Positions 1-64,000 of a DNA stretch of 64,000 nucleotides are shown here, in pieces. A program made the position numbers and the translations under genes. The stretch lies in contig JAHHII010000005.1 of NCBI GenBank assembly GCA_019358855.1, forward strand, positions 124,001-188,000, written 5' to 3'. Under the pieces are notes generated by a model. That model was given only the letters and a program-made list of their open reading frames with translations, did not search any database and was not told the origin of the DNA. The stretch's first letter is position 1. The number at the start of each line of letters is the position of its first letter. Source of the DNA: Timaviella obliquedivisa GSE-PSE-MK23-08B. GTDB taxonomy: Bacteria; Cyanobacteriota; Cyanobacteriia; Elainellales; Elainellaceae.

Positions 1-334
1 AACGCCCCAAGTGTCCGGCATTAACATTATGAATAACGCGCAGATTATCTACTAGATGAAACTGCTGATAAACTGTACCGATTTGCTGTTGCACCTGACG
101 GAGCCGGGTCGGTTTAAGTTGGTTAAGGTTACGCCCCAATGCCCAAACCTCTCCTTCTGTAGGGCGCAAGGTGCCATTTAGCAGACGAATCAGCGTACTC
201 TTCCCGGCTCCGCTTGACCCCACTAGCGCCACCCGATCGCCAGAAAAGATCTGTAAATCAACGCCTTTTAACGCTTGCAAATTGCCGAACTGGTGCGACA
301 CTTGCTTCAATTCAAATAGGGGTGCCGCATTCAT
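1..334 (-). CDS. phnC: Phosphonate/phosphite-type ABC transporter ATP-binding protein (partial)
   Basis: This is the N-terminal part of an ABC ATPase that runs off the left edge. The protein begins MNAAPLFELKQVSHQFGNLQ and carries a Walker A loop GSSGAGKST near residues 38-46. A Q-loop stretch, YQQFHLVDNL, is followed by a NVNAGHLG segment typical of the PhnC branch. Signature and Walker B lie outside the window. The ATG directly follows the stop codon of the binding-protein gene, so the two are co-transcribed and probably translationally coupled. The family energises import of phosphonate, phosphite or phosphate at the inner membrane, and a permease should follow to the left. The exact substrate cannot be told. 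Confidence 0.9.
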   Translation of the reverse strand, partial: MNAAPLFELKQVSHQFGNLQALKGVDLQIFSGDRVALVGSSGAGKSTLIRLLNGTLRPTEGEVWALGRNLNQLKPTRLRQVQQQIGTVYQQFHLVDNLRVIHNVNAGHLGR

Positions 335-1249
335 CTACTTAATCTTGCCAATCTGTCGTCCTACAGCCTCGATCTGGGCGTAATTATCGTTTTGAGTCGC
401 AATAAATTTCTCGGCTCCAAACAGTTCTAGAATTTCCTTGTGTTCTGGAACTTTTGGGTCGAGTTTAAGTAAAGCTGCCTGGACTTTTTGAGGAAAGTCT
501 GACCCATAGCGTTGCTGTACGGCTGGGTTAATCACCCAATGATAATCATAGTAGGCAGGCGATCGCCAAATAACCTGCACCTTACTCTCATCCACTTCCC
601 CCGCCTTAAGTCGTTTCTGCCAGACTTGCTCATTCATAGCACCCACCTCGTAAGTGCCCGCCGTCACCAATTGCAGCGTTGCATCATGGTTCTGAGAAAA
701 CCCGACCTGTCCTTTAAAGTCTTCTAGCTTTACGCCAGCCTGCTGCAAAAAATATTGAGGCATCAGCCGCCCTGATGTAGAAGACTCACTGCCAAACGTC
801 ATCGTGCGTCCTTTAAGCAGGGTCAAATCTTTAGCGTCTTTGATAGGCTGGATGCCACTCTTTTTCGTTGCAATCAAAACTGTATGAAAGTTGGCATCAA
901 TGTCACGCTGGGCGATCGCGCTGGCACCGGGAACCTGTAAACGAGCCTGCACGCCTGTCAGTCCGCCAAACCACACCATGTCCAAATCATCCACCTTAAA
1001 AGCGGTCACTGCTGCGGTGTAGTCAGTAACAGGCTTGTAGACCACAGGCACCTTCAGTTCTGCTTGCAGATATTGAGACAACTTGCTGTAGAGCCGCTGG
1101 AGTTTCTCTGGATCTTGGTCAGGGATGGCTCCCGTAGTGAAGGGTTGGGTACTTCCGGGTTGGGCAGATGCTGGGGCAGAGGCAGGTGTGGGAGCTTGGG
1201 TGCAGGCAGACAGCAATAGTAGACAACCTGCTAATAAAAACTGTTTCAT
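335..1249 (-). CDS. phnD: Phosphonate/phosphite-type ABC transporter substrate-binding lipoprotein
   Basis: This 304-aa binding protein belongs to the PhnD (phosphate/phosphite/phosphonate) family. The chosen start gives MKQFLLAGCLLLLSACTQ, a lipoprotein signal with lipobox LSAC, and has a GAGAAAG ribosome site just upstream. An in-frame start 17 codons earlier would bury the signal peptide. Family marks are the VTDYTAAVTAF stretch, LDMVWFGGLTGV and FGSESSTSGRLMPQYFL, which line the anion pocket in known members. It should be anchored on the periplasmic face and feed ligand to the transporter whose ATPase gene follows with no gap. The ligand (phosphonate, phosphite or another oxyanion) is not determined. 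Confidence 0.88.
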   Translation of the reverse strand: MKQFLLAGCLLLLSACTQAPTPASAPASAQPGSTQPFTTGAIPDQDPEKLQRLYSKLSQYLQAELKVPVVYKPVTDYTAAVTAFKVDDLDMVWFGGLTGVQARLQVPGASAIAQRDIDANFHTVLIATKKSGIQPIKDAKDLTLLKGRTMTFGSESSTSGRLMPQYFLQQAGVKLEDFKGQVGFSQNHDATLQLVTAGTYEVGAMNEQVWQKRLKAGEVDESKVQVIWRSPAYYDYHWVINPAVQQRYGSDFPQKVQAALLKLDPKVPEHKEILELFGAEKFIATQNDNYAQIEAVGRQIGKIK

Positions 1250-1690
1250 TAATCTTTCTCTATCAATCACTCTTGTTAAAACGGTGCCACTGGATTTCAA
1301 AAAATCTTAGCGCTTGTCTCAAGCTGTTCTTCTTCTTTTAACGATTTTCTCCGTTTGCACAGCGTTCTGAAAAAAGAAATTGCCTAGACTGATTAACACT
1401 TCGATCGCTCAACCGTGGCTTGCAGTTCTTAACTCTAGCAGCGATCGGGTTAATCATTACGCTCAGAATGGCTGAGTTGGGGTAGCAAGGGTTTTTCTGA
1501 GCATTCATTTGAGCATTCAGTTTAAACAACCTATCACTTGCGTTGGGGTTGGGATTCAGAATTGTTGCGCCATTTTTCTGTTACAGGTCACTGAATTCTC
1601 AAAGGACAAATATGTTACAAAAAGTGAAGAGAGACCGGCGATCGCCCTGCCTCTTTTGCCCTCATTAAAAAGCTGCACAACTCCATCGTC
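1250..1690. other. Divergent intergenic region
   Basis: About 440 bp between the minus-strand transporter operon and the plus-strand hydrolase, so it should hold both promoters. It contains a GCGATCGC site and a short direct duplication of TGAGCATTCA around 1498-1520. It also has a stretch GCTGAGTTGGGGTA that resembles the left end of a dispersed repeat seen near 20179. A 63-codon open frame here has no coding marks and was not called. Confidence 0.4.
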
Positions 1691-2554
1691 ATGAAGCAAA
1701 AAATTATCGATCTGTTTGATGAATACACCCATACTGCTTTGCCTCGACGTATTTTTTTCAAACGGCTTGTCGCCTTAGCCGGAAGTACGGCTGCTGCAAC
1801 AGCATTGCTGCCGCTGTTGGAAAATAATTATGCTAAGTCGGCTATGGTTGACGAAAAAGATCCTCAACTCACCACCGAATTTCTGTCCTACCCAGGTGCG
1901 GGTGGAAACATGAAAGGCTACTTGGCTAAACCTAAAGACATGCCGGGTGAACTTCCTGCGGTGATTGTCATCCACGAAAACCGAGGGCTGAACGCTCATA
2001 TTCAAGATGTTGCTCGACGAGCCGCTTTGGCAGGCTACGTGGCTTTAGCTCCAGATTTCCTTTCTCCAGTAGGAGGTACGCCTGACAATGAAGATCAGGC
2101 TCGGACAATGATTAGCGCTTTAGATAGCCAGCAAACTTTAAGCAACTTAAAATCAACTCTAGCGTTCCTGCAAAATCGACCTGATACTACGAGCAAGGTT
2201 GGCTGTGTCGGTTTTTGCTGGGGAGGCGCAATGACAAACCAACTGGCAGTCAGCGCTCCTAATCTGGGAGCCGCGATCGCGTTTTACGGTTCTGTCCCTC
2301 CAGCCGAGGCAGTTCCTAATATACAATCGCCGTTACTGCTCCACTATGCTGGACTAGATGAACGAATTAACCAGGAGATTTCTGGCTATGAAACAGCCCT
2401 AAGAACGGCAGGAAAAGACTACACAATCTCCATGTATAGCGGTGTCAACCATTCCTTTCATAACGATACCAACGAGGCTCGCTATGATGCAGAAGCAGCC
2501 AAGCTAGCTTGGGAGAGATCGATGACATTTTTTGACTACTACTTAAAAGCCTAA
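1691..2554 (+). CDS. Dienelactone hydrolase family protein, probably exported
   Basis: This 287-aa alpha/beta hydrolase belongs to the dienelactone hydrolase family. The N-terminus (about residues 19-45) has a twin-arginine-like RRIFFKRL followed by a hydrophobic Ala/Leu stretch, so Tat export is likely. The nucleophile elbow is GFCWGG with Cys176. Asp223 (GLDERI) and His254 (VNHSFH) complete the Cys-Asp-His triad, and Glu96 in IHENRGL matches the Glu that activates the Cys in the family. Known members open lactone rings or hydrolyse carboxylic esters; the true substrate is unknown. The gene stands alone, and no good ribosome site is visible before the ATG. Confidence 0.87.
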   Translation: MKQKIIDLFDEYTHTALPRRIFFKRLVALAGSTAAATALLPLLENNYAKSAMVDEKDPQLTTEFLSYPGAGGNMKGYLAKPKDMPGELPAVIVIHENRGLNAHIQDVARRAALAGYVALAPDFLSPVGGTPDNEDQARTMISALDSQQTLSNLKSTLAFLQNRPDTTSKVGCVGFCWGGAMTNQLAVSAPNLGAAIAFYGSVPPAEAVPNIQSPLLLHYAGLDERINQEISGYETALRTAGKDYTISMYSGVNHSFHNDTNEARYDAEAAKLAWERSMTFFDYYLKA

Positions 2555-2587
2555 TTCGTTAGCGACCCCTGGAAGCATAATCTACTC

Positions 2588-2628
2588 AAAGCCCCTTTCC
2601 TTCAGGAGAGGGGTTGGGGAGAGGTCTA
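2588..2628. repeat. Remnant of a dispersed palindromic repeat, terminator-like
   Basis: The stretch pairs CCCCTTTCC with GGAGAGGGG across a short loop and continues GTTGGGGAGAGGTCT. The same words, in the opposite orientation, form the right part of the element at 45468-45630. It lies about 35 bp after the hydrolase stop and could act as its terminator, but there is no clear T-run. Confidence 0.5.
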
Positions 2629-2700
2629 CCTCACTGTATCGCTGACTTAACCTAACCTACTGGATAAAATCTCTAACTTTACTATTAGCTATTCACCATT

Positions 2701-2853
2701 AGGGGAGTTGCGTGAAAATAAAACCCCAATGGGATGCATTGACTTATCAGCCCCCTAAATCCCCCATTCTGGGGGACTTTAACAGGTTCGGAAGTCCCCC
2801 AGAATGGGGGATTTAGGGGGCGGTTCGGGGCGTTATTTAATCGCAACTCCCTA
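2701..2853. repeat. MITE-like palindromic element with TA flanks
   Basis: The core is a perfect 30-bp inverted repeat (2750-2779 and 2792-2821, starting GCCCCCTAAATCCCCCATTC) around a 12-nt loop. An outer pair, GGGAGTTGCG (near 2703-2712) and CGCAACTCCC (2842-2851), forms the ends and is flanked by TA on both sides, as for Tc1/mariner/IS630-type insertions. The same core, with different outer arms, recurs at 18211-18288 and 20338-20414. No transposase gene lies in the window. Confidence 0.75.
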
Positions 2854-2910
2854 GCCATTTACCATTAGGCAAATAAGACTTGCACCTAGGCTCTACATGA
2901 GCTACTGCAT

Positions 2911-5900
2911 CTAATTAGAAGAAAGCAAGGTCGCAATGACTTCAATGAGATGATCCGATTCAACTGGTTTTGAAATGTGTCGTTGAAAGCCCGCTGAAAC
3001 AGCTTGTTGGTGATTAATTTCTCCTGCAAAGGCTGTCAACGCGATCGCTGGAATTTGTCCGTTCTGATCGGGAGGTAGCTTTCTAATCAGTTGCATCAAC
3101 ATATAACCGTCCATTTCAGGCATTCCAATATCGCTCAGTAACAGGTCGGGGCTAGACTCAGCTAGAGCGAGCAGGGCATCCGCAGCAGAAGCGACAGCTG
3201 TTACCTTCGCTCCGGCTTGTCCCAGTAAAAAAGCAACAAAGTCTCGGGTATCAGCTTCATCATCGACTACTAAAATATTGATGTTACTCAGGTCACAAGA
3301 TCGTTCAGATGAACGTTCATGATTTAGGTTTACAGGTTGAGTTGGCATGAGCGGTAGCCGTACTGTAAAGGTTGCACCTAGTCCCTCACCTAAACTCTCT
3401 GCTTTAACAGTTCCGCCGTGCAGTTCCACTAGATGACGCACGATCGCCAGACCCAAACCGAGTCCACCGAATTTTCGGGTTGTAGCGCCATCTGCTTGGC
3501 GAAAGTAGTCAAAGACATGGGGCAGGAAGTTGGGATGAATTCCTCTTCCTGTATCGCTAATTGTGATTTGAGCTTGTTCATCAAACTGTTCCAGGCGAAG
3601 CGTTACTTTTCCTCCCTGTAAGCTGAACTTAACTGCATTAGAAAGAAGATTCCAAATGACTTGCTGCAATCGATTTGAGTCTCCTGATACCAGTCTCACA
3701 TGCGGGTCAAGAACCACCTCCACCTGGATCATTTTTGCTTCAGCCGATAATCGCACCGTTTCCATTGCGGCTTGAATCGTGTCTACCAGATCAACCGGAT
3801 AAGCATTGAGACTGAGCTTTCCTTGCAAAATTCGGGAGACATCTAATAAATCTTCAATCAGTTCTGATTGAAGCTTAGCATTGCGTTCAATCGTTGCTAA
3901 AGCTTGAGCAGTCTTAGATTCATCTAACTTGCCTCTTCGCAATAGCTTTGCCCATCCCAAAATTGGGTTAAGTGGCGTTCGTAGCTCGTGGGAAAGTACG
4001 GCTAAAAATTCATCTTTAATTCGGTTAGCGGCTTCAGCCTGATTGCGCGCCGTTTGTTCTGCTTCGTAGAGATTTGTACGCGCGATCGCCTGGGCACACT
4101 GCTGCGCCAGCGACAAAATAAAAGCTTGATCTTCTGCCTCCAGCAGTTGAGGTTCGCTAAACCCAAAGGAAATCCCACCTAATGCCCGACCTTCTACTTT
4201 TAAGGGAATCGAGATCCAAGCACCGATATCATGCTGCTCGTAGCTTTCCCTAAGATGAGGATAACGGATGATTCGTTCTGCTGAAGACTCTGCCCAAATG
4301 GGCTGCCCAGTCCGTACTGCCTCTGCTAGAGGCACTGGGGCATCAAGGGAAAACCGATGCCAGCCATTGATCTGTTCTGCCTCATACCCTAGCGTTCGGA
4401 CAATTTCTAATTCGGAGTTAGCCTCATTAAGTAGCGCTACCAGTGCAAAGTTTGCTCCCAATGCAGCAATGCCCTGATCGACAATCACATCTGCTACTTG
4501 AGTAGGCGTAAGCGAGTCGGATAAGGCAGCAGTCACTAGTTGAAGCCGAGAGAGCCGCGCGGCTGACTGCTCGGCAGCCTGTTGAGCGTGCTGTGCCCCC
4601 TGATAAAGTCGGGCATTGTCGAGGGCGATCGCGGCACGATGGGCGATGCGTTCTGCCAGAATGAGGTCTGCCCTGGTGTAGTGACGATTTGACTCTGCGG
4701 TAACAAACGAAATTGCCCCTAGAATTTGTCCTCGGGCAATTAGCGGTGAAATGATGCAAGACTTTAAGCCTAGCTCACGGATAATTTTCAGGTGGTCGGC
4801 ATCTTGAGTGATAAGGGCGATCGCTGCATCTGAAATTTCAGCCGCAAATTCGGCTTGCCCAGTTCGTAAAACCTTTGCAATTCCCTCTGCATCATCAATC
4901 TGCTTAGGATAACGTTGATGAAGTTCCCAGCCTAACTTCACTTTCTCCGGATCTCGGTGCGCCACCCCTACCCGATGAATCTCGCCGTTGGATTCTAATA
5001 AATCAATGGCGCACCAATCTGCAAAAAATGGCACAACTAAATTAGCAACGCTCGCCAAAGTTTGTTCATAGTTCAACGACGAAGCTAGCACAGTTGTGAC
5101 TTTCACCAAAAACGCCGATCGCTGCTGGTCGGCTTCGGCTTCTAACCGAGCGGTTTGCTCACGAATTAGCTGGGCACGTTCAGCTTCTGCCTGTTTACGC
5201 TCAGTAATATCTTTGTTAATACCAATGAAAAAGATCGGATTTCCGTCTTTATCATGAACCAGTTTTGCAGTCGTTTCAATAGGTACTTCCGAGCCATCTT
5301 TTCGTTGACAAGGCACTTCACCGCAAAACTCTCCACTGTCTTCAATAGACTGAATCATTTCAGCCGTCATGATCGGTGAAATATCAGGATGATGCAAAAA
5401 GCTAACGGGCTGACCGATCGCTTCGGCTGCCGTGTAGCCAAAGATTTGCTCGGCGTTGCCTAGCCAACGTTGAATCTTACCTTCCAAATCAGTTAACAAA
5501 ATTGCGTCGGGCATTTGCTGCAATGCAACATCTGAAATGAGCAGTTCGGCTTCGTTTTGTTTGCGTTTGGTAATATCGTGCATAACGACAACTGCACCTT
5601 GTTTATTACCTTGAGCATCGACGATCGCTTGTCCACTGGCTAATAGCGTTCGTGGCGTTCCTTGTTTTGGTACAATCATCATCTCAGTCTTATCCACTAC
5701 CTGTCCCTGTAATGCTCGGAACAGAGGGATATTTTCTTTGAACATCCGCGTTTTGCCGCCGGGCAGGTACAGGTCATAGTAATCTGCCCATTGCTCTGGG
5801 GGCAAGGGTTGTTCGGGGAGTCCATGAAATTCTCGGGCAGAGCGATTGAACAAGGTTAGAATACCATCGGCATCACAGGCGACAATACCTGCCTGCACGT

Positions 5901-7077
5901 TATCGAGCAATGCTTTAAGCAACTCTTGCTCCGTTTCGAGGGTTGCTTTAGCTTGCTGTCGTTCAACCACTTCAACACGAAGTAATTCATTCGTTTTAGA
6001 TAACTCGATCGTGCGCTGTTCTACCAGACTTTGTAACTCGTCTTGCGCTTGCTGTCTTGCCTTCTCAGTTTGCTGTCGCTCTAGTTCAGTGGCAATTCGC
6101 AGGGAAAAGATCGTGAGCAATGATTCTGCAATCTGGATGTTTTCTAAAGGTTTGCCGTGCATCATGCCGAGCAACCCGATCGCGGTACCATGAGAGTCAA
6201 AAATTGGAATGGCGATGTAGCTTTCGACCTGCAAAGGCTCTAAGAGAGGGGCATAGGGAAATGTAGCTTGCACGTCACGAGGATAGCAGCAGAGTTTTTT
6301 CTGACGAAGGACTTGCTGGCAGGGCGTACCGTGTAGCGAGTAGGCAAAGTTATCAATAGTTTCACCTTTGGCGCAGACTGCGATCGTGTTCAGCATTTCT
6401 GCTTCTGAGTCGGCTACCAGACCAATGTAGGCATAGTCAACTTCTAAAACTTTGGCAAAGTGCTGCACTAACGCATAGAAAAACGCTTCTCCAGTCGCGG
6501 CAGCAATCCCTTGGGTTACTTCCAGTAAAGCTGCATCAATGCGGGCAACCTTGCGTGCGGCTAGCCGTAGCTCTAGCTCATCGATCACCATGGCGGCTAA
6601 ATCAGTCAGGGTGGCAGTTTGCTCAGGAGTCAAAGCATCGCGCGGCTTGGTGTCGAGTAGGCAGAGCGTGCCTAAAGTAAAGCCATCTTCTGTAATGAGT
6701 GGCGCACCTGCATAGAAACGCAGCCCTGGCTCACTTTGCACAAAGGGATTACATACCAGCCGATTATCCTGCCGGGTGTCAGGAATGACTAAAACATCGT
6801 CGTAGAGTAAGGCGAAGCTACAAATGGTTGTATCTCGCTCTACCTCAGACACGTCAAAGCCATAGCAAGACTTAAACCAACCTCTGGTTTCATCGACCAG
6901 CGAAATCAGGACGATCGGGACATCGAACAGGCGAGCTGCTAAGGCTGTCAGGCGATCGAAGGCGGCTTCGGGCGGCGTATCAAGGATGTTGTAGCGCCGC
7001 AGGGCTTTCAGTCGCTCTGTCTCGTTGGCAGGCAGAGGAACGGAGGTGACAGGCGGTTGCGGCAGATCTTCAGGCAT
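2911..7077 (-). CDS. Hybrid sensor histidine kinase (GAF-GAF-PAS-PAS-GAF-GAF-HisKA-HATPase-REC)
   Basis: This 1388-aa soluble sensor kinase has no evident membrane segment. In order it shows a GAF domain (about 30-175, starting after RYNILDTPPEAAFDRLT), a second GAF (about 185-340), a coiled coil, two PAS domains (about 385-510 and 515-635), two more GAF domains (about 660-825 and 845-1000), HisKA with phosphoacceptor His1030 in [11 protein letters not shown], and HATPase with GLGLGLAIV. A C-terminal receiver follows with Asp1316 in SDIGMPEMDGY. The C-terminal receiver may act as an internal brake or relay. It lies 68 bp downstream of a second giant kinase whose C-terminal 350 residues are closely similar, so the two probably share an operon. 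Ligands are unknown. Confidence 0.92.
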   Translation of the reverse strand: MPEDLPQPPVTSVPLPANETERLKALRRYNILDTPPEAAFDRLTALAARLFDVPIVLISLVDETRGWFKSCYGFDVSEVERDTTICSFALLYDDVLVIPDTRQDNRLVCNPFVQSEPGLRFYAGAPLITEDGFTLGTLCLLDTKPRDALTPEQTATLTDLAAMVIDELELRLAARKVARIDAALLEVTQGIAAATGEAFFYALVQHFAKVLEVDYAYIGLVADSEAEMLNTIAVCAKGETIDNFAYSLHGTPCQQVLRQKKLCCYPRDVQATFPYAPLLEPLQVESYIAIPIFDSHGTAIGLLGMMHGKPLENIQIAESLLTIFSLRIATELERQQTEKARQQAQDELQSLVEQRTIELSKTNELLRVEVVERQQAKATLETEQELLKALLDNVQAGIVACDADGILTLFNRSAREFHGLPEQPLPPEQWADYYDLYLPGGKTRMFKENIPLFRALQGQVVDKTEMMIVPKQGTPRTLLASGQAIVDAQGNKQGAVVVMHDITKRKQNEAELLISDVALQQMPDAILLTDLEGKIQRWLGNAEQIFGYTAAEAIGQPVSFLHHPDISPIMTAEMIQSIEDSGEFCGEVPCQRKDGSEVPIETTAKLVHDKDGNPIFFIGINKDITERKQAEAERAQLIREQTARLEAEADQQRSAFLVKVTTVLASSLNYEQTLASVANLVVPFFADWCAIDLLESNGEIHRVGVAHRDPEKVKLGWELHQRYPKQIDDAEGIAKVLRTGQAEFAAEISDAAIALITQDADHLKIIRELGLKSCIISPLIARGQILGAISFVTAESNRHYTRADLILAERIAHRAAIALDNARLYQGAQHAQQAAEQSAARLSRLQLVTAALSDSLTPTQVADVIVDQGIAALGANFALVALLNEANSELEIVRTLGYEAEQINGWHRFSLDAPVPLAEAVRTGQPIWAESSAERIIRYPHLRESYEQHDIGAWISIPLKVEGRALGGISFGFSEPQLLEAEDQAFILSLAQQCAQAIARTNLYEAEQTARNQAEAANRIKDEFLAVLSHELRTPLNPILGWAKLLRRGKLDESKTAQALATIERNAKLQSELIEDLLDVSRILQGKLSLNAYPVDLVDTIQAAMETVRLSAEAKMIQVEVVLDPHVRLVSGDSNRLQQVIWNLLSNAVKFSLQGGKVTLRLEQFDEQAQITISDTGRGIHPNFLPHVFDYFRQADGATTRKFGGLGLGLAIVRHLVELHGGTVKAESLGEGLGATFTVRLPLMPTQPVNLNHERSSERSCDLSNINILVVDDEADTRDFVAFLLGQAGAKVTAVASAADALLALAESSPDLLLSDIGMPEMDGYMLMQLIRKLPPDQNGQIPAIALTAFAGEINHQQAVSAGFQRHISKPVESDHLIEVIATLLSSN

Positions 7078-7145
7078 AGAAGGTTGTGCTTAGGAACTTG
7101 AGAAAAATAGAGTAAAGTGACAATTGCCCGATTGAGTTTAGGGAA

Positions 7146-10100
7146 TTAGTAGGCTGCTAATAGCCTGATCGTATCAACCAATTGGGTTGGATCGACGGGT
7201 TTAGACAAATGTCGTTGAAACCCAGCAGCAAGTGCCTGTCGATGATCAATTTCTCCGGCATATGCTGTTAGCGCGATCGCCGGAATTTTCTCGTTCTGTG
7301 GTAGCCTGCGAATCTGTTTAATTAACATATAGCCATCCATTTCGGGCATTCCAATATCACTCACTAACACGTTAGGCTGGGCTTGGGCAAAAGCGCCTAA
7401 AGCTGCGATCGCCGATGGCATTGAGATTACTGTAGCGCCAGCTTGCTCTAAGATAAAGGTAATTAGTTCTAGCGAATCGATTTCATCATCAACTAGCAGA
7501 ATCCGAATTCCTGTTAGCGACGTTAACGAATCGAACTCGCAGGAAGGACTGTTTGACGCATCAAGGTGCTCATGCTTCGTTTGAATGAGCGGTAAGGTTA
7601 CGGTGAACGTTGCACCCTGATTTTCGCCAGGACTATCGGCGCGCACGGTTCCCCCATGCAGTTCGACTAAATGACGCACGATCGCCAACCCTAACCCTAG
7701 TCCACCGAAAGTACGCGTTGTACTGCCGTCTGCCTGCCGAAAGTACTCAAAGACGTAGGGCAAAAAGGTATCGGGAATGCCTCTACCTGTGTCGCTCACT
7801 TGAATTTGCACCTGCGATTCAATGCGTTCTGACCGTATGCTAACGCTCCCCCCCGTTGACGTAAATTTAATAGCATTTGAAAGGAGATTCCAAACGACTT
7901 GCTGAAGCCGTGCTGAGTCCCCTAAAACTTGTTCAGTTGCATTAAAGTGAGTTTCAAGTTGAATTGACTTCGCTTCCGCCGACAATTGCACAGTTTCGAG
8001 GGCAGCATTCAGGGTTGCCGTTAAATCAACAGGAGACATCTTAAGGCTAAGCTTTCCTTGCAAAATGCGAGAGACATCAAGCAAGTCTTCTATCAACTGA
8101 GTTTGTAGTTTAGCGTTGCGCTCGATCGTCTCTAAGGCATGGGCTGTTTTAGTAGCGTCTAAATTGCCGCGTCGCAACAGCTTAGACCATCCCAAAATCG
8201 GATTCAACGGCGTTCGTAATTCATGAGACAATACGGCTAAAAATTCATCTTTAATCCGGTTTGCAGACTCAGCTTGCTCTCGTGCTTCTTGTTCCCGCGC
8301 AAGTAGCTGTTCGCGTTCAAATTCAGCGCGTTTACGATCGCTAATATCATTAATAAGTGCCACAAATCCTTGAACGGTACCGCAATCGTCCAATCGAGGC
8401 ACATAGGTCACACTCACATCACGAGTTTTTTCATCGACAGTAGCGACGTAAGTCTCAAAGGTAACCTGCTCTCCCTTCAACACCTGTTCTACATAGGGAC
8501 GAATGATATCGTAACCCGTTTTCCCCAATACCTCCCATAAACACTTGCCATAAACCTCGCTAGCCGGGTGCCCAAACCATTCTTCGTAACCTCGATTGTT
8601 AAATCGATAGCGTTGCTCTCGATCGACAAAAGAAATTAGGGCAGGCACACTATTAGTCACTAAACGCAGTTCGGCTTCGCGTTGCCGAAGGATTTCTTCA
8701 ATTTGTTTTTGCTCAGTAATATCTGCTAGTGCGCCCGGAAAAGCGATCGCTGTGCCATCAGCGTCATACTCAACCCGACCCCGTGCGGTCACCCATCGTT
8801 CTTCACCACTGGCGGTACAAACGCGATATTCAGATGTAAAGTTCTCGCCTGTTTCGATCGATCGATCAGTTGATGCGACAACGCGATCGCGATCGTCTGG
8901 GTGAATCGAATTAACAAACGCCTCAACGGGTAATCCGTTGATTGCCTGTTCAGGAGCGATTCCAAACAAGTGAGCAAATCCAGCATTGACGAAAAGCTGA
9001 TTTTCTAAAATTTTCCAGCGCCAAGTGTATATCGCGCCTGCTTCTAAAGCAGATTCCAGTTGGCTCTGAGCATTCTGTAGAGATTCTTCACTGTGCTTGC
9101 GATCGCTAATGTCGATCGACACGCCTAAAATTTGGCGCGGTAGGTTTTCTGCGGTTCGACTAAACACAACGCTTCGAGAATACATCCAACGCCATTCGCC
9201 GTTAGCATGGCGAGCCTGATACTCAAGCCCTAAAACTGCCCCTTCAGGTGCCGAACGAAATGCCTCGAAGTGATCTGCGACATGTCCTAAATCGTTAGGG
9301 TGAATAATCGTTGGAACGATGTTTATTCCCATTGCTTGAATTTGCTCAGTGGTGTAGCCCAACAGGTCAGTAATCTGGCGGTTAAAATACACATTTCGCT
9401 GTTCTAGCAAGTCATGCACAAACAAAATGCCAGGCATTGTTTCTGCAACTTGTTGGTTAAAGTGCTGAGTCTCACGAAGCTGGGCTTCAGTTCGTCTGCG
9501 ATCGGTGATATTTTCAAACGATAACCCTAAACATTGATTGGGAAGTGGAAACGCTTTCAAGCTGTAAATGCCTGCGGTAATGCCGTCTTCTTGGTAAGGA
9601 ACCTCGCCTAAGTCTAGGGCTTCTCCGGTGCGAACGACCGTCATATATTGCTGTACTAGCGATGTTTGTATCAGCATTGGGAAAGTTTCAGCCATACTCA
9701 TGCCAATGAGGGGCTCAAAATTAATACCCGTTGCTGCCGATGCCATTGGATTGGCAATGAGTAAGCGAAAAGAACCTGGATCGTTAGAGTCTTCGAGTTG
9801 CCACACCACCATCCCTACCTGGGTATTCCGAACCACATCCGCGTAAAGCTGCAACCGCTCTTCAGCCTGCTTGCGATCGGTAATATCGCGCTGAGTTCCC
9901 CAAGCTCGCAGCAGCTTTTCATCTTCAACAACTCCTACCAAATTGTTTAAAAAGATTTTTGAATTGCCTTGCTGATCAACTCCATAAGATTCTGCATCTA
10001 CAAGGCGATAGTCCGAGCCGATAAAGGCTCGTAGATATTCGATGTTCTTAAGATTTGACTGCACCAAAAAATCTCCTAGCCTCGCTCCAATGAGTTCTTC

Positions 10101-12635
10101 AGGTGAAGCAACGCCATACATTTGTGCCATTGTTTGATTACATTCTGATAGATAGCCGTACTGATAAAATTGCTGAATTTGCTCGTCTTCAGGACTACTG
10201 ATTGGTAGCGGCTCTTCAATTTCAAAGCACCAAATCGCTTCTGAACTCTGTTCAACAAATGCTCGGTAACGCTCTTCACTGCGTCGCTCTTGTTGAGCAG
10301 TGGTCTGCCGCAATTGAGCTAATTTTAAGGTTGACTGCACCCGTGCTATCAATTCACGCGCTGAGAAAGGCTTAATCACATAATCATCGGCTCCAGCTTC
10401 TAGTGCTTCAACCCGTGATTCTTCGGCTGCTCGCGCGGACAACAAGACGACAGGCAGATCTTGGGTTTGAGGATCAGATCTTAATTCTTGCAGAAGCTCA
10501 AAACCATTAAGTTTTGGCATCATGACATCAGTGAGAACTAAATCGGGCAAAGGTTTTTTGGTTTTGCCGTTGAGTGATGCTCTGATCAAACAGAGGGCGG
10601 CAGTCCCATCAGCAACCGCTTCAACCTCATAAGATTGGCTCAAGAGTCGCTTGACATACTCGCGCATGTCGGCGTTGTCATCTGCGAGAAGAATGCGACC
10701 CTGTGGCTGCAATGCCGGAGCAGGAGTTTCAGAGGCATCCAGGTTTAGATATTTACGGGTGTCCACATCTTCTTCCGCAATCCAACGAGAGGCTTCTTGA
10801 ACAAATGGAGCTACCCCTAAAGCTGTTGATTGCAACGTCCGATCGCTTTGAATACGTTCTGGAGGCAGGTGAGCAGAACCTAACGGGATGGCGATCGTAA
10901 ATGTTGTGCCTTGTTCTACCACGCTAGTAACGCTAACTGTACCGCCATGCAGCTTGACTAGCTCTTGTACGAGCGATAACCCAATTCCTGAACCTTCATA
11001 CGTCCGAGAACGAGTGCTCACTACTCGGTGAAATCGTTTAAATAAGTGAGGTAGCTCATGAGATGGAATTCCTACGCCTGTGTCTTGTATCGTCAGCACA
11101 ACCTGCTGATCGCTGGTTTGTAAGCGAACTGTGATTTCCCCTTCAAACGTAAACTTGAATGCATTTGAGATTAAGTTAAGAACAATTTTTTCCCATAAAT
11201 CACGATCGACATAAACCCATTCAGGAATAGGCTCACATTCAACGATTAAGTGTAAACCAGCCCGCTCGATCACTGCCCGAAACACACTTGCAAGTTCTGC
11301 TGTAAAAGCAGATAAGTCTATGGGTTCATACAACGCTTGATTCCGTCCTACTTCAATGCGGGAGAAATCGAGTAAAGTATTGACCAACTTTAGTAGGCGC
11401 AATCCGTTACGATGCACTACCTCTAGCGTCTCTCGCAAGGGATGAGATAATTCGTCGGTCGCGTTAGCCAGGGTGTCTTCAAGAGGGCTAAGCATGAGAG
11501 TTAATGGCGTACGAAACTCATGTGAGACATTGCTAAAAAAAGTAGTTTTAGCGTGATTGAGTTCTGCTAATGTCTCTGCTCGTTTACGTTCTTCTTCATA
11601 GGCATTGGCATTGGCAAGACTGGCTGAAATCTGAGCCGCAACTAAATCAATCAATCTTCTATAGTTGTCATCGAACAACCGCAATGGGTTCAACCCTACC
11701 ACCAAGATTCCAGATTGAGCTAGTTGACTCGAGAACGGATCTCCTTCAAAGACAGGCTTTGCGCCCAAAGGTGCGATCAAAGCTTGATGAGGCGATCGCT
11801 GCCAGGCCCCCGTCGGTAATTGACCAAACAAGGCTTCTAAATCAGAAACTAGGTAAGCCTGATGCGTTCTGATGATCTCTCCAAAAGACCAAACTGCATC
11901 AGAATCGAATGGAACAGATTCGACTGCTGCTGCATGATGGCGATCGATTCCACACGTTCCTGCTAAGGAAAAGCATGATCGATCGAGATCAGCTAGATAA
12001 ATCATCGCAAACGGCAAATCATAGGGATTGGTTTCTAAACAACTTGCACTCAGCGCACAAACTTCTTCAAAAGTGCGGGCATCAGCGGTTTGGGCAGCGA
12101 GTTCTCGCAACAGCATAAGCTGGCGATCGCCCATAATACGCTGCGTGTCGTTAGTGTTAGCACAAATAATACCGCCCGTGTTCCCTTGATCATCAGGCAC
12201 CGGACTATAGGAGAAGGTGTAATACGTTTCCTCTGGATAGCCATTGCGTTCCATGATCAGTAGCAATGCTTCATCATAAGTTCCCTCATTCTTAAACATT
12301 GCAGATTCTGCTCGCGGGCCCACCTGATCCCAAATCTCGCGCCACACCGCAGCAGCCGGTTGACCTAATGCCGCCGGATGTTTTCCGCCCACAATTTCTC
12401 GATAAGCATCGTTATAGAGATTAATAAGTTCCTTCCCCCACCAGACAAACATGGGCTGCCGAGAAGTTAACATAATACGAACTGCTGTTTTAAGGCTTTG
12501 CGACCATTGCTCTACGGCTCCTAAAGGTGTTCGAGTCCAATCGTGCGATCGCATGAGCGCACCCATCTCACCCCCGCCTGCAAATAAGCTGTTTTCTATC
12601 TTTGTCTCCTGCCTAGCCTGCTGATCCTCGGTCAT
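7146..12635 (-). CDS. Double-core hybrid sensor histidine kinase with multiple PAS domains
   Basis: This kinase of 1829 aa begins MTEDQQARQET. The start is fixed by an ATGA overlap with the stop of the upstream HTH gene; a longer open frame upstream overlaps that gene and is unlikely. The order is an N-terminal PAS-like domain, a GAF-like domain, a first HisKA (His372, VSHEFRTPL) with HATPase, and a first receiver (Asp703, LTDVMMPKLNGF). About five PAS/PAC units follow, then a second HisKA (His1471, [11 protein letters not shown]), HATPase (GLGLGLAIV) and a final receiver (Asp1760). Two full kinase cores and two receivers in one chain suggest an internal relay. No membrane segments are seen. 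Confidence 0.92.
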   Translation of the reverse strand: MTEDQQARQETKIENSLFAGGGEMGALMRSHDWTRTPLGAVEQWSQSLKTAVRIMLTSRQPMFVWWGKELINLYNDAYREIVGGKHPAALGQPAAAVWREIWDQVGPRAESAMFKNEGTYDEALLLIMERNGYPEETYYTFSYSPVPDDQGNTGGIICANTNDTQRIMGDRQLMLLRELAAQTADARTFEEVCALSASCLETNPYDLPFAMIYLADLDRSCFSLAGTCGIDRHHAAAVESVPFDSDAVWSFGEIIRTHQAYLVSDLEALFGQLPTGAWQRSPHQALIAPLGAKPVFEGDPFSSQLAQSGILVVGLNPLRLFDDNYRRLIDLVAAQISASLANANAYEEERKRAETLAELNHAKTTFFSNVSHEFRTPLTLMLSPLEDTLANATDELSHPLRETLEVVHRNGLRLLKLVNTLLDFSRIEVGRNQALYEPIDLSAFTAELASVFRAVIERAGLHLIVECEPIPEWVYVDRDLWEKIVLNLISNAFKFTFEGEITVRLQTSDQQVVLTIQDTGVGIPSHELPHLFKRFHRVVSTRSRTYEGSGIGLSLVQELVKLHGGTVSVTSVVEQGTTFTIAIPLGSAHLPPERIQSDRTLQSTALGVAPFVQEASRWIAEEDVDTRKYLNLDASETPAPALQPQGRILLADDNADMREYVKRLLSQSYEVEAVADGTAALCLIRASLNGKTKKPLPDLVLTDVMMPKLNGFELLQELRSDPQTQDLPVVLLSARAAEESRVEALEAGADDYVIKPFSARELIARVQSTLKLAQLRQTTAQQERRSEERYRAFVEQSSEAIWCFEIEEPLPISSPEDEQIQQFYQYGYLSECNQTMAQMYGVASPEELIGARLGDFLVQSNLKNIEYLRAFIGSDYRLVDAESYGVDQQGNSKIFLNNLVGVVEDEKLLRAWGTQRDITDRKQAEERLQLYADVVRNTQVGMVVWQLEDSNDPGSFRLLIANPMASAATGINFEPLIGMSMAETFPMLIQTSLVQQYMTVVRTGEALDLGEVPYQEDGITAGIYSLKAFPLPNQCLGLSFENITDRRRTEAQLRETQHFNQQVAETMPGILFVHDLLEQRNVYFNRQITDLLGYTTEQIQAMGINIVPTIIHPNDLGHVADHFEAFRSAPEGAVLGLEYQARHANGEWRWMYSRSVVFSRTAENLPRQILGVSIDISDRKHSEESLQNAQSQLESALEAGAIYTWRWKILENQLFVNAGFAHLFGIAPEQAINGLPVEAFVNSIHPDDRDRVVASTDRSIETGENFTSEYRVCTASGEERWVTARGRVEYDADGTAIAFPGALADITEQKQIEEILRQREAELRLVTNSVPALISFVDREQRYRFNNRGYEEWFGHPASEVYGKCLWEVLGKTGYDIIRPYVEQVLKGEQVTFETYVATVDEKTRDVSVTYVPRLDDCGTVQGFVALINDISDRKRAEFEREQLLAREQEAREQAESANRIKDEFLAVLSHELRTPLNPILGWSKLLRRGNLDATKTAHALETIERNAKLQTQLIEDLLDVSRILQGKLSLKMSPVDLTATLNAALETVQLSAEAKSIQLETHFNATEQVLGDSARLQQVVWNLLSNAIKFTSTGGSVSIRSERIESQVQIQVSDTGRGIPDTFLPYVFEYFRQADGSTTRTFGGLGLGLAIVRHLVELHGGTVRADSPGENQGATFTVTLPLIQTKHEHLDASNSPSCEFDSLTSLTGIRILLVDDEIDSLELITFILEQAGATVISMPSAIAALGAFAQAQPNVLVSDIGMPEMDGYMLIKQIRRLPQNEKIPAIALTAYAGEIDHRQALAAGFQRHLSKPVDPTQLVDTIRLLAAY

Positions 12636-12937
12636 TCTTCCTGCCCTGCCTCTACAAAATACTGAGTCAGAAGCTGCTTGCTTTGATTCTGTACAGCCAT
12701 TGATGGAGACAAACTTAATTGATTGACAAATGATTGAATCTGCTTCATTGCCAGAGGTGAAGGCTGAATATGTCCATTCTCCCATCGATTAATTGTTTCA
12801 TAAGAAACTCCCAATGCTGCTGCAAGCTGTACTTGTGTTAGCTGCGTCAACTGCCGAATTTCGTGAATCAGCGTGCTAACAGCAGGTTGTACGAGCCCAT
12901 TTGTCGGTTTGGAAATTTCCCGTTTAACCAGTTTCAT
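12632..12937 (-). CDS. XRE-type helix-turn-helix regulator
   Basis: This is a small DNA-binding protein of about 101 aa from the start MKLVKREISK. Its HTH shows IRQLTQLTQVQLAAALGVSY followed by ETINRWENG, the classic Cro/C1-type layout with the recognition helix before RWENG. Longer starts exist (ATG at 12964, TTG at 13027); none has a good ribosome site, so the start is uncertain. The stop overlaps the start of the giant kinase gene (ATGA), so the two are translationally coupled. Inference: it is either the output regulator for the kinases downstream or an autoregulator of the operon. Confidence 0.8.
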   Translation of the reverse strand: MKLVKREISKPTNGLVQPAVSTLIHEIRQLTQLTQVQLAAALGVSYETINRWENGHIQPSPLAMKQIQSFVNQLSLSPSMAVQNQSKQLLTQYFVEAGQEE

Positions 12938-13160
12938 AAGCGTGCTTAATATGGCAAGTGTCATATTAGTTTTCAGCAAAATGAAAGAGAAATCAATCTC
13001 TCCTAAGGGGGATTGACTAAATGTCAACCTATCTAAATAGTGATTATTGGAAGGAAAATATAAGTATTATGAATCTAACTAGGTCTATTCCATCTTGGAA
13101 CATTTTTAGAAAAGGTCAATGTTACAAAACTGCGCAGCGTTGCGATCGCTCTGGTGCTCT

Positions 13161-14123
13161 TTACCAAGAACCTGTGTGATCTAAGAAGGGCGAAAACTCT
13201 GGATCTGACCCTCGTAAAGGAATGCTGCCTTCCACTCGATATCCTTGATGCAACTGGAAGCGAAACAAGCGCTCTGCCCCTTTATAAGCAGTGATTTCAG
13301 TCCCTTTCCAAATGACTTCAGCGGTGCCTGTTAGATAGAGCAGACTACCTTGCCCAAAGTTTACAAACAGCAGTCCTGCACGAGGATTTAACTCCAGATT
13401 GCCAAAAGTGTTGAAGTGACCATTGCCAGAGAAGTCGGGAATGGTCAAGGTCTGATGATGATCAATGCGCACGAAGCCAGGTTTGCCCCCCCGATGAGAG
13501 ACATCTACGCCGCTTGCAGCACCTACTGATTCGTCTTGATATGACGTTGCAATGAAGAACGTGTCAGCTGCCGTAATTATGGCTTGTTCCACTGTTCCTA
13601 ATGTTGTGATCTGATAAACCGATGGACAAAGAGATACTTCATCTGGATCTAATTCAAACCTGCGTGCCTGAATGTATTGAGGACAGTTACCAAAGCTTTG
13701 TCTCACTTGTATCTCAAACCCGTCTGGATGAGTTTCTATAACTGTTCCATTAAGGCGATTACGACGACGCGTCTGTAGTTCTATACCGAGTAAACCGATA
13801 TCAATTCCGTTAGCAAGGGTTGTGACTAAGGGATCTCCAAACAGAGGTTTAGCAATCACTTGCAAAGTGCGATCGCTAGGCGAAGAGAGAAAGCCTGGCT
13901 CTCCGACTAAAATAGAAGCCCAAGGGCTGCCGACTGCATCCACAGTGCCCACAATCACATAGGGAAGTTGAGCAAAGAACTGCCGAAACTGTTCAGGAAG
14001 ATAGTCTCGAATGGCTCGTCGTCCTTGCTGATCCATTCGCTGCTGGATGCCGAGTCGGGCTTGAATGGTCAGTTCGCCGGGGTGAAAAGGAGATGCGCTA
14101 CCTGACCAGCCTGAATTTACCAT
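13161..14123 (-). CDS. Pyridoxamine 5'-phosphate oxidase-like FMN-binding protein
   Basis: This 320-aa protein has the split-barrel flavin fold of the pyridoxamine phosphate oxidase-related family. Marks are MDQQGRRAIRDYLPEQFRQF near the N-terminus, then YVIVGTVDAVGSPWASILVG and a later NLELNPRAGLLFVNF strand. Length and layout match the long, two-barrel form common in bacteria, not the short PdxH. The start has a clear ribosome site (GGGAAG) 8-13 bases upstream. The reaction is unknown; relatives reduce or bind F420- or FMN-linked substrates. A GST gene lies 32 bp upstream on the same strand, so both may be under the TetR-type control described for that promoter. Confidence 0.83.
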   Translation of the reverse strand: MVNSGWSGSASPFHPGELTIQARLGIQQRMDQQGRRAIRDYLPEQFRQFFAQLPYVIVGTVDAVGSPWASILVGEPGFLSSPSDRTLQVIAKPLFGDPLVTTLANGIDIGLLGIELQTRRRNRLNGTVIETHPDGFEIQVRQSFGNCPQYIQARRFELDPDEVSLCPSVYQITTLGTVEQAIITAADTFFIATSYQDESVGAASGVDVSHRGGKPGFVRIDHHQTLTIPDFSGNGHFNTFGNLELNPRAGLLFVNFGQGSLLYLTGTAEVIWKGTEITAYKGAERLFRFQLHQGYRVEGSIPLRGSDPEFSPFLDHTGSW

Positions 14124-14155
14124 TTTATTTTTCTTCCCTTTAAGGAACGTGATGC

Positions 14156-14755
14156 CTACAGTCCTGCCATAGAAATGTAACCAGGGAGTTGTTTAACGCG
14201 ATCGATCCAGGTCAACACATGGGGATATAGAGCCAAATCAATCTTGCCATCTTGTGCCAGAGCCACGTAAGGAAAAACAGCAATATCAGCGATCGTGGGA
14301 TGCTCCAACTCTAACCAGAGGCGATCGCTTAAGCGTTGGTTCAGTTGTGTCAGGATGTGTTCTGCTTTCTGATGCGCCCGTTCAATGTTGATGTTAGATA
14401 TGCCAAACAAATAATAAAGCCGAGCTTGTTCAGGGCCTTGACGCACTTCTCCGGCTGCAATAGATAACCAGCGAACCACTTGTGCTAACAGTAAAGCATC
14501 TAAAGGGAGCCACGAGTCGCCGCCATATTGCCGCGCCAAGTATACCAAAATGGCTTGAGCATCTGCTAATTTGAGGTCGCCATCAACTAACAAAGGCACT
14601 TGCCCAAACGAGTTGAGGGCAAGATATTCTGGCGAATTTTGTTCACCTTTCATCAAGTCCACTTTGATCCATTCGTATTCGAGGGTTAACAGTTCTAGCA
14701 GCAGTCTGACCTTGTAGCTGTTACCAGACATTGCGTGACCATAGAGTTTGATCAT
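14156..14755 (-). CDS. Glutathione S-transferase family protein
   Basis: This GST of 199 aa starts at MIKLYGHAMSGNSYKVRLLL, where AAAGAG precedes the ATG. The N-terminal thioredoxin-like part has the cis-Pro region FGQVPLLVDGDLKLADAQAI (about 50-70), which binds the glutathione backbone. The helical C-terminal part has the conserved PTIADIAVFPYV. An open frame of 31 more codons upstream runs across the operator region and is not the start. It likely conjugates or reduces electrophiles in the cytoplasm. It is divergent from a TetR-type gene with two operator palindromes between them and is probably its target. Confidence 0.9.
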   Translation of the reverse strand: MIKLYGHAMSGNSYKVRLLLELLTLEYEWIKVDLMKGEQNSPEYLALNSFGQVPLLVDGDLKLADAQAILVYLARQYGGDSWLPLDALLLAQVVRWLSIAAGEVRQGPEQARLYYLFGISNINIERAHQKAEHILTQLNQRLSDRLWLELEHPTIADIAVFPYVALAQDGKIDLALYPHVLTWIDRVKQLPGYISMAGL

Positions 14756-14783
14756 AGAGTTTCTCTTTAAGGTATCCGGTATG

Positions 14784-14826
14784 TACCGAGCGTTCGGTAT
14801 GATGAGACTGTACTGAACGTTCGGTA
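14784..14826. promoter_or_regulatory. Paired palindromic operators for the TetR-type regulator
   Basis: Two near-identical 16-bp palindromes, TACCGAGCGTTCGGTA (14784-14799) and TACTGAACGTTCGGTA (14811-14826), lie between the divergent GST and TetR genes with starts 27 bp apart. The half site is ACCGA/TCGGT. Position, symmetry and divergent layout are typical of TetR operators; binding itself is inferred. Confidence 0.8.
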
Positions 14827-14872
14827 TAATTGTCAATAGCTCAATCAAGTTTTTTTATGAGTTTCAAAAGCG

Positions 14873-15487
14873 ATGTCTAAGCAAACCTACGCCCCCACTC
14901 TGCTCGACTTATTTCGGCAGTTTGGCTACGATGGCGTTACAGTATCTAAAATTTCCCAGGCAACGGGTTTGGGCAAAGCCAGTCTTTACCATCACTTTCC
15001 GGGTGGCAAAGATGAGATGGTAGAAACGGTGTTGATGTCGCTGGAGAAAGGATTAGAGCAGATTGTTTTAGAAGTTGTGCAAAGTGAAGGTAATGCGCTG
15101 ACGCGGTTGCAGCACATGTGCGATCGCCTCAGTAAGGTATACAATCAGGGGCAAAAACCTTGTGTACTGGCGGCTCTAATGCTGGGTTCAGCAAAGGAGG
15201 TCTTTCAAGAGCGAGTGCAAACTCTCCTGCAATTATGGATTAATGCGATCGCTTCAATTTTGGTTGAAGCAGGCATGAATGATGCGATCGCCCGTGAACG
15301 GGGAGAGGATGGTGTTATTGCTATTCAAGGTGCCTTAATCCTATCTCAGGGGTTAAACGATCCGACCTCTTTTCAGCGAGTGATGCGACAGTTGCCCCAA
15401 ACTTTGTGTCATGGTTTGCCCAAGCATAAAACTAGGGCGAAGAAAACGAGAAAGGTTATGTGTGCTCGGATCAGGTTTATCTGCTGA
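14873..15487 (+). CDS. TetR/AcrR family transcriptional regulator
   Basis: This 204-aa regulator has an N-terminal TetR helix-turn-helix (about 8-55: GYDGVTVSKISQATGLGKAS then LYHHFPGGKDEM), and its C-terminal half is the variable ligand-binding helical part. The C-terminal 20 residues are rich in Lys/Arg (KHKTRAKKTRK) and may be a poorly conserved tail. It is divergent from a GST gene. It should repress the GST/FMN-protein operon and itself through the two palindromes upstream, with release by an electrophile or drug-like ligand (inference from the neighbouring genes). Confidence 0.9.
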   Translation: MSKQTYAPTLLDLFRQFGYDGVTVSKISQATGLGKASLYHHFPGGKDEMVETVLMSLEKGLEQIVLEVVQSEGNALTRLQHMCDRLSKVYNQGQKPCVLAALMLGSAKEVFQERVQTLLQLWINAIASILVEAGMNDAIARERGEDGVIAIQGALILSQGLNDPTSFQRVMRQLPQTLCHGLPKHKTRAKKTRKVMCARIRFIC

Positions 15488-15494
15488 TGTTAAT

Positions 15495-15528
15495 CCTGCT
15501 GAAGAACTTAGCCTGCTGAAGAACTTAG
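15495..15528. repeat. Tandem duplication of a 17-bp unit
   Basis: CCTGCTGAAGAACTTAG occurs twice in direct succession just after the TetR stop codon, in the gap between convergent genes. Confidence 0.8.
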
Positions 15529-15587
15529 AAGGATGTACCTGGAGTTGCGAGACAGCCAATGTAGCGAAGATACCTAAAGAGCCATCA

Positions 15588-16415
15588 CTAATAGCTTCGT
15601 AATAGGGGCTTCTTTGTATACTGCAAGGGAGCAGAGCGCATTGTGTCAGGCCAGCAATAGTCTTCTAATTTAGTCTCGCCTTGGCGGCAACCCACAAGGC
15701 GAACATAGCCCAGGTAGTTGCCCCGATCGGCTTCAAGCGTCCTAATTTCTGCGTCATTATCAGGAGATACGATCTTTTGCCAATCAAGCCATACTTGCCA
15801 GCCCTCTGCCATATTGTCGGCTAAGGTTACGTCTAAAATGTGCGTCCGGTTCCAATGTCGTTGCCACCAGACTGCCGAGTGGAGACACCAAAAATCTTGG
15901 CTCCAGATTTCTTGAAGATGGTCAGGAACTTGGTCGGCAATTTCCTGCATCAATCCAGCGCCGACGATCGCCACTGTTCCGCCTGGTTTAACAAAATGAG
16001 CCAGGTAGTTGAGATACAGATCATCTGTTCCAAAGTAAGGAAATGAGTCGATGCAAACAATCGCATCAAAGAAGCCTTCTGCAAATGGCAGCGATCGGGC
16101 ATCAGCGCGAAGAGGAAAAACATTGTCCTCGACCCCGGCATCTCGAATTCGCTGGATATTCTCCGAGGCGCTGAGCCATAAGTCGGTTGCCCAAACCTGC
16201 ACACCAAATTCGCGGTGCAGAAAGATCGAGGAAGCAGCCCGTCCACAGCCGAGGTCTAACACTCGCATACCGGGTTGCAAATCCAGCGCTGTTGTGAGCC
16301 ACTCGGTCAACCAAAGGGAATTTGCTCCACCGCTGACGCTAGACATTACCCATTCTGGGTGGTATTGCGAAGAGCGTGGGAATCGTTTGGAGACAAGCTG
16401 TTGATCTGTATTCAT
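15588..16415 (-). CDS. Class I SAM-dependent methyltransferase
   Basis: This is a 275-aa Rossmann-fold methyltransferase. The start MNTDQQLVSKRF follows an AGGAG site at ideal distance; an upstream in-frame ATG would cover that site. Motif I is VLDLGCGRAASSIFLHREFG (about residues 50-69), with the SAM-binding acidic residue in VWATDLW, and motif IV is DAIVCIDSFPYFGTDDLYL. A C-terminal Trp-rich region (WSQDFWCLHSAVWWQRHW) probably shapes the acceptor site. The acceptor is unknown. It lies 31 bp after a GNAT acetyltransferase on the same strand, so the two may be co-transcribed. Confidence 0.87.
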   Translation of the reverse strand: MNTDQQLVSKRFPRSSQYHPEWVMSSVSGGANSLWLTEWLTTALDLQPGMRVLDLGCGRAASSIFLHREFGVQVWATDLWLSASENIQRIRDAGVEDNVFPLRADARSLPFAEGFFDAIVCIDSFPYFGTDDLYLNYLAHFVKPGGTVAIVGAGLMQEIADQVPDHLQEIWSQDFWCLHSAVWWQRHWNRTHILDVTLADNMAEGWQVWLDWQKIVSPDNDAEIRTLEADRGNYLGYVRLVGCRQGETKLEDYCWPDTMRSAPLQYTKKPLLRSY

Positions 16416-16446
16416 ATCAATCTCCTGTGTTGAATTAACCATAATA

Positions 16447-17322
16447 TTAACATCGTGCAGAACGAGGAAGCATAAAGGGTTGTCCTTCTGCGGTAAACGA
16501 ACCTCGAACCATTAAATACGCATCTTCTAATACGTGAGGTATCGCTTGAGCTTCAACTTCCAAGCGATCGGGACTAAAGTAAAAGGTGATTTCTTTAACG
16601 AGGTGAGGAATGTACTTGAGAATCTCTACCAGCGAAATTGAGTGATCAGCAACGATGTCAAATATGCGTAAGCGATCGCTTTCTTGCTCCATCACGACTA
16701 ATGCATCCAGATCTTCAGCATAATACAGCGATCGGCTAGCTTCGTTAACAAAAAACACGGCTTTCTCAGAGAAAACTCCCACCACATTGGAAACTGGAAT
16801 GCGCGTATCGAGTAAGCGGTGCAGTAGAGCACGGTCATTCTCATGTTCTAGGTTCAGTACACGGAAGCTATCTTTTCGAGATGATTCTTTACACGCCACT
16901 GTGAACATAGATTCTAATGCTATTCGGAAGTTAAAGGGGTAATATAGCTCTGGTTGAGAAGTGGTTAGAACTACCGTTTTGTACCGAGTATCACAATACT
17001 CTAGCGCAGCTTCCATGCAGTCCCGATAATGTCCCTGGCGACGAAACTGGGGATGGGTTGCGACTGCGTGGATACCTCCTGCGCGCACCGATTGTCCCAT
17101 TATCCATAGCGGCAGTTCCAGAACTCCGACATGGGCGATCGCCTTCCCTTCTGCAAATTTCATAAAGGGAACTGATGCCGCCTCCCAGGATGCGCCTAGC
17201 TCTCGTCCTATACTGGCAAATTTTTGTAGTTCAATTTCTGGAAAGACGATATCTAGCAAGTCGAAGAGGCGATCGCTCAGACTCTGATCTGCGACGAAAG
17301 ATCGTTGTAAACTTTGGATCAT
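16447..17322 (-). CDS. GNAT family N-acetyltransferase (Eis-like)
   Basis: This 291-aa acetyltransferase carries the acetyl-CoA pyrophosphate loop in ATHPQFRRQGHYR (about residues 87-99, Q/R-x-x-G-x pattern), preceded by the beta-strand VRAGGIHAVA. Further on, VVLTTSQPELYYPFNFR matches the CoA-proximal Tyr region of Eis-like enzymes, which acetylate amines. A GGTGA ribosome site precedes the ATG. Upstream on the same strand is the DUF924 gene (95 bp away) and downstream the methyltransferase, so a small operon of modifying enzymes is likely. The substrate is unknown. Confidence 0.83.
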   Translation of the reverse strand: MIQSLQRSFVADQSLSDRLFDLLDIVFPEIELQKFASIGRELGASWEAASVPFMKFAEGKAIAHVGVLELPLWIMGQSVRAGGIHAVATHPQFRRQGHYRDCMEAALEYCDTRYKTVVLTTSQPELYYPFNFRIALESMFTVACKESSRKDSFRVLNLEHENDRALLHRLLDTRIPVSNVVGVFSEKAVFFVNEASRSLYYAEDLDALVVMEQESDRLRIFDIVADHSISLVEILKYIPHLVKEITFYFSPDRLEVEAQAIPHVLEDAYLMVRGSFTAEGQPFMLPRSARC

Positions 17323-17417
17323 TTTATTTCACCACATAGGTTCTACTTCAGACATGGCAATCTCTGCTTTCAGTCAGGTTGAAAATCTGAATTAACACTT
17401 CTGGACTAAGAGCGACT

Positions 17418-18155
17418 TCAAGAACTAAAGAGAAATTGCGATAGATGGAGTGGCATCGATCGCTTGTGGACGAGTTGTCCACTGGCAAAGTACTCCAGTT
17501 CATCGGCGGTTGACTGCCTTCCTAGCGCCTCGTTGCGCTGAGGATGGCGACCAAAACGAGCAACTACGTCCTGATGCCCACGGGCTTGTGTCGCAGAAAA
17601 TTCTAGCAGAGCCCGATACTCTTGAGGTGTCTCTTGCGCCAGATCATCTGCTAGCTTAACCGCTAGTTCTAGGTTGGTAAGATCTTCAGAATGTCCTAGA
17701 GGCAGCAAGAAGAAGGTCTTCTCCCAAGGAGTTTTGAGATCTGTATAGTGACCTATCTTAATCCCCTCGATCGCCAGTGCACAAGCTTTTGAGTCCTGTG
17801 CGAAGGCTTGTGCTGTTCCCTTATAAATCGATCGGGAAAACTGGTCGAGGACGATAATTAGCGCCAGCCGCGATCGGGGTTCACTAGACCAAATGCCAAA
17901 ATCACCCCGCGCAGCTTGTTCATAAAGGAGTAAAAAATGCTCGTTGATAGCCGCATCTGCACCTCCGCGAAACCACCAGTCCCACCGCCGAACCATTGCT
18001 GCTTGATTACCGCTAGGTTGAGTCGGGAACCAGAACTGAAGCACATCTTCAGATCGATCGCCTTCAGATCGATAGTCTTCAGATCGATCGCCTACTTTCT
18101 CAATAGGTCGAAATTTTATCGGGTTTGAATCAGGGCTTGAATTAGTAGTTGTCAT
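17418..18155 (-). CDS. DUF924 family protein
   Basis: This 245-aa helical protein belongs to the DUF924 family. Seen are VLQFWFP, the RRWDWWFRGG segment, LALIIVLDQFSRSIYKGTAQAF and FFLLPLGHSEDL, which match the family's TPR-like core; no enzyme activity is established. The N-terminal 35 residues are non-conserved and contain three copies of a five-residue unit (GDRSE/DYRSE) encoded by a 15-bp tandem repeat. AGGAG precedes the ATG. A 150-bp mobile-like element begins about 20 bp upstream of this ATG and fills the gap to the VOC-like gene. Confidence 0.85.
   Translation of the reverse strand: MTTTNSSPDSNPIKFRPIEKVGDRSEDYRSEGDRSEDVLQFWFPTQPSGNQAAMVRRWDWWFRGGADAAINEHFLLLYEQAARGDFGIWSSEPRSRLALIIVLDQFSRSIYKGTAQAFAQDSKACALAIEGIKIGHYTDLKTPWEKTFFLLPLGHSEDLTNLELAVKLADDLAQETPQEYRALLEFSATQARGHQDVVARFGRHPQRNEALGRQSTADELEYFASGQLVHKRSMPLHLSQFLFSS
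18047..18091. repeat. In-frame 15-bp tandem repeat, 3 copies
   Basis: CTTCAGATCGATCGC is repeated three times (middle copy with two changes) inside the start of the DUF924 gene. It adds five residues per copy, so copy number change would keep the reading frame. Confidence 0.85.
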
Positions 18156-18174
18156 AATACGTTCTCCTACCTCA

Positions 18175-18324
18175 GAGGTTGTCTGAGAAGTCTAGGTTGC
18201 TATCCAATCCGCCCCCTAAATCCCCCATTTTGGGGGACTTTGAAGAAGGAGTGCTCGGAAGTCCCCCAAAATGGGGGATTTAGGGGGCGAGTGTAAGAAT
18301 CTTTGATACTTCCCAGACATCCTG
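18175..18324. mobile_element. 150-bp MITE-like element, copy A
   Basis: The ends are GAGGTTGTCTGAGAAGT and the imperfect inverse ACTTCCCAGACATCCTG. The centre is a perfect 30-bp inverted repeat (18211-18240 and 18259-18288). A copy of the same length in inverted orientation lies at 20301-20450 and matches along the whole element. It fills the gap between the VOC-like gene's stop codon (adjacent at 18325) and the DUF924 ribosome site. It has no coding capacity; the transposase must be supplied from elsewhere. Confidence 0.8.
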
Positions 18325-18828
18325 TTAAACCTCAGCGGTTTGAAGTTCATGATGAGGGGAGGGAGCAGCATTTAGAATTGCCTTGAGGTTTTCTGGATTC
18401 ATTGTCATCAGATAAGGCTCCATTAGGCTAGGCGGTAACAACTCTAACAGAACTTCATTTTCGAGCCAGAATTCAATCAGTTCAAAAAAGTCTCCTCGTT
18501 GGCAGCGAACAGCACGCCAGCCCTCTCGATTGGCGATCGCATAGATTTCTGTCTCACTGATTGGCACTGCAATGTTGACGTGCGTAGCAGTGTAAACCTC
18601 AGCGTCAAGAATAGGTTCAGAGAATAAAACAGGCTCATCGTCTAAACCTGGTTTGAGTACCGTACCCTTAGGCAAAAACTCAAGGGCAGTGCCGCAGGAA
18701 TCCAGGGCAAGTGCGACGTAACTACCCGAATGATTAGGGAATGGAAACGCCCGTCCCTGCCATAATTCCGCAACGACCTCAGCAGCATGAAGGGGATTGT
18801 TAACAGCTAGTGTAATGTGGTGGATCAT
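18325..18828 (-). CDS. VOC/glyoxalase-like protein
   Basis: This 167-aa protein opens with MIHHITLAVNNPLHAAEVVA, the usual first strand and helix of a vicinal oxygen chelate fold. It has a second matching strand, THVNIAVPISETEIYAIANR, about 85 residues later. The metal-binding pattern is incomplete to the eye, so it may be a non-catalytic member. GGAGG precedes the ATG. The stop codon touches the end of a 150-bp mobile-like element. It is upstream of, and on the same strand as, the DUF924-GNAT-methyltransferase genes. Function unknown. Confidence 0.65.
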   Translation of the reverse strand: MIHHITLAVNNPLHAAEVVAELWQGRAFPFPNHSGSYVALALDSCGTALEFLPKGTVLKPGLDDEPVLFSEPILDAEVYTATHVNIAVPISETEIYAIANREGWRAVRCQRGDFFELIEFWLENEVLLELLPPSLMEPYLMTMNPENLKAILNAAPSPHHELQTAEV

Positions 18829-18911
18829 GTGGAAAATTCCTCCAAAAGTATCGTTCTGAATATCTTTAAGTTAATGGATAAAATCTGGTTCGTCTGTTGG
18901 AAAAAGTCGTG

Positions 18912-20120
18912 TCAAATGCTAGGGAAAATCATGTTTTGCTCAAACATTGTGCTGAAATCAAAAGCTGATGAGATCCCCCTGGTAAGAGCAATAGTATTAT
19001 TGACATCAAACGCAATGCTCAAGGTTTCATCTACGACGACTAGAACTGATTCTTGCTGGAATTCCTGTTTGTAAGCGTCGATGATTTGGTTGATCGATCG
19101 CTCATTTGCTTGCGTGTCTTCAAGAATGAGAGAAACCACATTGCTGGGTTCCCGAATCAGTTGATCTGAACTGTTCAAAAACTGTCCATCTGCATTGTAA
19201 ACTGTTAAGCCATCCGGGAAACGAGGCGTGACTTCGTTGCGAAGGAACTGGCGAAACTGGCGATCGCTGACCTGTCCTGTTGTGCCAATATTGCGTCCAT
19301 AATAGAGATCAACCTGAATCAGTTCAGGCGTTGAATCATTATCGATTAAATCTTCCCCCTGCCCAAACCCTACACTAACCGCTTCATTGACGACTTGTAA
19401 AACCGAGTCTTGCTGAAACTGATCTTCATAAACATCAATAATTTCGTAGAGTGACTGCTCGTTCTGTTCGGTGTCTTCGAGAATTAATGAAACGACCTGA
19501 ATAGGTTCTCGTATCAAACGATTTGAGTGAGTTGGAGACGACTCTGTGGCATCATAAACCGTTAAGCCATCAGGAAATCGGGGTGTTACCACATCCTCAA
19601 GAAATTGACGGAATTGGCGATCGCTGACCCGTCCTGTTGTGCCAATATTCCGCCCAAAGTATAAATCAACCTGAATCAATTCAGGTGTAGAGTCATTCTC
19701 GATCAAATCCTCACCCCGACCTAAACCAACAGCAATATCTTCATTCTCTACCTGCAAAACTGATTCTTGCTGGAACTGCTCTTTGTATGCGGCAATAATG
19801 TCGTTGATCGCTTGTTGATTGCTAATTGTATCTTCGTAAACTAATGAGATTACCTGACTAGGTTCTCGAATTAAGTCTCCATCACTGTCCAAAAATTGTC
19901 CTTTTGCGTCATATACTATCACCCCAGTCGAGAACCGAGGTGCAACGACATCCCTAAGAAATTGCTGAAATTGTTGTTTTGTAACCCTCCCTGTCGTTCC
20001 GATATTGCGTCCAAAGTATAAATCTTGTTGAATCAGCATCGGATCCGATTCAGCGACAGGTAGCGTGGGATAAAACTGCATTAAACTACTCAGGGCAGTG
20101 GTCTGAAGTACACTTGTCAT
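18912..20120 (-). CDS. Protein of three tandem DUF3574-like repeats
   Basis: This 402-aa protein is built from three copies of a ~105-residue unit at about 29-133, 147-252 and 266-371 (period about 119). Each has LYFGRNIGTTG, a QF(R/Q)QFL...V(A/T)PRF segment, an LIREP motif, an SL(V/I)xEDT strand and a closing Y...(E/D)(Q/E)FQQ(E/D)SVL helix. This layout recalls DUF3574, usually a single-unit protein. Linkers between units repeat the words GEDLI(E/D)NDSTPELIQVDLY. There is no signal peptide or membrane segment. AAGGA precedes the ATG. Function unknown. The first unit is the most diverged (STGVIVYD where the others have PDGLTVY). Confidence 0.75.
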   Translation of the reverse strand: MTSVLQTTALSSLMQFYPTLPVAESDPMLIQQDLYFGRNIGTTGRVTKQQFQQFLRDVVAPRFSTGVIVYDAKGQFLDSDGDLIREPSQVISLVYEDTISNQQAINDIIAAYKEQFQQESVLQVENEDIAVGLGRGEDLIENDSTPELIQVDLYFGRNIGTTGRVSDRQFRQFLEDVVTPRFPDGLTVYDATESSPTHSNRLIREPIQVVSLILEDTEQNEQSLYEIIDVYEDQFQQDSVLQVVNEAVSVGFGQGEDLIDNDSTPELIQVDLYYGRNIGTTGQVSDRQFRQFLRNEVTPRFPDGLTVYNADGQFLNSSDQLIREPSNVVSLILEDTQANERSINQIIDAYKQEFQQESVLVVVDETLSIAFDVNNTIALTRGISSAFDFSTMFEQNMIFPSI

Positions 20121-20178
20121 AATTTTTTCCTTGAAAGGTGGAATTAAGCAATCTAGTTAAGATAGGAAGGCTGACTGA

Positions 20179-20495
20179 CATCGCTGAGTTGGGGTATGAA
20201 AATCCGGTTCTCCTTGCCCTGTTAAGAAAAGGCTAGGGGCTAGGTTGAGTCGGCAATGCAAATAAGATAGATTTCTGTCCAACCCCTCTTTTTTTTCTAA
20301 GAGGATATCTGAGAAGTATCAAAGATTCTTACACTCGCCCCCCAACCCCCGATTTTGGGGGACTTCCAAGCCACTTCTTCTTCAAAGTCCCCCAAATGGG
20401 GGATTTAGGGGGCGGATTAGATAGCAAACCTAGACTTCTCAGACAACCTCTAAAGCAAAGGGGCTTTGAGCAGATTCGTACTCCTGCTCAACAAA
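20179..20495. repeat. Dispersed repeat interrupted by the 150-bp element
   Basis: Left part (20179-20300) and right part (20451-20495) together match the intact element at 45468-45630: TATGAAAATCCGG versus TACGAAAATCTAG on the left, and AAAGGGGCTTT plus CGTACTCCTGCTCA on the right. The intact copy reads AACCCCTCTCCTAAAGGAAA where this one is split. Confidence 0.65.
20301..20450. mobile_element. 150-bp MITE-like element, copy B
   Basis: It has ends GAGGATATCTGAGAAGT and ACTTCTCAGACAACCTC, a central palindrome, and a direct TAA on both sides that fits a short target duplication. It is inverted relative to the copy at 18175-18324 and the same length. It sits inside another dispersed repeat, whose sequence resumes on the other side. 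Confidence 0.82.
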
Positions 20496-20762
20496 GTCAA
20501 CTGATATTACTTAGATCAGGTTTAGGAAGAGGATGTTTGAGAAGAGGATGGCTAAAAAATTTCTGAGACGGTGTCGTTAATGATTTGTCTGCCCAGATAT
20601 TAATCAGCTAAATATTAATTATGGGCAGAACGCTAACGAAGCGGAGACTCTTTATACTTTTCAACCATCCTCAACTGCACTTTTCAAACATCCTCATATT
20701 TTCAAACATCTTCACATTCTCAATCCTCACACACCGCTAAGATAAACAGATTCAGGCATGAT

Positions 20763-20820
20763 GTCTATTGGGAAAAGTCGGCAATACCATTGATTAATCT
20801 TCTGACTTTTTCCAACAGAT
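20763..20820. promoter_or_regulatory. Inverted pair of a recurring motif upstream of the signalling operon
   Basis: GTCTATTGGGAAAAGTC (20763-20779) and its imperfect inverse GACTTTTTCCAACAGAT (20804-20820) are separated by 24 bp and end 64 bp before the first ATG of the AAA/HisKA locus. The same word, GTCTGTTGGAAAAAGTC, occurs at 18892-18908 before the VOC-like gene. It is a candidate regulator-binding site. Confidence 0.55.
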
Positions 20821-20884
20821 TCTGACAGACAAACTTCGCTTTGGGGGTTATGTTCTGAAGAACAGTTTTAGCAGTAAGGCACTT

Positions 20885-22312
20885 ATGTTTTTTACAGCCC
20901 GCCCTATAGCAGTAAAATTAGAGGCAGAAGGAAACCCTACCGATGTCTTAAACTCAATGACTCCGGATGAAGCCCTAATTGTTCTAGAAATCCTTCTTCA
21001 GCCGAAGTGCCTTAGTGACCTTCAGCAGACGGTATTTTGTCGGGCGTGGGTGGGATTGAGCTACGAAGAGATTTCTGAAGAACTTGCCTATGATCCGGGT
21101 TATATTCGAGATGTGGGATCGCAGCTTTGGTCAATGCTGTCTAAAGTTTTGGGAGAGAAAGTAACTAAAAAAAATGTGCACGTTGCTTTAAGACGTTACC
21201 AACGAGAGCAGGAATCACAGCAGACGATCGCGCGTGGAGATAGACTAGCGATCGCTTTCTTAGACGACCTTCCAGAGGCTTCACCCTTTCGGCTAGAGTT
21301 CCCTAGTGGGGTAGTGGCATTAAACTCACCTTTTTATGTAGAGCGTTCGCCGATTGAAGCACAGACCCTTCGCGAAATCCATAAACCGGGTAGTCTGGTT
21401 CGCATCAAAGCCCCCCGACAAATGGGTAAATCTTCCTTTATGCACCGGATTCTGGCACACGCAAAGCAAAGCGGATTACAGACTGCAACGCTAAATTTGC
21501 AAAGAGCGGATAGTAGTGTATTAGGCTCTTTAGATAAGTTTTTGCGCTGGATCTGTGCCAATATTGCCCAGCAGCTTGATTTGGCTCCTATTTTAGATGA
21601 CTACTGGAATTTGGAAATGGGCAGTAAGATGAGTTGCACCCTCTACTTTCAGCGGTACTTGCTAGAGGCGATCGATACTGCTCTAGTTCTGGCTTTTGAT
21701 GAAGTAAATCGATTGTTTGAGTATCCTGACTTAGCGCTGGATTTTTTACCCTTGTTACGCTCCTGGTATGAGGATGCATCAGAGTTTGCGATTTGGCAGA
21801 AATTGCGGCTGGTGGTGGTGCATTCGACCGAGGCATATATTCCGCTCAATATTAATCAGTCGCCTTTCAATGTCGGACTCCCTATTCGGCTGCCCGAATT
21901 TACGTTGGAGCAGGTGCAGGATTTAGCGTTGCGGCATGGGCTAAATTGGGCAAAGACGGCAGCAGGCGTACAAGATTTGCGATCGCTCTTAGAAATGATT
22001 GGCGGGCATCCCTATTTGGTCCGCTTGGCGCTGTATGCGCTACGGCAGCAGATGAGCCTGGAACAACTGTTGCAGGAAGCCCCAACTACGGCAGGAATTT
22101 ATGGTGAACATTTACGGCATCATTTAAATCATTTGCATGAGCATCCTGAATTGGCGATCGCCCTTCAGCAAATTCTCTCTGCAACACCCGGACAGTTAGA
22201 AGCAATGACGCTCTATAAACTAGAAAGCCTGGGTTTGATTAAGTTTCAAGGCAACCAGGCAATCCTTAGTCGCGAGTTGTATCGCCTATATTTTCAGAAC
22301 CAGCTTATTTAA
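20885..22312 (+). CDS. HTH-AAA ATPase (vWA-MoxR-associated-type N-terminal HTH plus AAA-like domain)
   Basis: This is a 475-aa protein. Residues about 25-106 form a helical HTH-like domain (LSYEEISEELAYDPGYIRDV) that is clearly homologous to the N-terminus of the STAND protein at 37813-41586. Residues about 135-460 are an AAA-like (AAA_35-type) NTPase with Walker A APRQMGKSS (177-185), Walker B LVLAFDEV (267-274) and a sensor-like VVVHSTEAYI. There is no sensor, WD40 or kinase domain. It is the first gene of the signalling locus, with the next gene, a second AAA-like protein, 39 bp downstream. Inference: an NTP-dependent scaffold or switch whose HTH domain mediates protein contacts or DNA binding. 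Confidence 0.85.
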   Translation: MFFTARPIAVKLEAEGNPTDVLNSMTPDEALIVLEILLQPKCLSDLQQTVFCRAWVGLSYEEISEELAYDPGYIRDVGSQLWSMLSKVLGEKVTKKNVHVALRRYQREQESQQTIARGDRLAIAFLDDLPEASPFRLEFPSGVVALNSPFYVERSPIEAQTLREIHKPGSLVRIKAPRQMGKSSFMHRILAHAKQSGLQTATLNLQRADSSVLGSLDKFLRWICANIAQQLDLAPILDDYWNLEMGSKMSCTLYFQRYLLEAIDTALVLAFDEVNRLFEYPDLALDFLPLLRSWYEDASEFAIWQKLRLVVVHSTEAYIPLNINQSPFNVGLPIRLPEFTLEQVQDLALRHGLNWAKTAAGVQDLRSLLEMIGGHPYLVRLALYALRQQMSLEQLLQEAPTTAGIYGEHLRHHLNHLHEHPELAIALQQILSATPGQLEAMTLYKLESLGLIKFQGNQAILSRELYRLYFQNQLI

Positions 22313-22351
22313 TGATTGAATCAAAAGTAAAGATCGAATCAGGGAAGAGAA

Positions 22352-24013
22352 ATGTCTGAACTACCCCCGTTCTATGAATATCAAGTTGGCGGAACCCTCA
22401 AGAGCGATTCGCCAACCTATGTCGAACGGCAGGCAGATACAGACCTGTACCAGGCGCTACTCCGGGGAGAATTGTGTTCGGTTTTCAGTTCGCGACAAAT
22501 GGGTAAATCGAGCTTGCGGCTGCGGGTAAAACGTCGTTTGCAAAAATTAGCTAGACCGTGTGTTTCAATAGATATGACCCGAATTGGTAGTAAAAATATT
22601 ACGCCTGAGCAATGGTATTTAGGGCTGGTAGTAGATTTGGTGCGAGGGTTTGGGTTAGATTCATTTAACGCGGTTGCTTGGTGGCGTGAACGGCAGTATC
22701 TTTCGTTAATTCAACGCTTCAGTCAGTTCATTGAAACTGTGCTTTTGGTGCAGGTGCCAGGTGAACAGATTTTTATTTTCATTGACGAAATTGATAGTGT
22801 GCTGAGTCTTGATTTTTCAGTCGAAGACTTTTTTGCGCTGATTCGGTACTGCTATAACCAGCGGGTAGAAAACCCTAATTATCAGCGTTTAAATTGGGTC
22901 TTATTAGGAGTAGCGACTCCTTCAACTTTAATACAAAATCCATTCCTAACTCCTTTTAATGTAGGGCGAATTATTGCCTTGCAGGGATTTCAACTGGCGG
23001 AAGTGCAACCGTTGATTGATGGGTTAGAAGGTAAAGTTAGCCATCCCCAAACGGTGTTACAAGAAATTTTAGATTGGACAGGGGGGCAGCCTTTTTTGAC
23101 CCAAAAGCTTTGTCGTTTAGTAGCAGAGCGACAGGGGTTAGAGCAGGCGAGATCGCAGCAAGGACAAGGAACTCAGGAGTCGATCGACTGTCGCCTCGAT
23201 CAACAATTGCCGATCGCCAACCCTCATTTAATTCAGTTTTTTTATGACTTATCTACAGTTGCGATCGAGAAACTGGTGCGATCGCACATCCTTGAAAATT
23301 GGGAGGCGCAAGATGAACCTGAGCATTTACGAACAATTCGCGATCGCTTACTTAAAAATAGCCATCGGCAAGAATTATTAGAACTTTGTCTCAGAATAGT
23401 GCAAGGCGAGAAAATTCCAACCCACGACTCTAGTGTTCAGCGCGAGCTATTCCTATCTGGGTTAATTATTCCTAACCAAGGACAACTTCAAGTTGCTAAT
23501 CGGATTTATCAAGAAGTGTTTCATCCAGACTACATCAAACAATACCTTCTGGTTCCTGAATCTGTTTCATCCACCGGTTCTTCTCTCCATTCAAGCTTTA
23601 CTCTGAGTCACGAACTCCGCACTCCTCTCAATGCCATCTTGGGCTTTACCCAACGGATGCTGCGCGATCCTGCTCTAACCCCTACTCAACAAGAATCTCT
23701 CGCTATCATTAACCAGAGTGGCGAACAACTCCTCCTCCTAATTAACCGTCTTCTCCTACCAGAGTCCCCTGCTCCAGCCTCTCTGCCTCCAGAACTTCCT
23801 CTCCTGACCTCTCCCATGGATGCGCTGATGCAGATGCCACCTGAGTGGATTAATCAACTGCATCAAGCGGCTCTTCGTACCGATGAATTCCAAATTTTAA
23901 AACTGATTGAGCAAGTTCCGTCTAGTCAGCAGCCCATGGCGATCGCGCTAACTGATTGGATCAAGAATTTTCGCTGCGACAAGATTTTGGATTTAACTTC
24001 TCCCTACTTCTAA
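22352..24013 (+). CDS. AAA-like ATPase fused to a HisKA phosphoacceptor domain lacking the kinase catalytic domain
   Basis: This 553-aa protein has an AAA-like NTPase at residues 10-400 with Walker [10 protein letters not shown] (46-54), Walker B FIFIDEID (141-148) and a sensor GVATPSTLI. At 412-468 is a HisKA dimerisation helix pair with His420 in [15 protein letters not shown]. The HATPase domain that should follow is absent. Instead there is a short Pro-rich linker and a C-terminal ~65-residue module ([20 protein letters not shown] onward to [14 protein letters not shown]). The same C-terminal module ends the hybrid kinase at 25452-29000, whose HisKA is also the closest match. Inference: a phosphoacceptor driven in trans by that kinase. 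GGAAGAG precedes the ATG. Confidence 0.87.
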
Positions 24014-24048
24014 CTGCCTGCCCTATAAATAAAAATGATAAAAAAGTC

Positions 24049-25470
24049 ATGAAAACCCGTCTCTCTCGTCGCTTATTTCGAGCCCTTCGTCAATTCCCGA
24101 TCGCCTTAGGGCTAATGCTATTCCTGTTGACAGCCCTCACTTGCTGTAACCTTTCGCGCTCTCCGTCTATTGAAGCGACAGCCCCTACCCCAGCGGGACT
24201 GCGCATTTATTGGCGACGAGGACTGTTTCCAGAAGAAGATCAGGCATTACAACAGGCGATCGCTGCCTGGGAGCGCCAAAGCTCGATCCCCGTCAAACTC
24301 TCATTGCTCAGCCCCGATGATGTCTTAAACCAAGCTGTTATTGCGCTCGAAAATGGCGATCCGCCTGATATTGTGTTCGCCCATCGTGCCGACTATACTC
24401 TGGAGCCTCGGTGGGCATTAGAGGATAAACTTGCTGATGTATCTGATGTAGTTGCAACGGTCAAAAATCAGTACAGTCAGTTGGCGCTAGATTCTGCCTA
24501 CCTGTACAACAAAGCTGAGCAAAAGAAAAGCTTTTATGGAGTGCCCATTGAGATTCAGGCTTTGCATATTCACTATTGGCGCGATCATCTTGCCCAGTTG
24601 GGTTTGAGTGATGATAGTGTCCCTAACGATTGGGACGAGTTTTGGCAATTTTGGCAACAAGCTCAAACTCGGCTCCGTCAACTTGGAGAATCTAAAATTT
24701 ACGGACTGGGATTAACGCTCTCCCCTGCATCCAGTGATTTATTTGTTTTATTTGAGCAAATTCTAGAGGCATACAACATTGAAGTATTAAATGCACAAGG
24801 ACAGTTACGGCTGAACGAACCCCAAGTGCGTCAAGGAATTATCACAGCGATGAAATGGTTAACTCAGCTTTATCAAGATAAATACATACCGCCAGAGTCG
24901 TTAAATTGGGTTGATTCGGATAACAACGTTAACTTCTTAAATCACAACATGTTGATGACCGCAAATCCTAGTCTATCAATTCCTGTATCTCAACGGGATG
25001 ATACCGATCTCTACTTTAAAAGAATTGCCACCCGTGAATTTCCTAAAAAACCTGACGGAGAACAAATGCGAACCTTGATTTCGGTCAAGCAAGCGCTAAT
25101 CTTTAAGAATGCCAAAAACATCAAGGCTGCAAAAGCGTTTTTAACCTATTTTGTTGAACCCGATCGCCTCAACGCCTATCTAATTAACTCACGAGGACGC
25201 TCATTCCCAACCATGCCTAGTTCGCTTAAAGATTCCTTCTGGCAAAGCTCTGCCGACCCCCATATTTCCAAAGCCGTTAAGCAACTTCAAGGTCAAACCC
25301 GTCTCTTTTACCATATTCTTAATCCAGCCTATTCTCAGGTTCAGGAAGAGAGCGTCTGGGGGCAAGCTCTTCAACAGATCATCGTAAACGGTAGATCTCC
25401 TGAGGCTGCTGTGGATGAAGCGATCGCCCGCATCCAAAAAATATTTGATGAATGGCAAAACATCTCATAA
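24049..25470 (+). CDS. Family 1 extracellular solute-binding lipoprotein
   Basis: This 473-aa binding protein begins MKTRLSRRLFRALRQF, then a hydrophobic segment and LTALTCC, a lipobox-like end at a double Cys. The mature part shows the family features PPDIVFAHRADYTLE, IEIQALHIHYWRDHLAQLG and NDWDEFWQFW. It is typical of carbohydrate- or osmolyte-binding members. No permease or ABC ATPase gene lies nearby. Its 3' end overlaps the start of the membrane histidine kinase by 19 bp. Inference: it is a periplasmic ligand receptor for the kinase's extracellular domain rather than a transport component. A longer open frame starting at 23956 would overlap the preceding gene and has no support. Confidence 0.85.
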   Translation: MKTRLSRRLFRALRQFPIALGLMLFLLTALTCCNLSRSPSIEATAPTPAGLRIYWRRGLFPEEDQALQQAIAAWERQSSIPVKLSLLSPDDVLNQAVIALENGDPPDIVFAHRADYTLEPRWALEDKLADVSDVVATVKNQYSQLALDSAYLYNKAEQKKSFYGVPIEIQALHIHYWRDHLAQLGLSDDSVPNDWDEFWQFWQQAQTRLRQLGESKIYGLGLTLSPASSDLFVLFEQILEAYNIEVLNAQGQLRLNEPQVRQGIITAMKWLTQLYQDKYIPPESLNWVDSDNNVNFLNHNMLMTANPSLSIPVSQRDDTDLYFKRIATREFPKKPDGEQMRTLISVKQALIFKNAKNIKAAKAFLTYFVEPDRLNAYLINSRGRSFPTMPSSLKDSFWQSSADPHISKAVKQLQGQTRLFYHILNPAYSQVQEESVWGQALQQIIVNGRSPEAAVDEAIARIQKIFDEWQNIS

Positions 25471-28400
25471 ATCTGTCTCTCATCAACCCTTTCAAAACTA
25501 TGCAATTCTGGAAACGCAGCCTTATTGTTCAAATAGTCGGATACTTTTTAATTCTGTCTTTCGTAACAGTAAGCGCCATTTGCTGCGTTGCATTTCTCCA
25601 ATCTCGGGCAGCCCTTAAAACCTCAATTATCAAACAACTTTATTTAACCGCTAACCTCAAAGAAGATGAACTCAATCGCTGGGTGGCAGACCAAGGCGAA
25701 GAAGTCAGAACCTTGATAAAAACGCCAGAAGTTCAAGCCTTTGCACCTCTGCTAATCCAGAGTGATCGACAAAATGAGTCAACCGCACAAACAGAAGCCT
25801 ACCAGCGACTTTCAGGACTGTTAACGGCGATCGATAGCCAGCATTCTAGCCTTGACGAAATTCTGATTTTAACGAAAGGCAGCAAGGTAGTACTTTCTAC
25901 CAAGAAATCTAATGAAGGCTCCTACGAACCGCTAGTTCAATATAGCTATCTGCCTAAAACTCAGGAGTTTCAGTTTTCCCCCAACTTCTACCCCGCCCCT
26001 ACAACTGGCGAACCCCGCATGACATTTGCTACTCCCATTGAAGGTGCAACAGGTCAGCAAATAGGTATACTAGCCCTTCATCTTAATCTCAGCCGCATTG
26101 ATGAAATTTTGCGTAAACGTCCAGGATTAGGAAAAACAGGCGAAACTTATTTAGTGGGTAACACTCTACCTAACCAAGGCGGCAACTTAAAAAGCTATAA
26201 CATTTTCATTTCTAAAACTCCCTCTCACCAGCCTGCCGATCGCGATGTTTATAGCCAAGGGATTGCCCTAGCATCGCAGGGACTTGCGGGTAGCGGGGTT
26301 TATTGGAACTATCGCGGGGAAGAGGTGCTGGGGGTGTATCGCTGGTTAGAGAATCATGATCTAGCTCTGTTAGTCGAAATGACGACTCAGGAAGCCTTTG
26401 CGCCTGCGCGACAGCTTGCTCAAACCATTTTTACCACAGGATTAGGGTTGGTGGGTCTGTTGGCGATCGTTGTTTACTATGGCACCCAGCGGATTGCCCA
26501 CCCCATTTTAGCAATCACTCAAACCGCAACGCAGGTCGCAGCAGGGAATTTAGCCTCCACGGCTCCAGTGCTCACTGAGAATGAAATCGGTATTTTGGCA
26601 AGAGCATTCAATCAAATGATTGAACAGCTGCGAATGCTTTATACACAGCTAGAGATAAAGGTTGAAGAACGAACTGAAGAACTCAGACAATCTCGACAAT
26701 TTTTGGATAGCATTATCAATAGTTTACCGCTGGCACTATATGTTAAAGATGCAAGACAAAATTTTCGGTATGTCCTGGTGAGTCGAAACTCTGAACACAT
26801 TTTAGGATTTTCGCCAGAAACGGCGATCGGGCGTAATGATCAGGAGCTAATTTCTTCTGAACAGGCTGCTTACCATCTGCAAGAAGATATTGCTACTTTG
26901 CAGCACAGCGGTTTAGTAGAACTACCGGAACACTGGATTGAGCGAGAACCTGGACATCGGATTATGGTGAGAGGCTGGAAGCTACCTTTGTTTGATGCAC
27001 AAGGAAAACCTAGTCATATTTTGGGTATCTCTGAAGATGTGACCGATCGCAAACAGCAGGAACAAGCATTGCGTTTGTTTTTAGAAGGAACAGCGGCAAA
27101 AACAGGAGATGTTTTCTTTAATACTTGCGTATCTTATTTGGCTGAAATATTGCGGGTACGCTATGCGTTTGTCACTGAGTTTGTTGAGGATTCTGAGACT
27201 AGCGATCGCCACAGGGTTCACACCCTCGCATTTTGGCAAGGAGTTGCCCAAGGAGAAAACTTTGAGTACTCGATTCAAGACACACCTTGTGAGGCAGTGC
27301 TGAATGGAGAGCTATATTCTTGTCCTACCAATCTACTCACTTTATTTCCTCAACTACTGGATAAGATGGCGATCGCGGCTGTCAGCTATCTGGGTGTTCC
27401 TCTAACCCACTCATCAGGAAAAATCTTGGGACATCTAGCCGTTTTAGACGTAAAACCAATGGAGGAAGATCCGAGTCGAGAACTGATCTTGAAAATTTTC
27501 GCAGCCCGTACTGGGGCTGAGTTAGAGCGTAAGCAGGTAGAAGCCTCGCTGCTCTTAGCCAAAGATGCTGCTGAAGCGGCAAATCGTGCTAAGAGCGCTT
27601 TTTTGGCGAACATGAGTCACGAGCTACGAACGCCACTCAACACGATCTTGGGATTCTCTCAACTGATGGAAAGAGATGTCCTTCTGACCACTAGTCAGAA
27701 AGAGTTTTTAGCAACCATCAACCAAAGTGGAGAACACTTATTAAACTTAATTAATGACGTTTTAGAAATGTCTAAAATTGAGGCAGGTCGGATTGCCTTA
27801 AACCCAACGACGTTTGATCTGCGTTTCCTGCTCCATACGCTCAAGGAAATGTTTCAAGTTCGAGTTAAAGCTAAGAGTCTATCATTGGAGTTTAGATTAG
27901 CTAACAATTTGCCACACCATGTTTTAGCAGACGAGGGAAAACTTCGTCAGGTACTCATTAACTTATTAGAAAACGCAGTAAAATTTACCCAAATTGGACA
28001 TATTCAGGTGCAGGTGACCACGACCTCGCCACACCTTACGCCCAGCCTTCCTAAACTTCGCTTTGAAGTTCATGATACGGGTTGTGGCATTGCCGCTGAA
28101 GATCTAGGACAATTATTTCAACCCTTTTCGCAGCCGTTCACTAGCTCTCAAATGGGTCAGGGCACGGGGTTGGGGTTGGCAATTAGTCGTCAGTTTGTGC
28201 GTTTAATGGGGGGAGATATGGGGGTTATGAGTCAAGTCAATGAGGGCACAACCTTCTGGTTTGATATTCCTGCTGTGTCTGCAAGTCCGTTAGAAATATC
28301 ACCGATCTTGCCAGATAAACGAGTTTTACGAATTGCGCCCCATCAACCTAATTACCGGCTTTTGATAGTAGATGACCGACAAGAAAATCGGGAATTAATG

Positions 28401-29000
28401 GTGCGGTTATTAGACATGGTAGGCTTTGAAACGACTACAGCAGCGAATGGCGAAGAAGCGATCGCCCAGTGGCAAGCTTGGCAGCCCCACCTCATTTGGA
28501 TGGACATGCGAATGCCTGTCATGGATGGCTACGAGGCAGCCAGACGCATTCGCGCCCAAGATCATACTCACACGACAAAAATTATTGCTCTGACTGCCAG
28601 CGCCTTTGAAGAACAACAAGTGAGTATCTTGGCAGCAGGCTGCGATGATTTAGTCTGCAAACCCTATAAAGAATCCCTTATTTTTGAAAAAATCACCCAG
28701 CATTTAGGGACTCAATATCTCTACGCTGAACCTCTAATGAACTTGCTACAAAATTCTATTGCTCCGAAGGATCTGACTTCAGACCTGTTGAGTATGATGC
28801 CGATAGAATGGATGGCTCAGATGTATCAAGCGGCACTCCGAACCGATGAACAGATGATCTTTAAGCTGATTCAACAAATTCCATCTTCTAATCAAGCGAT
28901 CGCCGATGCCCTAATGGATCTGGTGCATAACTTTCGCTGTGACAAACTGATGGATTTAACCCAACCCTTCTTACCCACGAACTTTTCCAATGAACCGTAG
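25452..29000 (+). CDS. Membrane hybrid sensor histidine kinase (Cache-HAMP-PAS-GAF-HisKA-HATPase-REC)
   Basis: This protein has up to 1182 aa; a second ATG at 25500 (MQFWKRSLIVQIVGYF) gives a more usual N-terminus and may be the real start. Two membrane helices (about 20-45 and 325-348) enclose a ~280-residue periplasmic double-Cache-like domain. Then come HAMP (ILAITQTATQVAAGNLASTA), PAS (about 415-535), GAF (about 540-695), HisKA with His723 ([10 protein letters not shown]), HATPase (GTGLGLAIS) and a receiver with Asp974 and phosphoacceptor Asp1018 (MDMRMPVMDGY). A ~70-residue C-terminal module follows that is shared with the AAA-HisKA protein upstream. The binding lipoprotein and the response regulator overlap it on either side, marking one translational unit. 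Confidence 0.92.
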   Translation: MAKHLINLSLINPFKTMQFWKRSLIVQIVGYFLILSFVTVSAICCVAFLQSRAALKTSIIKQLYLTANLKEDELNRWVADQGEEVRTLIKTPEVQAFAPLLIQSDRQNESTAQTEAYQRLSGLLTAIDSQHSSLDEILILTKGSKVVLSTKKSNEGSYEPLVQYSYLPKTQEFQFSPNFYPAPTTGEPRMTFATPIEGATGQQIGILALHLNLSRIDEILRKRPGLGKTGETYLVGNTLPNQGGNLKSYNIFISKTPSHQPADRDVYSQGIALASQGLAGSGVYWNYRGEEVLGVYRWLENHDLALLVEMTTQEAFAPARQLAQTIFTTGLGLVGLLAIVVYYGTQRIAHPILAITQTATQVAAGNLASTAPVLTENEIGILARAFNQMIEQLRMLYTQLEIKVEERTEELRQSRQFLDSIINSLPLALYVKDARQNFRYVLVSRNSEHILGFSPETAIGRNDQELISSEQAAYHLQEDIATLQHSGLVELPEHWIEREPGHRIMVRGWKLPLFDAQGKPSHILGISEDVTDRKQQEQALRLFLEGTAAKTGDVFFNTCVSYLAEILRVRYAFVTEFVEDSETSDRHRVHTLAFWQGVAQGENFEYSIQDTPCEAVLNGELYSCPTNLLTLFPQLLDKMAIAAVSYLGVPLTHSSGKILGHLAVLDVKPMEEDPSRELILKIFAARTGAELERKQVEASLLLAKDAAEAANRAKSAFLANMSHELRTPLNTILGFSQLMERDVLLTTSQKEFLATINQSGEHLLNLINDVLEMSKIEAGRIALNPTTFDLRFLLHTLKEMFQVRVKAKSLSLEFRLANNLPHHVLADEGKLRQVLINLLENAVKFTQIGHIQVQVTTTSPHLTPSLPKLRFEVHDTGCGIAAEDLGQLFQPFSQPFTSSQMGQGTGLGLAISRQFVRLMGGDMGVMSQVNEGTTFWFDIPAVSASPLEISPILPDKRVLRIAPHQPNYRLLIVDDRQENRELMVRLLDMVGFETTTAANGEEAIAQWQAWQPHLIWMDMRMPVMDGYEAARRIRAQDHTHTTKIIALTASAFEEQQVSILAAGCDDLVCKPYKESLIFEKITQHLGTQYLYAEPLMNLLQNSIAPKDLTSDLLSMMPIEWMAQMYQAALRTDEQMIFKLIQQIPSSNQAIADALMDLVHNFRCDKLMDLTQPFLPTNFSNEP

Positions 29001-29541
29001 CCCAGCCCAACCCCATCGGGGTAATATTTTGCTTGTAGATGATACGCCCAATAACCTTCGTCTTCTATCGGCAATGTTGACCGAGCAGGGATATGAGGTG
29101 CGTCGAGTGGTGAATGGTCAAATGGCACTGAAAACAGCCCAAGCGAACCCACCAGATTTGATGCTTTTGGATATTAAAATGCCAGACATGAATGGTTACG
29201 AAGTCTGCCAACGCTTAAAGGCAGATGTAGAAACACGAGATATTCCGGTGATTTTTATCAGTGCTTTAGATGAGGTGCTGGATAAGATGAAAGCCTTTGC
29301 GGTAGGCGGAGTAGATTACATTACCAAACCTTTTAGCGAAGAAGAGGTGTTTGCACGAGTTGAAAATATTTTAACCATTCGTAAGTTGCAGCAGCAGCTT
29401 AAGCAACTTGAAGTGAGACAGGCAAAGAGTGAGGCAAACTATCAAAGCTTGTTTAAAATTTGGGGACTTTGTTTAGTACAAATGACGGATGGAGTTGAAG
29501 AAATGCGAATACAAGATGAATCAGATAGGAAGGCTCCATAG
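28990..29541 (+). CDS. Single-domain response regulator with C-terminal coiled coil
   Basis: This 183-aa protein has a complete receiver at about 12-128: acidic pair Asp17/18 (LLVDDTP), phosphoacceptor Asp61 (LLLDIKMPDMNGY) and Lys113 (ITKPF). It is followed by the linker ENILTIRKLQQQLKQLEVRQ. No DNA-binding, GGDEF or kinase output follows. The last 45 residues (ANYQSLFKIWGLCL) look like the very beginning of a PAS domain that then stops, so the protein may be a truncated remnant of a longer regulator, or a dedicated phosphate shuttle. It overlaps the kinase gene by 11 bp. Confidence 0.88.
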   Translation: MNRSPAQPHRGNILLVDDTPNNLRLLSAMLTEQGYEVRRVVNGQMALKTAQANPPDLMLLDIKMPDMNGYEVCQRLKADVETRDIPVIFISALDEVLDKMKAFAVGGVDYITKPFSEEEVFARVENILTIRKLQQQLKQLEVRQAKSEANYQSLFKIWGLCLVQMTDGVEEMRIQDESDRKAP

Positions 29542-29626
29542 TATAGAAAAATTGCTTCTGCGTTCATCGTTCATCAGAGAAGTCTTTAACTGGAATAGAA
29601 ATTTGGCATAAGATTCACTACGGAAT

Positions 29627-31744
29627 TCACTCTCCTCGTTTAGTCCACTGCCAAATTTTAATTGTTTTATCTTGACTGGCACTCACTAAACGCTGATCTG
29701 CCGGACGGGCTGTTAGGGACAAGACGGTTGCTGTATGTGCCTCCTGAATTTCTTGAAACGCTTCAGACTGAGTGTCCCAAACTCGGATACTTTTGTCAAA
29801 GCTGCCGCTGGCAATGGTTTGGTCATTGACAAACGTTACTGTCGTGACTTTATCTTGATGCTCTGCAAAAGTGCGGAGAATTTTTCCGGTTTGTAGATCC
29901 CAAAGCTTGATGTTTTTTTCCCAACTGCCGCTGGCGACCTGTTTGCCGTTGGGACTAATGGCAACCGCACTGACTGCATTACGATGTCCAGCAGGTTGGC
30001 TGAGGGTGCGAATGAGTTCGCCAGTTTCGGTGTGCCAGAGTTTAACGGTGAAGTCTTGACTGCCGCTGGCGATCGTCTTGCCATCAAGACTCAGTGCTAC
30101 AGCGTAAACCTTATCGGTATGCTCGGTTAAAGTGTGGCGCAGCGCTGTAGTCGGCACATCCCAAATTTTAATTGTATTATCTTCACTGCCACTGATGACC
30201 GTTTTGCCATCTCGACTGATTGCCACAGAGGTAACAGGGGCGGTATGTCCTTTCAGCGTATGCAGCAGTTTTCCGGCGATCGCATCCCAAATTTTAATTG
30301 TATTATCTTCACTGCCGCTGGCAAGCAGGCTACCATCGGCGCTGAGGCTGAGGGCAAGGATGGGGGCGGTATGTCCATCGTTAAGGGTATTAGGCACTTC
30401 TGCGGTGGCAAAATCCCAAATTTTGATTGGGAAAAGTTGAGGATTAAACGGGTCACGATCTTCGCCAGCGCTAATTAAGGTACGCTGGTCGGGACTCAGA
30501 ATAGCAGCGCTAACTGCCTGAGCTTTTTGGGGATTTTCAGCAAGAGTTTTGAGGAGAGAAATTTGATGAGTACTGAGCGTGAATGGATTTTTGTTAGCAG
30601 AAGTAATGGCTGAGGGAACGACAGACGGAAAGAACCGAGGAACGCTGTATAGTGCGATCGCCCCCAGCAAGACTGCACCCCCAAGGTATATCCATGGGCG
30701 CAAGGTGGTTTTTGGCACTGTACCCTTGGTTTTAACGTTAGGTCTCACAATCGTTTCTGACTCCGCAGAAGCAGGCGGTAACCAGACGGGCATACCAGCA
30801 CTTACGGCTTGCAGGGCATTACTGAGTTCAGCAACTGAAGCAAAACGATCGCTCGGTCTTTTCTCTAAGCAGCGCATGACAATCGCTTCCAGGCTGAAGG
30901 GCAAGTCTTCGCTACCAGGCTGCGATCGCAAGGGTAGAGGGATTTTACTGGCATGGGCAGTCAGCCAGTTATCGTTACTGACTCGATTATTTTTGAAGTC
31001 AAACCCAAAGGGATCAACCCCAGACAGCATTTCGTATAGCATCATGCCAAGGCTATAAATATCTGCTCGTTCGTCAACTTCACTTGTCACGTTAAATTGT
31101 TCGGGCGGCGCGTAGTGACAGGTTCCTAAAAACATGCCTGTGGTGCTAGCATATTCGTTTTGCAAAAAATGAATTTTAGCGATTCCAAAGTCAATCACTT
31201 TCGCGAGTTCGCCCAGCGCTGTAGGCACTAAAAAGATGTTGGCGGGCTTTAAATCTCGGTGAACAATTTTGATTTGTTCACTCATTCCGGTCTTAGTATC
31301 CCAAAACGTTACTCCAGTATGGGCAAGACGCAACCCATCACAGACCTGACTCATGATATTACAGGTACGCGCGATCGGCAGACGTTGTTCAGATACCATT
31401 ACATCTCCCAAGGTTTGCCCTTGCAAATATTCCATGACGTAGAACGGGTATCCTTCGGAAGTTACGCCGTAGTCAGTCACTTGAACAATGTGGGGGCTTT
31501 TGAGAGCGGCACAAATGGAGCATTCCTTTTCAAAACGTTCTCGAAAATCGGTGTCGTTCGCGATCGCCAACGATTCTTTTAACAGCTTGAGGGCGACGGG
31601 CTTACCCAGGCGAGTATCCATTGCCAGAAAAACATTGCCCATACCGCCGCCGCCCAGCAGTTCATCTAAACGATAACGGTTACCGTCACCGACAAAGCGA
31701 CCGAGCCACATGGACGAGGGATTCGAGAAAGAATGCTGACTCAT
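29627..31744 (-). CDS. Ser/Thr protein kinase with C-terminal WD40 repeats
   Basis: This is a 705-aa Hanks-type kinase. The Gly-rich loop is GGGGMGNVF (31-39), the ATP lysine is Lys53 (ALKLL), the catalytic loop is HRDLKPANIF (162-171), DFG is at 185-187, and GTCHYAPPEQF forms the activation segment end. A single membrane helix lies at about 347-367 (IYLGGAVLLGAIALYSV), and the rest forms about six or seven WD40 blades (for example LSLSADGSLLASGSEDNTIK). The WD40 part would lie on the far side of the membrane from the kinase if this helix spans. It is last in a four-gene operon with an FHA-domain oxidoreductase, a plausible phospho-Thr partner. Confidence 0.92.
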   Translation of the reverse strand: MSQHSFSNPSSMWLGRFVGDGNRYRLDELLGGGGMGNVFLAMDTRLGKPVALKLLKESLAIANDTDFRERFEKECSICAALKSPHIVQVTDYGVTSEGYPFYVMEYLQGQTLGDVMVSEQRLPIARTCNIMSQVCDGLRLAHTGVTFWDTKTGMSEQIKIVHRDLKPANIFLVPTALGELAKVIDFGIAKIHFLQNEYASTTGMFLGTCHYAPPEQFNVTSEVDERADIYSLGMMLYEMLSGVDPFGFDFKNNRVSNDNWLTAHASKIPLPLRSQPGSEDLPFSLEAIVMRCLEKRPSDRFASVAELSNALQAVSAGMPVWLPPASAESETIVRPNVKTKGTVPKTTLRPWIYLGGAVLLGAIALYSVPRFFPSVVPSAITSANKNPFTLSTHQISLLKTLAENPQKAQAVSAAILSPDQRTLISAGEDRDPFNPQLFPIKIWDFATAEVPNTLNDGHTAPILALSLSADGSLLASGSEDNTIKIWDAIAGKLLHTLKGHTAPVTSVAISRDGKTVISGSEDNTIKIWDVPTTALRHTLTEHTDKVYAVALSLDGKTIASGSQDFTVKLWHTETGELIRTLSQPAGHRNAVSAVAISPNGKQVASGSWEKNIKLWDLQTGKILRTFAEHQDKVTTVTFVNDQTIASGSFDKSIRVWDTQSEAFQEIQEAHTATVLSLTARPADQRLVSASQDKTIKIWQWTKRGE

Positions 31745-31793
31745 AGCGATTACCTTGTCACCTATTTTGTTTTATTAGCAGCGATGCCGTCCC

Positions 31794-32981
31794 TTATTTC
31801 TTGACCGCCTTAGACCAAATGGCGATCGTGCCGTCTCGTCCTCCAGTAATCAGCGTGTTGCCATCTTGGCTAAATGCAACAGATAAAACCCAATCCGGAT
31901 AGCCAGATAAGGTTGCTAACGGAACTTGCTGTTCTAAATTCCACAGCCGTACCGTATTGTCGATCGCTCCACTGGCTAAAATCTTACCATCTGGGCTAAT
32001 CGCCACAGAAACTAGTCGATCTTTATGTCCTGTAAAAGAGTGCAACTCTTGCCCCGTTGCCACATCCCACAGCCGGACAGTACTATCCCAGCCCCCGCTG
32101 GCAATGCGCGTCCCCGTCGGATCAAACGCGAGCGCCCTGACCGCGTTAGTATGTCCAATGAATGTTTTTAGCTCTTTGCCAGTCTGCACATCCCAGAGTT
32201 TAATCACTTTATCCTTACCGCCACTGGCAACAGTTTTTCCATCAGGACTAAACGCTACGGGGAAAATCCGATCTCTGTGCCCTGCCAAAGATTGGGTGAG
32301 TGTGCCCGTTTTTAAGTCCCAAAGTCTCAGCGTATTATCGCCGCCGCCACTAGCTAATAATTGCCCGTCTGGAGAAAAAGCGACTGACCACAGCACGCCT
32401 TTATGTCCCTCTAGAGTTTGCAGTAATTCCCCGCTTTGTAAATTCCAAAGCTTAATAGATTTATCAGCGCTGCCCGTTGCTAAAACTTGGCTATCGGGGC
32501 TTAGGGCGATCGCATGGATCACATCTTTATGACCTTTCAACGTATGCACAATTTCTTGAGTTCGCAAATCCCAGACAATCACGGCATTACCGCTGACTGT
32601 GGCTAATAAGTGACCATCTGAAGCAGGAGCAACCCACCAAGTTGCGCCTAAACGTCCAAACAAAGTATTGAGCTTTGCCTGTTCCCAGCCTGCCCCTGCG
32701 GAGCAGCGAGGTAGAGCAATTTTGGCATTGAAGGGTTGATTCGGGTCAGGATTTTGAACTGCAATGTTGAGTTCGCAGGGCTGAGAATTTGCTGCTGTGC
32801 CCATTGGTAATTGTAAATTTTGTCCGCTTAAAACTTTAGGGAGCATCACAAATGATGTTGCTGCTGCTGCCAGACCCAGGGCTGCGTAGCCAAAGACTGC
32901 CAGTTGGCGATTTGTTGCTTTTGTGACTGCGATCGTTTCATTCTCTGAGGCGCGGGTTTGCTCTTCGTCATGGTTTGCCAT
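31794..32981 (-). CDS. Membrane-anchored seven-bladed WD40 protein
   Basis: This 395-aa protein has one membrane helix at about 28-46 (FGYAALGLAAAATSFVML). A ~60-residue linker with Cys residues (QPCELNI, PRCSAGAG) follows, then seven WD40 repeats, one full propeller, with repeated HKDxxxxVAxSPDGxxLASG and IKLWD words. The last six blades are very regular. AAGGAG precedes the ATG. It lies between the FHA-reductase (68 bp upstream) and the kinase (49 bp downstream). Inference: an extracytoplasmic interaction platform matching the WD40 half of the kinase. No enzymatic residues are seen. Confidence 0.88.
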   Translation of the reverse strand: MANHDEEQTRASENETIAVTKATNRQLAVFGYAALGLAAAATSFVMLPKVLSGQNLQLPMGTAANSQPCELNIAVQNPDPNQPFNAKIALPRCSAGAGWEQAKLNTLFGRLGATWWVAPASDGHLLATVSGNAVIVWDLRTQEIVHTLKGHKDVIHAIALSPDSQVLATGSADKSIKLWNLQSGELLQTLEGHKGVLWSVAFSPDGQLLASGGGDNTLRLWDLKTGTLTQSLAGHRDRIFPVAFSPDGKTVASGGKDKVIKLWDVQTGKELKTFIGHTNAVRALAFDPTGTRIASGGWDSTVRLWDVATGQELHSFTGHKDRLVSVAISPDGKILASGAIDNTVRLWNLEQQVPLATLSGYPDWVLSVAFSQDGNTLITGGRDGTIAIWSKAVKK

Positions 32982-33049
32982 GATTTGCTCCTTGGGAAAG
33001 GTCAGGTGATTGCTTTGATCTTTAGTACAGGTAAATTGGCGTTTTGGAT

Positions 33050-34507
33050 TTAAGCTTCAATAACCACTCGTCCGACTGGACAAGCCACACAGGTCAACAC
33101 GTACCCTGCTGCCTGATCTTCGGGTTCAAGGGCATCCGGTTCGCTGTCATATTTCACTTCGCCTTCTAACTTGCGTTTTTTGCAAGCTCCACACACGCCT
33201 TGCCGACAGTTACTCCGAATTTTCACCCCTTCCTGCTCTGCGAGTTCTAAGATAGATTCTGAGCCATCACCCAAAATTTCTTTGTTCGATTTTGCAAAAA
33301 CGACGAGCGGCTGAGAGGAATGTCCGTTTGAGGCAACAGGAATTGCTTCAGGGATTGCTGCTTTGACTACGACAGGTTTTTTGGGTGCGCCAAAACTTTC
33401 TTCGTAATAGTTCTGCATCGGAAAATTTAACCCCGCCATCAGATCTTTTGTGGCTTGCATGAAACCATTGGGACCACACACATAAACGGTGCGCTCCTGA
33501 AAGTCTGGGGCAATGCTCTGCAAAACTGAGGCTGTTAGCCTTCCCGTTAAGCCGTACCAAGGTTGACCTAGGGGCGATCGCGTGGTGGAAATGACCAGGT
33601 TAAAATTGGGTAAGCGGGCTGACATCATTTCTAATTCTTGGCGGAAAATGATGTCTTGGGGCGATCGGGCACAGTGGTAAAAAATAATGTCAGTCGGAAT
33701 CACCAAATCTGCAATCCAGCGAGACATAGACATCATCGGTGTAATTCCACTTCCCGCCGAAATCAGCAGTAGTTTAGCTGGCGGCGTAGGAGCACAGGTA
33801 AACTTGCCTAACGGCTCGCTCAGCTTAATGGCATCACCCACTTTGAGATGATCATGCAACCAGTTAGAGACTAGTCCAGCGGGTGCCTGCGGCATATCAG
33901 GCGAGGGAAGAACTCGCTTGACGGTAATTTCTAATGTCTGGGAACGGGAGGGAGATGATGAAATGGAATAGGAACGCAGAACAGATTCTCCATTGATATC
34001 GAGATCTAAAGTGACAAACTGACCGGGTTTATGGCTAAACCGAACGGGTAAATCTGCCATAAAGGTAAAAGTTTTGACATCTGCGGTTTCATCGGTAATG
34101 CGAACACACCGAACAGTCAGATCGCCTTGAACCCATTCATTTCCTCCCGTCTGCTTTATTAACACCGAAGTTTCACTGCTAGATGTTAAGACTTCAATAG
34201 CTTCAATGAACAATACAAAATCTGCAATCCGCAGCAGGTCGCTGACCTTAAGTGAGTAACTTTGATTGGCTTTAACGTCCTGACTATTCAGCGAGGAACC
34301 GTTGGCGCTGCCCAAATCTGTGAAGGCATAGGCACCTTTTTGTCCCTGAATTTTTGCATGACTCCGGCTCACATCAGGACTTTCTAAAATTACATCACAG
34401 TCGGCGGTACGTCCAATTAAGCATTCTTGTGTAGGTTTGTTCTCGGGGGCAAGGCTAATTTCTTGAAACCCGCCAGTTTGGTAATTGAAAACTTTAATTT
34501 TGAGCAT
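33050..34507 (-). CDS. FHA domain-ferredoxin reductase-[2Fe-2S] ferredoxin fusion
   Basis: This 485-aa protein has three parts. Residues 1-105 are an FHA phosphothreonine-binding domain: IGR at 31-33, SRSHA near 47-51, and LGSANGSS at 65-72. Residues about 125-375 are an FAD/NAD(P) reductase with RSYSISS (flavin) and LLLISAGSGITPMM plus VCGPNGFM (nucleotide). Residues about 400-485 are a plant-type ferredoxin with Cys434, Cys439, Cys442 and Cys473. The reductase-ferredoxin order resembles Hcr-type NADH oxidoreductases and phenol hydroxylase reductases. The FHA domain at the front is unusual and suggests phosphorylation-dependent docking, most simply to the Ser/Thr kinase encoded downstream. 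It probably passes electrons to the Fe-S membrane protein encoded just upstream. Confidence 0.9.
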   Translation of the reverse strand: MLKIKVFNYQTGGFQEISLAPENKPTQECLIGRTADCDVILESPDVSRSHAKIQGQKGAYAFTDLGSANGSSLNSQDVKANQSYSLKVSDLLRIADFVLFIEAIEVLTSSSETSVLIKQTGGNEWVQGDLTVRCVRITDETADVKTFTFMADLPVRFSHKPGQFVTLDLDINGESVLRSYSISSSPSRSQTLEITVKRVLPSPDMPQAPAGLVSNWLHDHLKVGDAIKLSEPLGKFTCAPTPPAKLLLISAGSGITPMMSMSRWIADLVIPTDIIFYHCARSPQDIIFRQELEMMSARLPNFNLVISTTRSPLGQPWYGLTGRLTASVLQSIAPDFQERTVYVCGPNGFMQATKDLMAGLNFPMQNYYEESFGAPKKPVVVKAAIPEAIPVASNGHSSQPLVVFAKSNKEILGDGSESILELAEQEGVKIRSNCRQGVCGACKKRKLEGEVKYDSEPDALEPEDQAAGYVLTCVACPVGRVVIEA

Positions 34508-34530
34508 GAGGGAATAAATAGGTTGAGGGA

Positions 34531-36204
34531 TTAGTCGTTCTTTTGTCGAGGGCGAACTATGGTTGTATTGGCAGATCCATCTGGGTCGCTATCTGCCTTG
34601 CTAAAGCTCCACATGACCGTGGGTGAGTTAGCTTGATCGGGCGGTTTGGCTGGAAAGATCTGGGGCTCTTCAATCTGAAGTTTTTCGAGAAGATGGGTAT
34701 GGGCTTCGTCTGTAATGCCTAGATTTTGACGGAGTGCTTGAAATAGATGAAGGCTGTTGGCGGGTAAGACACTGCGTTTTTCTATGGATTCTCGCAATGC
34801 GCCCAGATAGACTTGCTGACGATACTCTTGGGTAAAACTGGGTAAGACTTTTGCCAGGGTATAGAGTTCGTCTGGCTTGAGATCTTCAAGCGATCGCCCT
34901 TCTAAAAACTGTGATAAATCTATTTCCAATTTGCCTAACTGTCGGCGCAGTAAGTTCGCATCCCGTTCGCGGGTGTAGCGCTGTGCGCTTCGCTTCCAGG
35001 TTTTAACTAACCACAAACTGCTCAAAACAATCGCTGCCCAACTGATTAAGTTTTGAACGACTATCGGAAAGTAACCTAACGTGGGTTGAATGCCCATGAA
35101 GAACAAGAGGTTGAACGCAAGAAATGTAGCGATCGCAAACGCCTGGCTCTGCACCAGATCTGCACTTAGGGGACGACGTAACCGCTTGTTGTACCGCTTA
35201 TAAGTTTTCTCTGCCCATAGCCCGATCGCATAGGTGGCACCGGAAAAAAGAGTCAGCGTGAGGGGAACTGCAATGAGTTTGGGAATGGCGATCGCCTGTC
35301 CTGCAATAAAGAATCCGGGAGCCAAGAGCGTTGAAAGCTGACTCGTTTCATTCCACATCCCAGCCTTTAGAAAACTCCAATTACCAGAATATAAGCCGAA
35401 GTACGTATAGAACCCAATTACTAAGCCAACATAGGCATAATAAAGCAGCTTGCGATCGGGCTGACGGATATTTTCCCAATGGGCGCCTTCTGCATCAATA
35501 TCAATACAGCCTACTTTACAAGCAACGCAAGCACTTTTCTCCTGTCCCTCTTTCCCAACCGTGCGACACATTGATTGGGTAATGGTTTTGGGTGGGGCGG
35601 TATGGGCTTTGCTGCCAAATAATCCGCTAGGTTCACTGTAAACCATCTGTACCGGAGCCATCGGGCAAAAATAATTACACCAGGTTTTACCAGCAAAGAG
35701 AAAACCAATGGTAATGGCAGCAAGAATGGTTAGGGACAGAAAAATACCTAACAGAAGGCGATCGGAGTTTGCTAGCAAAAGACGTAGATTTAAGCCTAAG
35801 AATAGTAAGGAAAATTGAACGGTTAACGCATTGCGAGCTAACCAGGAATCTTCATCAATAATAGACTGCCGCTGTACTCCTAGCGATCGCGGAATTTGAG
35901 ATAGAAAAGACAGTGGGCAAATCCGTCGCCATGCCTCATGACCAAACACTAATAGGGTAACGATGACCAGCGGTAAAACCATTCCCCAAAAAATTCTTGC
36001 ACCCATGGGGTAAGGGGATAAGGGCAGACATTGTCCTTGAAATAATGCACAGTTATTGGGGGCATTGGTTGCAAATAGCTGCCCTGGTGCAGTCCATTGA
36101 GCCGAGATGGGATCGTAAAACAGAGAGACAATCAATAGTATCCACCCTAGGGTAAATCCCCAGCGAGTGAGATGCATCGTCCGTTCGGAAATTTTTGAAA
36201 ACAT
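34531..36204 (-). CDS. Polytopic Fe-S membrane protein (NapH/NosR-like)
   Basis: This 557-aa membrane protein has at least six hydrophobic helices (about 14-31, 70-88, 128-147, 153-173, 255-275, 290-330 and 355-395). Cysteine motifs are Cys96-Pro, Cys176-x3-Cys180-Pro (WCNYFCPM) as in NapH/NosR/RdxA-type proteins, and Cys213 with Cys226-x2-Cys229-x3-Cys233 (SACVACKVGC), enough for one or two [4Fe-4S] clusters. An N-terminal loop carries Cys52 and Cys59. The ~150-residue C-terminus is soluble and helical with no cluster motif. GAGGAG precedes the ATG. First gene of the operon, 23 bp before the FHA-reductase. Inference: transmembrane electron transfer fed by that reductase; the acceptor is unknown. 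Confidence 0.8.
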   Translation of the reverse strand: MFSKISERTMHLTRWGFTLGWILLIVSLFYDPISAQWTAPGQLFATNAPNNCALFQGQCLPLSPYPMGARIFWGMVLPLVIVTLLVFGHEAWRRICPLSFLSQIPRSLGVQRQSIIDEDSWLARNALTVQFSLLFLGLNLRLLLANSDRLLLGIFLSLTILAAITIGFLFAGKTWCNYFCPMAPVQMVYSEPSGLFGSKAHTAPPKTITQSMCRTVGKEGQEKSACVACKVGCIDIDAEGAHWENIRQPDRKLLYYAYVGLVIGFYTYFGLYSGNWSFLKAGMWNETSQLSTLLAPGFFIAGQAIAIPKLIAVPLTLTLFSGATYAIGLWAEKTYKRYNKRLRRPLSADLVQSQAFAIATFLAFNLLFFMGIQPTLGYFPIVVQNLISWAAIVLSSLWLVKTWKRSAQRYTRERDANLLRRQLGKLEIDLSQFLEGRSLEDLKPDELYTLAKVLPSFTQEYRQQVYLGALRESIEKRSVLPANSLHLFQALRQNLGITDEAHTHLLEKLQIEEPQIFPAKPPDQANSPTVMWSFSKADSDPDGSANTTIVRPRQKND

Positions 36205-36395
36205 GAATGCTGCGCTCCTCTTTTATTCAGGTTGAACTGAATGAGTAATTTAGTTAACCTGCAATAACTTTGTAATAACTACAGATGTCTGATAAACCCT
36301 GAATGCGGATTGAAACAATTCTCTAAATTTCTTAAACCGAGATGTTTCCGCTAGGGTCAATTTACGTCAACTGATTGGAGATGTCTGGCTGTAAA

Positions 36396-36450
36396 AGTCA
36401 GATAAAGTCAGGTGTTTTCAGACAAACTTGGCAAATGTCAGATAAAGTCA
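36396..36450. promoter_or_regulatory. Direct repeats with AGTC at 10-bp spacing in a divergent promoter
   Basis: GTCAGATAAAGTCA occurs at 36397-36410 and again at 36437-36450, 40 bp apart. Within each copy the GTC word repeats at 10 bp, one helical turn. It lies in the 353-bp gap between the Fe-S/FHA/kinase operon and the MFS gene; nothing else notable was seen there. A candidate operator serving one or both genes. Confidence 0.5.
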
Positions 36451-36557
36451 TGAGTTCTGTCAATTTTACAGGCGAACTCTTGAATAGACTGACGATAAGC
36501 TGGATACTACTGTGAAAAGCATGATCAAATCGAAAACCTCTTGTTCCCTTTTTAACT

Positions 36558-37784
36558 ATGACAACCACTTCAATTGAAACTTACGCGCAGCGTCCCACGC
36601 TTTGGTTCTCTCTATGCGCCTTGGCTTCTGTCTCTGGTCTTTTTACCGTGAGTTGGATGATTTATCGAGTGCATTTGCCGGGGCTTTTAACACAAGCAGG
36701 ATTCGTTCCCACGATCGCCCCCACGCTTTTATTAATAGAAGCCCTGATTGCGATCGCCCTTGAACCCCTAGCAGGTTTATTTTCCGATCGACTTCATCGC
36801 TTAAAGGGCACACGGTTCTCACTCATTCTTTTTGGCGCTGTTCTATCGGTTCTGCTATTTGTCGCAATTCCCCTCTTGGCACAAGTTCCTCTGGGTGGAA
36901 TGAATTGGCTAATGCTAGCTGCGTTAGTCAGTTGGGCGATCGCGACAACTCTTTTTCGCAGTCCGGCTTTAGCGTTATTACGTCGCTACGCGCCTGCCCT
37001 ACGATTACCCCAAGCGGCAAGTGTATTAACCTTTGCAGCAGGACTAGCAGGCAGTGCTACACCCTTTGCTAATGACTGGGTAAAAAGTATAGGCGCAATG
37101 CCTGCATTTGCTTTGGGTGCAATTTTGCTCTTGCTTAGCGTTTTGTGGTTACAGAAACAAGAACAATTTCCAGTCACCTTTGAGAACAGTGATCCCTTTA
37201 ATGGCAATCAAGCTAATCAAGCTAGTTCGTCACTTCAGGCTTCACCCATTAATTTAGGGGCAATCTTTGGGTTAGGATTAACGACGGCTCTCAGCCTAAG
37301 GTTGGCGGTTGAATTGCTGCCCAAAGTTTTGAAAGCTCAAGTTCCGGGTGTAACACCGCCAATCTTTGTAGGGATTCTGTTCATCACAATGGCGATCGCC
37401 GCTTTTCCGGCTGGACGGTTTGCTGTGCATAAGGGAAATTCAGTGACCTTGCTCTTGGGCATCATCGCTGCTGCCATTGGATTTGGCTTTATGGGATTAA
37501 TTCAGAGCGCAGGCATGGCGATGCTGCTGGCGATCGGGCTAGGGATTGCCCTCAGCCTTTTAATCAATAGCACCTTACCGTGGACATTAGGATTAATTCC
37601 TCCCCATTTGACAGGGTTGGGGATAGGTCTATTTTTTGGTGGCGGTGCTGCTGCCACAAGTCTATTCATTGGTTGGTTATCACCAAGTTTTTTGTCGCCT
37701 GTCAATGGTATAGCGATCGCCTGGATCACGTTAATGATGGCTGCATTTTGCGTCATTGTGGGGCAGGATCGATCGCCTGAATGA
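36558..37784 (+). CDS. MFS transporter
   Basis: This 408-aa protein has about 12 hydrophobic segments and a cytoplasmic loop near the middle (KQEQFPVTFENSDPFNGNQA, about 200-220). A weak MFS motif A (AGLFSDRLHRLKGTRF) follows the second helix. Its layout resembles PucC/BCH-type and other small-molecule MFS members, but no specific substrate signature was recognised. It is divergent from the Fe-S/FHA/kinase operon and ends 28 bp from the convergent STAND gene. The repeat-bearing intergenic region upstream could couple it to the redox operon. Confidence 0.8.
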   Translation: MTTTSIETYAQRPTLWFSLCALASVSGLFTVSWMIYRVHLPGLLTQAGFVPTIAPTLLLIEALIAIALEPLAGLFSDRLHRLKGTRFSLILFGAVLSVLLFVAIPLLAQVPLGGMNWLMLAALVSWAIATTLFRSPALALLRRYAPALRLPQAASVLTFAAGLAGSATPFANDWVKSIGAMPAFALGAILLLLSVLWLQKQEQFPVTFENSDPFNGNQANQASSSLQASPINLGAIFGLGLTTALSLRLAVELLPKVLKAQVPGVTPPIFVGILFITMAIAAFPAGRFAVHKGNSVTLLLGIIAAAIGFGFMGLIQSAGMAMLLAIGLGIALSLLINSTLPWTLGLIPPHLTGLGIGLFFGGGAAATSLFIGWLSPSFLSPVNGIAIAWITLMMAAFCVIVGQDRSPE

Positions 37785-37812
37785 TTAACTCGACTTATAT
37801 TATGAGAACTCC

Positions 37813-40800
37813 TCAGTCATCTTCCTCAAAGGCACCGAGAGACTTTAGTGCCGCTTTTTGTGCCTCTGTGAGTCCGGTAACACCTGTAATATTTAAGCCC
37901 TCATAGGGGCGATCGGCACGCCAGGTTTGCAAACAATTTCCGGTGGGTAAGTCCCAAAGTTTAATCGTTTCATCGGCGCTACCGCTGACTAGCGTTTGTC
38001 CATCAGGGCTAAAGCTGATGGACTCCACCCCTTTTCCGTGCCCTTGCAAGGTTTGCAAACAGGTTCCGGTCGGCAAATCCCAAAGTTTAATGGTCATATC
38101 AGTGCTGCCACTGGCAAGCCAAACTCCATCAGGGCTAAAGGCAAGAGTTTGAACCCAACCGGTATGTCCTGTTAACACCTGTAAGCATTCACCTGTGAAC
38201 GCATTCCAGAGACGAATGGTTTGGTCATCGCTGCCGCTTGCGATTAAATTTTGTGATGACTCTTTACCCAATTTTTTACCAGTTAAGTATGCAACAGTGA
38301 GAACAAAGCGATCGTGCCCTGATAACACCCGCAGGCATTCGCCCGTTGAAGTTTCCCAAAGGCGAACTGTCTGATCTTCGCTGCCCGTGATCAGCTGCTG
38401 TCCGTCGGGACTGAAGGCGATTCCGTACACCCGCTGATGGTGTCCTTGCAGCGTTCGTAGTCGAGAGACGGAGGATGACGATCGCTGCTCACTCAATTTC
38501 TCACCCAGCGGCTGAGGGTAGAGGGATGTGACATCCCAAAGTTTGACCGTATTATCATTGCTGTTAGTGGCTAAGAGATTTCCTTGAGGACTAAACAAGA
38601 CCCGACGTACTTGTCCCGATCGCTCTTGTAATACCTTTAAACAGCGCCCCGTATTAACGTTCCAAAGGCGAATGGTTTGATCATCGCCACCGCTTGCCAT
38701 TAACTGCCCAACCGGACTAAATGCCACTGACCAAGCTCGCCCTTCATGCCCAATCATTTCTTGGCAAGCAATGGACTGAGAACGGGTCTGAGTAGAGGCG
38801 ATCGCTTGAGATAAGATCGCTTGAGATGAAATTGCCTGTGGCACCTGCCATAGGCGCACAATGCCATCTTCGCTAGCACTGGCAATTTGATTACCTGCTG
38901 GGCTGAATGCCACTGACCAAACCAGATTTTTATAGCCTTGAAAAGTTTTAATACAGCGTCCAGTTTCAATGTCCCAAAGCTTAATGGTCTGATCATCGCT
39001 GCCGCTCGCTAACATGCGTCCATCGGGGCTAAATGCCACTGACCAGACTTTGCTCGTGTGTCCTGGGTATGTACTAAGACATTCTCCCGTTAATGGATGC
39101 CAAAGGCGGATTAACTGATCATCGCCTGCCGTGGCTAAGCAGTAGCTGGAGGACGTTTCAGATGAGGATTCCATAGGGTGAAATGCCACCGACCAAAGGC
39201 GGCGATCGCCCTCAAAACTTTGGATCAAAGCTCCCGTACCGCCGTCCCAAATCCGTACCTTGCCATCATCACCACTACTCGCTAGCAGGGCACCATCGGG
39301 GCTAAATGCCAGGGTACGAATTCGCTGTTGATGTCCTTCCAAAATCGCAGAGCAATCACCGTTCTCCAAATCCCAAAACCGTACTGTTTGATCTTCTCCT
39401 CCTGTTGCCAACAGAGGTAAATGGGGATGAAAAGCGATCGCGCAGACTCCTCCTTGGTGACCCGTTAACACCTGCAAGCAATCCCCTGTTTCTGCATCCC
39501 ATAACCGAACAGTGCGGTCTTCGCTGACACTGCCCACCACGTTACCTAAGGGACTAAACGCCACCGCCCAAACCCAGTTGCTATGCCCCCGAAAGTCCTG
39601 ATAACATTGACCACTGCTCACGTCCCAAGCGCGAATCACCCGGTCTTCGCCACTGCTGATAAACGTTTGGCTATTAGGACTAAAAGCGATAGACTTGACC
39701 CAGGCAGTATGTTCACGCCCTACGAAAACTTGTGTTCCATCCTGAGTTCGCCAAAGATGAATTTCACCATCTCCATCGCTAGTTGCAAACCATTCTCCAC
39801 TTGGGCTAAATGCCACTGCTAAAATATTACCTAAGGTTTGAGCAAACACCGATCGCGATAAATCTGCTGCTGTAACATTGACATGTTTAAGCTTGGTATC
39901 TTGAAGATAAGCTTGCCAAAGAGACAGCCTAGAAAAATCATAGCCCGTCAAATCTATTCCCAGTTGTCGAAAGAGATTAAGTAAGTTTCCTCCAGCATAG
40001 CCAGGAGTATTCTCTATCTCAATCTGGATCGCTGTTAATCGCTCCGTTAATTTCTGTTGTGTTGCAGCCCCTCGCCATTCTGTCTTTAGTCTTTCTAGCA
40101 GAGGTTCTACAATCATACGTATCTGTTGACTGCGGATGTAATCCTTGGTCGTTGCCTTTAAAAGAGCATGGGACTGAAATAATCCGTGTAGTTCCGATGT
40201 TCTTAACTCCTGCTCAACCTGTTCAATCAACCGATCCGTCACATATTCCATGACGACAGGTTGCTGGGTATAGGTATCAATGTTCCTCTCAGTTAACGAT
40301 CGCCGTCTCAACGAACTCATTGCATCCATCAGCTTAGCTTTAGGAATTGCTGTTACCAGATCAGCTTGTAAGTCAGTAAAGGCAAGGGGTTCACGGGCGA
40401 TCGCCAGCCAATACATAATGTCCTGCTCTAATTTAGAAAGGCGATCAAACTGTTGTTGCAATAAAGTCCGAATATCATCAAAAATGATCGTCCCTTGTGC
40501 CAGAAACTCGGTGATGTTGCCCTCAAATAATTCTTGAATAGTGGTAGCAACAATTTTAAGGGCTAGAGGATTACCTCCATAGTGATCACTCAAGGCTTGC
40601 CAATCGACCGATGTGCCTACAAAGTGCCCTTTAGTTTGCAGAATCGCTTTGCTATCGTTTCCAGTCAAGCCGCTTAACCGGAGCGATCGCACAGGTAAAT
40701 TTTCTCCTTCCAAAACCGTTAATTCTTTTGGGTTCTCGCGGCTCGTTAAAACGAGGCAGCTTTGATGAGGAGTTTGAGCAATCCGTCTAAACAATTCACG

Positions 40801-41586
40801 ATAGTCCTCATATTCACTCTGGTAATCTCCTGAATATTTGCCACCCTGGAGAATTGTTTCTACGTTGTCAAGTACTACCAAACACCGCTGCGTTCGTAGA
40901 TATTCCATTAAGCGCGCAATTCGACCTGCTACATCTGGCGGTAAGTCATTTTCCTGGACGCGATCGCCCGACAACACGCGAATTAAATCAGCAAGCAGGC
41001 TCTCAATCCTCGGCGCATTTCGCAGTGTCCGCCATATTATCATCTTAACCGGGGTTGCTGCCGCCCCAATTTCTTCAGTAAGGCGAACCGACAACGAGGT
41101 CTTACCAATGCCACCAATTCCTAGCAGAGATATCGAACGACACTGATCCTGTAAAATCCAGCGTTGTAGCAGTTCCAGTTCATCAGTGCGTCCATAGAAG
41201 CTAGAGACATCGATCGCTTCTCCCCAGTCGATTAGAGTCTGGTGTGGTGTAGGAGCGGGAGAAGAGGATGTAGGCGATGGCAGCGGTGGCTCTGCTAGAG
41301 AGATGGGGTGCGACCCTTGCGGTATCTGCGAAGCAGCGCGCCGATATCGTTCTACGACAGTGTGAATATTACTTTTACTCACTTTTTGCCCCAAGGCTTC
41401 AGAGAGTAATTGCCACATTTTTGCCCCTAGATCTTTGATATAGCCTTCGTCATACCCCATGCTTTCCGACATCGCAGCATAGGTTTCGCCATTCCAACAA
41501 TGACGAAAAATCTGTTCCTGAAGATCGTTAAAATATTGTTGCTGTAATAAAGTCTCCAGTAGTGTTAGTGCTTCTTCTAGGGGCAT
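37813..41586 (-). CDS. STAND protein: HTH, NB-ARC ATPase and 14 WD40 repeats
   Basis: This is a 1257-aa signalling protein. Residues 1-83 are a helical HTH-like domain ([20 protein letters not shown]), the same as in the AAA protein at 20885. After a Pro/Ser-rich linker comes an NB-ARC-type NTPase with P-loop [10 protein letters not shown] (155-164), the strand [13 protein letters not shown] and the LTSREN sensor. Helical modules follow, and from about residue 590 there are 14 WD40 repeats, enough for two seven-bladed propellers. Such proteins act as nucleotide-gated switches that assemble on ligand binding; here no effector domain is obvious other than the N-terminal domain, which may recruit a partner. 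No mobile defence genes are nearby. Confidence 0.9.
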
Positions 41587-41702
41587 GGTTCTAGGTTGAT
41601 TAGGAGATCAATCTAGTATATCTGCATAGCTACTCAAGATTGAAGATTTTGGAAAAGTTGCACAGACCTGGCTGACTACTCAATGGTGCATATCTAGATA
41701 CC

Positions 41703-41732
41703 TCAAAGCTCCTTCCTAGGAAGGAGCTTTGA
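41703..41732. terminator. Perfect 30-bp palindrome, hairpin/terminator-like
   Basis: The sequence TCAAAGCTCCTTCCT is followed at once by its exact inverse. It lies one base from the stop codon of the SnoaL-like gene and before the STAND gene, both on the minus strand. It could form a strong hairpin; it lacks a T-run, so terminator function is only likely. Confidence 0.55.
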
Positions 41733-41733
41733 A

Positions 41734-42195
41734 TCAGACTTTATGGGCAGACATAAGATGCAGCGGCTCTGGCTCAGAAATAATGCCAAGCTGTTGCATG
41801 ATAGTCATATCATCTCGAACGACAAAATGTTCTGAGATTTGATGATCTTGCACTCGTAAAATATGAATCTGCGGCTGACAAATTGATTTGCCAGTTGGCG
41901 ATATTTCTAGAAACCCTGGAAAAATTCCTTGATGGGTGCCTGTGAGAGTACAACACATTACCACTTTATCGCCTTCTGCAATCAGATCTTGAATTTGGTG
42001 ATGATGGTCAGGAAATGCGATCGTTAGCGTCTTGATGAACTGTTTCATTGATTCCCGATCTCTAGCCGCGACAGGTGTCGGATCATGGTTAATGAACTCA
42101 GTTTTTACGAGTTCGTCAATCAATTCAACATTACGTCGATTGAACACTTCTTCGTAAAAACGACGCACGATCGCCTTATTGGCTTCCATAGGCAT
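41734..42195 (-). CDS. SnoaL-like polyketide cyclase/ester cyclase family protein
   Basis: This 153-aa protein has the NTF2-like SnoaL fold: NKAIVRRFYEEVFNRRNVEL at the start, FINHDPTP, TIAFPDHHHQIQDLIAEGDK and the strand pair VVMCCTLTGTHQG. The His/Asp pocket pattern (FPDxxxxI, GDKVV) matches the ester cyclase group, but many members are not cyclases and the role is unknown. AAGGAG precedes the ATG. No polyketide genes are adjacent; the neighbours are a STAND protein and an RTX protein. Confidence 0.85.
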   Translation of the reverse strand: MPMEANKAIVRRFYEEVFNRRNVELIDELVKTEFINHDPTPVAARDRESMKQFIKTLTIAFPDHHHQIQDLIAEGDKVVMCCTLTGTHQGIFPGFLEISPTGKSICQPQIHILRVQDHQISEHFVVRDDMTIMQQLGIISEPEPLHLMSAHKV

Positions 42196-42245
42196 CAGAG
42201 TCTCCTTTTGATAATTTTTGTCTGAATTGAGTTGATTACGGCTTA

Positions 42246-43592
42246 TTAAGCTAGAGCAAAATCTGCCGCTGTAAAGTTTGCCTGTTGCGCTGCCGCATTA
42301 AGGTTCGTCAGGTTCGCCTGAACGCTGAAGGCACCCCCATCGCTTAAGTCTTGCGAAAAAACGGCTCGACTAATACCTAAAGTGCTGTTGAAGTAGACAA
42401 ATATACCCTTGTCCGCCTTGATATTATTATTGGCGGCGATCGCTTGCGCAGCCGCACCCGCAGCCGCAAACTGACCTTCCAGAATTAACAAGTTACCATC
42501 CTGTAAGTTGCCAACCTGCCCTTTTTGGAAATTAAACTGGTTAATTCCAAACTGCTGTTTGCTAAACACGAGTTGATCAGTGCTGAACTCAAAGTCAGTA
42601 ACCACATCCGGTTGATTGAGGTTTTGCCCTGGATTACCGCCTGAGAATGGATCAACTAAGAATTGGAATTTATCTTGACCTGCTCCACCGGTTAAGGTAT
42701 CGCCTAATGTACTTGTGGGTGACACCACAATTTTGCCTGTGCCGCCCGTCAGAATATCATTACCTTCGCCACCATTAACCACAACTCGGGTATTGCTGGC
42801 TCTAGCATCTAGAACGTCGTTGCCTGCACCTCCATCAAACTGAATAACCTCTACTCCTGTCCCCATTAAATCATTCACTACAAATGTATCGTTGCCACCC
42901 TCACCGCTGACATCAAACACTTCAGCCGTATCTACAACAAGGTTAAATTGACCAATAGCTTGTCCATCTAATCCAACTCGCTCAAAAAAAGTTTTCCCAG
43001 TAGAGTTCTTACCCAAAACAAAGTTATCTCCTCGAGCAGGCGAACCATTTATCTCAATTGTATCCCGACCTTCATTCCCACTCATGACATCATTGCCTTC
43101 ACCCTCATTCCAAACGAGTGTGTCGTCTCCTAAGCCTCCAATCATGCGATCGTTGCCTGTTCCTCCAATCACAAAGTCGTTTCCATCTCCACCATCAAGA
43201 TAATCATTTCCAGATCCACCACTAACGTTATCATCGCCTGCTTCACCGTAAATTTTATCTCTACCCGAACCTCCATTTAAAGTGTCGTCGCCAGCACCCC
43301 CATAAATTTTGTCATTGCCAGCACCCCCAGAGATATCATCATCCCCTATGCCGCCCGAAAGTTTATCGGCACCAGCACCGCCTACAATCGTATCGCCGCC
43401 GCTGCCACCATCAATGATGTCATTACCTTTGCCGCCATCTGCTTCATCATTGCCCGCACCACAATCAATTTTATCGTTACCCGCACCTGCAATGCAGACA
43501 TCATCACCAGCACCTGCTGAAAAGGTGTCGTTGCCCGGCGTACCATTCCAGATATCCGCAGCTTTTGTGCCTTTGTTTTTTACAGTAGCCAT
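42246..43592 (-). CDS. RTX (hemolysin-type) calcium-binding protein
   Basis: This 448-aa protein is rich in Gly/Asp nonapeptides. An unbroken block at about 18-175 (for example GGAGADKLSGGIGDDDISGG) has about 15 repeats and should form Ca-binding parallel beta-rolls. A second short block lies near 255-300. The C-terminus (DFEFSTDQLVFSKQQFG and an Ala-rich end) matches the usual region with the type I secretion signal. There is no N-terminal signal peptide. Its own exporter is not adjacent; the C39/HlyD pair 2 kb away uses a different leader type. GGAG precedes the ATG, and a strong inverted repeat lies upstream. Confidence 0.88.
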   Translation of the reverse strand: MATVKNKGTKAADIWNGTPGNDTFSAGAGDDVCIAGAGNDKIDCGAGNDEADGGKGNDIIDGGSGGDTIVGGAGADKLSGGIGDDDISGGAGNDKIYGGAGDDTLNGGSGRDKIYGEAGDDNVSGGSGNDYLDGGDGNDFVIGGTGNDRMIGGLGDDTLVWNEGEGNDVMSGNEGRDTIEINGSPARGDNFVLGKNSTGKTFFERVGLDGQAIGQFNLVVDTAEVFDVSGEGGNDTFVVNDLMGTGVEVIQFDGGAGNDVLDARASNTRVVVNGGEGNDILTGGTGKIVVSPTSTLGDTLTGGAGQDKFQFLVDPFSGGNPGQNLNQPDVVTDFEFSTDQLVFSKQQFGINQFNFQKGQVGNLQDGNLLILEGQFAAAGAAAQAIAANNNIKADKGIFVYFNSTLGISRAVFSQDLSDGGAFSVQANLTNLNAAAQQANFTAADFALA

Positions 43593-43671
43593 TTGATTTT
43601 CTCCGTAAGTTCTAAAGATTTAGATTGCTCTTGCAATAAGCACTAACTTACACGGCTTTCTGTTTTTTCCT

Positions 43672-43733
43672 AGTCAGAAAAAGTCGTGAAAAGTCGGAGA
43701 TTCGTGGCAGACTTTTCACGACTTTTTCTGACT
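43672..43733. promoter_or_regulatory. 24-bp perfect inverted repeat with decameric AGTC words
   Basis: AGTCAGAAAAAGTCGTGAAA begins the left arm (43672-43695), and the exact inverse is at 43710-43733, with a 14-nt loop. In each arm AGTC occurs three times at 10-bp spacing. It lies about 80-140 bp upstream of the RTX gene and in the same region as other GTC...AAAAGTC motifs. It could be an operator or a hairpin. The rest of the gap (43593-43962) shows only a short fragment of the dispersed repeat near 43820-43857. Confidence 0.6.
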
Positions 43734-43962
43734 GTACGATCGCTGAGAACTTTTAATTTTTAATGGCAGCGTTGGTCAATAACAGTATAAAACTCCGACT
43801 CCTCTGCCATCTTACAAAAGGGGTTCTAAGCAGATTCATCCTTTCATTCAGCAATGCCAGAACTATTATCATCAGCAATCTGCTATATTGCAGTCAAACT
43901 AAAATGTGTGAGTAATCGAACCCAACTCTGTAGATCGTTAACGATTTTTTTGCGCCCCTAGC

Positions 43963-44274
43963 CTACAGGACATCAGTGCGATGCATTGATTCAATTAACT
44001 CTTCAACCGCTTCATCATCCGAGCATTGCTGCACTTGAGATTTGAACCACTCCATTTCTTTCGCTTCTGTGTCTTGTACCTCGTACACTAGCAATGTTCC
44101 TGCTACCCGCGCTAAGGTAAGTGGTTCATACAAAATGTGATTAAGTAGATCATGAGCATCTTGATATAATCGTTCTGCTACGCTCTGATCCAGCGATTTT
44201 CCCATTTGTAAGGCAATATCTTGCAAGCTTTGCTGAATCGATTGCTGAAGATCTTCTGGAAGAGATGGGTTCAC
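43963..44274 (-). CDS. Small hypothetical protein
   Basis: This 103-aa, mostly helical, acidic protein has a GTG start in this reading and no clear ribosome site; an internal ATG (MGKSLDQSV) would give a protein of about 80 aa. No family was recognised. It has no signal peptide or membrane segment. The sequence is balanced and compositionally gene-like (for example ILYEPLTLARVAGTLLVYEV), and it lies alone between the RTX gene and a fragment of unknown origin. Confidence 0.5.
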   Translation of the reverse strand: MNPSLPEDLQQSIQQSLQDIALQMGKSLDQSVAERLYQDAHDLLNHILYEPLTLARVAGTLLVYEVQDTEAKEMEWFKSQVQQCSDDEAVEELIESMHRTDVL

Positions 44275-44401
44275 GGGGTTAGGGGATACAGAATACAGAT
44301 GTTTAAGAAGTCATTCTAGCTTTTGCTATCTTACTGACGCTAGTTGCGCAGCACCATATTTTACCTCGTTTATAGCTCCGTTGAGCGCATAACTGTCAAA
44401 C

Positions 44402-44722
44402 TTAAATCCGTCGCGCTGCAACATCAATAACAAAGATACGAGAACTGCCTGATGAACCTTGAAGTCGAACTCGAAGCTTATTGAAGATTAGGGTTCCTTG
44501 CAGAGTTGTACCAGCATTCATATCAGAAGAAAAGAGCGATCGTACACCTGGAAAGATATAACTATCTGCAAAGAAATAATTAGGCGCAGACGGAACAGAT
44601 ATATTATTGGGATTTGTCAACGTGCCAGTAATCCAATCGCCGCTAGATTGAAGATGCCAAGATTGTCCTAGAACGGTTTGAAAATTCGAAGAGGCTGAGT
44701 AGACCGCGATCGCGCCTAGCAC
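44402..44722 (-). CDS. Hypothetical protein, possibly a truncated fragment
   Basis: The frame starts at GTG with no ribosome site and stays open for 17 more codons upstream without any ATG/GTG/TTG, ending at a stop. This suggests loss of a true N-terminus. The 106-aa product has beta-rich, Ser/Gly/Asn-rich text (SSGDWITGTLTNPNN, RLQGSSGSSRIFVIDV) like the C-terminal half of a secreted or lipid-binding beta protein. No family was recognised. It could be a pseudogene remnant. Confidence 0.35.
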   Translation of the reverse strand: MLGAIAVYSASSNFQTVLGQSWHLQSSGDWITGTLTNPNNISVPSAPNYFFADSYIFPGVRSLFSSDMNAGTTLQGTLIFNKLRVRLQGSSGSSRIFVIDVAARRI

Positions 44723-44846
44723 TGCATTGCCTAGATCACTGCGGAGTTCTTGATTACATCTAGATAAACAATAGCGAATAGCACGTTAAATTATTGCTTC
44801 TCGTAAATATTCTTTTGGGTATGTCTATTCTTCTCCGTCTTTTTCT

Positions 44847-44863
44847 GACTTTTTCCTACTGTC
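44847..44863. promoter_or_regulatory. Motif copy upstream of the double-glycine precursor gene
   Basis: GACTTTTTCCTACTGTC is the inverse of GACAGTAGGAAAAAGTC, which matches the motif at 18892 (GTCTGTTGGAAAAAGTC) at most positions. It lies about 150 bp before the precursor ATG. Confidence 0.45.
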
Positions 44864-45011
44864 AGAACTGCATGAGTCAAATACATTGTGATCAGGTGAG
44901 GTCATCAGCAAGATATCCAGCGATCGAACTGCAATACCAGATCAGTCACAAAGATATCCCAAGGCTGTACACATTAACCCTCTTATCCTATCACTTAATT
45001 GGAGAAAAATC

Positions 45012-45404
45012 ATGACACATTCTAATCAACTCAATGCGATCGATGAACAACTTTTTACAGAAGTATTGCCTGAACAAGCGGCGATCGTTGAAGGCGGTCT
45101 GCGCGTTCAGCTTCTGCAACTGCGCTGCTTAGAAGCAGGTGGTGGTTCTGACCGAGTATTTGCCACGTTCAATGGTACCGATACCAGCTTTGGTGCAACG
45201 AAGACTATGCGTAAAGGTAGTGTTGCTAACTTTAGTCAAGCTGGCGGTTCAGGTGCTAAGGTTACAGTTCGTCTGCGCGACAAGAGCAATAACAATGCTT
45301 CTCTAGGTAGCTTCGTTGTCTCTGGTATCAACGGCAATTCGCAGAAGCGCACTATCTCAGGGAACGGTTCTCGCTATGAAGTAACATTCACAGCACCGTT
45401 CTAG
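45012..45404 (+). CDS. Double-glycine leader precursor of a small secreted protein
   Basis: This is a 130-aa precursor. Residues 1-29 form a leader: acidic, amphipathic DEQLFTEVLPEQAAIVEGG, ending in Gly28-Gly29, the classic cleavage site of C39 peptidases. The predicted 101-residue cargo is not peptide-like. It is a Gly/Ser/Asn-rich beta protein (DRVFATFNGTDTSFG, AKVTVRLRDKSNN, GSRYEVTFTAP), with the look of a small C2-like or jelly-roll sandwich. The ribosome site GGAG is ideal. The C39-ABC exporter starts about 400 bp downstream and HlyD follows. Leader, exporter and spacing together make export very likely; the role of the cargo is unknown. Confidence 0.82.
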   Translation: MTHSNQLNAIDEQLFTEVLPEQAAIVEGGLRVQLLQLRCLEAGGGSDRVFATFNGTDTSFGATKTMRKGSVANFSQAGGSGAKVTVRLRDKSNNNASLGSFVVSGINGNSQKRTISGNGSRYEVTFTAPF

Positions 45405-45467
45405 TGCTCTGTTGATTTTCTGTTCTGCTGATTTTTAATTGTGGGGTACCACGCAGTTAAATTCTTT

Positions 45468-45630
45468 AGCGTTGCTGAATGGAAGTACGAAAATCTAGTT
45501 CCCCTTCCCTACAAGGGAGGGAGTTAGGGGTTAGGTCAAATTGGCTACGCAGCTAAACAGACCTCTCCCCAACCCCTCTCCTAAAGGAAAGGGGCTTTAA
45601 TTTAGGTTCATACTTTCATTCAGCAGCGCT
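45468..45630. repeat. Dispersed ~163-bp element with terminal inverted repeats (intact copy)
   Basis: The ends are AGCGTTGCTGAATGGAAG and the inverse of AGCGCTGCTGAATGAAAG. Inside, CCTTCCCTACAAGGGAGGG and CCCCTCTCCTAAAGGAAAGG form imperfect hairpins. Related copies are the interrupted one near 20179-20495 and remnants near 2588 and 43820. It lies between the precursor and exporter genes. It is MITE-like, with no coding capacity. Confidence 0.7.
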
Positions 45631-45680
45631 CATACTTCCAATTCAGTCATGTCAATTTTTTGACAGATTAATAACTATTC

Positions 45681-45711
45681 TGTTGTGATCGATCCGTGAT
45701 CGATCACAACA
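45681..45711. promoter_or_regulatory. 13-bp perfect inverted repeat before the exporter
   Basis: TGTTGTGATCGAT (45681-45693) and its exact inverse (45699-45711) flank CCGTG. It is an operator-like palindrome about 90 bp before the C39 exporter ATG. It could also be a transcript hairpin downstream of the precursor gene. The inner GTGATCGATCAC is itself palindromic. Confidence 0.5.
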
Positions 45712-45799
45712 AACTTTCCTATCTGAAGGTAAAGAGAAAGACGACTGGCGTTCAAAAGTCATCTTTACTAGCCCCTGATTAATCCTTTTATTTACCCTT

Positions 45800-47989
45800 A
45801 TGCGTTATCCAACTATCTTGCAACATAGCGAAGAAGACTGCGGTGCTGCCTGCATTGCAACCGTTGCCAAGTACTACGGACGAACCTTTGCCATCGCTCG
45901 GATTCGCGAAGCAGTAGGAACCGTGTCGCACGGTACAACGCTGCTAGGTTTGAGTCGGGGTGCAGAACTTCTAGGGTTTAACGTTCGCCATGTCAAAGCA
46001 ACACCGCAAATGATCGATCGACTCCATGAAATTCCCTTGCCTGCTGTGATTCACTGGAAGGGATGTCACTGGGTTGTGCTATACGGAAAACGCGGCAACA
46101 AATATATTGTGTCCGATCCTAGCATTGGCATCCGGCATCTGACTCGGCAGGAGCTACTCATTGGATGGAATAATGGAATTATGCTGCTGCTACTGCCAGA
46201 CGAAAGCCGCTTTGAGCAACAGCCAGAAGATCAGGTGGGTGGCTTTGGTCGATTTTTGCAGCGAGTGTTGCCCTATCGCTGGATTTTAGTTCAAGCGATC
46301 GTTCTGAATGTGGCGATCGGGCTGCTGTCGCTGGCTTCACCGTTAATGATGCAGCTTCTGACCGATGATGTGTTAGTGCGAGGAGATACGCAATTATTAG
46401 GCGTAGTGGCGATCGGTGTGATTGTGATGACATTAGTGAGGAGTGCGATCGGGTTAATTCAGTCGCATCTAATTGGTTATTTTAGTCAACGCTTGCAGTT
46501 TGGCTTGATTTTAGAATATGGACGTAAGCTCCTCCACTTGCCCCTGACTTATTTTGAAGGACGACGCAGCGGTGAAGTGGTTAGCCGAATTTCTGATGTC
46601 GATGAAATTCATGCCTTAGTCTCACAAATTGCCTTAGGGTTACCCAGCCAATTCTTTATCGCAGTCGTTTCTCTAGGATTCATGCTGTTCTACAGCGGAA
46701 TTTTAACGTTAGCTTCACTGGTCGTCTTTGTGTTCGTAACATTGGTTAATTTGCTATTTCTGCCAATGCTGCGCCAGAAAACCCGTAGTCTGATTATGCT
46801 AGGAACCGAGAACCAGGGTTTTTTGGTAGAAACTTTTCGAGGGATGCAGATCCTCAAAACGAGCCACGCGACACCGCAGGCTTGGCAGGAATATCAAACC
46901 AATTTTGGTCGTCTCGCCAACCTTGGCTGGGGCATGATGAAACTGGAGCTATATAGCGGCACGATTACCGACATTCTCTCAACATTTGCGAGTATATTGC
47001 TGCTGTGGTTTGGTAGTTACTTGGTTATTAATCATACCTTGAGTATTGGTCAGCTTCTGGCTTATAACGGCTTGAGCGGCAACTTCTTCGGATTTTTAGC
47101 CTCGGCAGTTGGCTTAGCCAATGAATTCATCACGGCTCAGATCGTGATCCAGCGTCTTAATGAAGTCATTGATGCCACACCCGAAGATGAGCAGGATGCT
47201 AAAAAGCCTTGGGCAGAAATCCCAGTAGATGCAAATATTCTTTGTTCTGATCTAAGCTTTCATCATTCTGGACGAGTCGAGCTACTGAATCAGTTCTCGC
47301 TCAAAATTCCGGGTGGACAAACAACGGCGTTAATCGGCAAGTCTGGCTGTGGTAAAAGCACGTTAGTTAAACTGTTGTCAGGATTATATTCCCTTGATTC
47401 AGGAAACATTCGCTATGGCATTTACAATCAGCAAGATTTATCGTTAGATTGTCTGCGGCAACAGGTGGTATTGGTACCTCAAGAACCGCATTTCTGGAGC
47501 CGATCGATCATTGATAATTTCCGCTTTAGCGATCCACACGTTACGTTTGAGCAAATTGTTAAAGCCTGTGAAATTGTGGGAGCAGACGAGTTTATCAGCC
47601 AGTTACCTGATAAATATCAAACTGTACTCGGAGAATTTGGTGCAAACCTTTCTGGCGGGCAGCGGCAACGATTGGCGATCGCCAGAGCCATTCTCCCTAA
47701 TCCACCTGTGCTAATCATGGATGAATCCACTGGCGCACTCGATCCAGCTAGCGAAACAGAAGTGTTAGACCGAATTTTGTCGCATCGCCAAGGTAAAACA
47801 ACGATTCTAATTAGCCATCGTCCTAACGTAATTCAACGAGCCGATTGGATTGTCATGCTCGATCGCGGACAGATAAGCATTCAAGGAACTCCAACAGAAT
47901 TATCTCAACAACCTGGCGTTCACCTCAAGTTTTTCAACCCTGTTACAGCGTCAGTGAATGGCTTTGCCCTCAAGACTGCTCATTCTTAA
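45800..47989 (+). CDS. Peptidase C39 domain ABC transporter (PCAT)
   Basis: This 729-aa exporter has an N-terminal C39 peptidase (about 1-135) with Cys14 in EEDCGAACIA, His90 in KGCHWVV and Asp106 in VSDPS, the full catalytic triad. The transmembrane domain (about 155-450) has some six helices, and the ABC domain has Walker A IGKSGCGKST, signature LSGGQRQRLAIARA and Walker B PVLIMDEST. It should cleave double-glycine leaders and export the cargo. The precursor gene with a matching leader lies upstream and an HlyD adaptor follows within 20 bp. No outer-membrane TolC gene is in the window. No good ribosome site is visible before the ATG. Confidence 0.93.
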   Translation: MRYPTILQHSEEDCGAACIATVAKYYGRTFAIARIREAVGTVSHGTTLLGLSRGAELLGFNVRHVKATPQMIDRLHEIPLPAVIHWKGCHWVVLYGKRGNKYIVSDPSIGIRHLTRQELLIGWNNGIMLLLLPDESRFEQQPEDQVGGFGRFLQRVLPYRWILVQAIVLNVAIGLLSLASPLMMQLLTDDVLVRGDTQLLGVVAIGVIVMTLVRSAIGLIQSHLIGYFSQRLQFGLILEYGRKLLHLPLTYFEGRRSGEVVSRISDVDEIHALVSQIALGLPSQFFIAVVSLGFMLFYSGILTLASLVVFVFVTLVNLLFLPMLRQKTRSLIMLGTENQGFLVETFRGMQILKTSHATPQAWQEYQTNFGRLANLGWGMMKLELYSGTITDILSTFASILLLWFGSYLVINHTLSIGQLLAYNGLSGNFFGFLASAVGLANEFITAQIVIQRLNEVIDATPEDEQDAKKPWAEIPVDANILCSDLSFHHSGRVELLNQFSLKIPGGQTTALIGKSGCGKSTLVKLLSGLYSLDSGNIRYGIYNQQDLSLDCLRQQVVLVPQEPHFWSRSIIDNFRFSDPHVTFEQIVKACEIVGADEFISQLPDKYQTVLGEFGANLSGGQRQRLAIARAILPNPPVLIMDESTGALDPASETEVLDRILSHRQGKTTILISHRPNVIQRADWIVMLDRGQISIQGTPTELSQQPGVHLKFFNPVTASVNGFALKTAHS

Positions 47990-48005
47990 CTTTAATGGAG
48001 ATTTC

Positions 48006-49355
48006 ATGCTTAATAACTCTGAATCAGGGGATTTACCTTTGTTACAAACCCAAGATTTTTTGCCACCGCTGGCTGCTTGGGTAAAGTTTGGTGGACTATT
48101 TATTCTAGGCACGATCGGAGTTGCAGTGGCGATCGCTTCTGTTGCACAATACCGAGTTACCGTCAAAGCACCCGCTATCATTCGTCCGACGGGTGAACTA
48201 AGTCTTGTGCAAGCCGCAACCGCAGGAACTGTAGTGCAAGTGCAAGTTCGCGAAAACCAGACCGTGCAGCAAGGTGAAGTCATTGCCAGAATTGACAACT
48301 CGCAGCTGCAAACGAAAAAAGCGCAGCTTCAAAATAGTATTGGGCAGGCAAGACTCCAACTTTTGCAGATACAGGCGCAAGTCCGTGCGATAGACAGCCA
48401 AATGACCGCAGAAACCGATCGCCGTGAGCACGCTATCGCCTCTTCTCAAGCTGAACATAGCCAACGGCTACGAGAGTATCAAGACCAGCAGATCATTTCT
48501 AGCGCTGAAGTGACACAAGCAAAAGCCTCTCTGCAAGCCACTTCTGCTGCATCCACCGCAGTTCAAGTAAAATTACAGCGCTATCGTCCTCTTGCTGCGG
48601 TAGGAGCACTCGATCGCGATCGGTTAGAAGAAGCAGAGCTAGCGGCGCAGCAGCAGGCGCAAGAAGTCGTGGCAGCAGAATCCAAGCTGCGACAGGCTGA
48701 GGCAATGCTCAATCCGACTTCAGCCGAGGTGATAGCGGCGACCGAGAAAGTTGCTCAAGAGCACGCCATGGGTGAGGCAACCCTAGCAGCTTTAACCAAA
48801 GAACAACAAGCGCTAACTCAGCAAAAAATTCAAATTGAAAATCAGCTAGAGCTAGATCGGCAAGAACTGAACCAAGTCCATCATGATCTCAGCAAAGCCA
48901 CCATTACTGCCACTACTAATGGCACGATCGCTAAATTAACCTTGCGCAACGCTGGGCAGACAATGCAACCCGGCGAGGAAATCGCCCAAATTGTTCCTAG
49001 TAATGCACGATTAGTCATTAAAGCCCTGGTAGCCGCCCAAGACATTAGTAAAATCATTATCGGTCAAACTGCTCAACTTCGTATTTCTGCCTGCCCTTAT
49101 CCCGACTATGGTACGTTATCGGGCGTTGTTAAATCAGTTTCCCCTGATGCGATCGCGCCGCCCAAAGCTTCAGAGGGCGCTGTGTCTTCACCCTATTATG
49201 AAGTTACCCTAGAACCGGAATATTTGATGTTAAGCCAGGGCGATCGCCGTTGCCAGATTCAAGTAGGTATGGAGGGTAAAATCGATATCGTTTCTAGAGA
49301 AGATACTGTGTTGCGATCGATATTGAGGAAAGTGCGATTAATTTCAGATTTGTAG
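48006..49355 (+). CDS. HlyD family periplasmic adaptor
   Basis: This adaptor has 449 aa. The start MLNNSESGDLPLL follows GGAG; a longer frame that overlaps the exporter lacks a site. A single membrane helix (about 28-48, FILGTIGVAVAIASVAQYRV) is followed by a lipoyl-like half motif (ELSLVQAATAGTVVQVQVRE). Next comes a long coiled coil (about 95-290, very rich in Gln/Ala/Glu) and the second lipoyl half and beta-barrel (ATTNGTIAKLTLRNAGQTMQ). It bridges the inner-membrane exporter to a TolC-type channel. Operonic with the PCAT gene, 16 bp apart. Confidence 0.93.
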   Translation: MLNNSESGDLPLLQTQDFLPPLAAWVKFGGLFILGTIGVAVAIASVAQYRVTVKAPAIIRPTGELSLVQAATAGTVVQVQVRENQTVQQGEVIARIDNSQLQTKKAQLQNSIGQARLQLLQIQAQVRAIDSQMTAETDRREHAIASSQAEHSQRLREYQDQQIISSAEVTQAKASLQATSAASTAVQVKLQRYRPLAAVGALDRDRLEEAELAAQQQAQEVVAAESKLRQAEAMLNPTSAEVIAATEKVAQEHAMGEATLAALTKEQQALTQQKIQIENQLELDRQELNQVHHDLSKATITATTNGTIAKLTLRNAGQTMQPGEEIAQIVPSNARLVIKALVAAQDISKIIIGQTAQLRISACPYPDYGTLSGVVKSVSPDAIAPPKASEGAVSSPYYEVTLEPEYLMLSQGDRRCQIQVGMEGKIDIVSREDTVLRSILRKVRLISDL

Positions 49356-49598
49356 AACTTATTTAAATTTTCCTGTTTCACATTAAGTGATCTCTCTATT
49401 CATCAACGCTAGATTTTCTAAGGAAATCTAAGGTAAATTATTCTTCTATGGGAAATTCTGAGCATATGAATTATCTGGTCAAAGATCGTATTCATTTCTT
49501 TTTTTAGAAATGCGCTCTTACCTTATAAACCCTGGTTCTAGCCTGATACCCGTCCTAATTGGCAAGATAATAGGCAAGTATTGAGCCTGGAAAGGTAC

Positions 49599-50618
49599 TT
49601 AAAGCAACTCTGTTTTGCACTTGCTCGCGATCGCCTCTAGGATCTTATTCTCTTCTATAGAAATCAGCCGATTGCTTTGAGCAAGCTGTTGGCATTGAGC
49701 AAATAACGGTACGGCAAAATCACAATCTAGCTGCTGCAATAGGGTATCTAAGGGCTGAGGCGATCGCAGATTTGCTTGAATATTTTTGAGAGAGTTGGGT
49801 TCAAACTGGATTGTCTTTAGTTCAGGTAAAATGTTTTCCCAAGTTTTGTTAGGATAGCTCGCCAAAATCATGTGCGCCAGAATTTGATCCATTACCATTT
49901 CTTGAGCGATCGCAGTGTTTAAATACTGCTCACTTTCCTCCTGAATTTGGTGTAGTGCTTCAGTCGTAGGTTCGGCACCAGCACTATCGAGCTTAGCTTC
50001 ATAAAAGCGGCTGGCTGCATACCCTACAGCATAAAGTATTGTTGCATTTGTGCTAGCCCCAATCAAGGTTCCGGCAAGGGGCACATTTCTTAAAAAGCCC
50101 AGTCCTGCCTTGACTGCATTACTGCCGCCTAACGACAATCCAAAAATGGCTAATACCTCGCCTTTACGCGCTGGATCATCTAAATCTAAGCCATAAGTTG
50201 CCGCAATTTCGTAGACGAGTTCTGTTTGGAGAGCAGTCGTGGCAGCTAGGTCGATCGCTAAAAGTGCCACAGCTAGCCCCGGAATCAAACTACTCATGAA
50301 TCCAATTTTTCCAGCATCAACGGCTTTTTTCACCATTAATCGATGTACGATTTGGCTAGGTGATTCATTAGGATGCTGCTGCCGTAGTGTTTGAACATTC
50401 GTTTTAACTTTTTCAACATCAACTCGATTCGTGATGCCAAGCAGCCAATCTAACCTCAACACACTAGCGACTCTTCGCACAAATGGATTGTTTAATCCGG
50501 GTATATTTGCTAAATGTCCCAGTACTTGTCCTGTTCCACTTGCCGTTCCACTAATCCACCGAACAGCATACTGAGTAACATTTCTGGCGATCGATCGGGC
50601 TGCACTAAAGATATTCAT
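49599..50618 (-). CDS. EcsC family protein
   Basis: This protein has 339 aa from the start MNIFSAARSIARN, which has AGGAA upstream; a longer frame would begin at TTG. It has hydrophobic stretches near 120-150 (FMSSLIPGLAVALLAIDLAA) and 185-205, and a stretch LSLGGSNAVKAGLGFLRNVP resembling EcsC family proteins, whose molecular role is poorly known. The C-terminal ~110 residues are soluble helices. It lies after the NRPS operon on the same strand (about 200 bp), so it could be co-transcribed. The family assignment rests on pattern only. Confidence 0.65.
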   Translation of the reverse strand: MNIFSAARSIARNVTQYAVRWISGTASGTGQVLGHLANIPGLNNPFVRRVASVLRLDWLLGITNRVDVEKVKTNVQTLRQQHPNESPSQIVHRLMVKKAVDAGKIGFMSSLIPGLAVALLAIDLAATTALQTELVYEIAATYGLDLDDPARKGEVLAIFGLSLGGSNAVKAGLGFLRNVPLAGTLIGASTNATILYAVGYAASRFYEAKLDSAGAEPTTEALHQIQEESEQYLNTAIAQEMVMDQILAHMILASYPNKTWENILPELKTIQFEPNSLKNIQANLRSPQPLDTLLQQLDCDFAVPLFAQCQQLAQSNRLISIEENKILEAIASKCKTELL

Positions 50619-50822
50619 GCTGGTATTTCCTGCCTTTGGGCTTGAGCTAGAGGACTTTGAGAATTGAGCAGAATCTTGAATACTTTTTGAGTACAAAGTT
50701 TCGATTGAGGTGAGTCCATCAGGTGAAATATGTTATGCAAATATAGCGAGAGCCATACGGGAAACTCATCGTCCTTTAGATAGTTAATGTAGAAAACTCT
50801 CTAAGGTTAGAACAAGAGTATC

Positions 50823-53800
50823 TTACAAGAGGTATGGTCGAATCTGCTGTGCCAAAGTTTGAACATGAGGTTGTTTTAATAAAGAGAGATGGTTTCCTGG
50901 TACGTGATGTAACTGGATATTAGTTGCTAATGTATTCCAACCTAAAGTTGAGTTTTGCCCCGTGAAGTCAGAGCCTTCCATCGCTTTGAACAAGGTAATA
51001 CGCTCAGAGTACTTCTGTGGTATGTATCGATAGGCTGCTTGGCTATTGGCATACACAATTTGCAGCAAGGGTGCGATCGCGGATTCATCTAGTAGCTGTA
51101 ATTGTGATTCTTCGGGGAGTTGGCGCACAATCGCCGACCACTGCCAGCGAGAGAGCCAGGGCTTCCAGGCGTGAAATCGATTCGTTGCGATCGCCCCATA
51201 ATCTAGCAAAAACGGCAGTGTAGACCAGAGGGCAGTTCCCAAGAGATACTTCAGAGTTTGATAGAGCGAAGGTTGGAGGTGAGTAGGAGCCGGAGTATCG
51301 AGAATTGCTAGCAGGGCAATTTCTTGTCCTGCGTGGATAAGCTGTTGCGCCATCTCGAAGGCGACCAGTCCACCAAACGACCAACCTCCCAGAAAGTAGG
51401 GCCCCTGGGACTGGAGAATTTGAATAGCTTGAATATAGTAGGCGGCGATCGCTTCAATTCGGTTTAGGGGTTTGGATTTGCCATCTAGCCCTAAGGGTTG
51501 GAGTCCGTAGAAACTGCGATCGTTGCCCAAATGTTGCGCTAGTTCTAAATAGGGAAACACAACGCCAAACATGGGATGCACACAGAAAAAAGGCTGCTTA
51601 TTTCCGCCCAAAGTTAAGGGTACCAGGGGCGACCTAGAGCCTGTGCCCAATTCATTGGAGGCAACAATCTGAGCGTTGGCTAGTGATTTTGGAGCAGACA
51701 GATCTTGAATAACTTGAGGATTACTGGTGGATAATGTCGATCGTTTGTGGCGGTAAACCGATCGATCAAGTGAAACAAGTGGGGGAGCTTGCAAGGTTAA
51801 GGGCGTGTTGCGTAGGGTATCAATGAGGGGCGATAGTTGGGCGATCGTGGGAGCTTCAAACACATTCTTCAGAGGAAGTTCTAGTCCAAAAGCATCTCGT
51901 ACACGAGAGGTCATCTGTGTCGCCAGTAAGGAATGTCCACCCATCTCAAAAAAGTTATCATTCATGTTCACTTGCTTGATCTGTAAGAGTTCTTTCCAGA
52001 TATCAGTAAGTGTTAATTCTGTTAGGGTTGAAGGTGCGATCGCTAGACTGGGTGAGTGAGCTAAACTCTGCTTAAATGACGAAAGTATGCGGCGATCGAC
52101 TTTGCCACTGACAGTTAAGGGAAGATTTTCTAACGGTAAAAAATCGGAAGGTATCATGTAGCTGGGTAAGGTTTTCCCTAAGTGTTGACCCAGTGCGGGA
52201 ACGAGTTGACGAGCAAATTGAGAAAGCAATGGCTCGTTCGTGTAATGATTCCCATCTAGACAGAGTTGCTGAACTGACAAAGCAGCAGATGCATCAACGC
52301 CATGCCGGATCAACAACACATCATAGTCGCCTGTATAAGCGTCGCCTGTATAAGCGTTGCCTGCATTGGTTTGAGTTGACCAAGTAATTTCTACAGCGTA
52401 GGGTAACACTGTTTCTAAATCCCACCACTCTTGAGGAGCGATCGCCATTTCAACGTCATTCTCTAATCTATCTCGCATTCGTCCAACGGTTTTTGGAGCA
52501 TTGCCATTCAATAACCAAGTTGCAGCTTTAACAGCGTTATTGACCCGACTATTGGTGACGCTAGTAATTATCAATATTTCGGGTTCAGTTGCAAGCAGAT
52601 TCTTTTTAACGGTTTCGACAGTAATTGGATTAAGTTTCCAGCTATGTTTTTGAATTAAGTCGGATGAGCTTGATCCAGGTTGATTAATGCTTGTTAATTG
52701 ATCTTCTATGTGCAGTAAAACATTGTAGCGAAACTGTGTCATTTCATTTTGACTATGCCCGCGTGAAAGCCGGATCTGCACCTGTCGAATTTGGGGAAAT
52801 TTATGGCGCAGGGCATGGAAGAAAGCTGGATCGATCGCCAGTTCCGATTCTTCAAACAGCGATCGTTCTACCTGTTGCCGCAGTTGATTTCGTTCCACAC
52901 TGGCATCTGCTTGACAGAATTGCACCCAGGTATGAAAAGCCCTTAATAAAGGTAGACTTCGCACATCGCCAAGAAACAAAACGCCACCCGGAGCCACTGT
53001 CTTTATTGCTCCTTCTATCACCTGCATCAAGTAATCCTGGCTTGGAAAATACTGCACGACTGAGTTCAAAATGACTACATCAAACGCTGCTGTTTCCATG
53101 TCCTCAGGAACAATGCCCTCAAAATCAGTTGCCATCCGGTGAAATAATTTAACTTGAGAAAGATTAAGTGACTCTAATTGCTGCTGAATAGACTCCAAAG
53201 CAGCCTCAGAAAAATCTGTGCCCCAATACTCATCGCAATGAGACGCAATTTGAAAGAGTAGTAACCCAGAACCGCAGCCAATTTCTAGCACCCGTTTAGG
53301 TTGAAGCGCAAGAATTTGCTGAACGCGATCGCTGACCCACTCTTGCATTTGTTCTAGGGGAATCGGGTTGCCCGTATAGCTGCTGTTCCAGCCCGTGATA
53401 TTGAATTGAGGATTGGGGATAAAAGATTGATAGGTTTGATTATAGAGGGTTTGCCAGTGTTGAATGTGTTGAGTTTGAAGCGATCGTAACTGGGTTTGTT
53501 GAAAATGTTGGCGGTCGAGGCTGAAGTAAGCGCTCAGACGGGTTTCACTAGATTCCCCAGAGGCAACTACTACCGCATCTTGAATGGCAGGATGGTGTTG
53601 TAATGTCGCTTCAATTTCGCCTAATTCAACCCGGAAACCTCGAAGTTTAATTTGGTTATCAACTCGTCCCAAAAACTCGATCGTTCCATCCGCTTGAAAG
53701 AGGGCGCGATCGCTAGTCTTGTAGAGCGCTAATCGCTTAGTTGTAATAAACCGTTCTGCCGTCAATCCTGGACGATTGAGATAGCCGCGAGCAAGTCCTG

Positions 53801-56462
53801 CACCACCGATGTATAACTCCCCTGGAATGCCTATCGGAACGGGATTCAAATGGGTATCTAGAATATAGATCTGGGTGTTAAGAATAGGACGACCAATTTT
53901 GAGAGGATGATCGCCTGGATAAAGTTTCGCAATGGTTGCCCAGATGGTTGTCTCTGTCGGACCGTAGGCATTGAAAAAGTGACGATTTACTGCCCAGCGA
54001 TCGACCACTTGACTAGAGCAAGCTTCTCCACCCGTAATCAGTACTTGCAGGGCAGGGAGTTCCGCAGACGGTAAGACAGCCAGGACTGCTGGAGTCAGCA
54101 AAGCATGGGTAATGGCGTTGTCTTCTAAAAATTGCACCAATGCTATTCCTGGCATCTGGGCAGGCTTAGGAGGAAGATATAACGTGCCACCAGAACCTAA
54201 TGCTAAGGCAATTTCAAAAATAGAGGCATCAAAACTTAGAGAACTGAATTGAAGGATCCGACTGCTGCGAGACAAATGAAAGACTTGCCGCTGTGCTTCA
54301 ACCACGTTACACAAACCCTTGTGCTGTGCAAGAACTCCTTTGGGTATGCCTGTCGAACCAGAAGTGTAGATCACATAAGCTAGATGCTCGGGGGTTGAAG
54401 AAACTCCCTTATCAAGTCCTAAGTTTAGCGGTAAGGGCTGATCTAAACAAACTGTTGTCGCTTGCGATTCAGGTAAAGATTTGACTAACCAAGATTGCGT
54501 CAGCAGAATTGAAACCTGGGTATCAGTCAGCATAAAGTGAAGCCGATCGCTGGGATAACTAGGGTCGATCGGCACATAAGCTCCTCCAGCTTTAAGGATT
54601 CCTAAGATTCCAATTACCATATCCGCAGACCGATCGACACATAGCCCCACGAGGGTATCTGCCTGAACTCCCATCTGGATCGGGATTTGTGCTAGATCGT
54701 TAGCGTGTTGATTCAGTTCTCCGTAGGTAAGCGATCTATGTTCCGATATGAGGGCGATCGCTTTTGGGTCATGTTCCACCTGTGCTTCAAAAATGTGATG
54801 AAAACAATGGTCATTGGTTTGTTCCGAATCAGTCTGATTCCATTCAACAAAAACCTGTTGATGCTCTGTAGCGGTGAGTAGAGGCAAGTCTGACAATGAC
54901 GCATCGGGATCAGAAACAATACCTTCTAGTAAGGTTTGAAAATGTCCGGCTAAACGGCTAATTCTGTCGCGATCGAACAAGTCTGTGCTATAGGAAATGA
55001 AGCCGCTTAAACCTTCCGGAGATTGCCATAAGCTCCGCAGTCCATGAGCCGATTCCCACAGGTGAACCTCTAGATCAAATCGAATGCTGCCTGATCTCAA
55101 AGGTGCGGGTTCCAACATCAACCCTGGTAATTCTAGCGGCTGCATCGGAGCATTTTGCAGTGCAAAAGCAACTTGAAATAAAGGATTGCGACTGAGATCG
55201 CGATCGGGATCGAGTTCTTCTACTAATTTCTCAAACGGTAAGTCTTGATGTTCATAAGCTTCTAAGGTCGTTTCCCGCACCTGTTCCAAAAACGTACGAA
55301 AGTTAGGATTGCCCGATAGATTCGATCGCATCACTAGGCTATTCACAAAAAATCCAATTAGCCCTTCTAATTCGCTGCGATGACGATTAGCAATTGGGGA
55401 ACCGATCGCAATATCTTCCTGTCCTGTGTAGCGATATAGCAATGTTTGAAAGGCTGCCAATAGAGTCATAAACAAGGAGACTCCTGACTGCTGACTAAAC
55501 GCTTCTAACGCCTGAGTTAGCGTAGGAGAAAACTGTAATGGATAGGTTGCACCTCGATAGGTCTGAACTAATGGATGAGGGCGATCGCTGGGTAGATGTA
55601 GTACTTGTAAATCTTGTAACTTGCTGCGCCAATAAATCAGTTGTTTTTCTAAAATATCTCCCTGCATTTCATTGCGCTGCCAGCAGGTAAAATCGCTATA
55701 TTGAATGGGCAAGGGTGGTAATATAGGGATGCGTCCTTCAACAAATGCTGTGTAGAAAAAAGATAGCTCTCGAATTAAAACTCCTAATGACCAACCATCA
55801 GCAACAATATGATGCAGGGTCAGCAACAGAACTGCCTCAATGGGAGTAAACTGTAGCAGCGTTACTCGTAAGAGAGAATCGGTAGTTAAATTGAACGGAT
55901 GCTGGGCTTCAGTCGTTGCGAGTTGTTGACTGATGCGTTCTCGATCGCTTGCAGTAACCGTTTGTAAATTGACAACCGATAACTCAAATTTAGTGTCGGG
56001 TGAAACTACCTGAACAGGCTGTCCATCAAGTATTGTAAACGTTGTCCTAAGGGCAGCATGACGATTCACAATTTCATAAAACGATCGCTCTAACGCAGTT
56101 CTATTTAGCGTTCCTGTTAAGCGAATGGCGGCAGGCACATTATAAAACGGATTGTTGGGTGTGAGTTGATATAAAAACCATAATCGCTGCTGAGCGAAAG
56201 ACAGGGGAAACAGCATTCCCTGAGTAGCAGGCTGATTCGTTATAGAAGGCTGAATCGATTGCGATCGCTGTTGGTTTAGATAGAAGATGATTTCGGCTTT
56301 GCGCTCGGCTAATTCTTGTCGCAAAGCAGGGGTTAGAGTTCCTTCTGGGGCAGTACAGCGCAAGCGCATCTCGTCAAAGGGATTGAAATCGCTCTCAATA
56401 AATACCTGTACATCCAGGCTTTTAAGGTGAGAAATTAATTCAGCGATCGTCCAGTTTGTCAT
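50823..56462 (-). CDS. NRPS: docking-C-A(inserted methyltransferase)-T-TE
   Basis: This is a 1879-aa terminal NRPS module. Residues 1-62 are a TubC-like docking domain (IAELISHLKSLDVQVFIESD). The condensation domain (about 85-520) has an intact HHIVADG at 217-223. The adenylation domain has YTSGSTGIPKG, SFDASIFE and NAYGPTETT. After core A8 (KLRGFRVELGEIE) a ~400-residue insert carries a SAM methyltransferase motif, VLEIGCGSG (about 1058-1066), as in N-methylating modules; A9/A10 follow (LPSYMIPSDF, GKVDRRIL). The carrier Ser is Ser1511 (MGGHSLLAT), and the thioesterase has GWSFGG with Ser1695. Its start overlaps the stop of the first NRPS (ATGA). The amino acid is not predictable by eye. Confidence 0.93.
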   Translation of the reverse strand: MTNWTIAELISHLKSLDVQVFIESDFNPFDEMRLRCTAPEGTLTPALRQELAERKAEIIFYLNQQRSQSIQPSITNQPATQGMLFPLSFAQQRLWFLYQLTPNNPFYNVPAAIRLTGTLNRTALERSFYEIVNRHAALRTTFTILDGQPVQVVSPDTKFELSVVNLQTVTASDRERISQQLATTEAQHPFNLTTDSLLRVTLLQFTPIEAVLLLTLHHIVADGWSLGVLIRELSFFYTAFVEGRIPILPPLPIQYSDFTCWQRNEMQGDILEKQLIYWRSKLQDLQVLHLPSDRPHPLVQTYRGATYPLQFSPTLTQALEAFSQQSGVSLFMTLLAAFQTLLYRYTGQEDIAIGSPIANRHRSELEGLIGFFVNSLVMRSNLSGNPNFRTFLEQVRETTLEAYEHQDLPFEKLVEELDPDRDLSRNPLFQVAFALQNAPMQPLELPGLMLEPAPLRSGSIRFDLEVHLWESAHGLRSLWQSPEGLSGFISYSTDLFDRDRISRLAGHFQTLLEGIVSDPDASLSDLPLLTATEHQQVFVEWNQTDSEQTNDHCFHHIFEAQVEHDPKAIALISEHRSLTYGELNQHANDLAQIPIQMGVQADTLVGLCVDRSADMVIGILGILKAGGAYVPIDPSYPSDRLHFMLTDTQVSILLTQSWLVKSLPESQATTVCLDQPLPLNLGLDKGVSSTPEHLAYVIYTSGSTGIPKGVLAQHKGLCNVVEAQRQVFHLSRSSRILQFSSLSFDASIFEIALALGSGGTLYLPPKPAQMPGIALVQFLEDNAITHALLTPAVLAVLPSAELPALQVLITGGEACSSQVVDRWAVNRHFFNAYGPTETTIWATIAKLYPGDHPLKIGRPILNTQIYILDTHLNPVPIGIPGELYIGGAGLARGYLNRPGLTAERFITTKRLALYKTSDRALFQADGTIEFLGRVDNQIKLRGFRVELGEIEATLQHHPAIQDAVVVASGESSETRLSAYFSLDRQHFQQTQLRSLQTQHIQHWQTLYNQTYQSFIPNPQFNITGWNSSYTGNPIPLEQMQEWVSDRVQQILALQPKRVLEIGCGSGLLLFQIASHCDEYWGTDFSEAALESIQQQLESLNLSQVKLFHRMATDFEGIVPEDMETAAFDVVILNSVVQYFPSQDYLMQVIEGAIKTVAPGGVLFLGDVRSLPLLRAFHTWVQFCQADASVERNQLRQQVERSLFEESELAIDPAFFHALRHKFPQIRQVQIRLSRGHSQNEMTQFRYNVLLHIEDQLTSINQPGSSSSDLIQKHSWKLNPITVETVKKNLLATEPEILIITSVTNSRVNNAVKAATWLLNGNAPKTVGRMRDRLENDVEMAIAPQEWWDLETVLPYAVEITWSTQTNAGNAYTGDAYTGDYDVLLIRHGVDASAALSVQQLCLDGNHYTNEPLLSQFARQLVPALGQHLGKTLPSYMIPSDFLPLENLPLTVSGKVDRRILSSFKQSLAHSPSLAIAPSTLTELTLTDIWKELLQIKQVNMNDNFFEMGGHSLLATQMTSRVRDAFGLELPLKNVFEAPTIAQLSPLIDTLRNTPLTLQAPPLVSLDRSVYRHKRSTLSTSNPQVIQDLSAPKSLANAQIVASNELGTGSRSPLVPLTLGGNKQPFFCVHPMFGVVFPYLELAQHLGNDRSFYGLQPLGLDGKSKPLNRIEAIAAYYIQAIQILQSQGPYFLGGWSFGGLVAFEMAQQLIHAGQEIALLAILDTPAPTHLQPSLYQTLKYLLGTALWSTLPFLLDYGAIATNRFHAWKPWLSRWQWSAIVRQLPEESQLQLLDESAIAPLLQIVYANSQAAYRYIPQKYSERITLFKAMEGSDFTGQNSTLGWNTLATNIQLHHVPGNHLSLLKQPHVQTLAQQIRPYLL

Positions 56463-59400
56463 AGCTCTATTTCTTCCCGTCGTTGCGAACCCAATTTTTC
56501 TTGAAGATTTCTATCTGGCTGAATTTTCCACTTTAAAGCCTCAATCTTTAATGCTAGTTCTGCGATCGTGGGAGTTTCAAATAAACTGCGCAGCGGCAAT
56601 TCTACCTGAAAGCGATCGCGGATACGGGAAACCAGTTGAGTTGCCAACAGAGAGTGTCCACCCATATCAAAAAAACTATCGTGAACGCCTACTTGTTTGC
56701 GTCCCAGGAGTTGAGTCCAGAGTTCAGTTAGGGAGGATTCTAGCGAAGTTGTTGGAGTTGCTAAACCTTTTTCCTGGGGCACATGAGGCACAATGAGGTG
56801 AGGATGTGGCAACGCTTTCTGATCTATTTTGCCATTGGCAGTAAGAGGAAGAGTATCCATTACAACAAATGCAGTCGGCATCATGTAGACAGGTAGTTTT
56901 GCTTTGAGAAATGATTGTAGATCACGCTCTGTTAGTATTTCTGAAGCTTTGGGTACAACGTAGGCAAGCAACTGGCGATCGTCATCTAACTCTCTTACAA
57001 TTACCACTGCTGTTTGTACCCTGGGATGTTGAGTGAGAACCCTCTCGACCTCACCCAGTTCTACCCGAAATCCTCGAATTTTAATTTGATGGTCTGTTCG
57101 TCCTAAAAACTCAAGATTGTCATCAGAACGGTAAAGCGCGCGATCGCCTGTCCTATAGAGTAATGAAAATTGGGTATGAACAAACCGTTCTGCTGTTAAT
57201 TGAGGACGATTTAAATATCCCTGAGCGAGTCCAGCACCACCTAAATAAATTTCGCCTTTGACCCCTGCGGGAACCGGATGCAGATTTTCATCTAGCAGAT
57301 AAACTTGGGTATTGGTAATTGCTTGACCGATCGGAATGGTTGTAGCGTTCTGTGGAACCTGTTCTACTTCATACCAGGTAGAAAACGTTGTATTTTCAGT
57401 TGGCCCATACACATGAATGAGATGTTGCGGTTTACCTTGGTGAAGCACCGATCGCACCCGATCAACACTCACAATCTCGCCCCCAAACAAGAGATATTTA
57501 AGGGATTGAAAGGCACTGGGAACTTGACTTACCGTTTGATTAAATAACGCCGTTGTGAGAAATAATATACTAATTTGCTGCTGCTGTAATTCTGCAACAA
57601 AATCAGGAGGCGAAAGCGTAGTTTCTCGCTCGACTCCAATCAATTGTGCGCCATTAAGTAACGCACCCCAAATTTCAAAGGTTGCTGCATCAAAAGCAAG
57701 GGTCGCGACCTGTGCCACCCGATCACCAGGTTCTATCTGGACATAGTTGGTTTCACACACCAGTCGAGTTACGGCTCGATGCGGCACCATAACTCCTTTA
57801 GGCGTTCCAGTTGAGCCAGAGGTATACATAATATATGCTAATTGCTCAGGCGTACAAGCAGGAGGTAGATTCTCGTCCGATTCTTGAGCGATCGCATCCC
57901 ATTCTTGTTCTAAACAGATGAGCCTTGCTTGATCAGTTTGAAGTGAATTTATCCAATCTACTTGCGTTAAAATCACTGTAATTTCAGCATCTTTCACTAT
58001 AAACTGGAGTCGTTCCGGAGGATAGCTAAAATCAAGAAAAACATAAGCACCACCTGCTTTAACAACCGCTAACATTGCCGCGATCGCTTCCACACTTCGC
58101 TCTAGGTAAATTCCGATAGGCTTATTAGAGTAAGCTCCTAGCCGTTGCAAATACCGTGCCAGTTGGTTACTGCCCTGATTTAGTGACTGATAGGTAAATT
58201 GTTGATCGCCAAACTTAACCGCGATCGCCGTGGGGGTTTGCTTAACCTGTGCTTCAAATTGTTGATGAATACAACTGGTTGCAGAATCAACAACCGAACT
58301 ACCCTGCCACTGCTGTAACAATGCCTGTTGTTCTCTAGACGTTAACAAGGGTAGGGCAGAAAGATGACTATTGGGATTTACCACAATTTCTTCTAGCAAT
58401 ACCTGAAAATGATGCCCCACAGAAGCGATCGTTGCGGGGTCAAAAACCTCAGTGTTATAAACCATCACGCCGCGTAGTCCGTCCGATTGCTGCCAGCCTT
58501 TTCCCCACAGATTCCTAAAGTTATCTGTGCATTTCCACAGATAGATTTCTAGAGCAAAACGCGCAGTCTTGGTCTGCAACTCTACTGGATTTAGAACTAA
58601 TCCGGGTAATATCAGTTGCTCCATCGGTGTATTTTGCAATGCGAAAACAACCTGAAATAGCGGATTTTGACCCAAGCTACGAATCGGTTGTAATTCTTCT
58701 ACCAGCTTTTCAAAGGGCAGGTCTTGGTGAGCATACGCCGCCAAAGTGACATCCCGAACCCGGTCTAACAACTCGCGAAAGGTGGGATCGCCTGCTAAGT
58801 TAGTCCGCAATACCAGGCTATTGACCAAAAACCCAATTAGCCCCTCTAGCTCACTGCGATGACGGTTAGCAATAGGAGAGCCGATCGCCATGTCTGTCTG
58901 TCCAGTGTAACGATGCAGTAACGTCTGAAATGCCGCTAGCAGGGTCATAAACAGCGTCACGCCAGCTTGCTGGCTTAATGCTTCCAGGGCATCTAGTAGT
59001 TGCTGCGGCATCTCTAACAATTGGCTAGCACCGCGATGTCCTTGTTCTGAAGAATACGCTAGTGAACGAGATATAGCACCAGGCAACTCTAAAACAGGAA
59101 CGTCCTTTAACTGCTGTTTCCAATAACGTATTTGAGAGTTTAGTACTTCTCCCTGCAACCATTCTCGCTGCCAGTAAGCAAAGTCGGCGTATTGAACTGG
59201 TAATTCTGGTAACACAGCCGCTCTGTTTTCAACTGCTGCTGCATAGAGTTCACTCAATTCTCGGATTAAGACACCGCTTGACCATTCATCAAAGACAATA
59301 TGATGTAGGGTCATTAGTAAGAGGTGTTCAGTGTCATGGAGTTGCCATAAGTGGACTCGAAACAGCAGTTCTTTGTCTAGGTGAAAAGGTCGCTGAATCT

Positions 59401-59749
59401 CCTGCCAAATTTGTCTAAGCGCAGTATCTTCACGAGAACTAACGGCTAATGTTCGTAAGTCAGTCCATCCCACTGGCAAGAGTGATTGATGAGCAACTAC
59501 TTGAACTAACTGTCCTTCCATAACATTAAAGGTTGTTCGGAGGACTTCATGACGATGAACGATCGCCTGAATACTTTGATTAAGCTGCGATCGCTTTAGC
59601 AGACCTGTAAGTCGAAATATAAGCGGAATAACATACAGAGAGTCTTTAGACAATTGTTCAATAAACCACAATCGCTGTTGCGCAAATGAAGTTGGAAAGA
59701 TAAAGATATCTTCCTGGTCTTGCTTTGGCTCTGTCTTGCCTAAAATCAT
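56459..59749 (-). CDS. NRPS: C-A-T module
   Basis: This protein has 1096 aa; a GTG two codons earlier is an alternative start. The condensation domain (about 18-450) has the active motif HHIVFDEWS, His151/152, with Glu in place of the usual Gly after the Asp. The adenylation domain has YTSGSTGTPKG, AFDAATFEIWG and VYGPTENTTF. The by-eye specificity residues D-A-F-F-L-G-V-T-F resemble codes for branched residues (Ile/Val), an inference only. The carrier Ser is about residue 1033 (MGGHSLLAT). It starts the operon, so its C domain has no upstream module in the window and may use an acyl starter or another NRPS elsewhere. Confidence 0.93.
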   Translation of the reverse strand: MILGKTEPKQDQEDIFIFPTSFAQQRLWFIEQLSKDSLYVIPLIFRLTGLLKRSQLNQSIQAIVHRHEVLRTTFNVMEGQLVQVVAHQSLLPVGWTDLRTLAVSSREDTALRQIWQEIQRPFHLDKELLFRVHLWQLHDTEHLLLMTLHHIVFDEWSSGVLIRELSELYAAAVENRAAVLPELPVQYADFAYWQREWLQGEVLNSQIRYWKQQLKDVPVLELPGAISRSLAYSSEQGHRGASQLLEMPQQLLDALEALSQQAGVTLFMTLLAAFQTLLHRYTGQTDMAIGSPIANRHRSELEGLIGFLVNSLVLRTNLAGDPTFRELLDRVRDVTLAAYAHQDLPFEKLVEELQPIRSLGQNPLFQVVFALQNTPMEQLILPGLVLNPVELQTKTARFALEIYLWKCTDNFRNLWGKGWQQSDGLRGVMVYNTEVFDPATIASVGHHFQVLLEEIVVNPNSHLSALPLLTSREQQALLQQWQGSSVVDSATSCIHQQFEAQVKQTPTAIAVKFGDQQFTYQSLNQGSNQLARYLQRLGAYSNKPIGIYLERSVEAIAAMLAVVKAGGAYVFLDFSYPPERLQFIVKDAEITVILTQVDWINSLQTDQARLICLEQEWDAIAQESDENLPPACTPEQLAYIMYTSGSTGTPKGVMVPHRAVTRLVCETNYVQIEPGDRVAQVATLAFDAATFEIWGALLNGAQLIGVERETTLSPPDFVAELQQQQISILFLTTALFNQTVSQVPSAFQSLKYLLFGGEIVSVDRVRSVLHQGKPQHLIHVYGPTENTTFSTWYEVEQVPQNATTIPIGQAITNTQVYLLDENLHPVPAGVKGEIYLGGAGLAQGYLNRPQLTAERFVHTQFSLLYRTGDRALYRSDDNLEFLGRTDHQIKIRGFRVELGEVERVLTQHPRVQTAVVIVRELDDDRQLLAYVVPKASEILTERDLQSFLKAKLPVYMMPTAFVVMDTLPLTANGKIDQKALPHPHLIVPHVPQEKGLATPTTSLESSLTELWTQLLGRKQVGVHDSFFDMGGHSLLATQLVSRIRDRFQVELPLRSLFETPTIAELALKIEALKWKIQPDRNLQEKLGSQRREEIEL

Positions 59750-59755
59750 TGTCAC

Positions 59756-60455
59756 CTATATTTTTTCGACCTCACCTTGTTATAAGAGGAAAAGTGACTT
59801 AAGGATTATGCTCTAAGATAGATTTTGAGGAGGGATAAGAAAGGCTTTTTACTACGTTTTACTAGACTATGGTTAAACCCTCTAGCATTAGCAAGCAAAG
59901 TAGAGATCCAAAGCAAGCAAAGTAGAGATCCAAAGCAAGCAAAGTAGAGATCCAGCTTGGCTGTTGCATAAGCTCCTAAGGCAACTATTTCTAAGTCCAT
60001 AGAGAATCTAACTGATTAGAGAAATCGATCTGTCTATAGACATATTTTTTCCGATAACAGTTCTAAAGTTTCTTCCGATTGGGAGGTCTTCTGTTTACAC
60101 AAAATCTGTCTAAAGTTATGTATAAGCGATCGCCATTTCTGTTTATTAACCTTGTTAACTAGGTTTTAATAATGTTCTATACGAAGTATAAGGGCGATTG
60201 AGTCACCCAGTAGGCTGCATTGACTACTGTGAGGCAGAGACTTTCCTGGAGCTTTCAGTTATGGACAGAGACTAGCTCTCAGTACCCTATGTAGCGATCG
60301 GTTAACATTTGTTGTAAAAGATTTTTGGCAGATAGTTTGCTCTGTAGATTTTCCGATCGCGAAATAATTGTTACAGTTAGTTACAGTTATGGGATATGAA
60401 TTTGTAACCTCTCTCTTCTTGCCGTTATCCACTTTGCATACTGCACCAGACTCTT
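59756..60455. repeat. Long intergenic region with 22-bp tandem repeat
   Basis: The region is a 700-bp divergent gap between the NRPS operon and the RND genes. At 59891-59954 a 22-bp unit starting GCAAGCAAAGTAGAGATCCA repeats almost three times. No tRNA, ORF or clear terminator was seen; a short minus-strand open frame covering the repeat is not convincing. Promoters for both operons should lie here. Confidence 0.7.
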
Positions 60456-61862
60456 ATGGTTTCTCATGTTCCATTACTCGCCTCTTTGCGGTTTAAGTCC
60501 TTGCGGGCGACCGAGCCATCGAGTCTAGCTTGGCTATTGCGCTGGGGAATGCTAACTACCTCTGTGGTCACGCTTTCAGGCTGTGGCTTTTTGCCTAAAG
60601 GGGCGGCTGATGCCCAAACTCGTCCCCCTGGCTCGGCTCAGGGTCAAGAGACAGCGGCTGTTGATGTGGCGATCGCGGCTACAGCACCTCTAGAATCAGC
60701 CCGAGAGTATACAGGTAGCACTCAGCCTCTACAAGAAGTTGCGCTTCGTGCCCAAGCAGAAGGTCAGCTACGACAGCTAAATGTGGACGTGGGCGATCGC
60801 GTGCAGCGGGGGCAAACGTTGGCTCAAATTGATGATTCTCTCTTAGATGCGGCGACAACTGAAGCAGAGGCAGAATTAGCATCGCGGCGTTCAGAAATTA
60901 GCCAACTTCAAGCACAAGTCAGTGATGCGGAAACGCAGGTGGAACAGGCTCGTCTTCAACTTCAGCAAGCCGAATCCGATGCAGCCCGTTTTACCAAGCT
61001 AGCGAGAGACGGTGCCATCGCTCAGCAGCAAGCAGAGCAAGCCCGCACAGAAGCAAAAACGGCTGCACAAATTTTGCAGTCGTCGCAAGAAAAAGTTCGT
61101 AGCCAGGAGCAAGCGATCGTGGCTGCAAACGGTCGAATTGCGGCTCAGCAAGCAGTTATTGCTCAGCGGCAAGAGCAGCGATCGTATGCAGTATTGACGG
61201 CTCCCATTGGCGGCGCAGTCCTCACGCGATCGACTGAGCAGGGCAATTTACTTCAAGTGGGCGATGAGGTAGTGAGGATCGGAGACTTCAGTCAAGCCAA
61301 GGTGACGGTACAAGTTTCGGAACTTGATTTGGCAAATGTTGAGGTGGGCAGAACTGCTAAAGTGCGGCTGGATGCTTTTCCCAATCAGCAGTTTGCAGGC
61401 AGAATAACGCGAGTTTCACCGGCTGCCAATCCAACCTCCCGCCTGGTTCCGGTTGAAGTGACGATTCCTAACCCAACGGGTAAAGTTGGTAGCGGATTAC
61501 TTGCCCGAGTCAGCTTCACGCAAACTAGTCTCGATCGGGTAGTTGTACCGCTTGCAGCTTTGCAGGACGATCGGACAAATGCCAGACAGTCAGGGGCAAG
61601 TACAGGAGCACAATCTAGCAATTCAGCCAATAATCAAGCAAGGGCTGAAGCACAACCTAAAAACACAGAAGGGACGCTGTTTGTTGTGACAGGTGAGGGT
61701 GAACAGGCAAAAGTGACCGCTCGATCAGTAGCGCTCGGTGAACAACTTGATGGTAAAGTCCAAATTCTCTCGGGTCTAAATTCAGGAGAACGATTCGTAT
61801 CGCGCACCAGTAAGCCACTCAAAGACGGTGACTCGGTGCGTTTGAGTATTTTGTCAAATTAA
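60456..61862 (+). CDS. RND efflux periplasmic adaptor subunit
   Basis: This 468-aa membrane fusion protein is of the AcrA/MdtA type. The N-terminal signal ends in the lipobox LSGCGF (about residue 43), so it is probably a lipoprotein. The lipoyl half motifs are LRAQAEGQLRQLNVDVGDRV and VLTAPIGGAVLTRS, with a coiled coil (about 130-235) between them. A beta-barrel (VRLDAFPNQQFAGRITRVSP) and membrane-proximal part follow. A Ser/Gly/Asn-rich insert (about 378-402, NARQSGASTGAQSSNSANNQ) lies in the last domain. The permease gene follows after 162 bp. Substrate unknown. Confidence 0.92.
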   Translation: MVSHVPLLASLRFKSLRATEPSSLAWLLRWGMLTTSVVTLSGCGFLPKGAADAQTRPPGSAQGQETAAVDVAIAATAPLESAREYTGSTQPLQEVALRAQAEGQLRQLNVDVGDRVQRGQTLAQIDDSLLDAATTEAEAELASRRSEISQLQAQVSDAETQVEQARLQLQQAESDAARFTKLARDGAIAQQQAEQARTEAKTAAQILQSSQEKVRSQEQAIVAANGRIAAQQAVIAQRQEQRSYAVLTAPIGGAVLTRSTEQGNLLQVGDEVVRIGDFSQAKVTVQVSELDLANVEVGRTAKVRLDAFPNQQFAGRITRVSPAANPTSRLVPVEVTIPNPTGKVGSGLLARVSFTQTSLDRVVVPLAALQDDRTNARQSGASTGAQSSNSANNQARAEAQPKNTEGTLFVVTGEGEQAKVTARSVALGEQLDGKVQILSGLNSGERFVSRTSKPLKDGDSVRLSILSN

Positions 61863-61903
61863 TAAAATCTTATTTGCGCTTTGTCTTCCAATGCCTAGCA
61901 ATC

Positions 61904-61985
61904 ACGCCTAGCCCACTGTAACGCCTAGCACACTGTAACGCCTAGCACACCAGAACGCCTAGCCCACTGTAACGCCTAGCACATC
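61904..61985. repeat. 17-bp tandem repeat, nearly 5 copies
   Basis: ACGCCTAGCCCACTGTA and close variants repeat at exact 17-bp spacing (61904, 61921, 61938, 61955, 61972). They lie between the RND adaptor stop and the permease start. A partial copy precedes the array. Confidence 0.88.
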
Positions 61986-62024
61986 CTTATTCTCTGCCCT
62001 TTATCCTTACTGCATTTAGCCATC

Positions 62025-64000
62025 ATGCAAAACCCTTCCTCGTCTGGTTTCAGCCTGAGTACGCTTTCGATCCGACAGCACATCGGGACATTGATGCTGA
62101 CTCTAACCGTCATGATTGTCGGGGTCTTTTTCATGAGTCAACTGCCTGTCGATCTGTTACCTTCTGTGACCTATCCTCGCATTGGGGTGCGCCTAGATGC
62201 CCCAGGGATTTCGCCAGAAGTCGCGATCGATGAAATTACCCGACCTTTGGAAGAAGCCCTCTCTACGACCGATGGAGTAGTTCAAGTTTATTCGCAAACG
62301 CGAGAAGGACAAGTCAGCTTAGATCTATACTTCAATCCTGGCAGCAACGTAGAGCAGGCGCTCAATGATGCGACGGCAGCATTTAACCGTAACCGTGGCC
62401 GACTCCCCGACACGATCGAAGAACCCCGCCTGTTTAAAGCAGACCCGTCGCAGCTACCCGTTTATGAAATGGCGCTCACGTCGCCTTCGTTGCGCGATGT
62501 TGACTTACGCGTGTTTGCTGATGAAGAATTATCTCGTGAACTCAACATCGTGGCGGGCGTTGCGTCAGCGGATGTTTCGGGCGGCGTACAGGAGGAAGTT
62601 CGCGTCAACATTGACCTAAATCGTCTGCAAGCTCTAGGCATTGGGCTAACTGATGTGCTGGATGAGTTGGAGCAGCGCAATCAAGATGTCTCTGGTGGAC
62701 GCATTCGGGGCGATTATTCAGAACCCTTAACGCGGGCAGTGGGACGCTTCCAGGATGCAGACGAGATTCAAAATTTATCCTTTGCAGTAGGAGGAAGCGG
62801 AAGTAGCGCTTCGCAATCAACCCTTAGTGAGCAGACTAATTCAACTCAAAACTCAACCCTCAGTACTCAAAATTCTTCACCTCAACAGGTGTATCTGCGT
62901 GATTTTGCTGATGTAATTGATGGCACTGAAGACGAGCGAGTACTGGTCAACCTGAATCGGCAGAAAGCAGTCAAACTTAGCGTGCAGAAGCAGCCCGATG
63001 CCAATACAGTATCGGTAGTGGATGGGGTCAAGCAACGCTTAGAAGAGTTGCGTCAATCGGGGCTGATTCCAGCCGACATGATCATTACACCTACATTGGA
63101 TGAGTCGAAGTTTATCCGCAATTCACTGGCAAATGTGATCACATCGGGTCTATCTGGTTCTGTGCTGGCAGCGATCGCCGTCTTCATCTTTTTAGGATCA
63201 CTTCGGCAGACGTTCATTATTGCGCTGACGATTCCGCTGTGTATATTGGCGGCGGCGATCGCCATGAAGTTCTCTGGCTTCTCGCTCAACATTTTTAGCT
63301 TGGGTGGCTTGGCAATCACTGTCGGACAAGCCGTTGACACCTCAATTGTAATTCTCGAAAACGTCAGCAGAAGAGTAGAAATGCTCAAGCTCGATCGCCA
63401 AGCCACTCTTGCGGAGAATCACAGCCTTGATGGTAACAACAATAACGGCAATCACAACAGCAACGGTAATCACAACGGTAACGGGAGTCACAACGGTAAA
63501 GGACACAACACTTACGCTCGTACCCTAATCGCAACCGTTGAGGAAAGTAGTCGTGAGGTTGAATCGTCACTTGTGGCTTCGACCGCTACTAACCTAGTCG
63601 CGGTAGTACCCTTTATTCTTGTAGGCGGCTTCATCTCGTTGCTGTTTAACGAACTCATTTTGACAATTTGCTTTGCGGTTGTCGCTTCACTCGTTGTCGC
63701 TCTGACCGTTGTGCCAATGTTGGCGGCTCGACTCTTTGCGATTGAGTGGTCGAGCGGTCTCCATCGGCTGTGGTTTCTACGGGCGTTTAACCAACGGTTG
63801 GACGGTGCCACCCGATCGTATGGCAATACGCTGGCAAAGTTGATCCGTCGTCCGGCGATCGTCGTTGTGACGACGTTCGTTATTTTAGGCGGCAGCGGTG
63901 TCATGATGGCAGGTCAGATTCCGCAAGAAATTTTACCGCGCATCAGTACCGGGCAGGCGAATGTTAATGTCCAGTTTCCGCCTGGTACCTCGCTGGAAAC
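62025..64000 (+). CDS. RND efflux permease subunit (partial)
   Basis: These are the first ~658 codons of an AcrB-type permease, cut by the right edge. The start MQNPSSSGFSLSTLSIRQHI leads into TM1 (TLMLTLTVMIVGVFFMSQLP). The porter region contains RPLEEALSTTDGVVQVYS. TM4 carries GGLAITVGQAVDTSIVILEN: Asp438 is kept, but the second Asp of the usual DD pair is Thr. After TM4 a ~32-residue Asn/Gly/His-rich insert (about 466-497, DGNNNNGNHNSNGNHNGNG) interrupts the chain before the next conserved helix. A second low-complexity Ser/Gln/Thr stretch lies near 260-290. The substrate is unknown. It forms a pair with the adaptor upstream. Confidence 0.9.
   Translation, partial: MQNPSSSGFSLSTLSIRQHIGTLMLTLTVMIVGVFFMSQLPVDLLPSVTYPRIGVRLDAPGISPEVAIDEITRPLEEALSTTDGVVQVYSQTREGQVSLDLYFNPGSNVEQALNDATAAFNRNRGRLPDTIEEPRLFKADPSQLPVYEMALTSPSLRDVDLRVFADEELSRELNIVAGVASADVSGGVQEEVRVNIDLNRLQALGIGLTDVLDELEQRNQDVSGGRIRGDYSEPLTRAVGRFQDADEIQNLSFAVGGSGSSASQSTLSEQTNSTQNSTLSTQNSSPQQVYLRDFADVIDGTEDERVLVNLNRQKAVKLSVQKQPDANTVSVVDGVKQRLEELRQSGLIPADMIITPTLDESKFIRNSLANVITSGLSGSVLAAIAVFIFLGSLRQTFIIALTIPLCILAAAIAMKFSGFSLNIFSLGGLAITVGQAVDTSIVILENVSRRVEMLKLDRQATLAENHSLDGNNNNGNHNSNGNHNGNGSHNGKGHNTYARTLIATVEESSREVESSLVASTATNLVAVVPFILVGGFISLLFNELILTICFAVVASLVVALTVVPMLAARLFAIEWSSGLHRLWFLRAFNQRLDGATRSYGNTLAKLIRRPAIVVVTTFVILGGSGVMMAGQIPQEILPRISTGQANVNVQFPPGTSLE

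Follow-up and report, generated by a model that had tools for sequence, protein, structure and literature searches.

The locus studied here raises the question of why a domain that reads phosphothreonine should be fused to a reductase and encoded together with a Ser/Thr kinase and a polytopic Fe-S protein. In the window, by which we mean the whole 64-kb stretch of DNA analysed, four tightly spaced genes lie on the minus strand, in the order FeS, FFF, WDTM and KINWD, with intergenic gaps of 23, 68 and 49 nt. The first-pass annotation had placed four such genes at 29627-36204, and both the coordinates and the Pfam domains hold.

FFF (33050..34507, minus strand) is an FHA-FNR-[2Fe-2S] fusion, recognized by its Pfam domains and its conservation. 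Its domains follow in the order FHA (AA 30-94), FAD_binding_6 (136-236), NAD_binding_1 (248-354) and Fer2 [2Fe-2S] (409-477), and it carries the FAD motif RSYS, the four-Cys set CX4CX2C...C and all the phosphate-site residues of the FHA domain (GR, SRSH, NG). The earlier description of this protein as an FHA domain joined to a complete NAD(P)H-to-[2Fe-2S] chain is thus confirmed. FFF shares with the FNR-ferredoxin reductases of the GbcB/PaaE type the FAD - NAD(P) - [2Fe-2S] order, the RxYS motif and the four Cys, and scores 351.2 bits against the GbcB equivalog (NCBIfam NF058606), below the cut-off of 500. It differs from them by its N-terminal FHA domain and by its gene partner, which encodes a membrane Fe-S protein and not an oxygenase. 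A single scan of genome contigs, in which E-values are relative to the candidates, yielded 63 loci with FFF relatives, about 35 of them cyanobacterial; as the non-cyanobacterial matches start only at about residue 100, the FHA fusion is seen here in cyanobacteria alone. The first-pass annotation had also pointed to the FHA phosphopeptide-binding residues of the orthologues: Arg, Ser and His are indeed kept across FFF homologues, Asn being variable, with the exception of a six-member Crocosphaera-type clade that has lost Arg and Ser and whose FFF genes lie away from FeS. The rule that an unlinked FFF always loses its FHA residues was considered and dropped, as two loci (L031 and L037) retain them although no FeS is visible beside FFF.

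FeS (34531..36204, minus strand; 557 AA) is composed of an eight-TM membrane part, a helical C-terminal domain and a disordered tail, as judged from Pfam, an AlphaFold model and an alignment. Its match to Pfam Fer4_5 (PF12801) reaches 21.6 bits for a curated cut-off of 22, and 24/24 aligned homologues match the same family at E<=0.01, the best at 1.7e-07. Nine Cys (C52, C59, C96, C176, C180, C213, C226, C229 and C233) are invariant in an alignment of 39 sequences. The AlphaFold model (pTM 0.72 for the full length, 0.84 for the membrane part) agrees with the positive-inside charge, so eight helices with both termini inside are predicted. In the predicted topology C52 and C59 would sit in an outside hairpin, and the remaining seven Cys in cytosolic loops. 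The Fe-S-type motifs are one CX3CP (C176NYFC180P), a CX12CX2CX3C set starting at C213, in a segment (C213-C233) modelled with low confidence, and C96. The last precedes a Pro, with Trp92, itself invariant in the homologues, where the first Cys of a CX3CP would be. The cytosolic Cys are the presumed ligands of putative Fe-S clusters, and the outside pair C52/C59 may be structural. The protein had been described beforehand as polytopic with [4Fe-4S] motifs; polytopic it is, while the motifs are not of the classical ferredoxin type. Electron flow across the membrane, suggested at the same time, is conceivable at most: the likely ligand Cys are predicted to be cytosolic, and the sole conserved outside Cys are those of the invariant pair. 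Additional domains, e.g. for the binding of cNMP, are present in many FeS homologues (L021 and L044 included). A phmmer search of PDB sequences with FeS gave no match, and neither the full model nor its TM part gave a Foldseek match at E<=0.001; the best VIA-align Z scores of the FeS models (5.5 and 3.5) are not counted as meaningful. Weak PDB profile matches to helical parts of viral surface proteins involve the C-terminal helical domain of FeS and were judged to be chance. This lack of fold matches is no evidence of a new fold.

The closest known relatives in kind are NapH, NosR and RdhC (PceC), which like FeS are polytopic, have a Fer4_5-type CX3CP loop, and act in membrane electron transfer, a role that FeS would share. 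They have two CX3CP motifs, whereas FeS has a single one (176-181) and the lone C96P; NapH and NosR end with two ferredoxin-type 4Fe-4S motifs, whereas FeS has CX12CX2CX3C and no CX2CX2CX3C; and the covalent FMN motif of NosR and RdhC, [ST]G[AS]TX[ST] as defined in PMC5928378, has no match in FeS. The eight predicted TM helices, the invariant outside Cys pair and the FHA-FNR-ferredoxin partner further set FeS apart. The membrane segments of NapH have been proposed to react with quinol (PMC5928378), and by analogy FFF could feed electrons through FeS to plastoquinone, a reading that would leave the docking proposed below unchanged and alter the acceptor alone. The Fer4_5 similarity and the CX3CP motif of FeS speak for such a route, but the missing second CX3CP and ferredoxin motifs, and a similarity to E. 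coli NapH that spans just 32 columns at 14% probability, make us consider it unlikely.

The genes for FeS and FFF form a pair well beyond the window. They are adjacent and co-oriented in 25/25 tabulated loci, and again so in L115, L116, L117, L133 and two Leptolyngbya boryana loci. Protein distances of FeS and FFF correlate with r=0.88, a value in which shared phylogeny is left in. Of 292 cyanobacterial genomes sampled, 9 contain FFF (E<=1e-60) and 36 contain FeS; FeS is present in all 9 FFF genomes, compared with 36/292 overall. At the cut-off used, 27 of the 36 FeS genomes are without FFF, so FeS can also work otherwise. In the Crocosphaera-type loci the two genes lie apart, and within the reach of the contigs they are not neighbours in L031 and L037 either; L017 is uninformative for FeS linkage because of a contig edge. 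Contig C16 of the genome of the window carries a further pair, which is divergent and groups in the tree with Leptolyngbyaceae and Oculatella loci, in another clade than the window pair.

What might bring FFF to FeS is suggested by the C-terminal tail of FeS. In the window protein it covers residues 520-557 (34531..34647, minus strand), which have pLDDT <50 and are predicted to be disordered, and it contains two Thr motifs, T529-VMW (34620-34609) and T548-IVRP (34563-34549). The tails of short FeS proteins are 34-117 residues long and cannot be aligned over their length, and T-[VIL]-hydrophobic triplets are present in 17/17 of them. The tetrapeptide T-[VIL]-[VIYAMWL]-[RK] occurs 28 times in these 17 tails, compared with 0.47 expected from shuffles, and is found in 13/16 FeS C-termini vs 3/115 C-termini of other ORFs from the same loci; as the T-[VIL]-hydrophobic-[RK] motif was defined post hoc from the tails themselves, and as the tails are related, these figures overstate its significance, but the contrast between FeS tails and the others is nevertheless large. 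The tails of the L. boryana and G091 FeS proteins have comparable repeats, with individually weak statistics. Related motifs lie next to the membrane in the two other proteins of the locus: WDTM N-tails have E-(T/P)-T-like motifs immediately ahead of the TM helix, and KINWD of the window has ETIVRP ahead of its own. The exact TIVRP of the kinase is found again in near relatives only, and a genome-wide search for a T-x-V-R-P DNA pattern, limited to CGN Arg codons and missing the kinase copy, gave no sign that the exact pentapeptide is widely used. In the FHA ligands of OdhI, GarA and DgcB a Glu precedes the Thr and hydrophobic residues follow it (PMC6733907), and in the arrangement proposed here the FHA domain would likewise recognize, in a disordered tail, a (phospho)threonine with Glu and hydrophobic residues around it. 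Unlike these proteins, FFF carries its FHA domain on a redox chain, and its candidate ligand belongs to a separate membrane protein. From its sequence, the FeS tail is therefore a plausible docking site for the FHA domain, and the idea of recruitment by phosphorylation, already put forward in the first-pass annotation, gains a candidate ligand. FeS proteins that bear an FHA domain of their own (L021-L024, L116 and L117) have an adjacent FFF and no tail like those of the short FeS proteins, and the motif is absent or barely present in them, so docking must differ in those loci.

A kinase that could modify the tail is encoded in the same run of genes. KINWD (29627..31744, minus strand) consists of a Ser/Thr kinase domain (Pkinase, 24-302) with intact catalytic motifs (GGGGMGNV in the Gly loop, VALK, HRDLKPAN and DFG), the juxtamembrane T331-IVRP, one TM helix (350-368) and a WD40 propeller (405-700). 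WDTM (31794..32981, minus strand), defined by Pfam and conservation, has an N-tail with E15-T16-IAV, one TM helix (29-47) and then a WD40 propeller. As the WD40 part of KINWD comes after a single TM helix, its propeller should be outside the cytosol and may sense something there; the WDTM propeller is probably also outside, according to the predicted topology. WD40 propellers had been seen earlier as anchors held at the membrane: their link to the membrane is retained, and they are more likely extracytoplasmic, perhaps as sensor domains. Kinases accompany the fusion in other genomes, a condition that the first-pass annotation had set for its reading. They lie at most about 8 kb from the pair in four clades, with differing architectures, i.e. 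two divergent kinase-WD40 types, a CHASE2-kinase and a kinase without WD40. The clade of the window has KINWD and WDTM homologues beside the pair; in a second clade (L027-L030, L136 and L137) FeS is immediately preceded by a divergent kinase-WD40; Rhizonema/Scytonema loci have the CHASE2-kinase, and Pleurocapsa and Waterburya loci the kinase that lacks WD40. Within the stretch examined, no kinase was found near the paralogous C16 pair nor in L044, L115, L116, L117 and L133. The background is 23 kinase domains per 4.9 Mb in the genome of the window, and the adjacency of kinase and RTX genes was counted from loci of unequal length, phylogeny not being formally corrected.

The FHA regulators OdhI and GarA work with the kinases PknG and PknB, and the module described here could operate on similar lines. 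As a receptor-type protein with its propeller outside and its kinase inside, KINWD would phosphorylate the Thr of the T-[VIL]-hydrophobic-[RK] motifs in the disordered FeS tail, and likewise Thr residues in its own cytosolic tail and in that of WDTM. FFF would bind the phosphothreonine of the FeS tail through its FHA domain, which would place the NAD(P)H-FAD-[2Fe-2S] chain beside the cytosolic Cys of FeS, and FeS would then receive electrons from FFF. Kinase-controlled docking of the FFF reductase onto FeS is the simplest account of the FHA conservation, the tail motifs and the kinase linkage taken together, and on these sequence data we give it an even chance of being right as a route of electron input. 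Docking by phosphorylation as such may be called moderately supported, and the phosphorylation, the FHA-tail binding, and the electron transfer with its direction are all steps that we infer. The same parts could instead serve redox sensing, FFF reporting the NAD(P)H state to FeS, which would change kinase activity or secretion with no net export of electrons. In favour of sensing, the kinase, the FHA and the cNMP-binding domains are signalling parts, and the Cys presumed to be Fe-S ligands have a predicted cytosolic position. A full NAD(P)H-to-ferredoxin chain, however, exceeds the needs of a sensor, and nine invariant Cys, with a pair outside, fit transmembrane redox work, unless the pair is structural; sensing is accordingly a tentative alternative, to be kept in mind.

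Kinase-controlled docking of FFF leaves the fate of the electrons to be considered, and here the wider neighbourhood offers suggestions. In seven loci, RTX genes of a single family separate WDTM from FeS, and the window contains an RTX nonapeptide-repeat protein (42246..43592, minus strand; Pfam 141 bits vs a cut-off of 23) that is 51-66% identical to the intervening RTX proteins of L011, L013, L019 and L020; its gene is a probable displaced member of the module. Beyond it, a peptidase-C39 ABC exporter and an HlyD adaptor (45800..49355, plus strand), by domain content a type I secretion pair, possibly export the RTX protein. ABC/HlyD pairs are also found near FeS-FFF in L009, L018 and L136. 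The C16 pair has an ABC exporter and HlyD ahead of FeS, and a DUF2808 protein and an RTX/CHRD protein after FFF. In Rhizonema/Scytonema loci FFF is followed by a Cu/Zn-SOD-type protein. L. boryana has CHRD-kinase-FeS-FFF as one run in each of its two module loci, which are on two different plasmids; on plasmid pLBX, HlyD, ABC and PPIase genes follow FFF on the other strand. Such surroundings resemble RTX/type I secretion systems in their nonapeptide repeats, ABC exporter and HlyD adaptor. We know of no RTX system that includes a kinase and an FHA-reductase, and the link made here is one of neighbourhood only.

That neighbourhood could be fortuitous, FeS and FFF being a true pair surrounded by kinase and RTX/type I secretion genes that are simply common. 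The 23 kinase domains of the genome and the RTX repeats in dozens of its ORFs lend some weight to this; since RTX genes are so common, it is family-specific adjacency that counts, and the recurrence of one RTX family between WDTM and FeS, of kinases of several architectures beside the pair and of the L. boryana run on both plasmids makes chance, in our opinion, quite improbable. We regard as rather doubtful the most extended reading, a phosphothreonine-gated electron export in which the propeller kinase would switch on an NAD(P)H-driven flow through FeS to the cell surface. There, RTX/CHRD proteins, or proteins of the Cu/Zn-SOD type, in part secreted by a type I system, would use or receive the electrons, e.g. 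for metal reduction or redox defence. In the electron-input module itself, the least certain elements are an exit of electrons from the cytosol, be it to the invariant outside Cys pair, a quinone, a metal or oxygen, and a joint action of the module with RTX/CHRD proteins secreted by a type I system, a tie drawn from neighbourhood. A profile comparison of CHRD with Cu/Zn-SOD found no relation at this depth, so any parallel depends on a statement in PMC5776111. RTX-type genes of Trichodesmium, whose description includes CHRD domains, are responsive to iron and dust (PMC5776111), which by analogy is a lead for the module, not a test. Neither the Thr-motif tails nor the RTX/CHRD and type I secretion neighbours figured in the first-pass annotation.

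In conclusion, the parts are of known kinds (FHA reader, FNR-ferredoxin reductase, Hanks kinase and CX3CP membrane protein), while the combination of a kinase with a membrane Fe-S protein and an FHA-reductase, and the candidate docking code, appear to be new. The combination had been thought poorly described, and a limited search of the open-access literature agrees, having found no paper on a module of FHA with ferredoxin or reductase, which is not proof of absence. The module can be viewed as a kinase-FHA effector module with a redox output. FeS represents an unannotated membrane protein family with nine invariant Cys, present in 36/292 sampled cyanobacterial genomes and tied by neighbourhood to RTX/CHRD secreted proteins; its tail is a concrete, testable candidate FHA ligand, and L. 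boryana is a possible test organism. If kinase-controlled docking is true, the module would illustrate how a Ser/Thr kinase can set where a redox chain plugs into the membrane.

In the window, the redox operon is separated from the RTX gene by the gene for a large WD40 protein (37813-41586, minus strand), which has, by eye, an NTPase-like region at its N-terminus; the stretch that holds this gene is missing in other loci. At two loci WDTM, the one-TM WD40 protein, gives way to a longer protein that also has WD40 repeats and, judged by eye, a caspase-like N-terminus (L012, 403-2736; L015, 377-2722). A small Mo-nitro_C (PF06967) protein is encoded near an RTX or WD40 gene in L012 (2887-3156) and also in L010, L014 and L015.

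Elsewhere in the window, a single protein carries three DUF3574 stretches (18912-20120, minus strand). Genes for AAA_35 proteins, one of them with a HisKA domain, precede those for a hybrid histidine kinase and then a response regulator, all on the plus strand (20885-29541), and this run reads like a single signalling operon. Two nonribosomal peptide synthetase genes (50823-59755, minus strand), which together encode TubC_N docking, condensation, AMP-binding, methyltransferase, carrier and thioesterase domains, have as neighbours a gene of EcsC-like type (49599-50696) and one for HlyD (60456-61862).

In L010, L012, L015 and L018, the genes for the membrane Fe-S protein (FeS) and the FHA-FNR-ferredoxin fusion (FFF) have the gene for a sigma-70 region 4 protein upstream of them and that for a DUF1822 protein downstream, all on the same strand; a DUF1822 protein likewise adjoins FFF in L136. 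In L033, L035, L036, L038, L120 and L124, FFF is apart from FeS and its FHA Arg and Ser are substituted. These six proteins thereby show the phosphate site of the FHA domain lost in nature.
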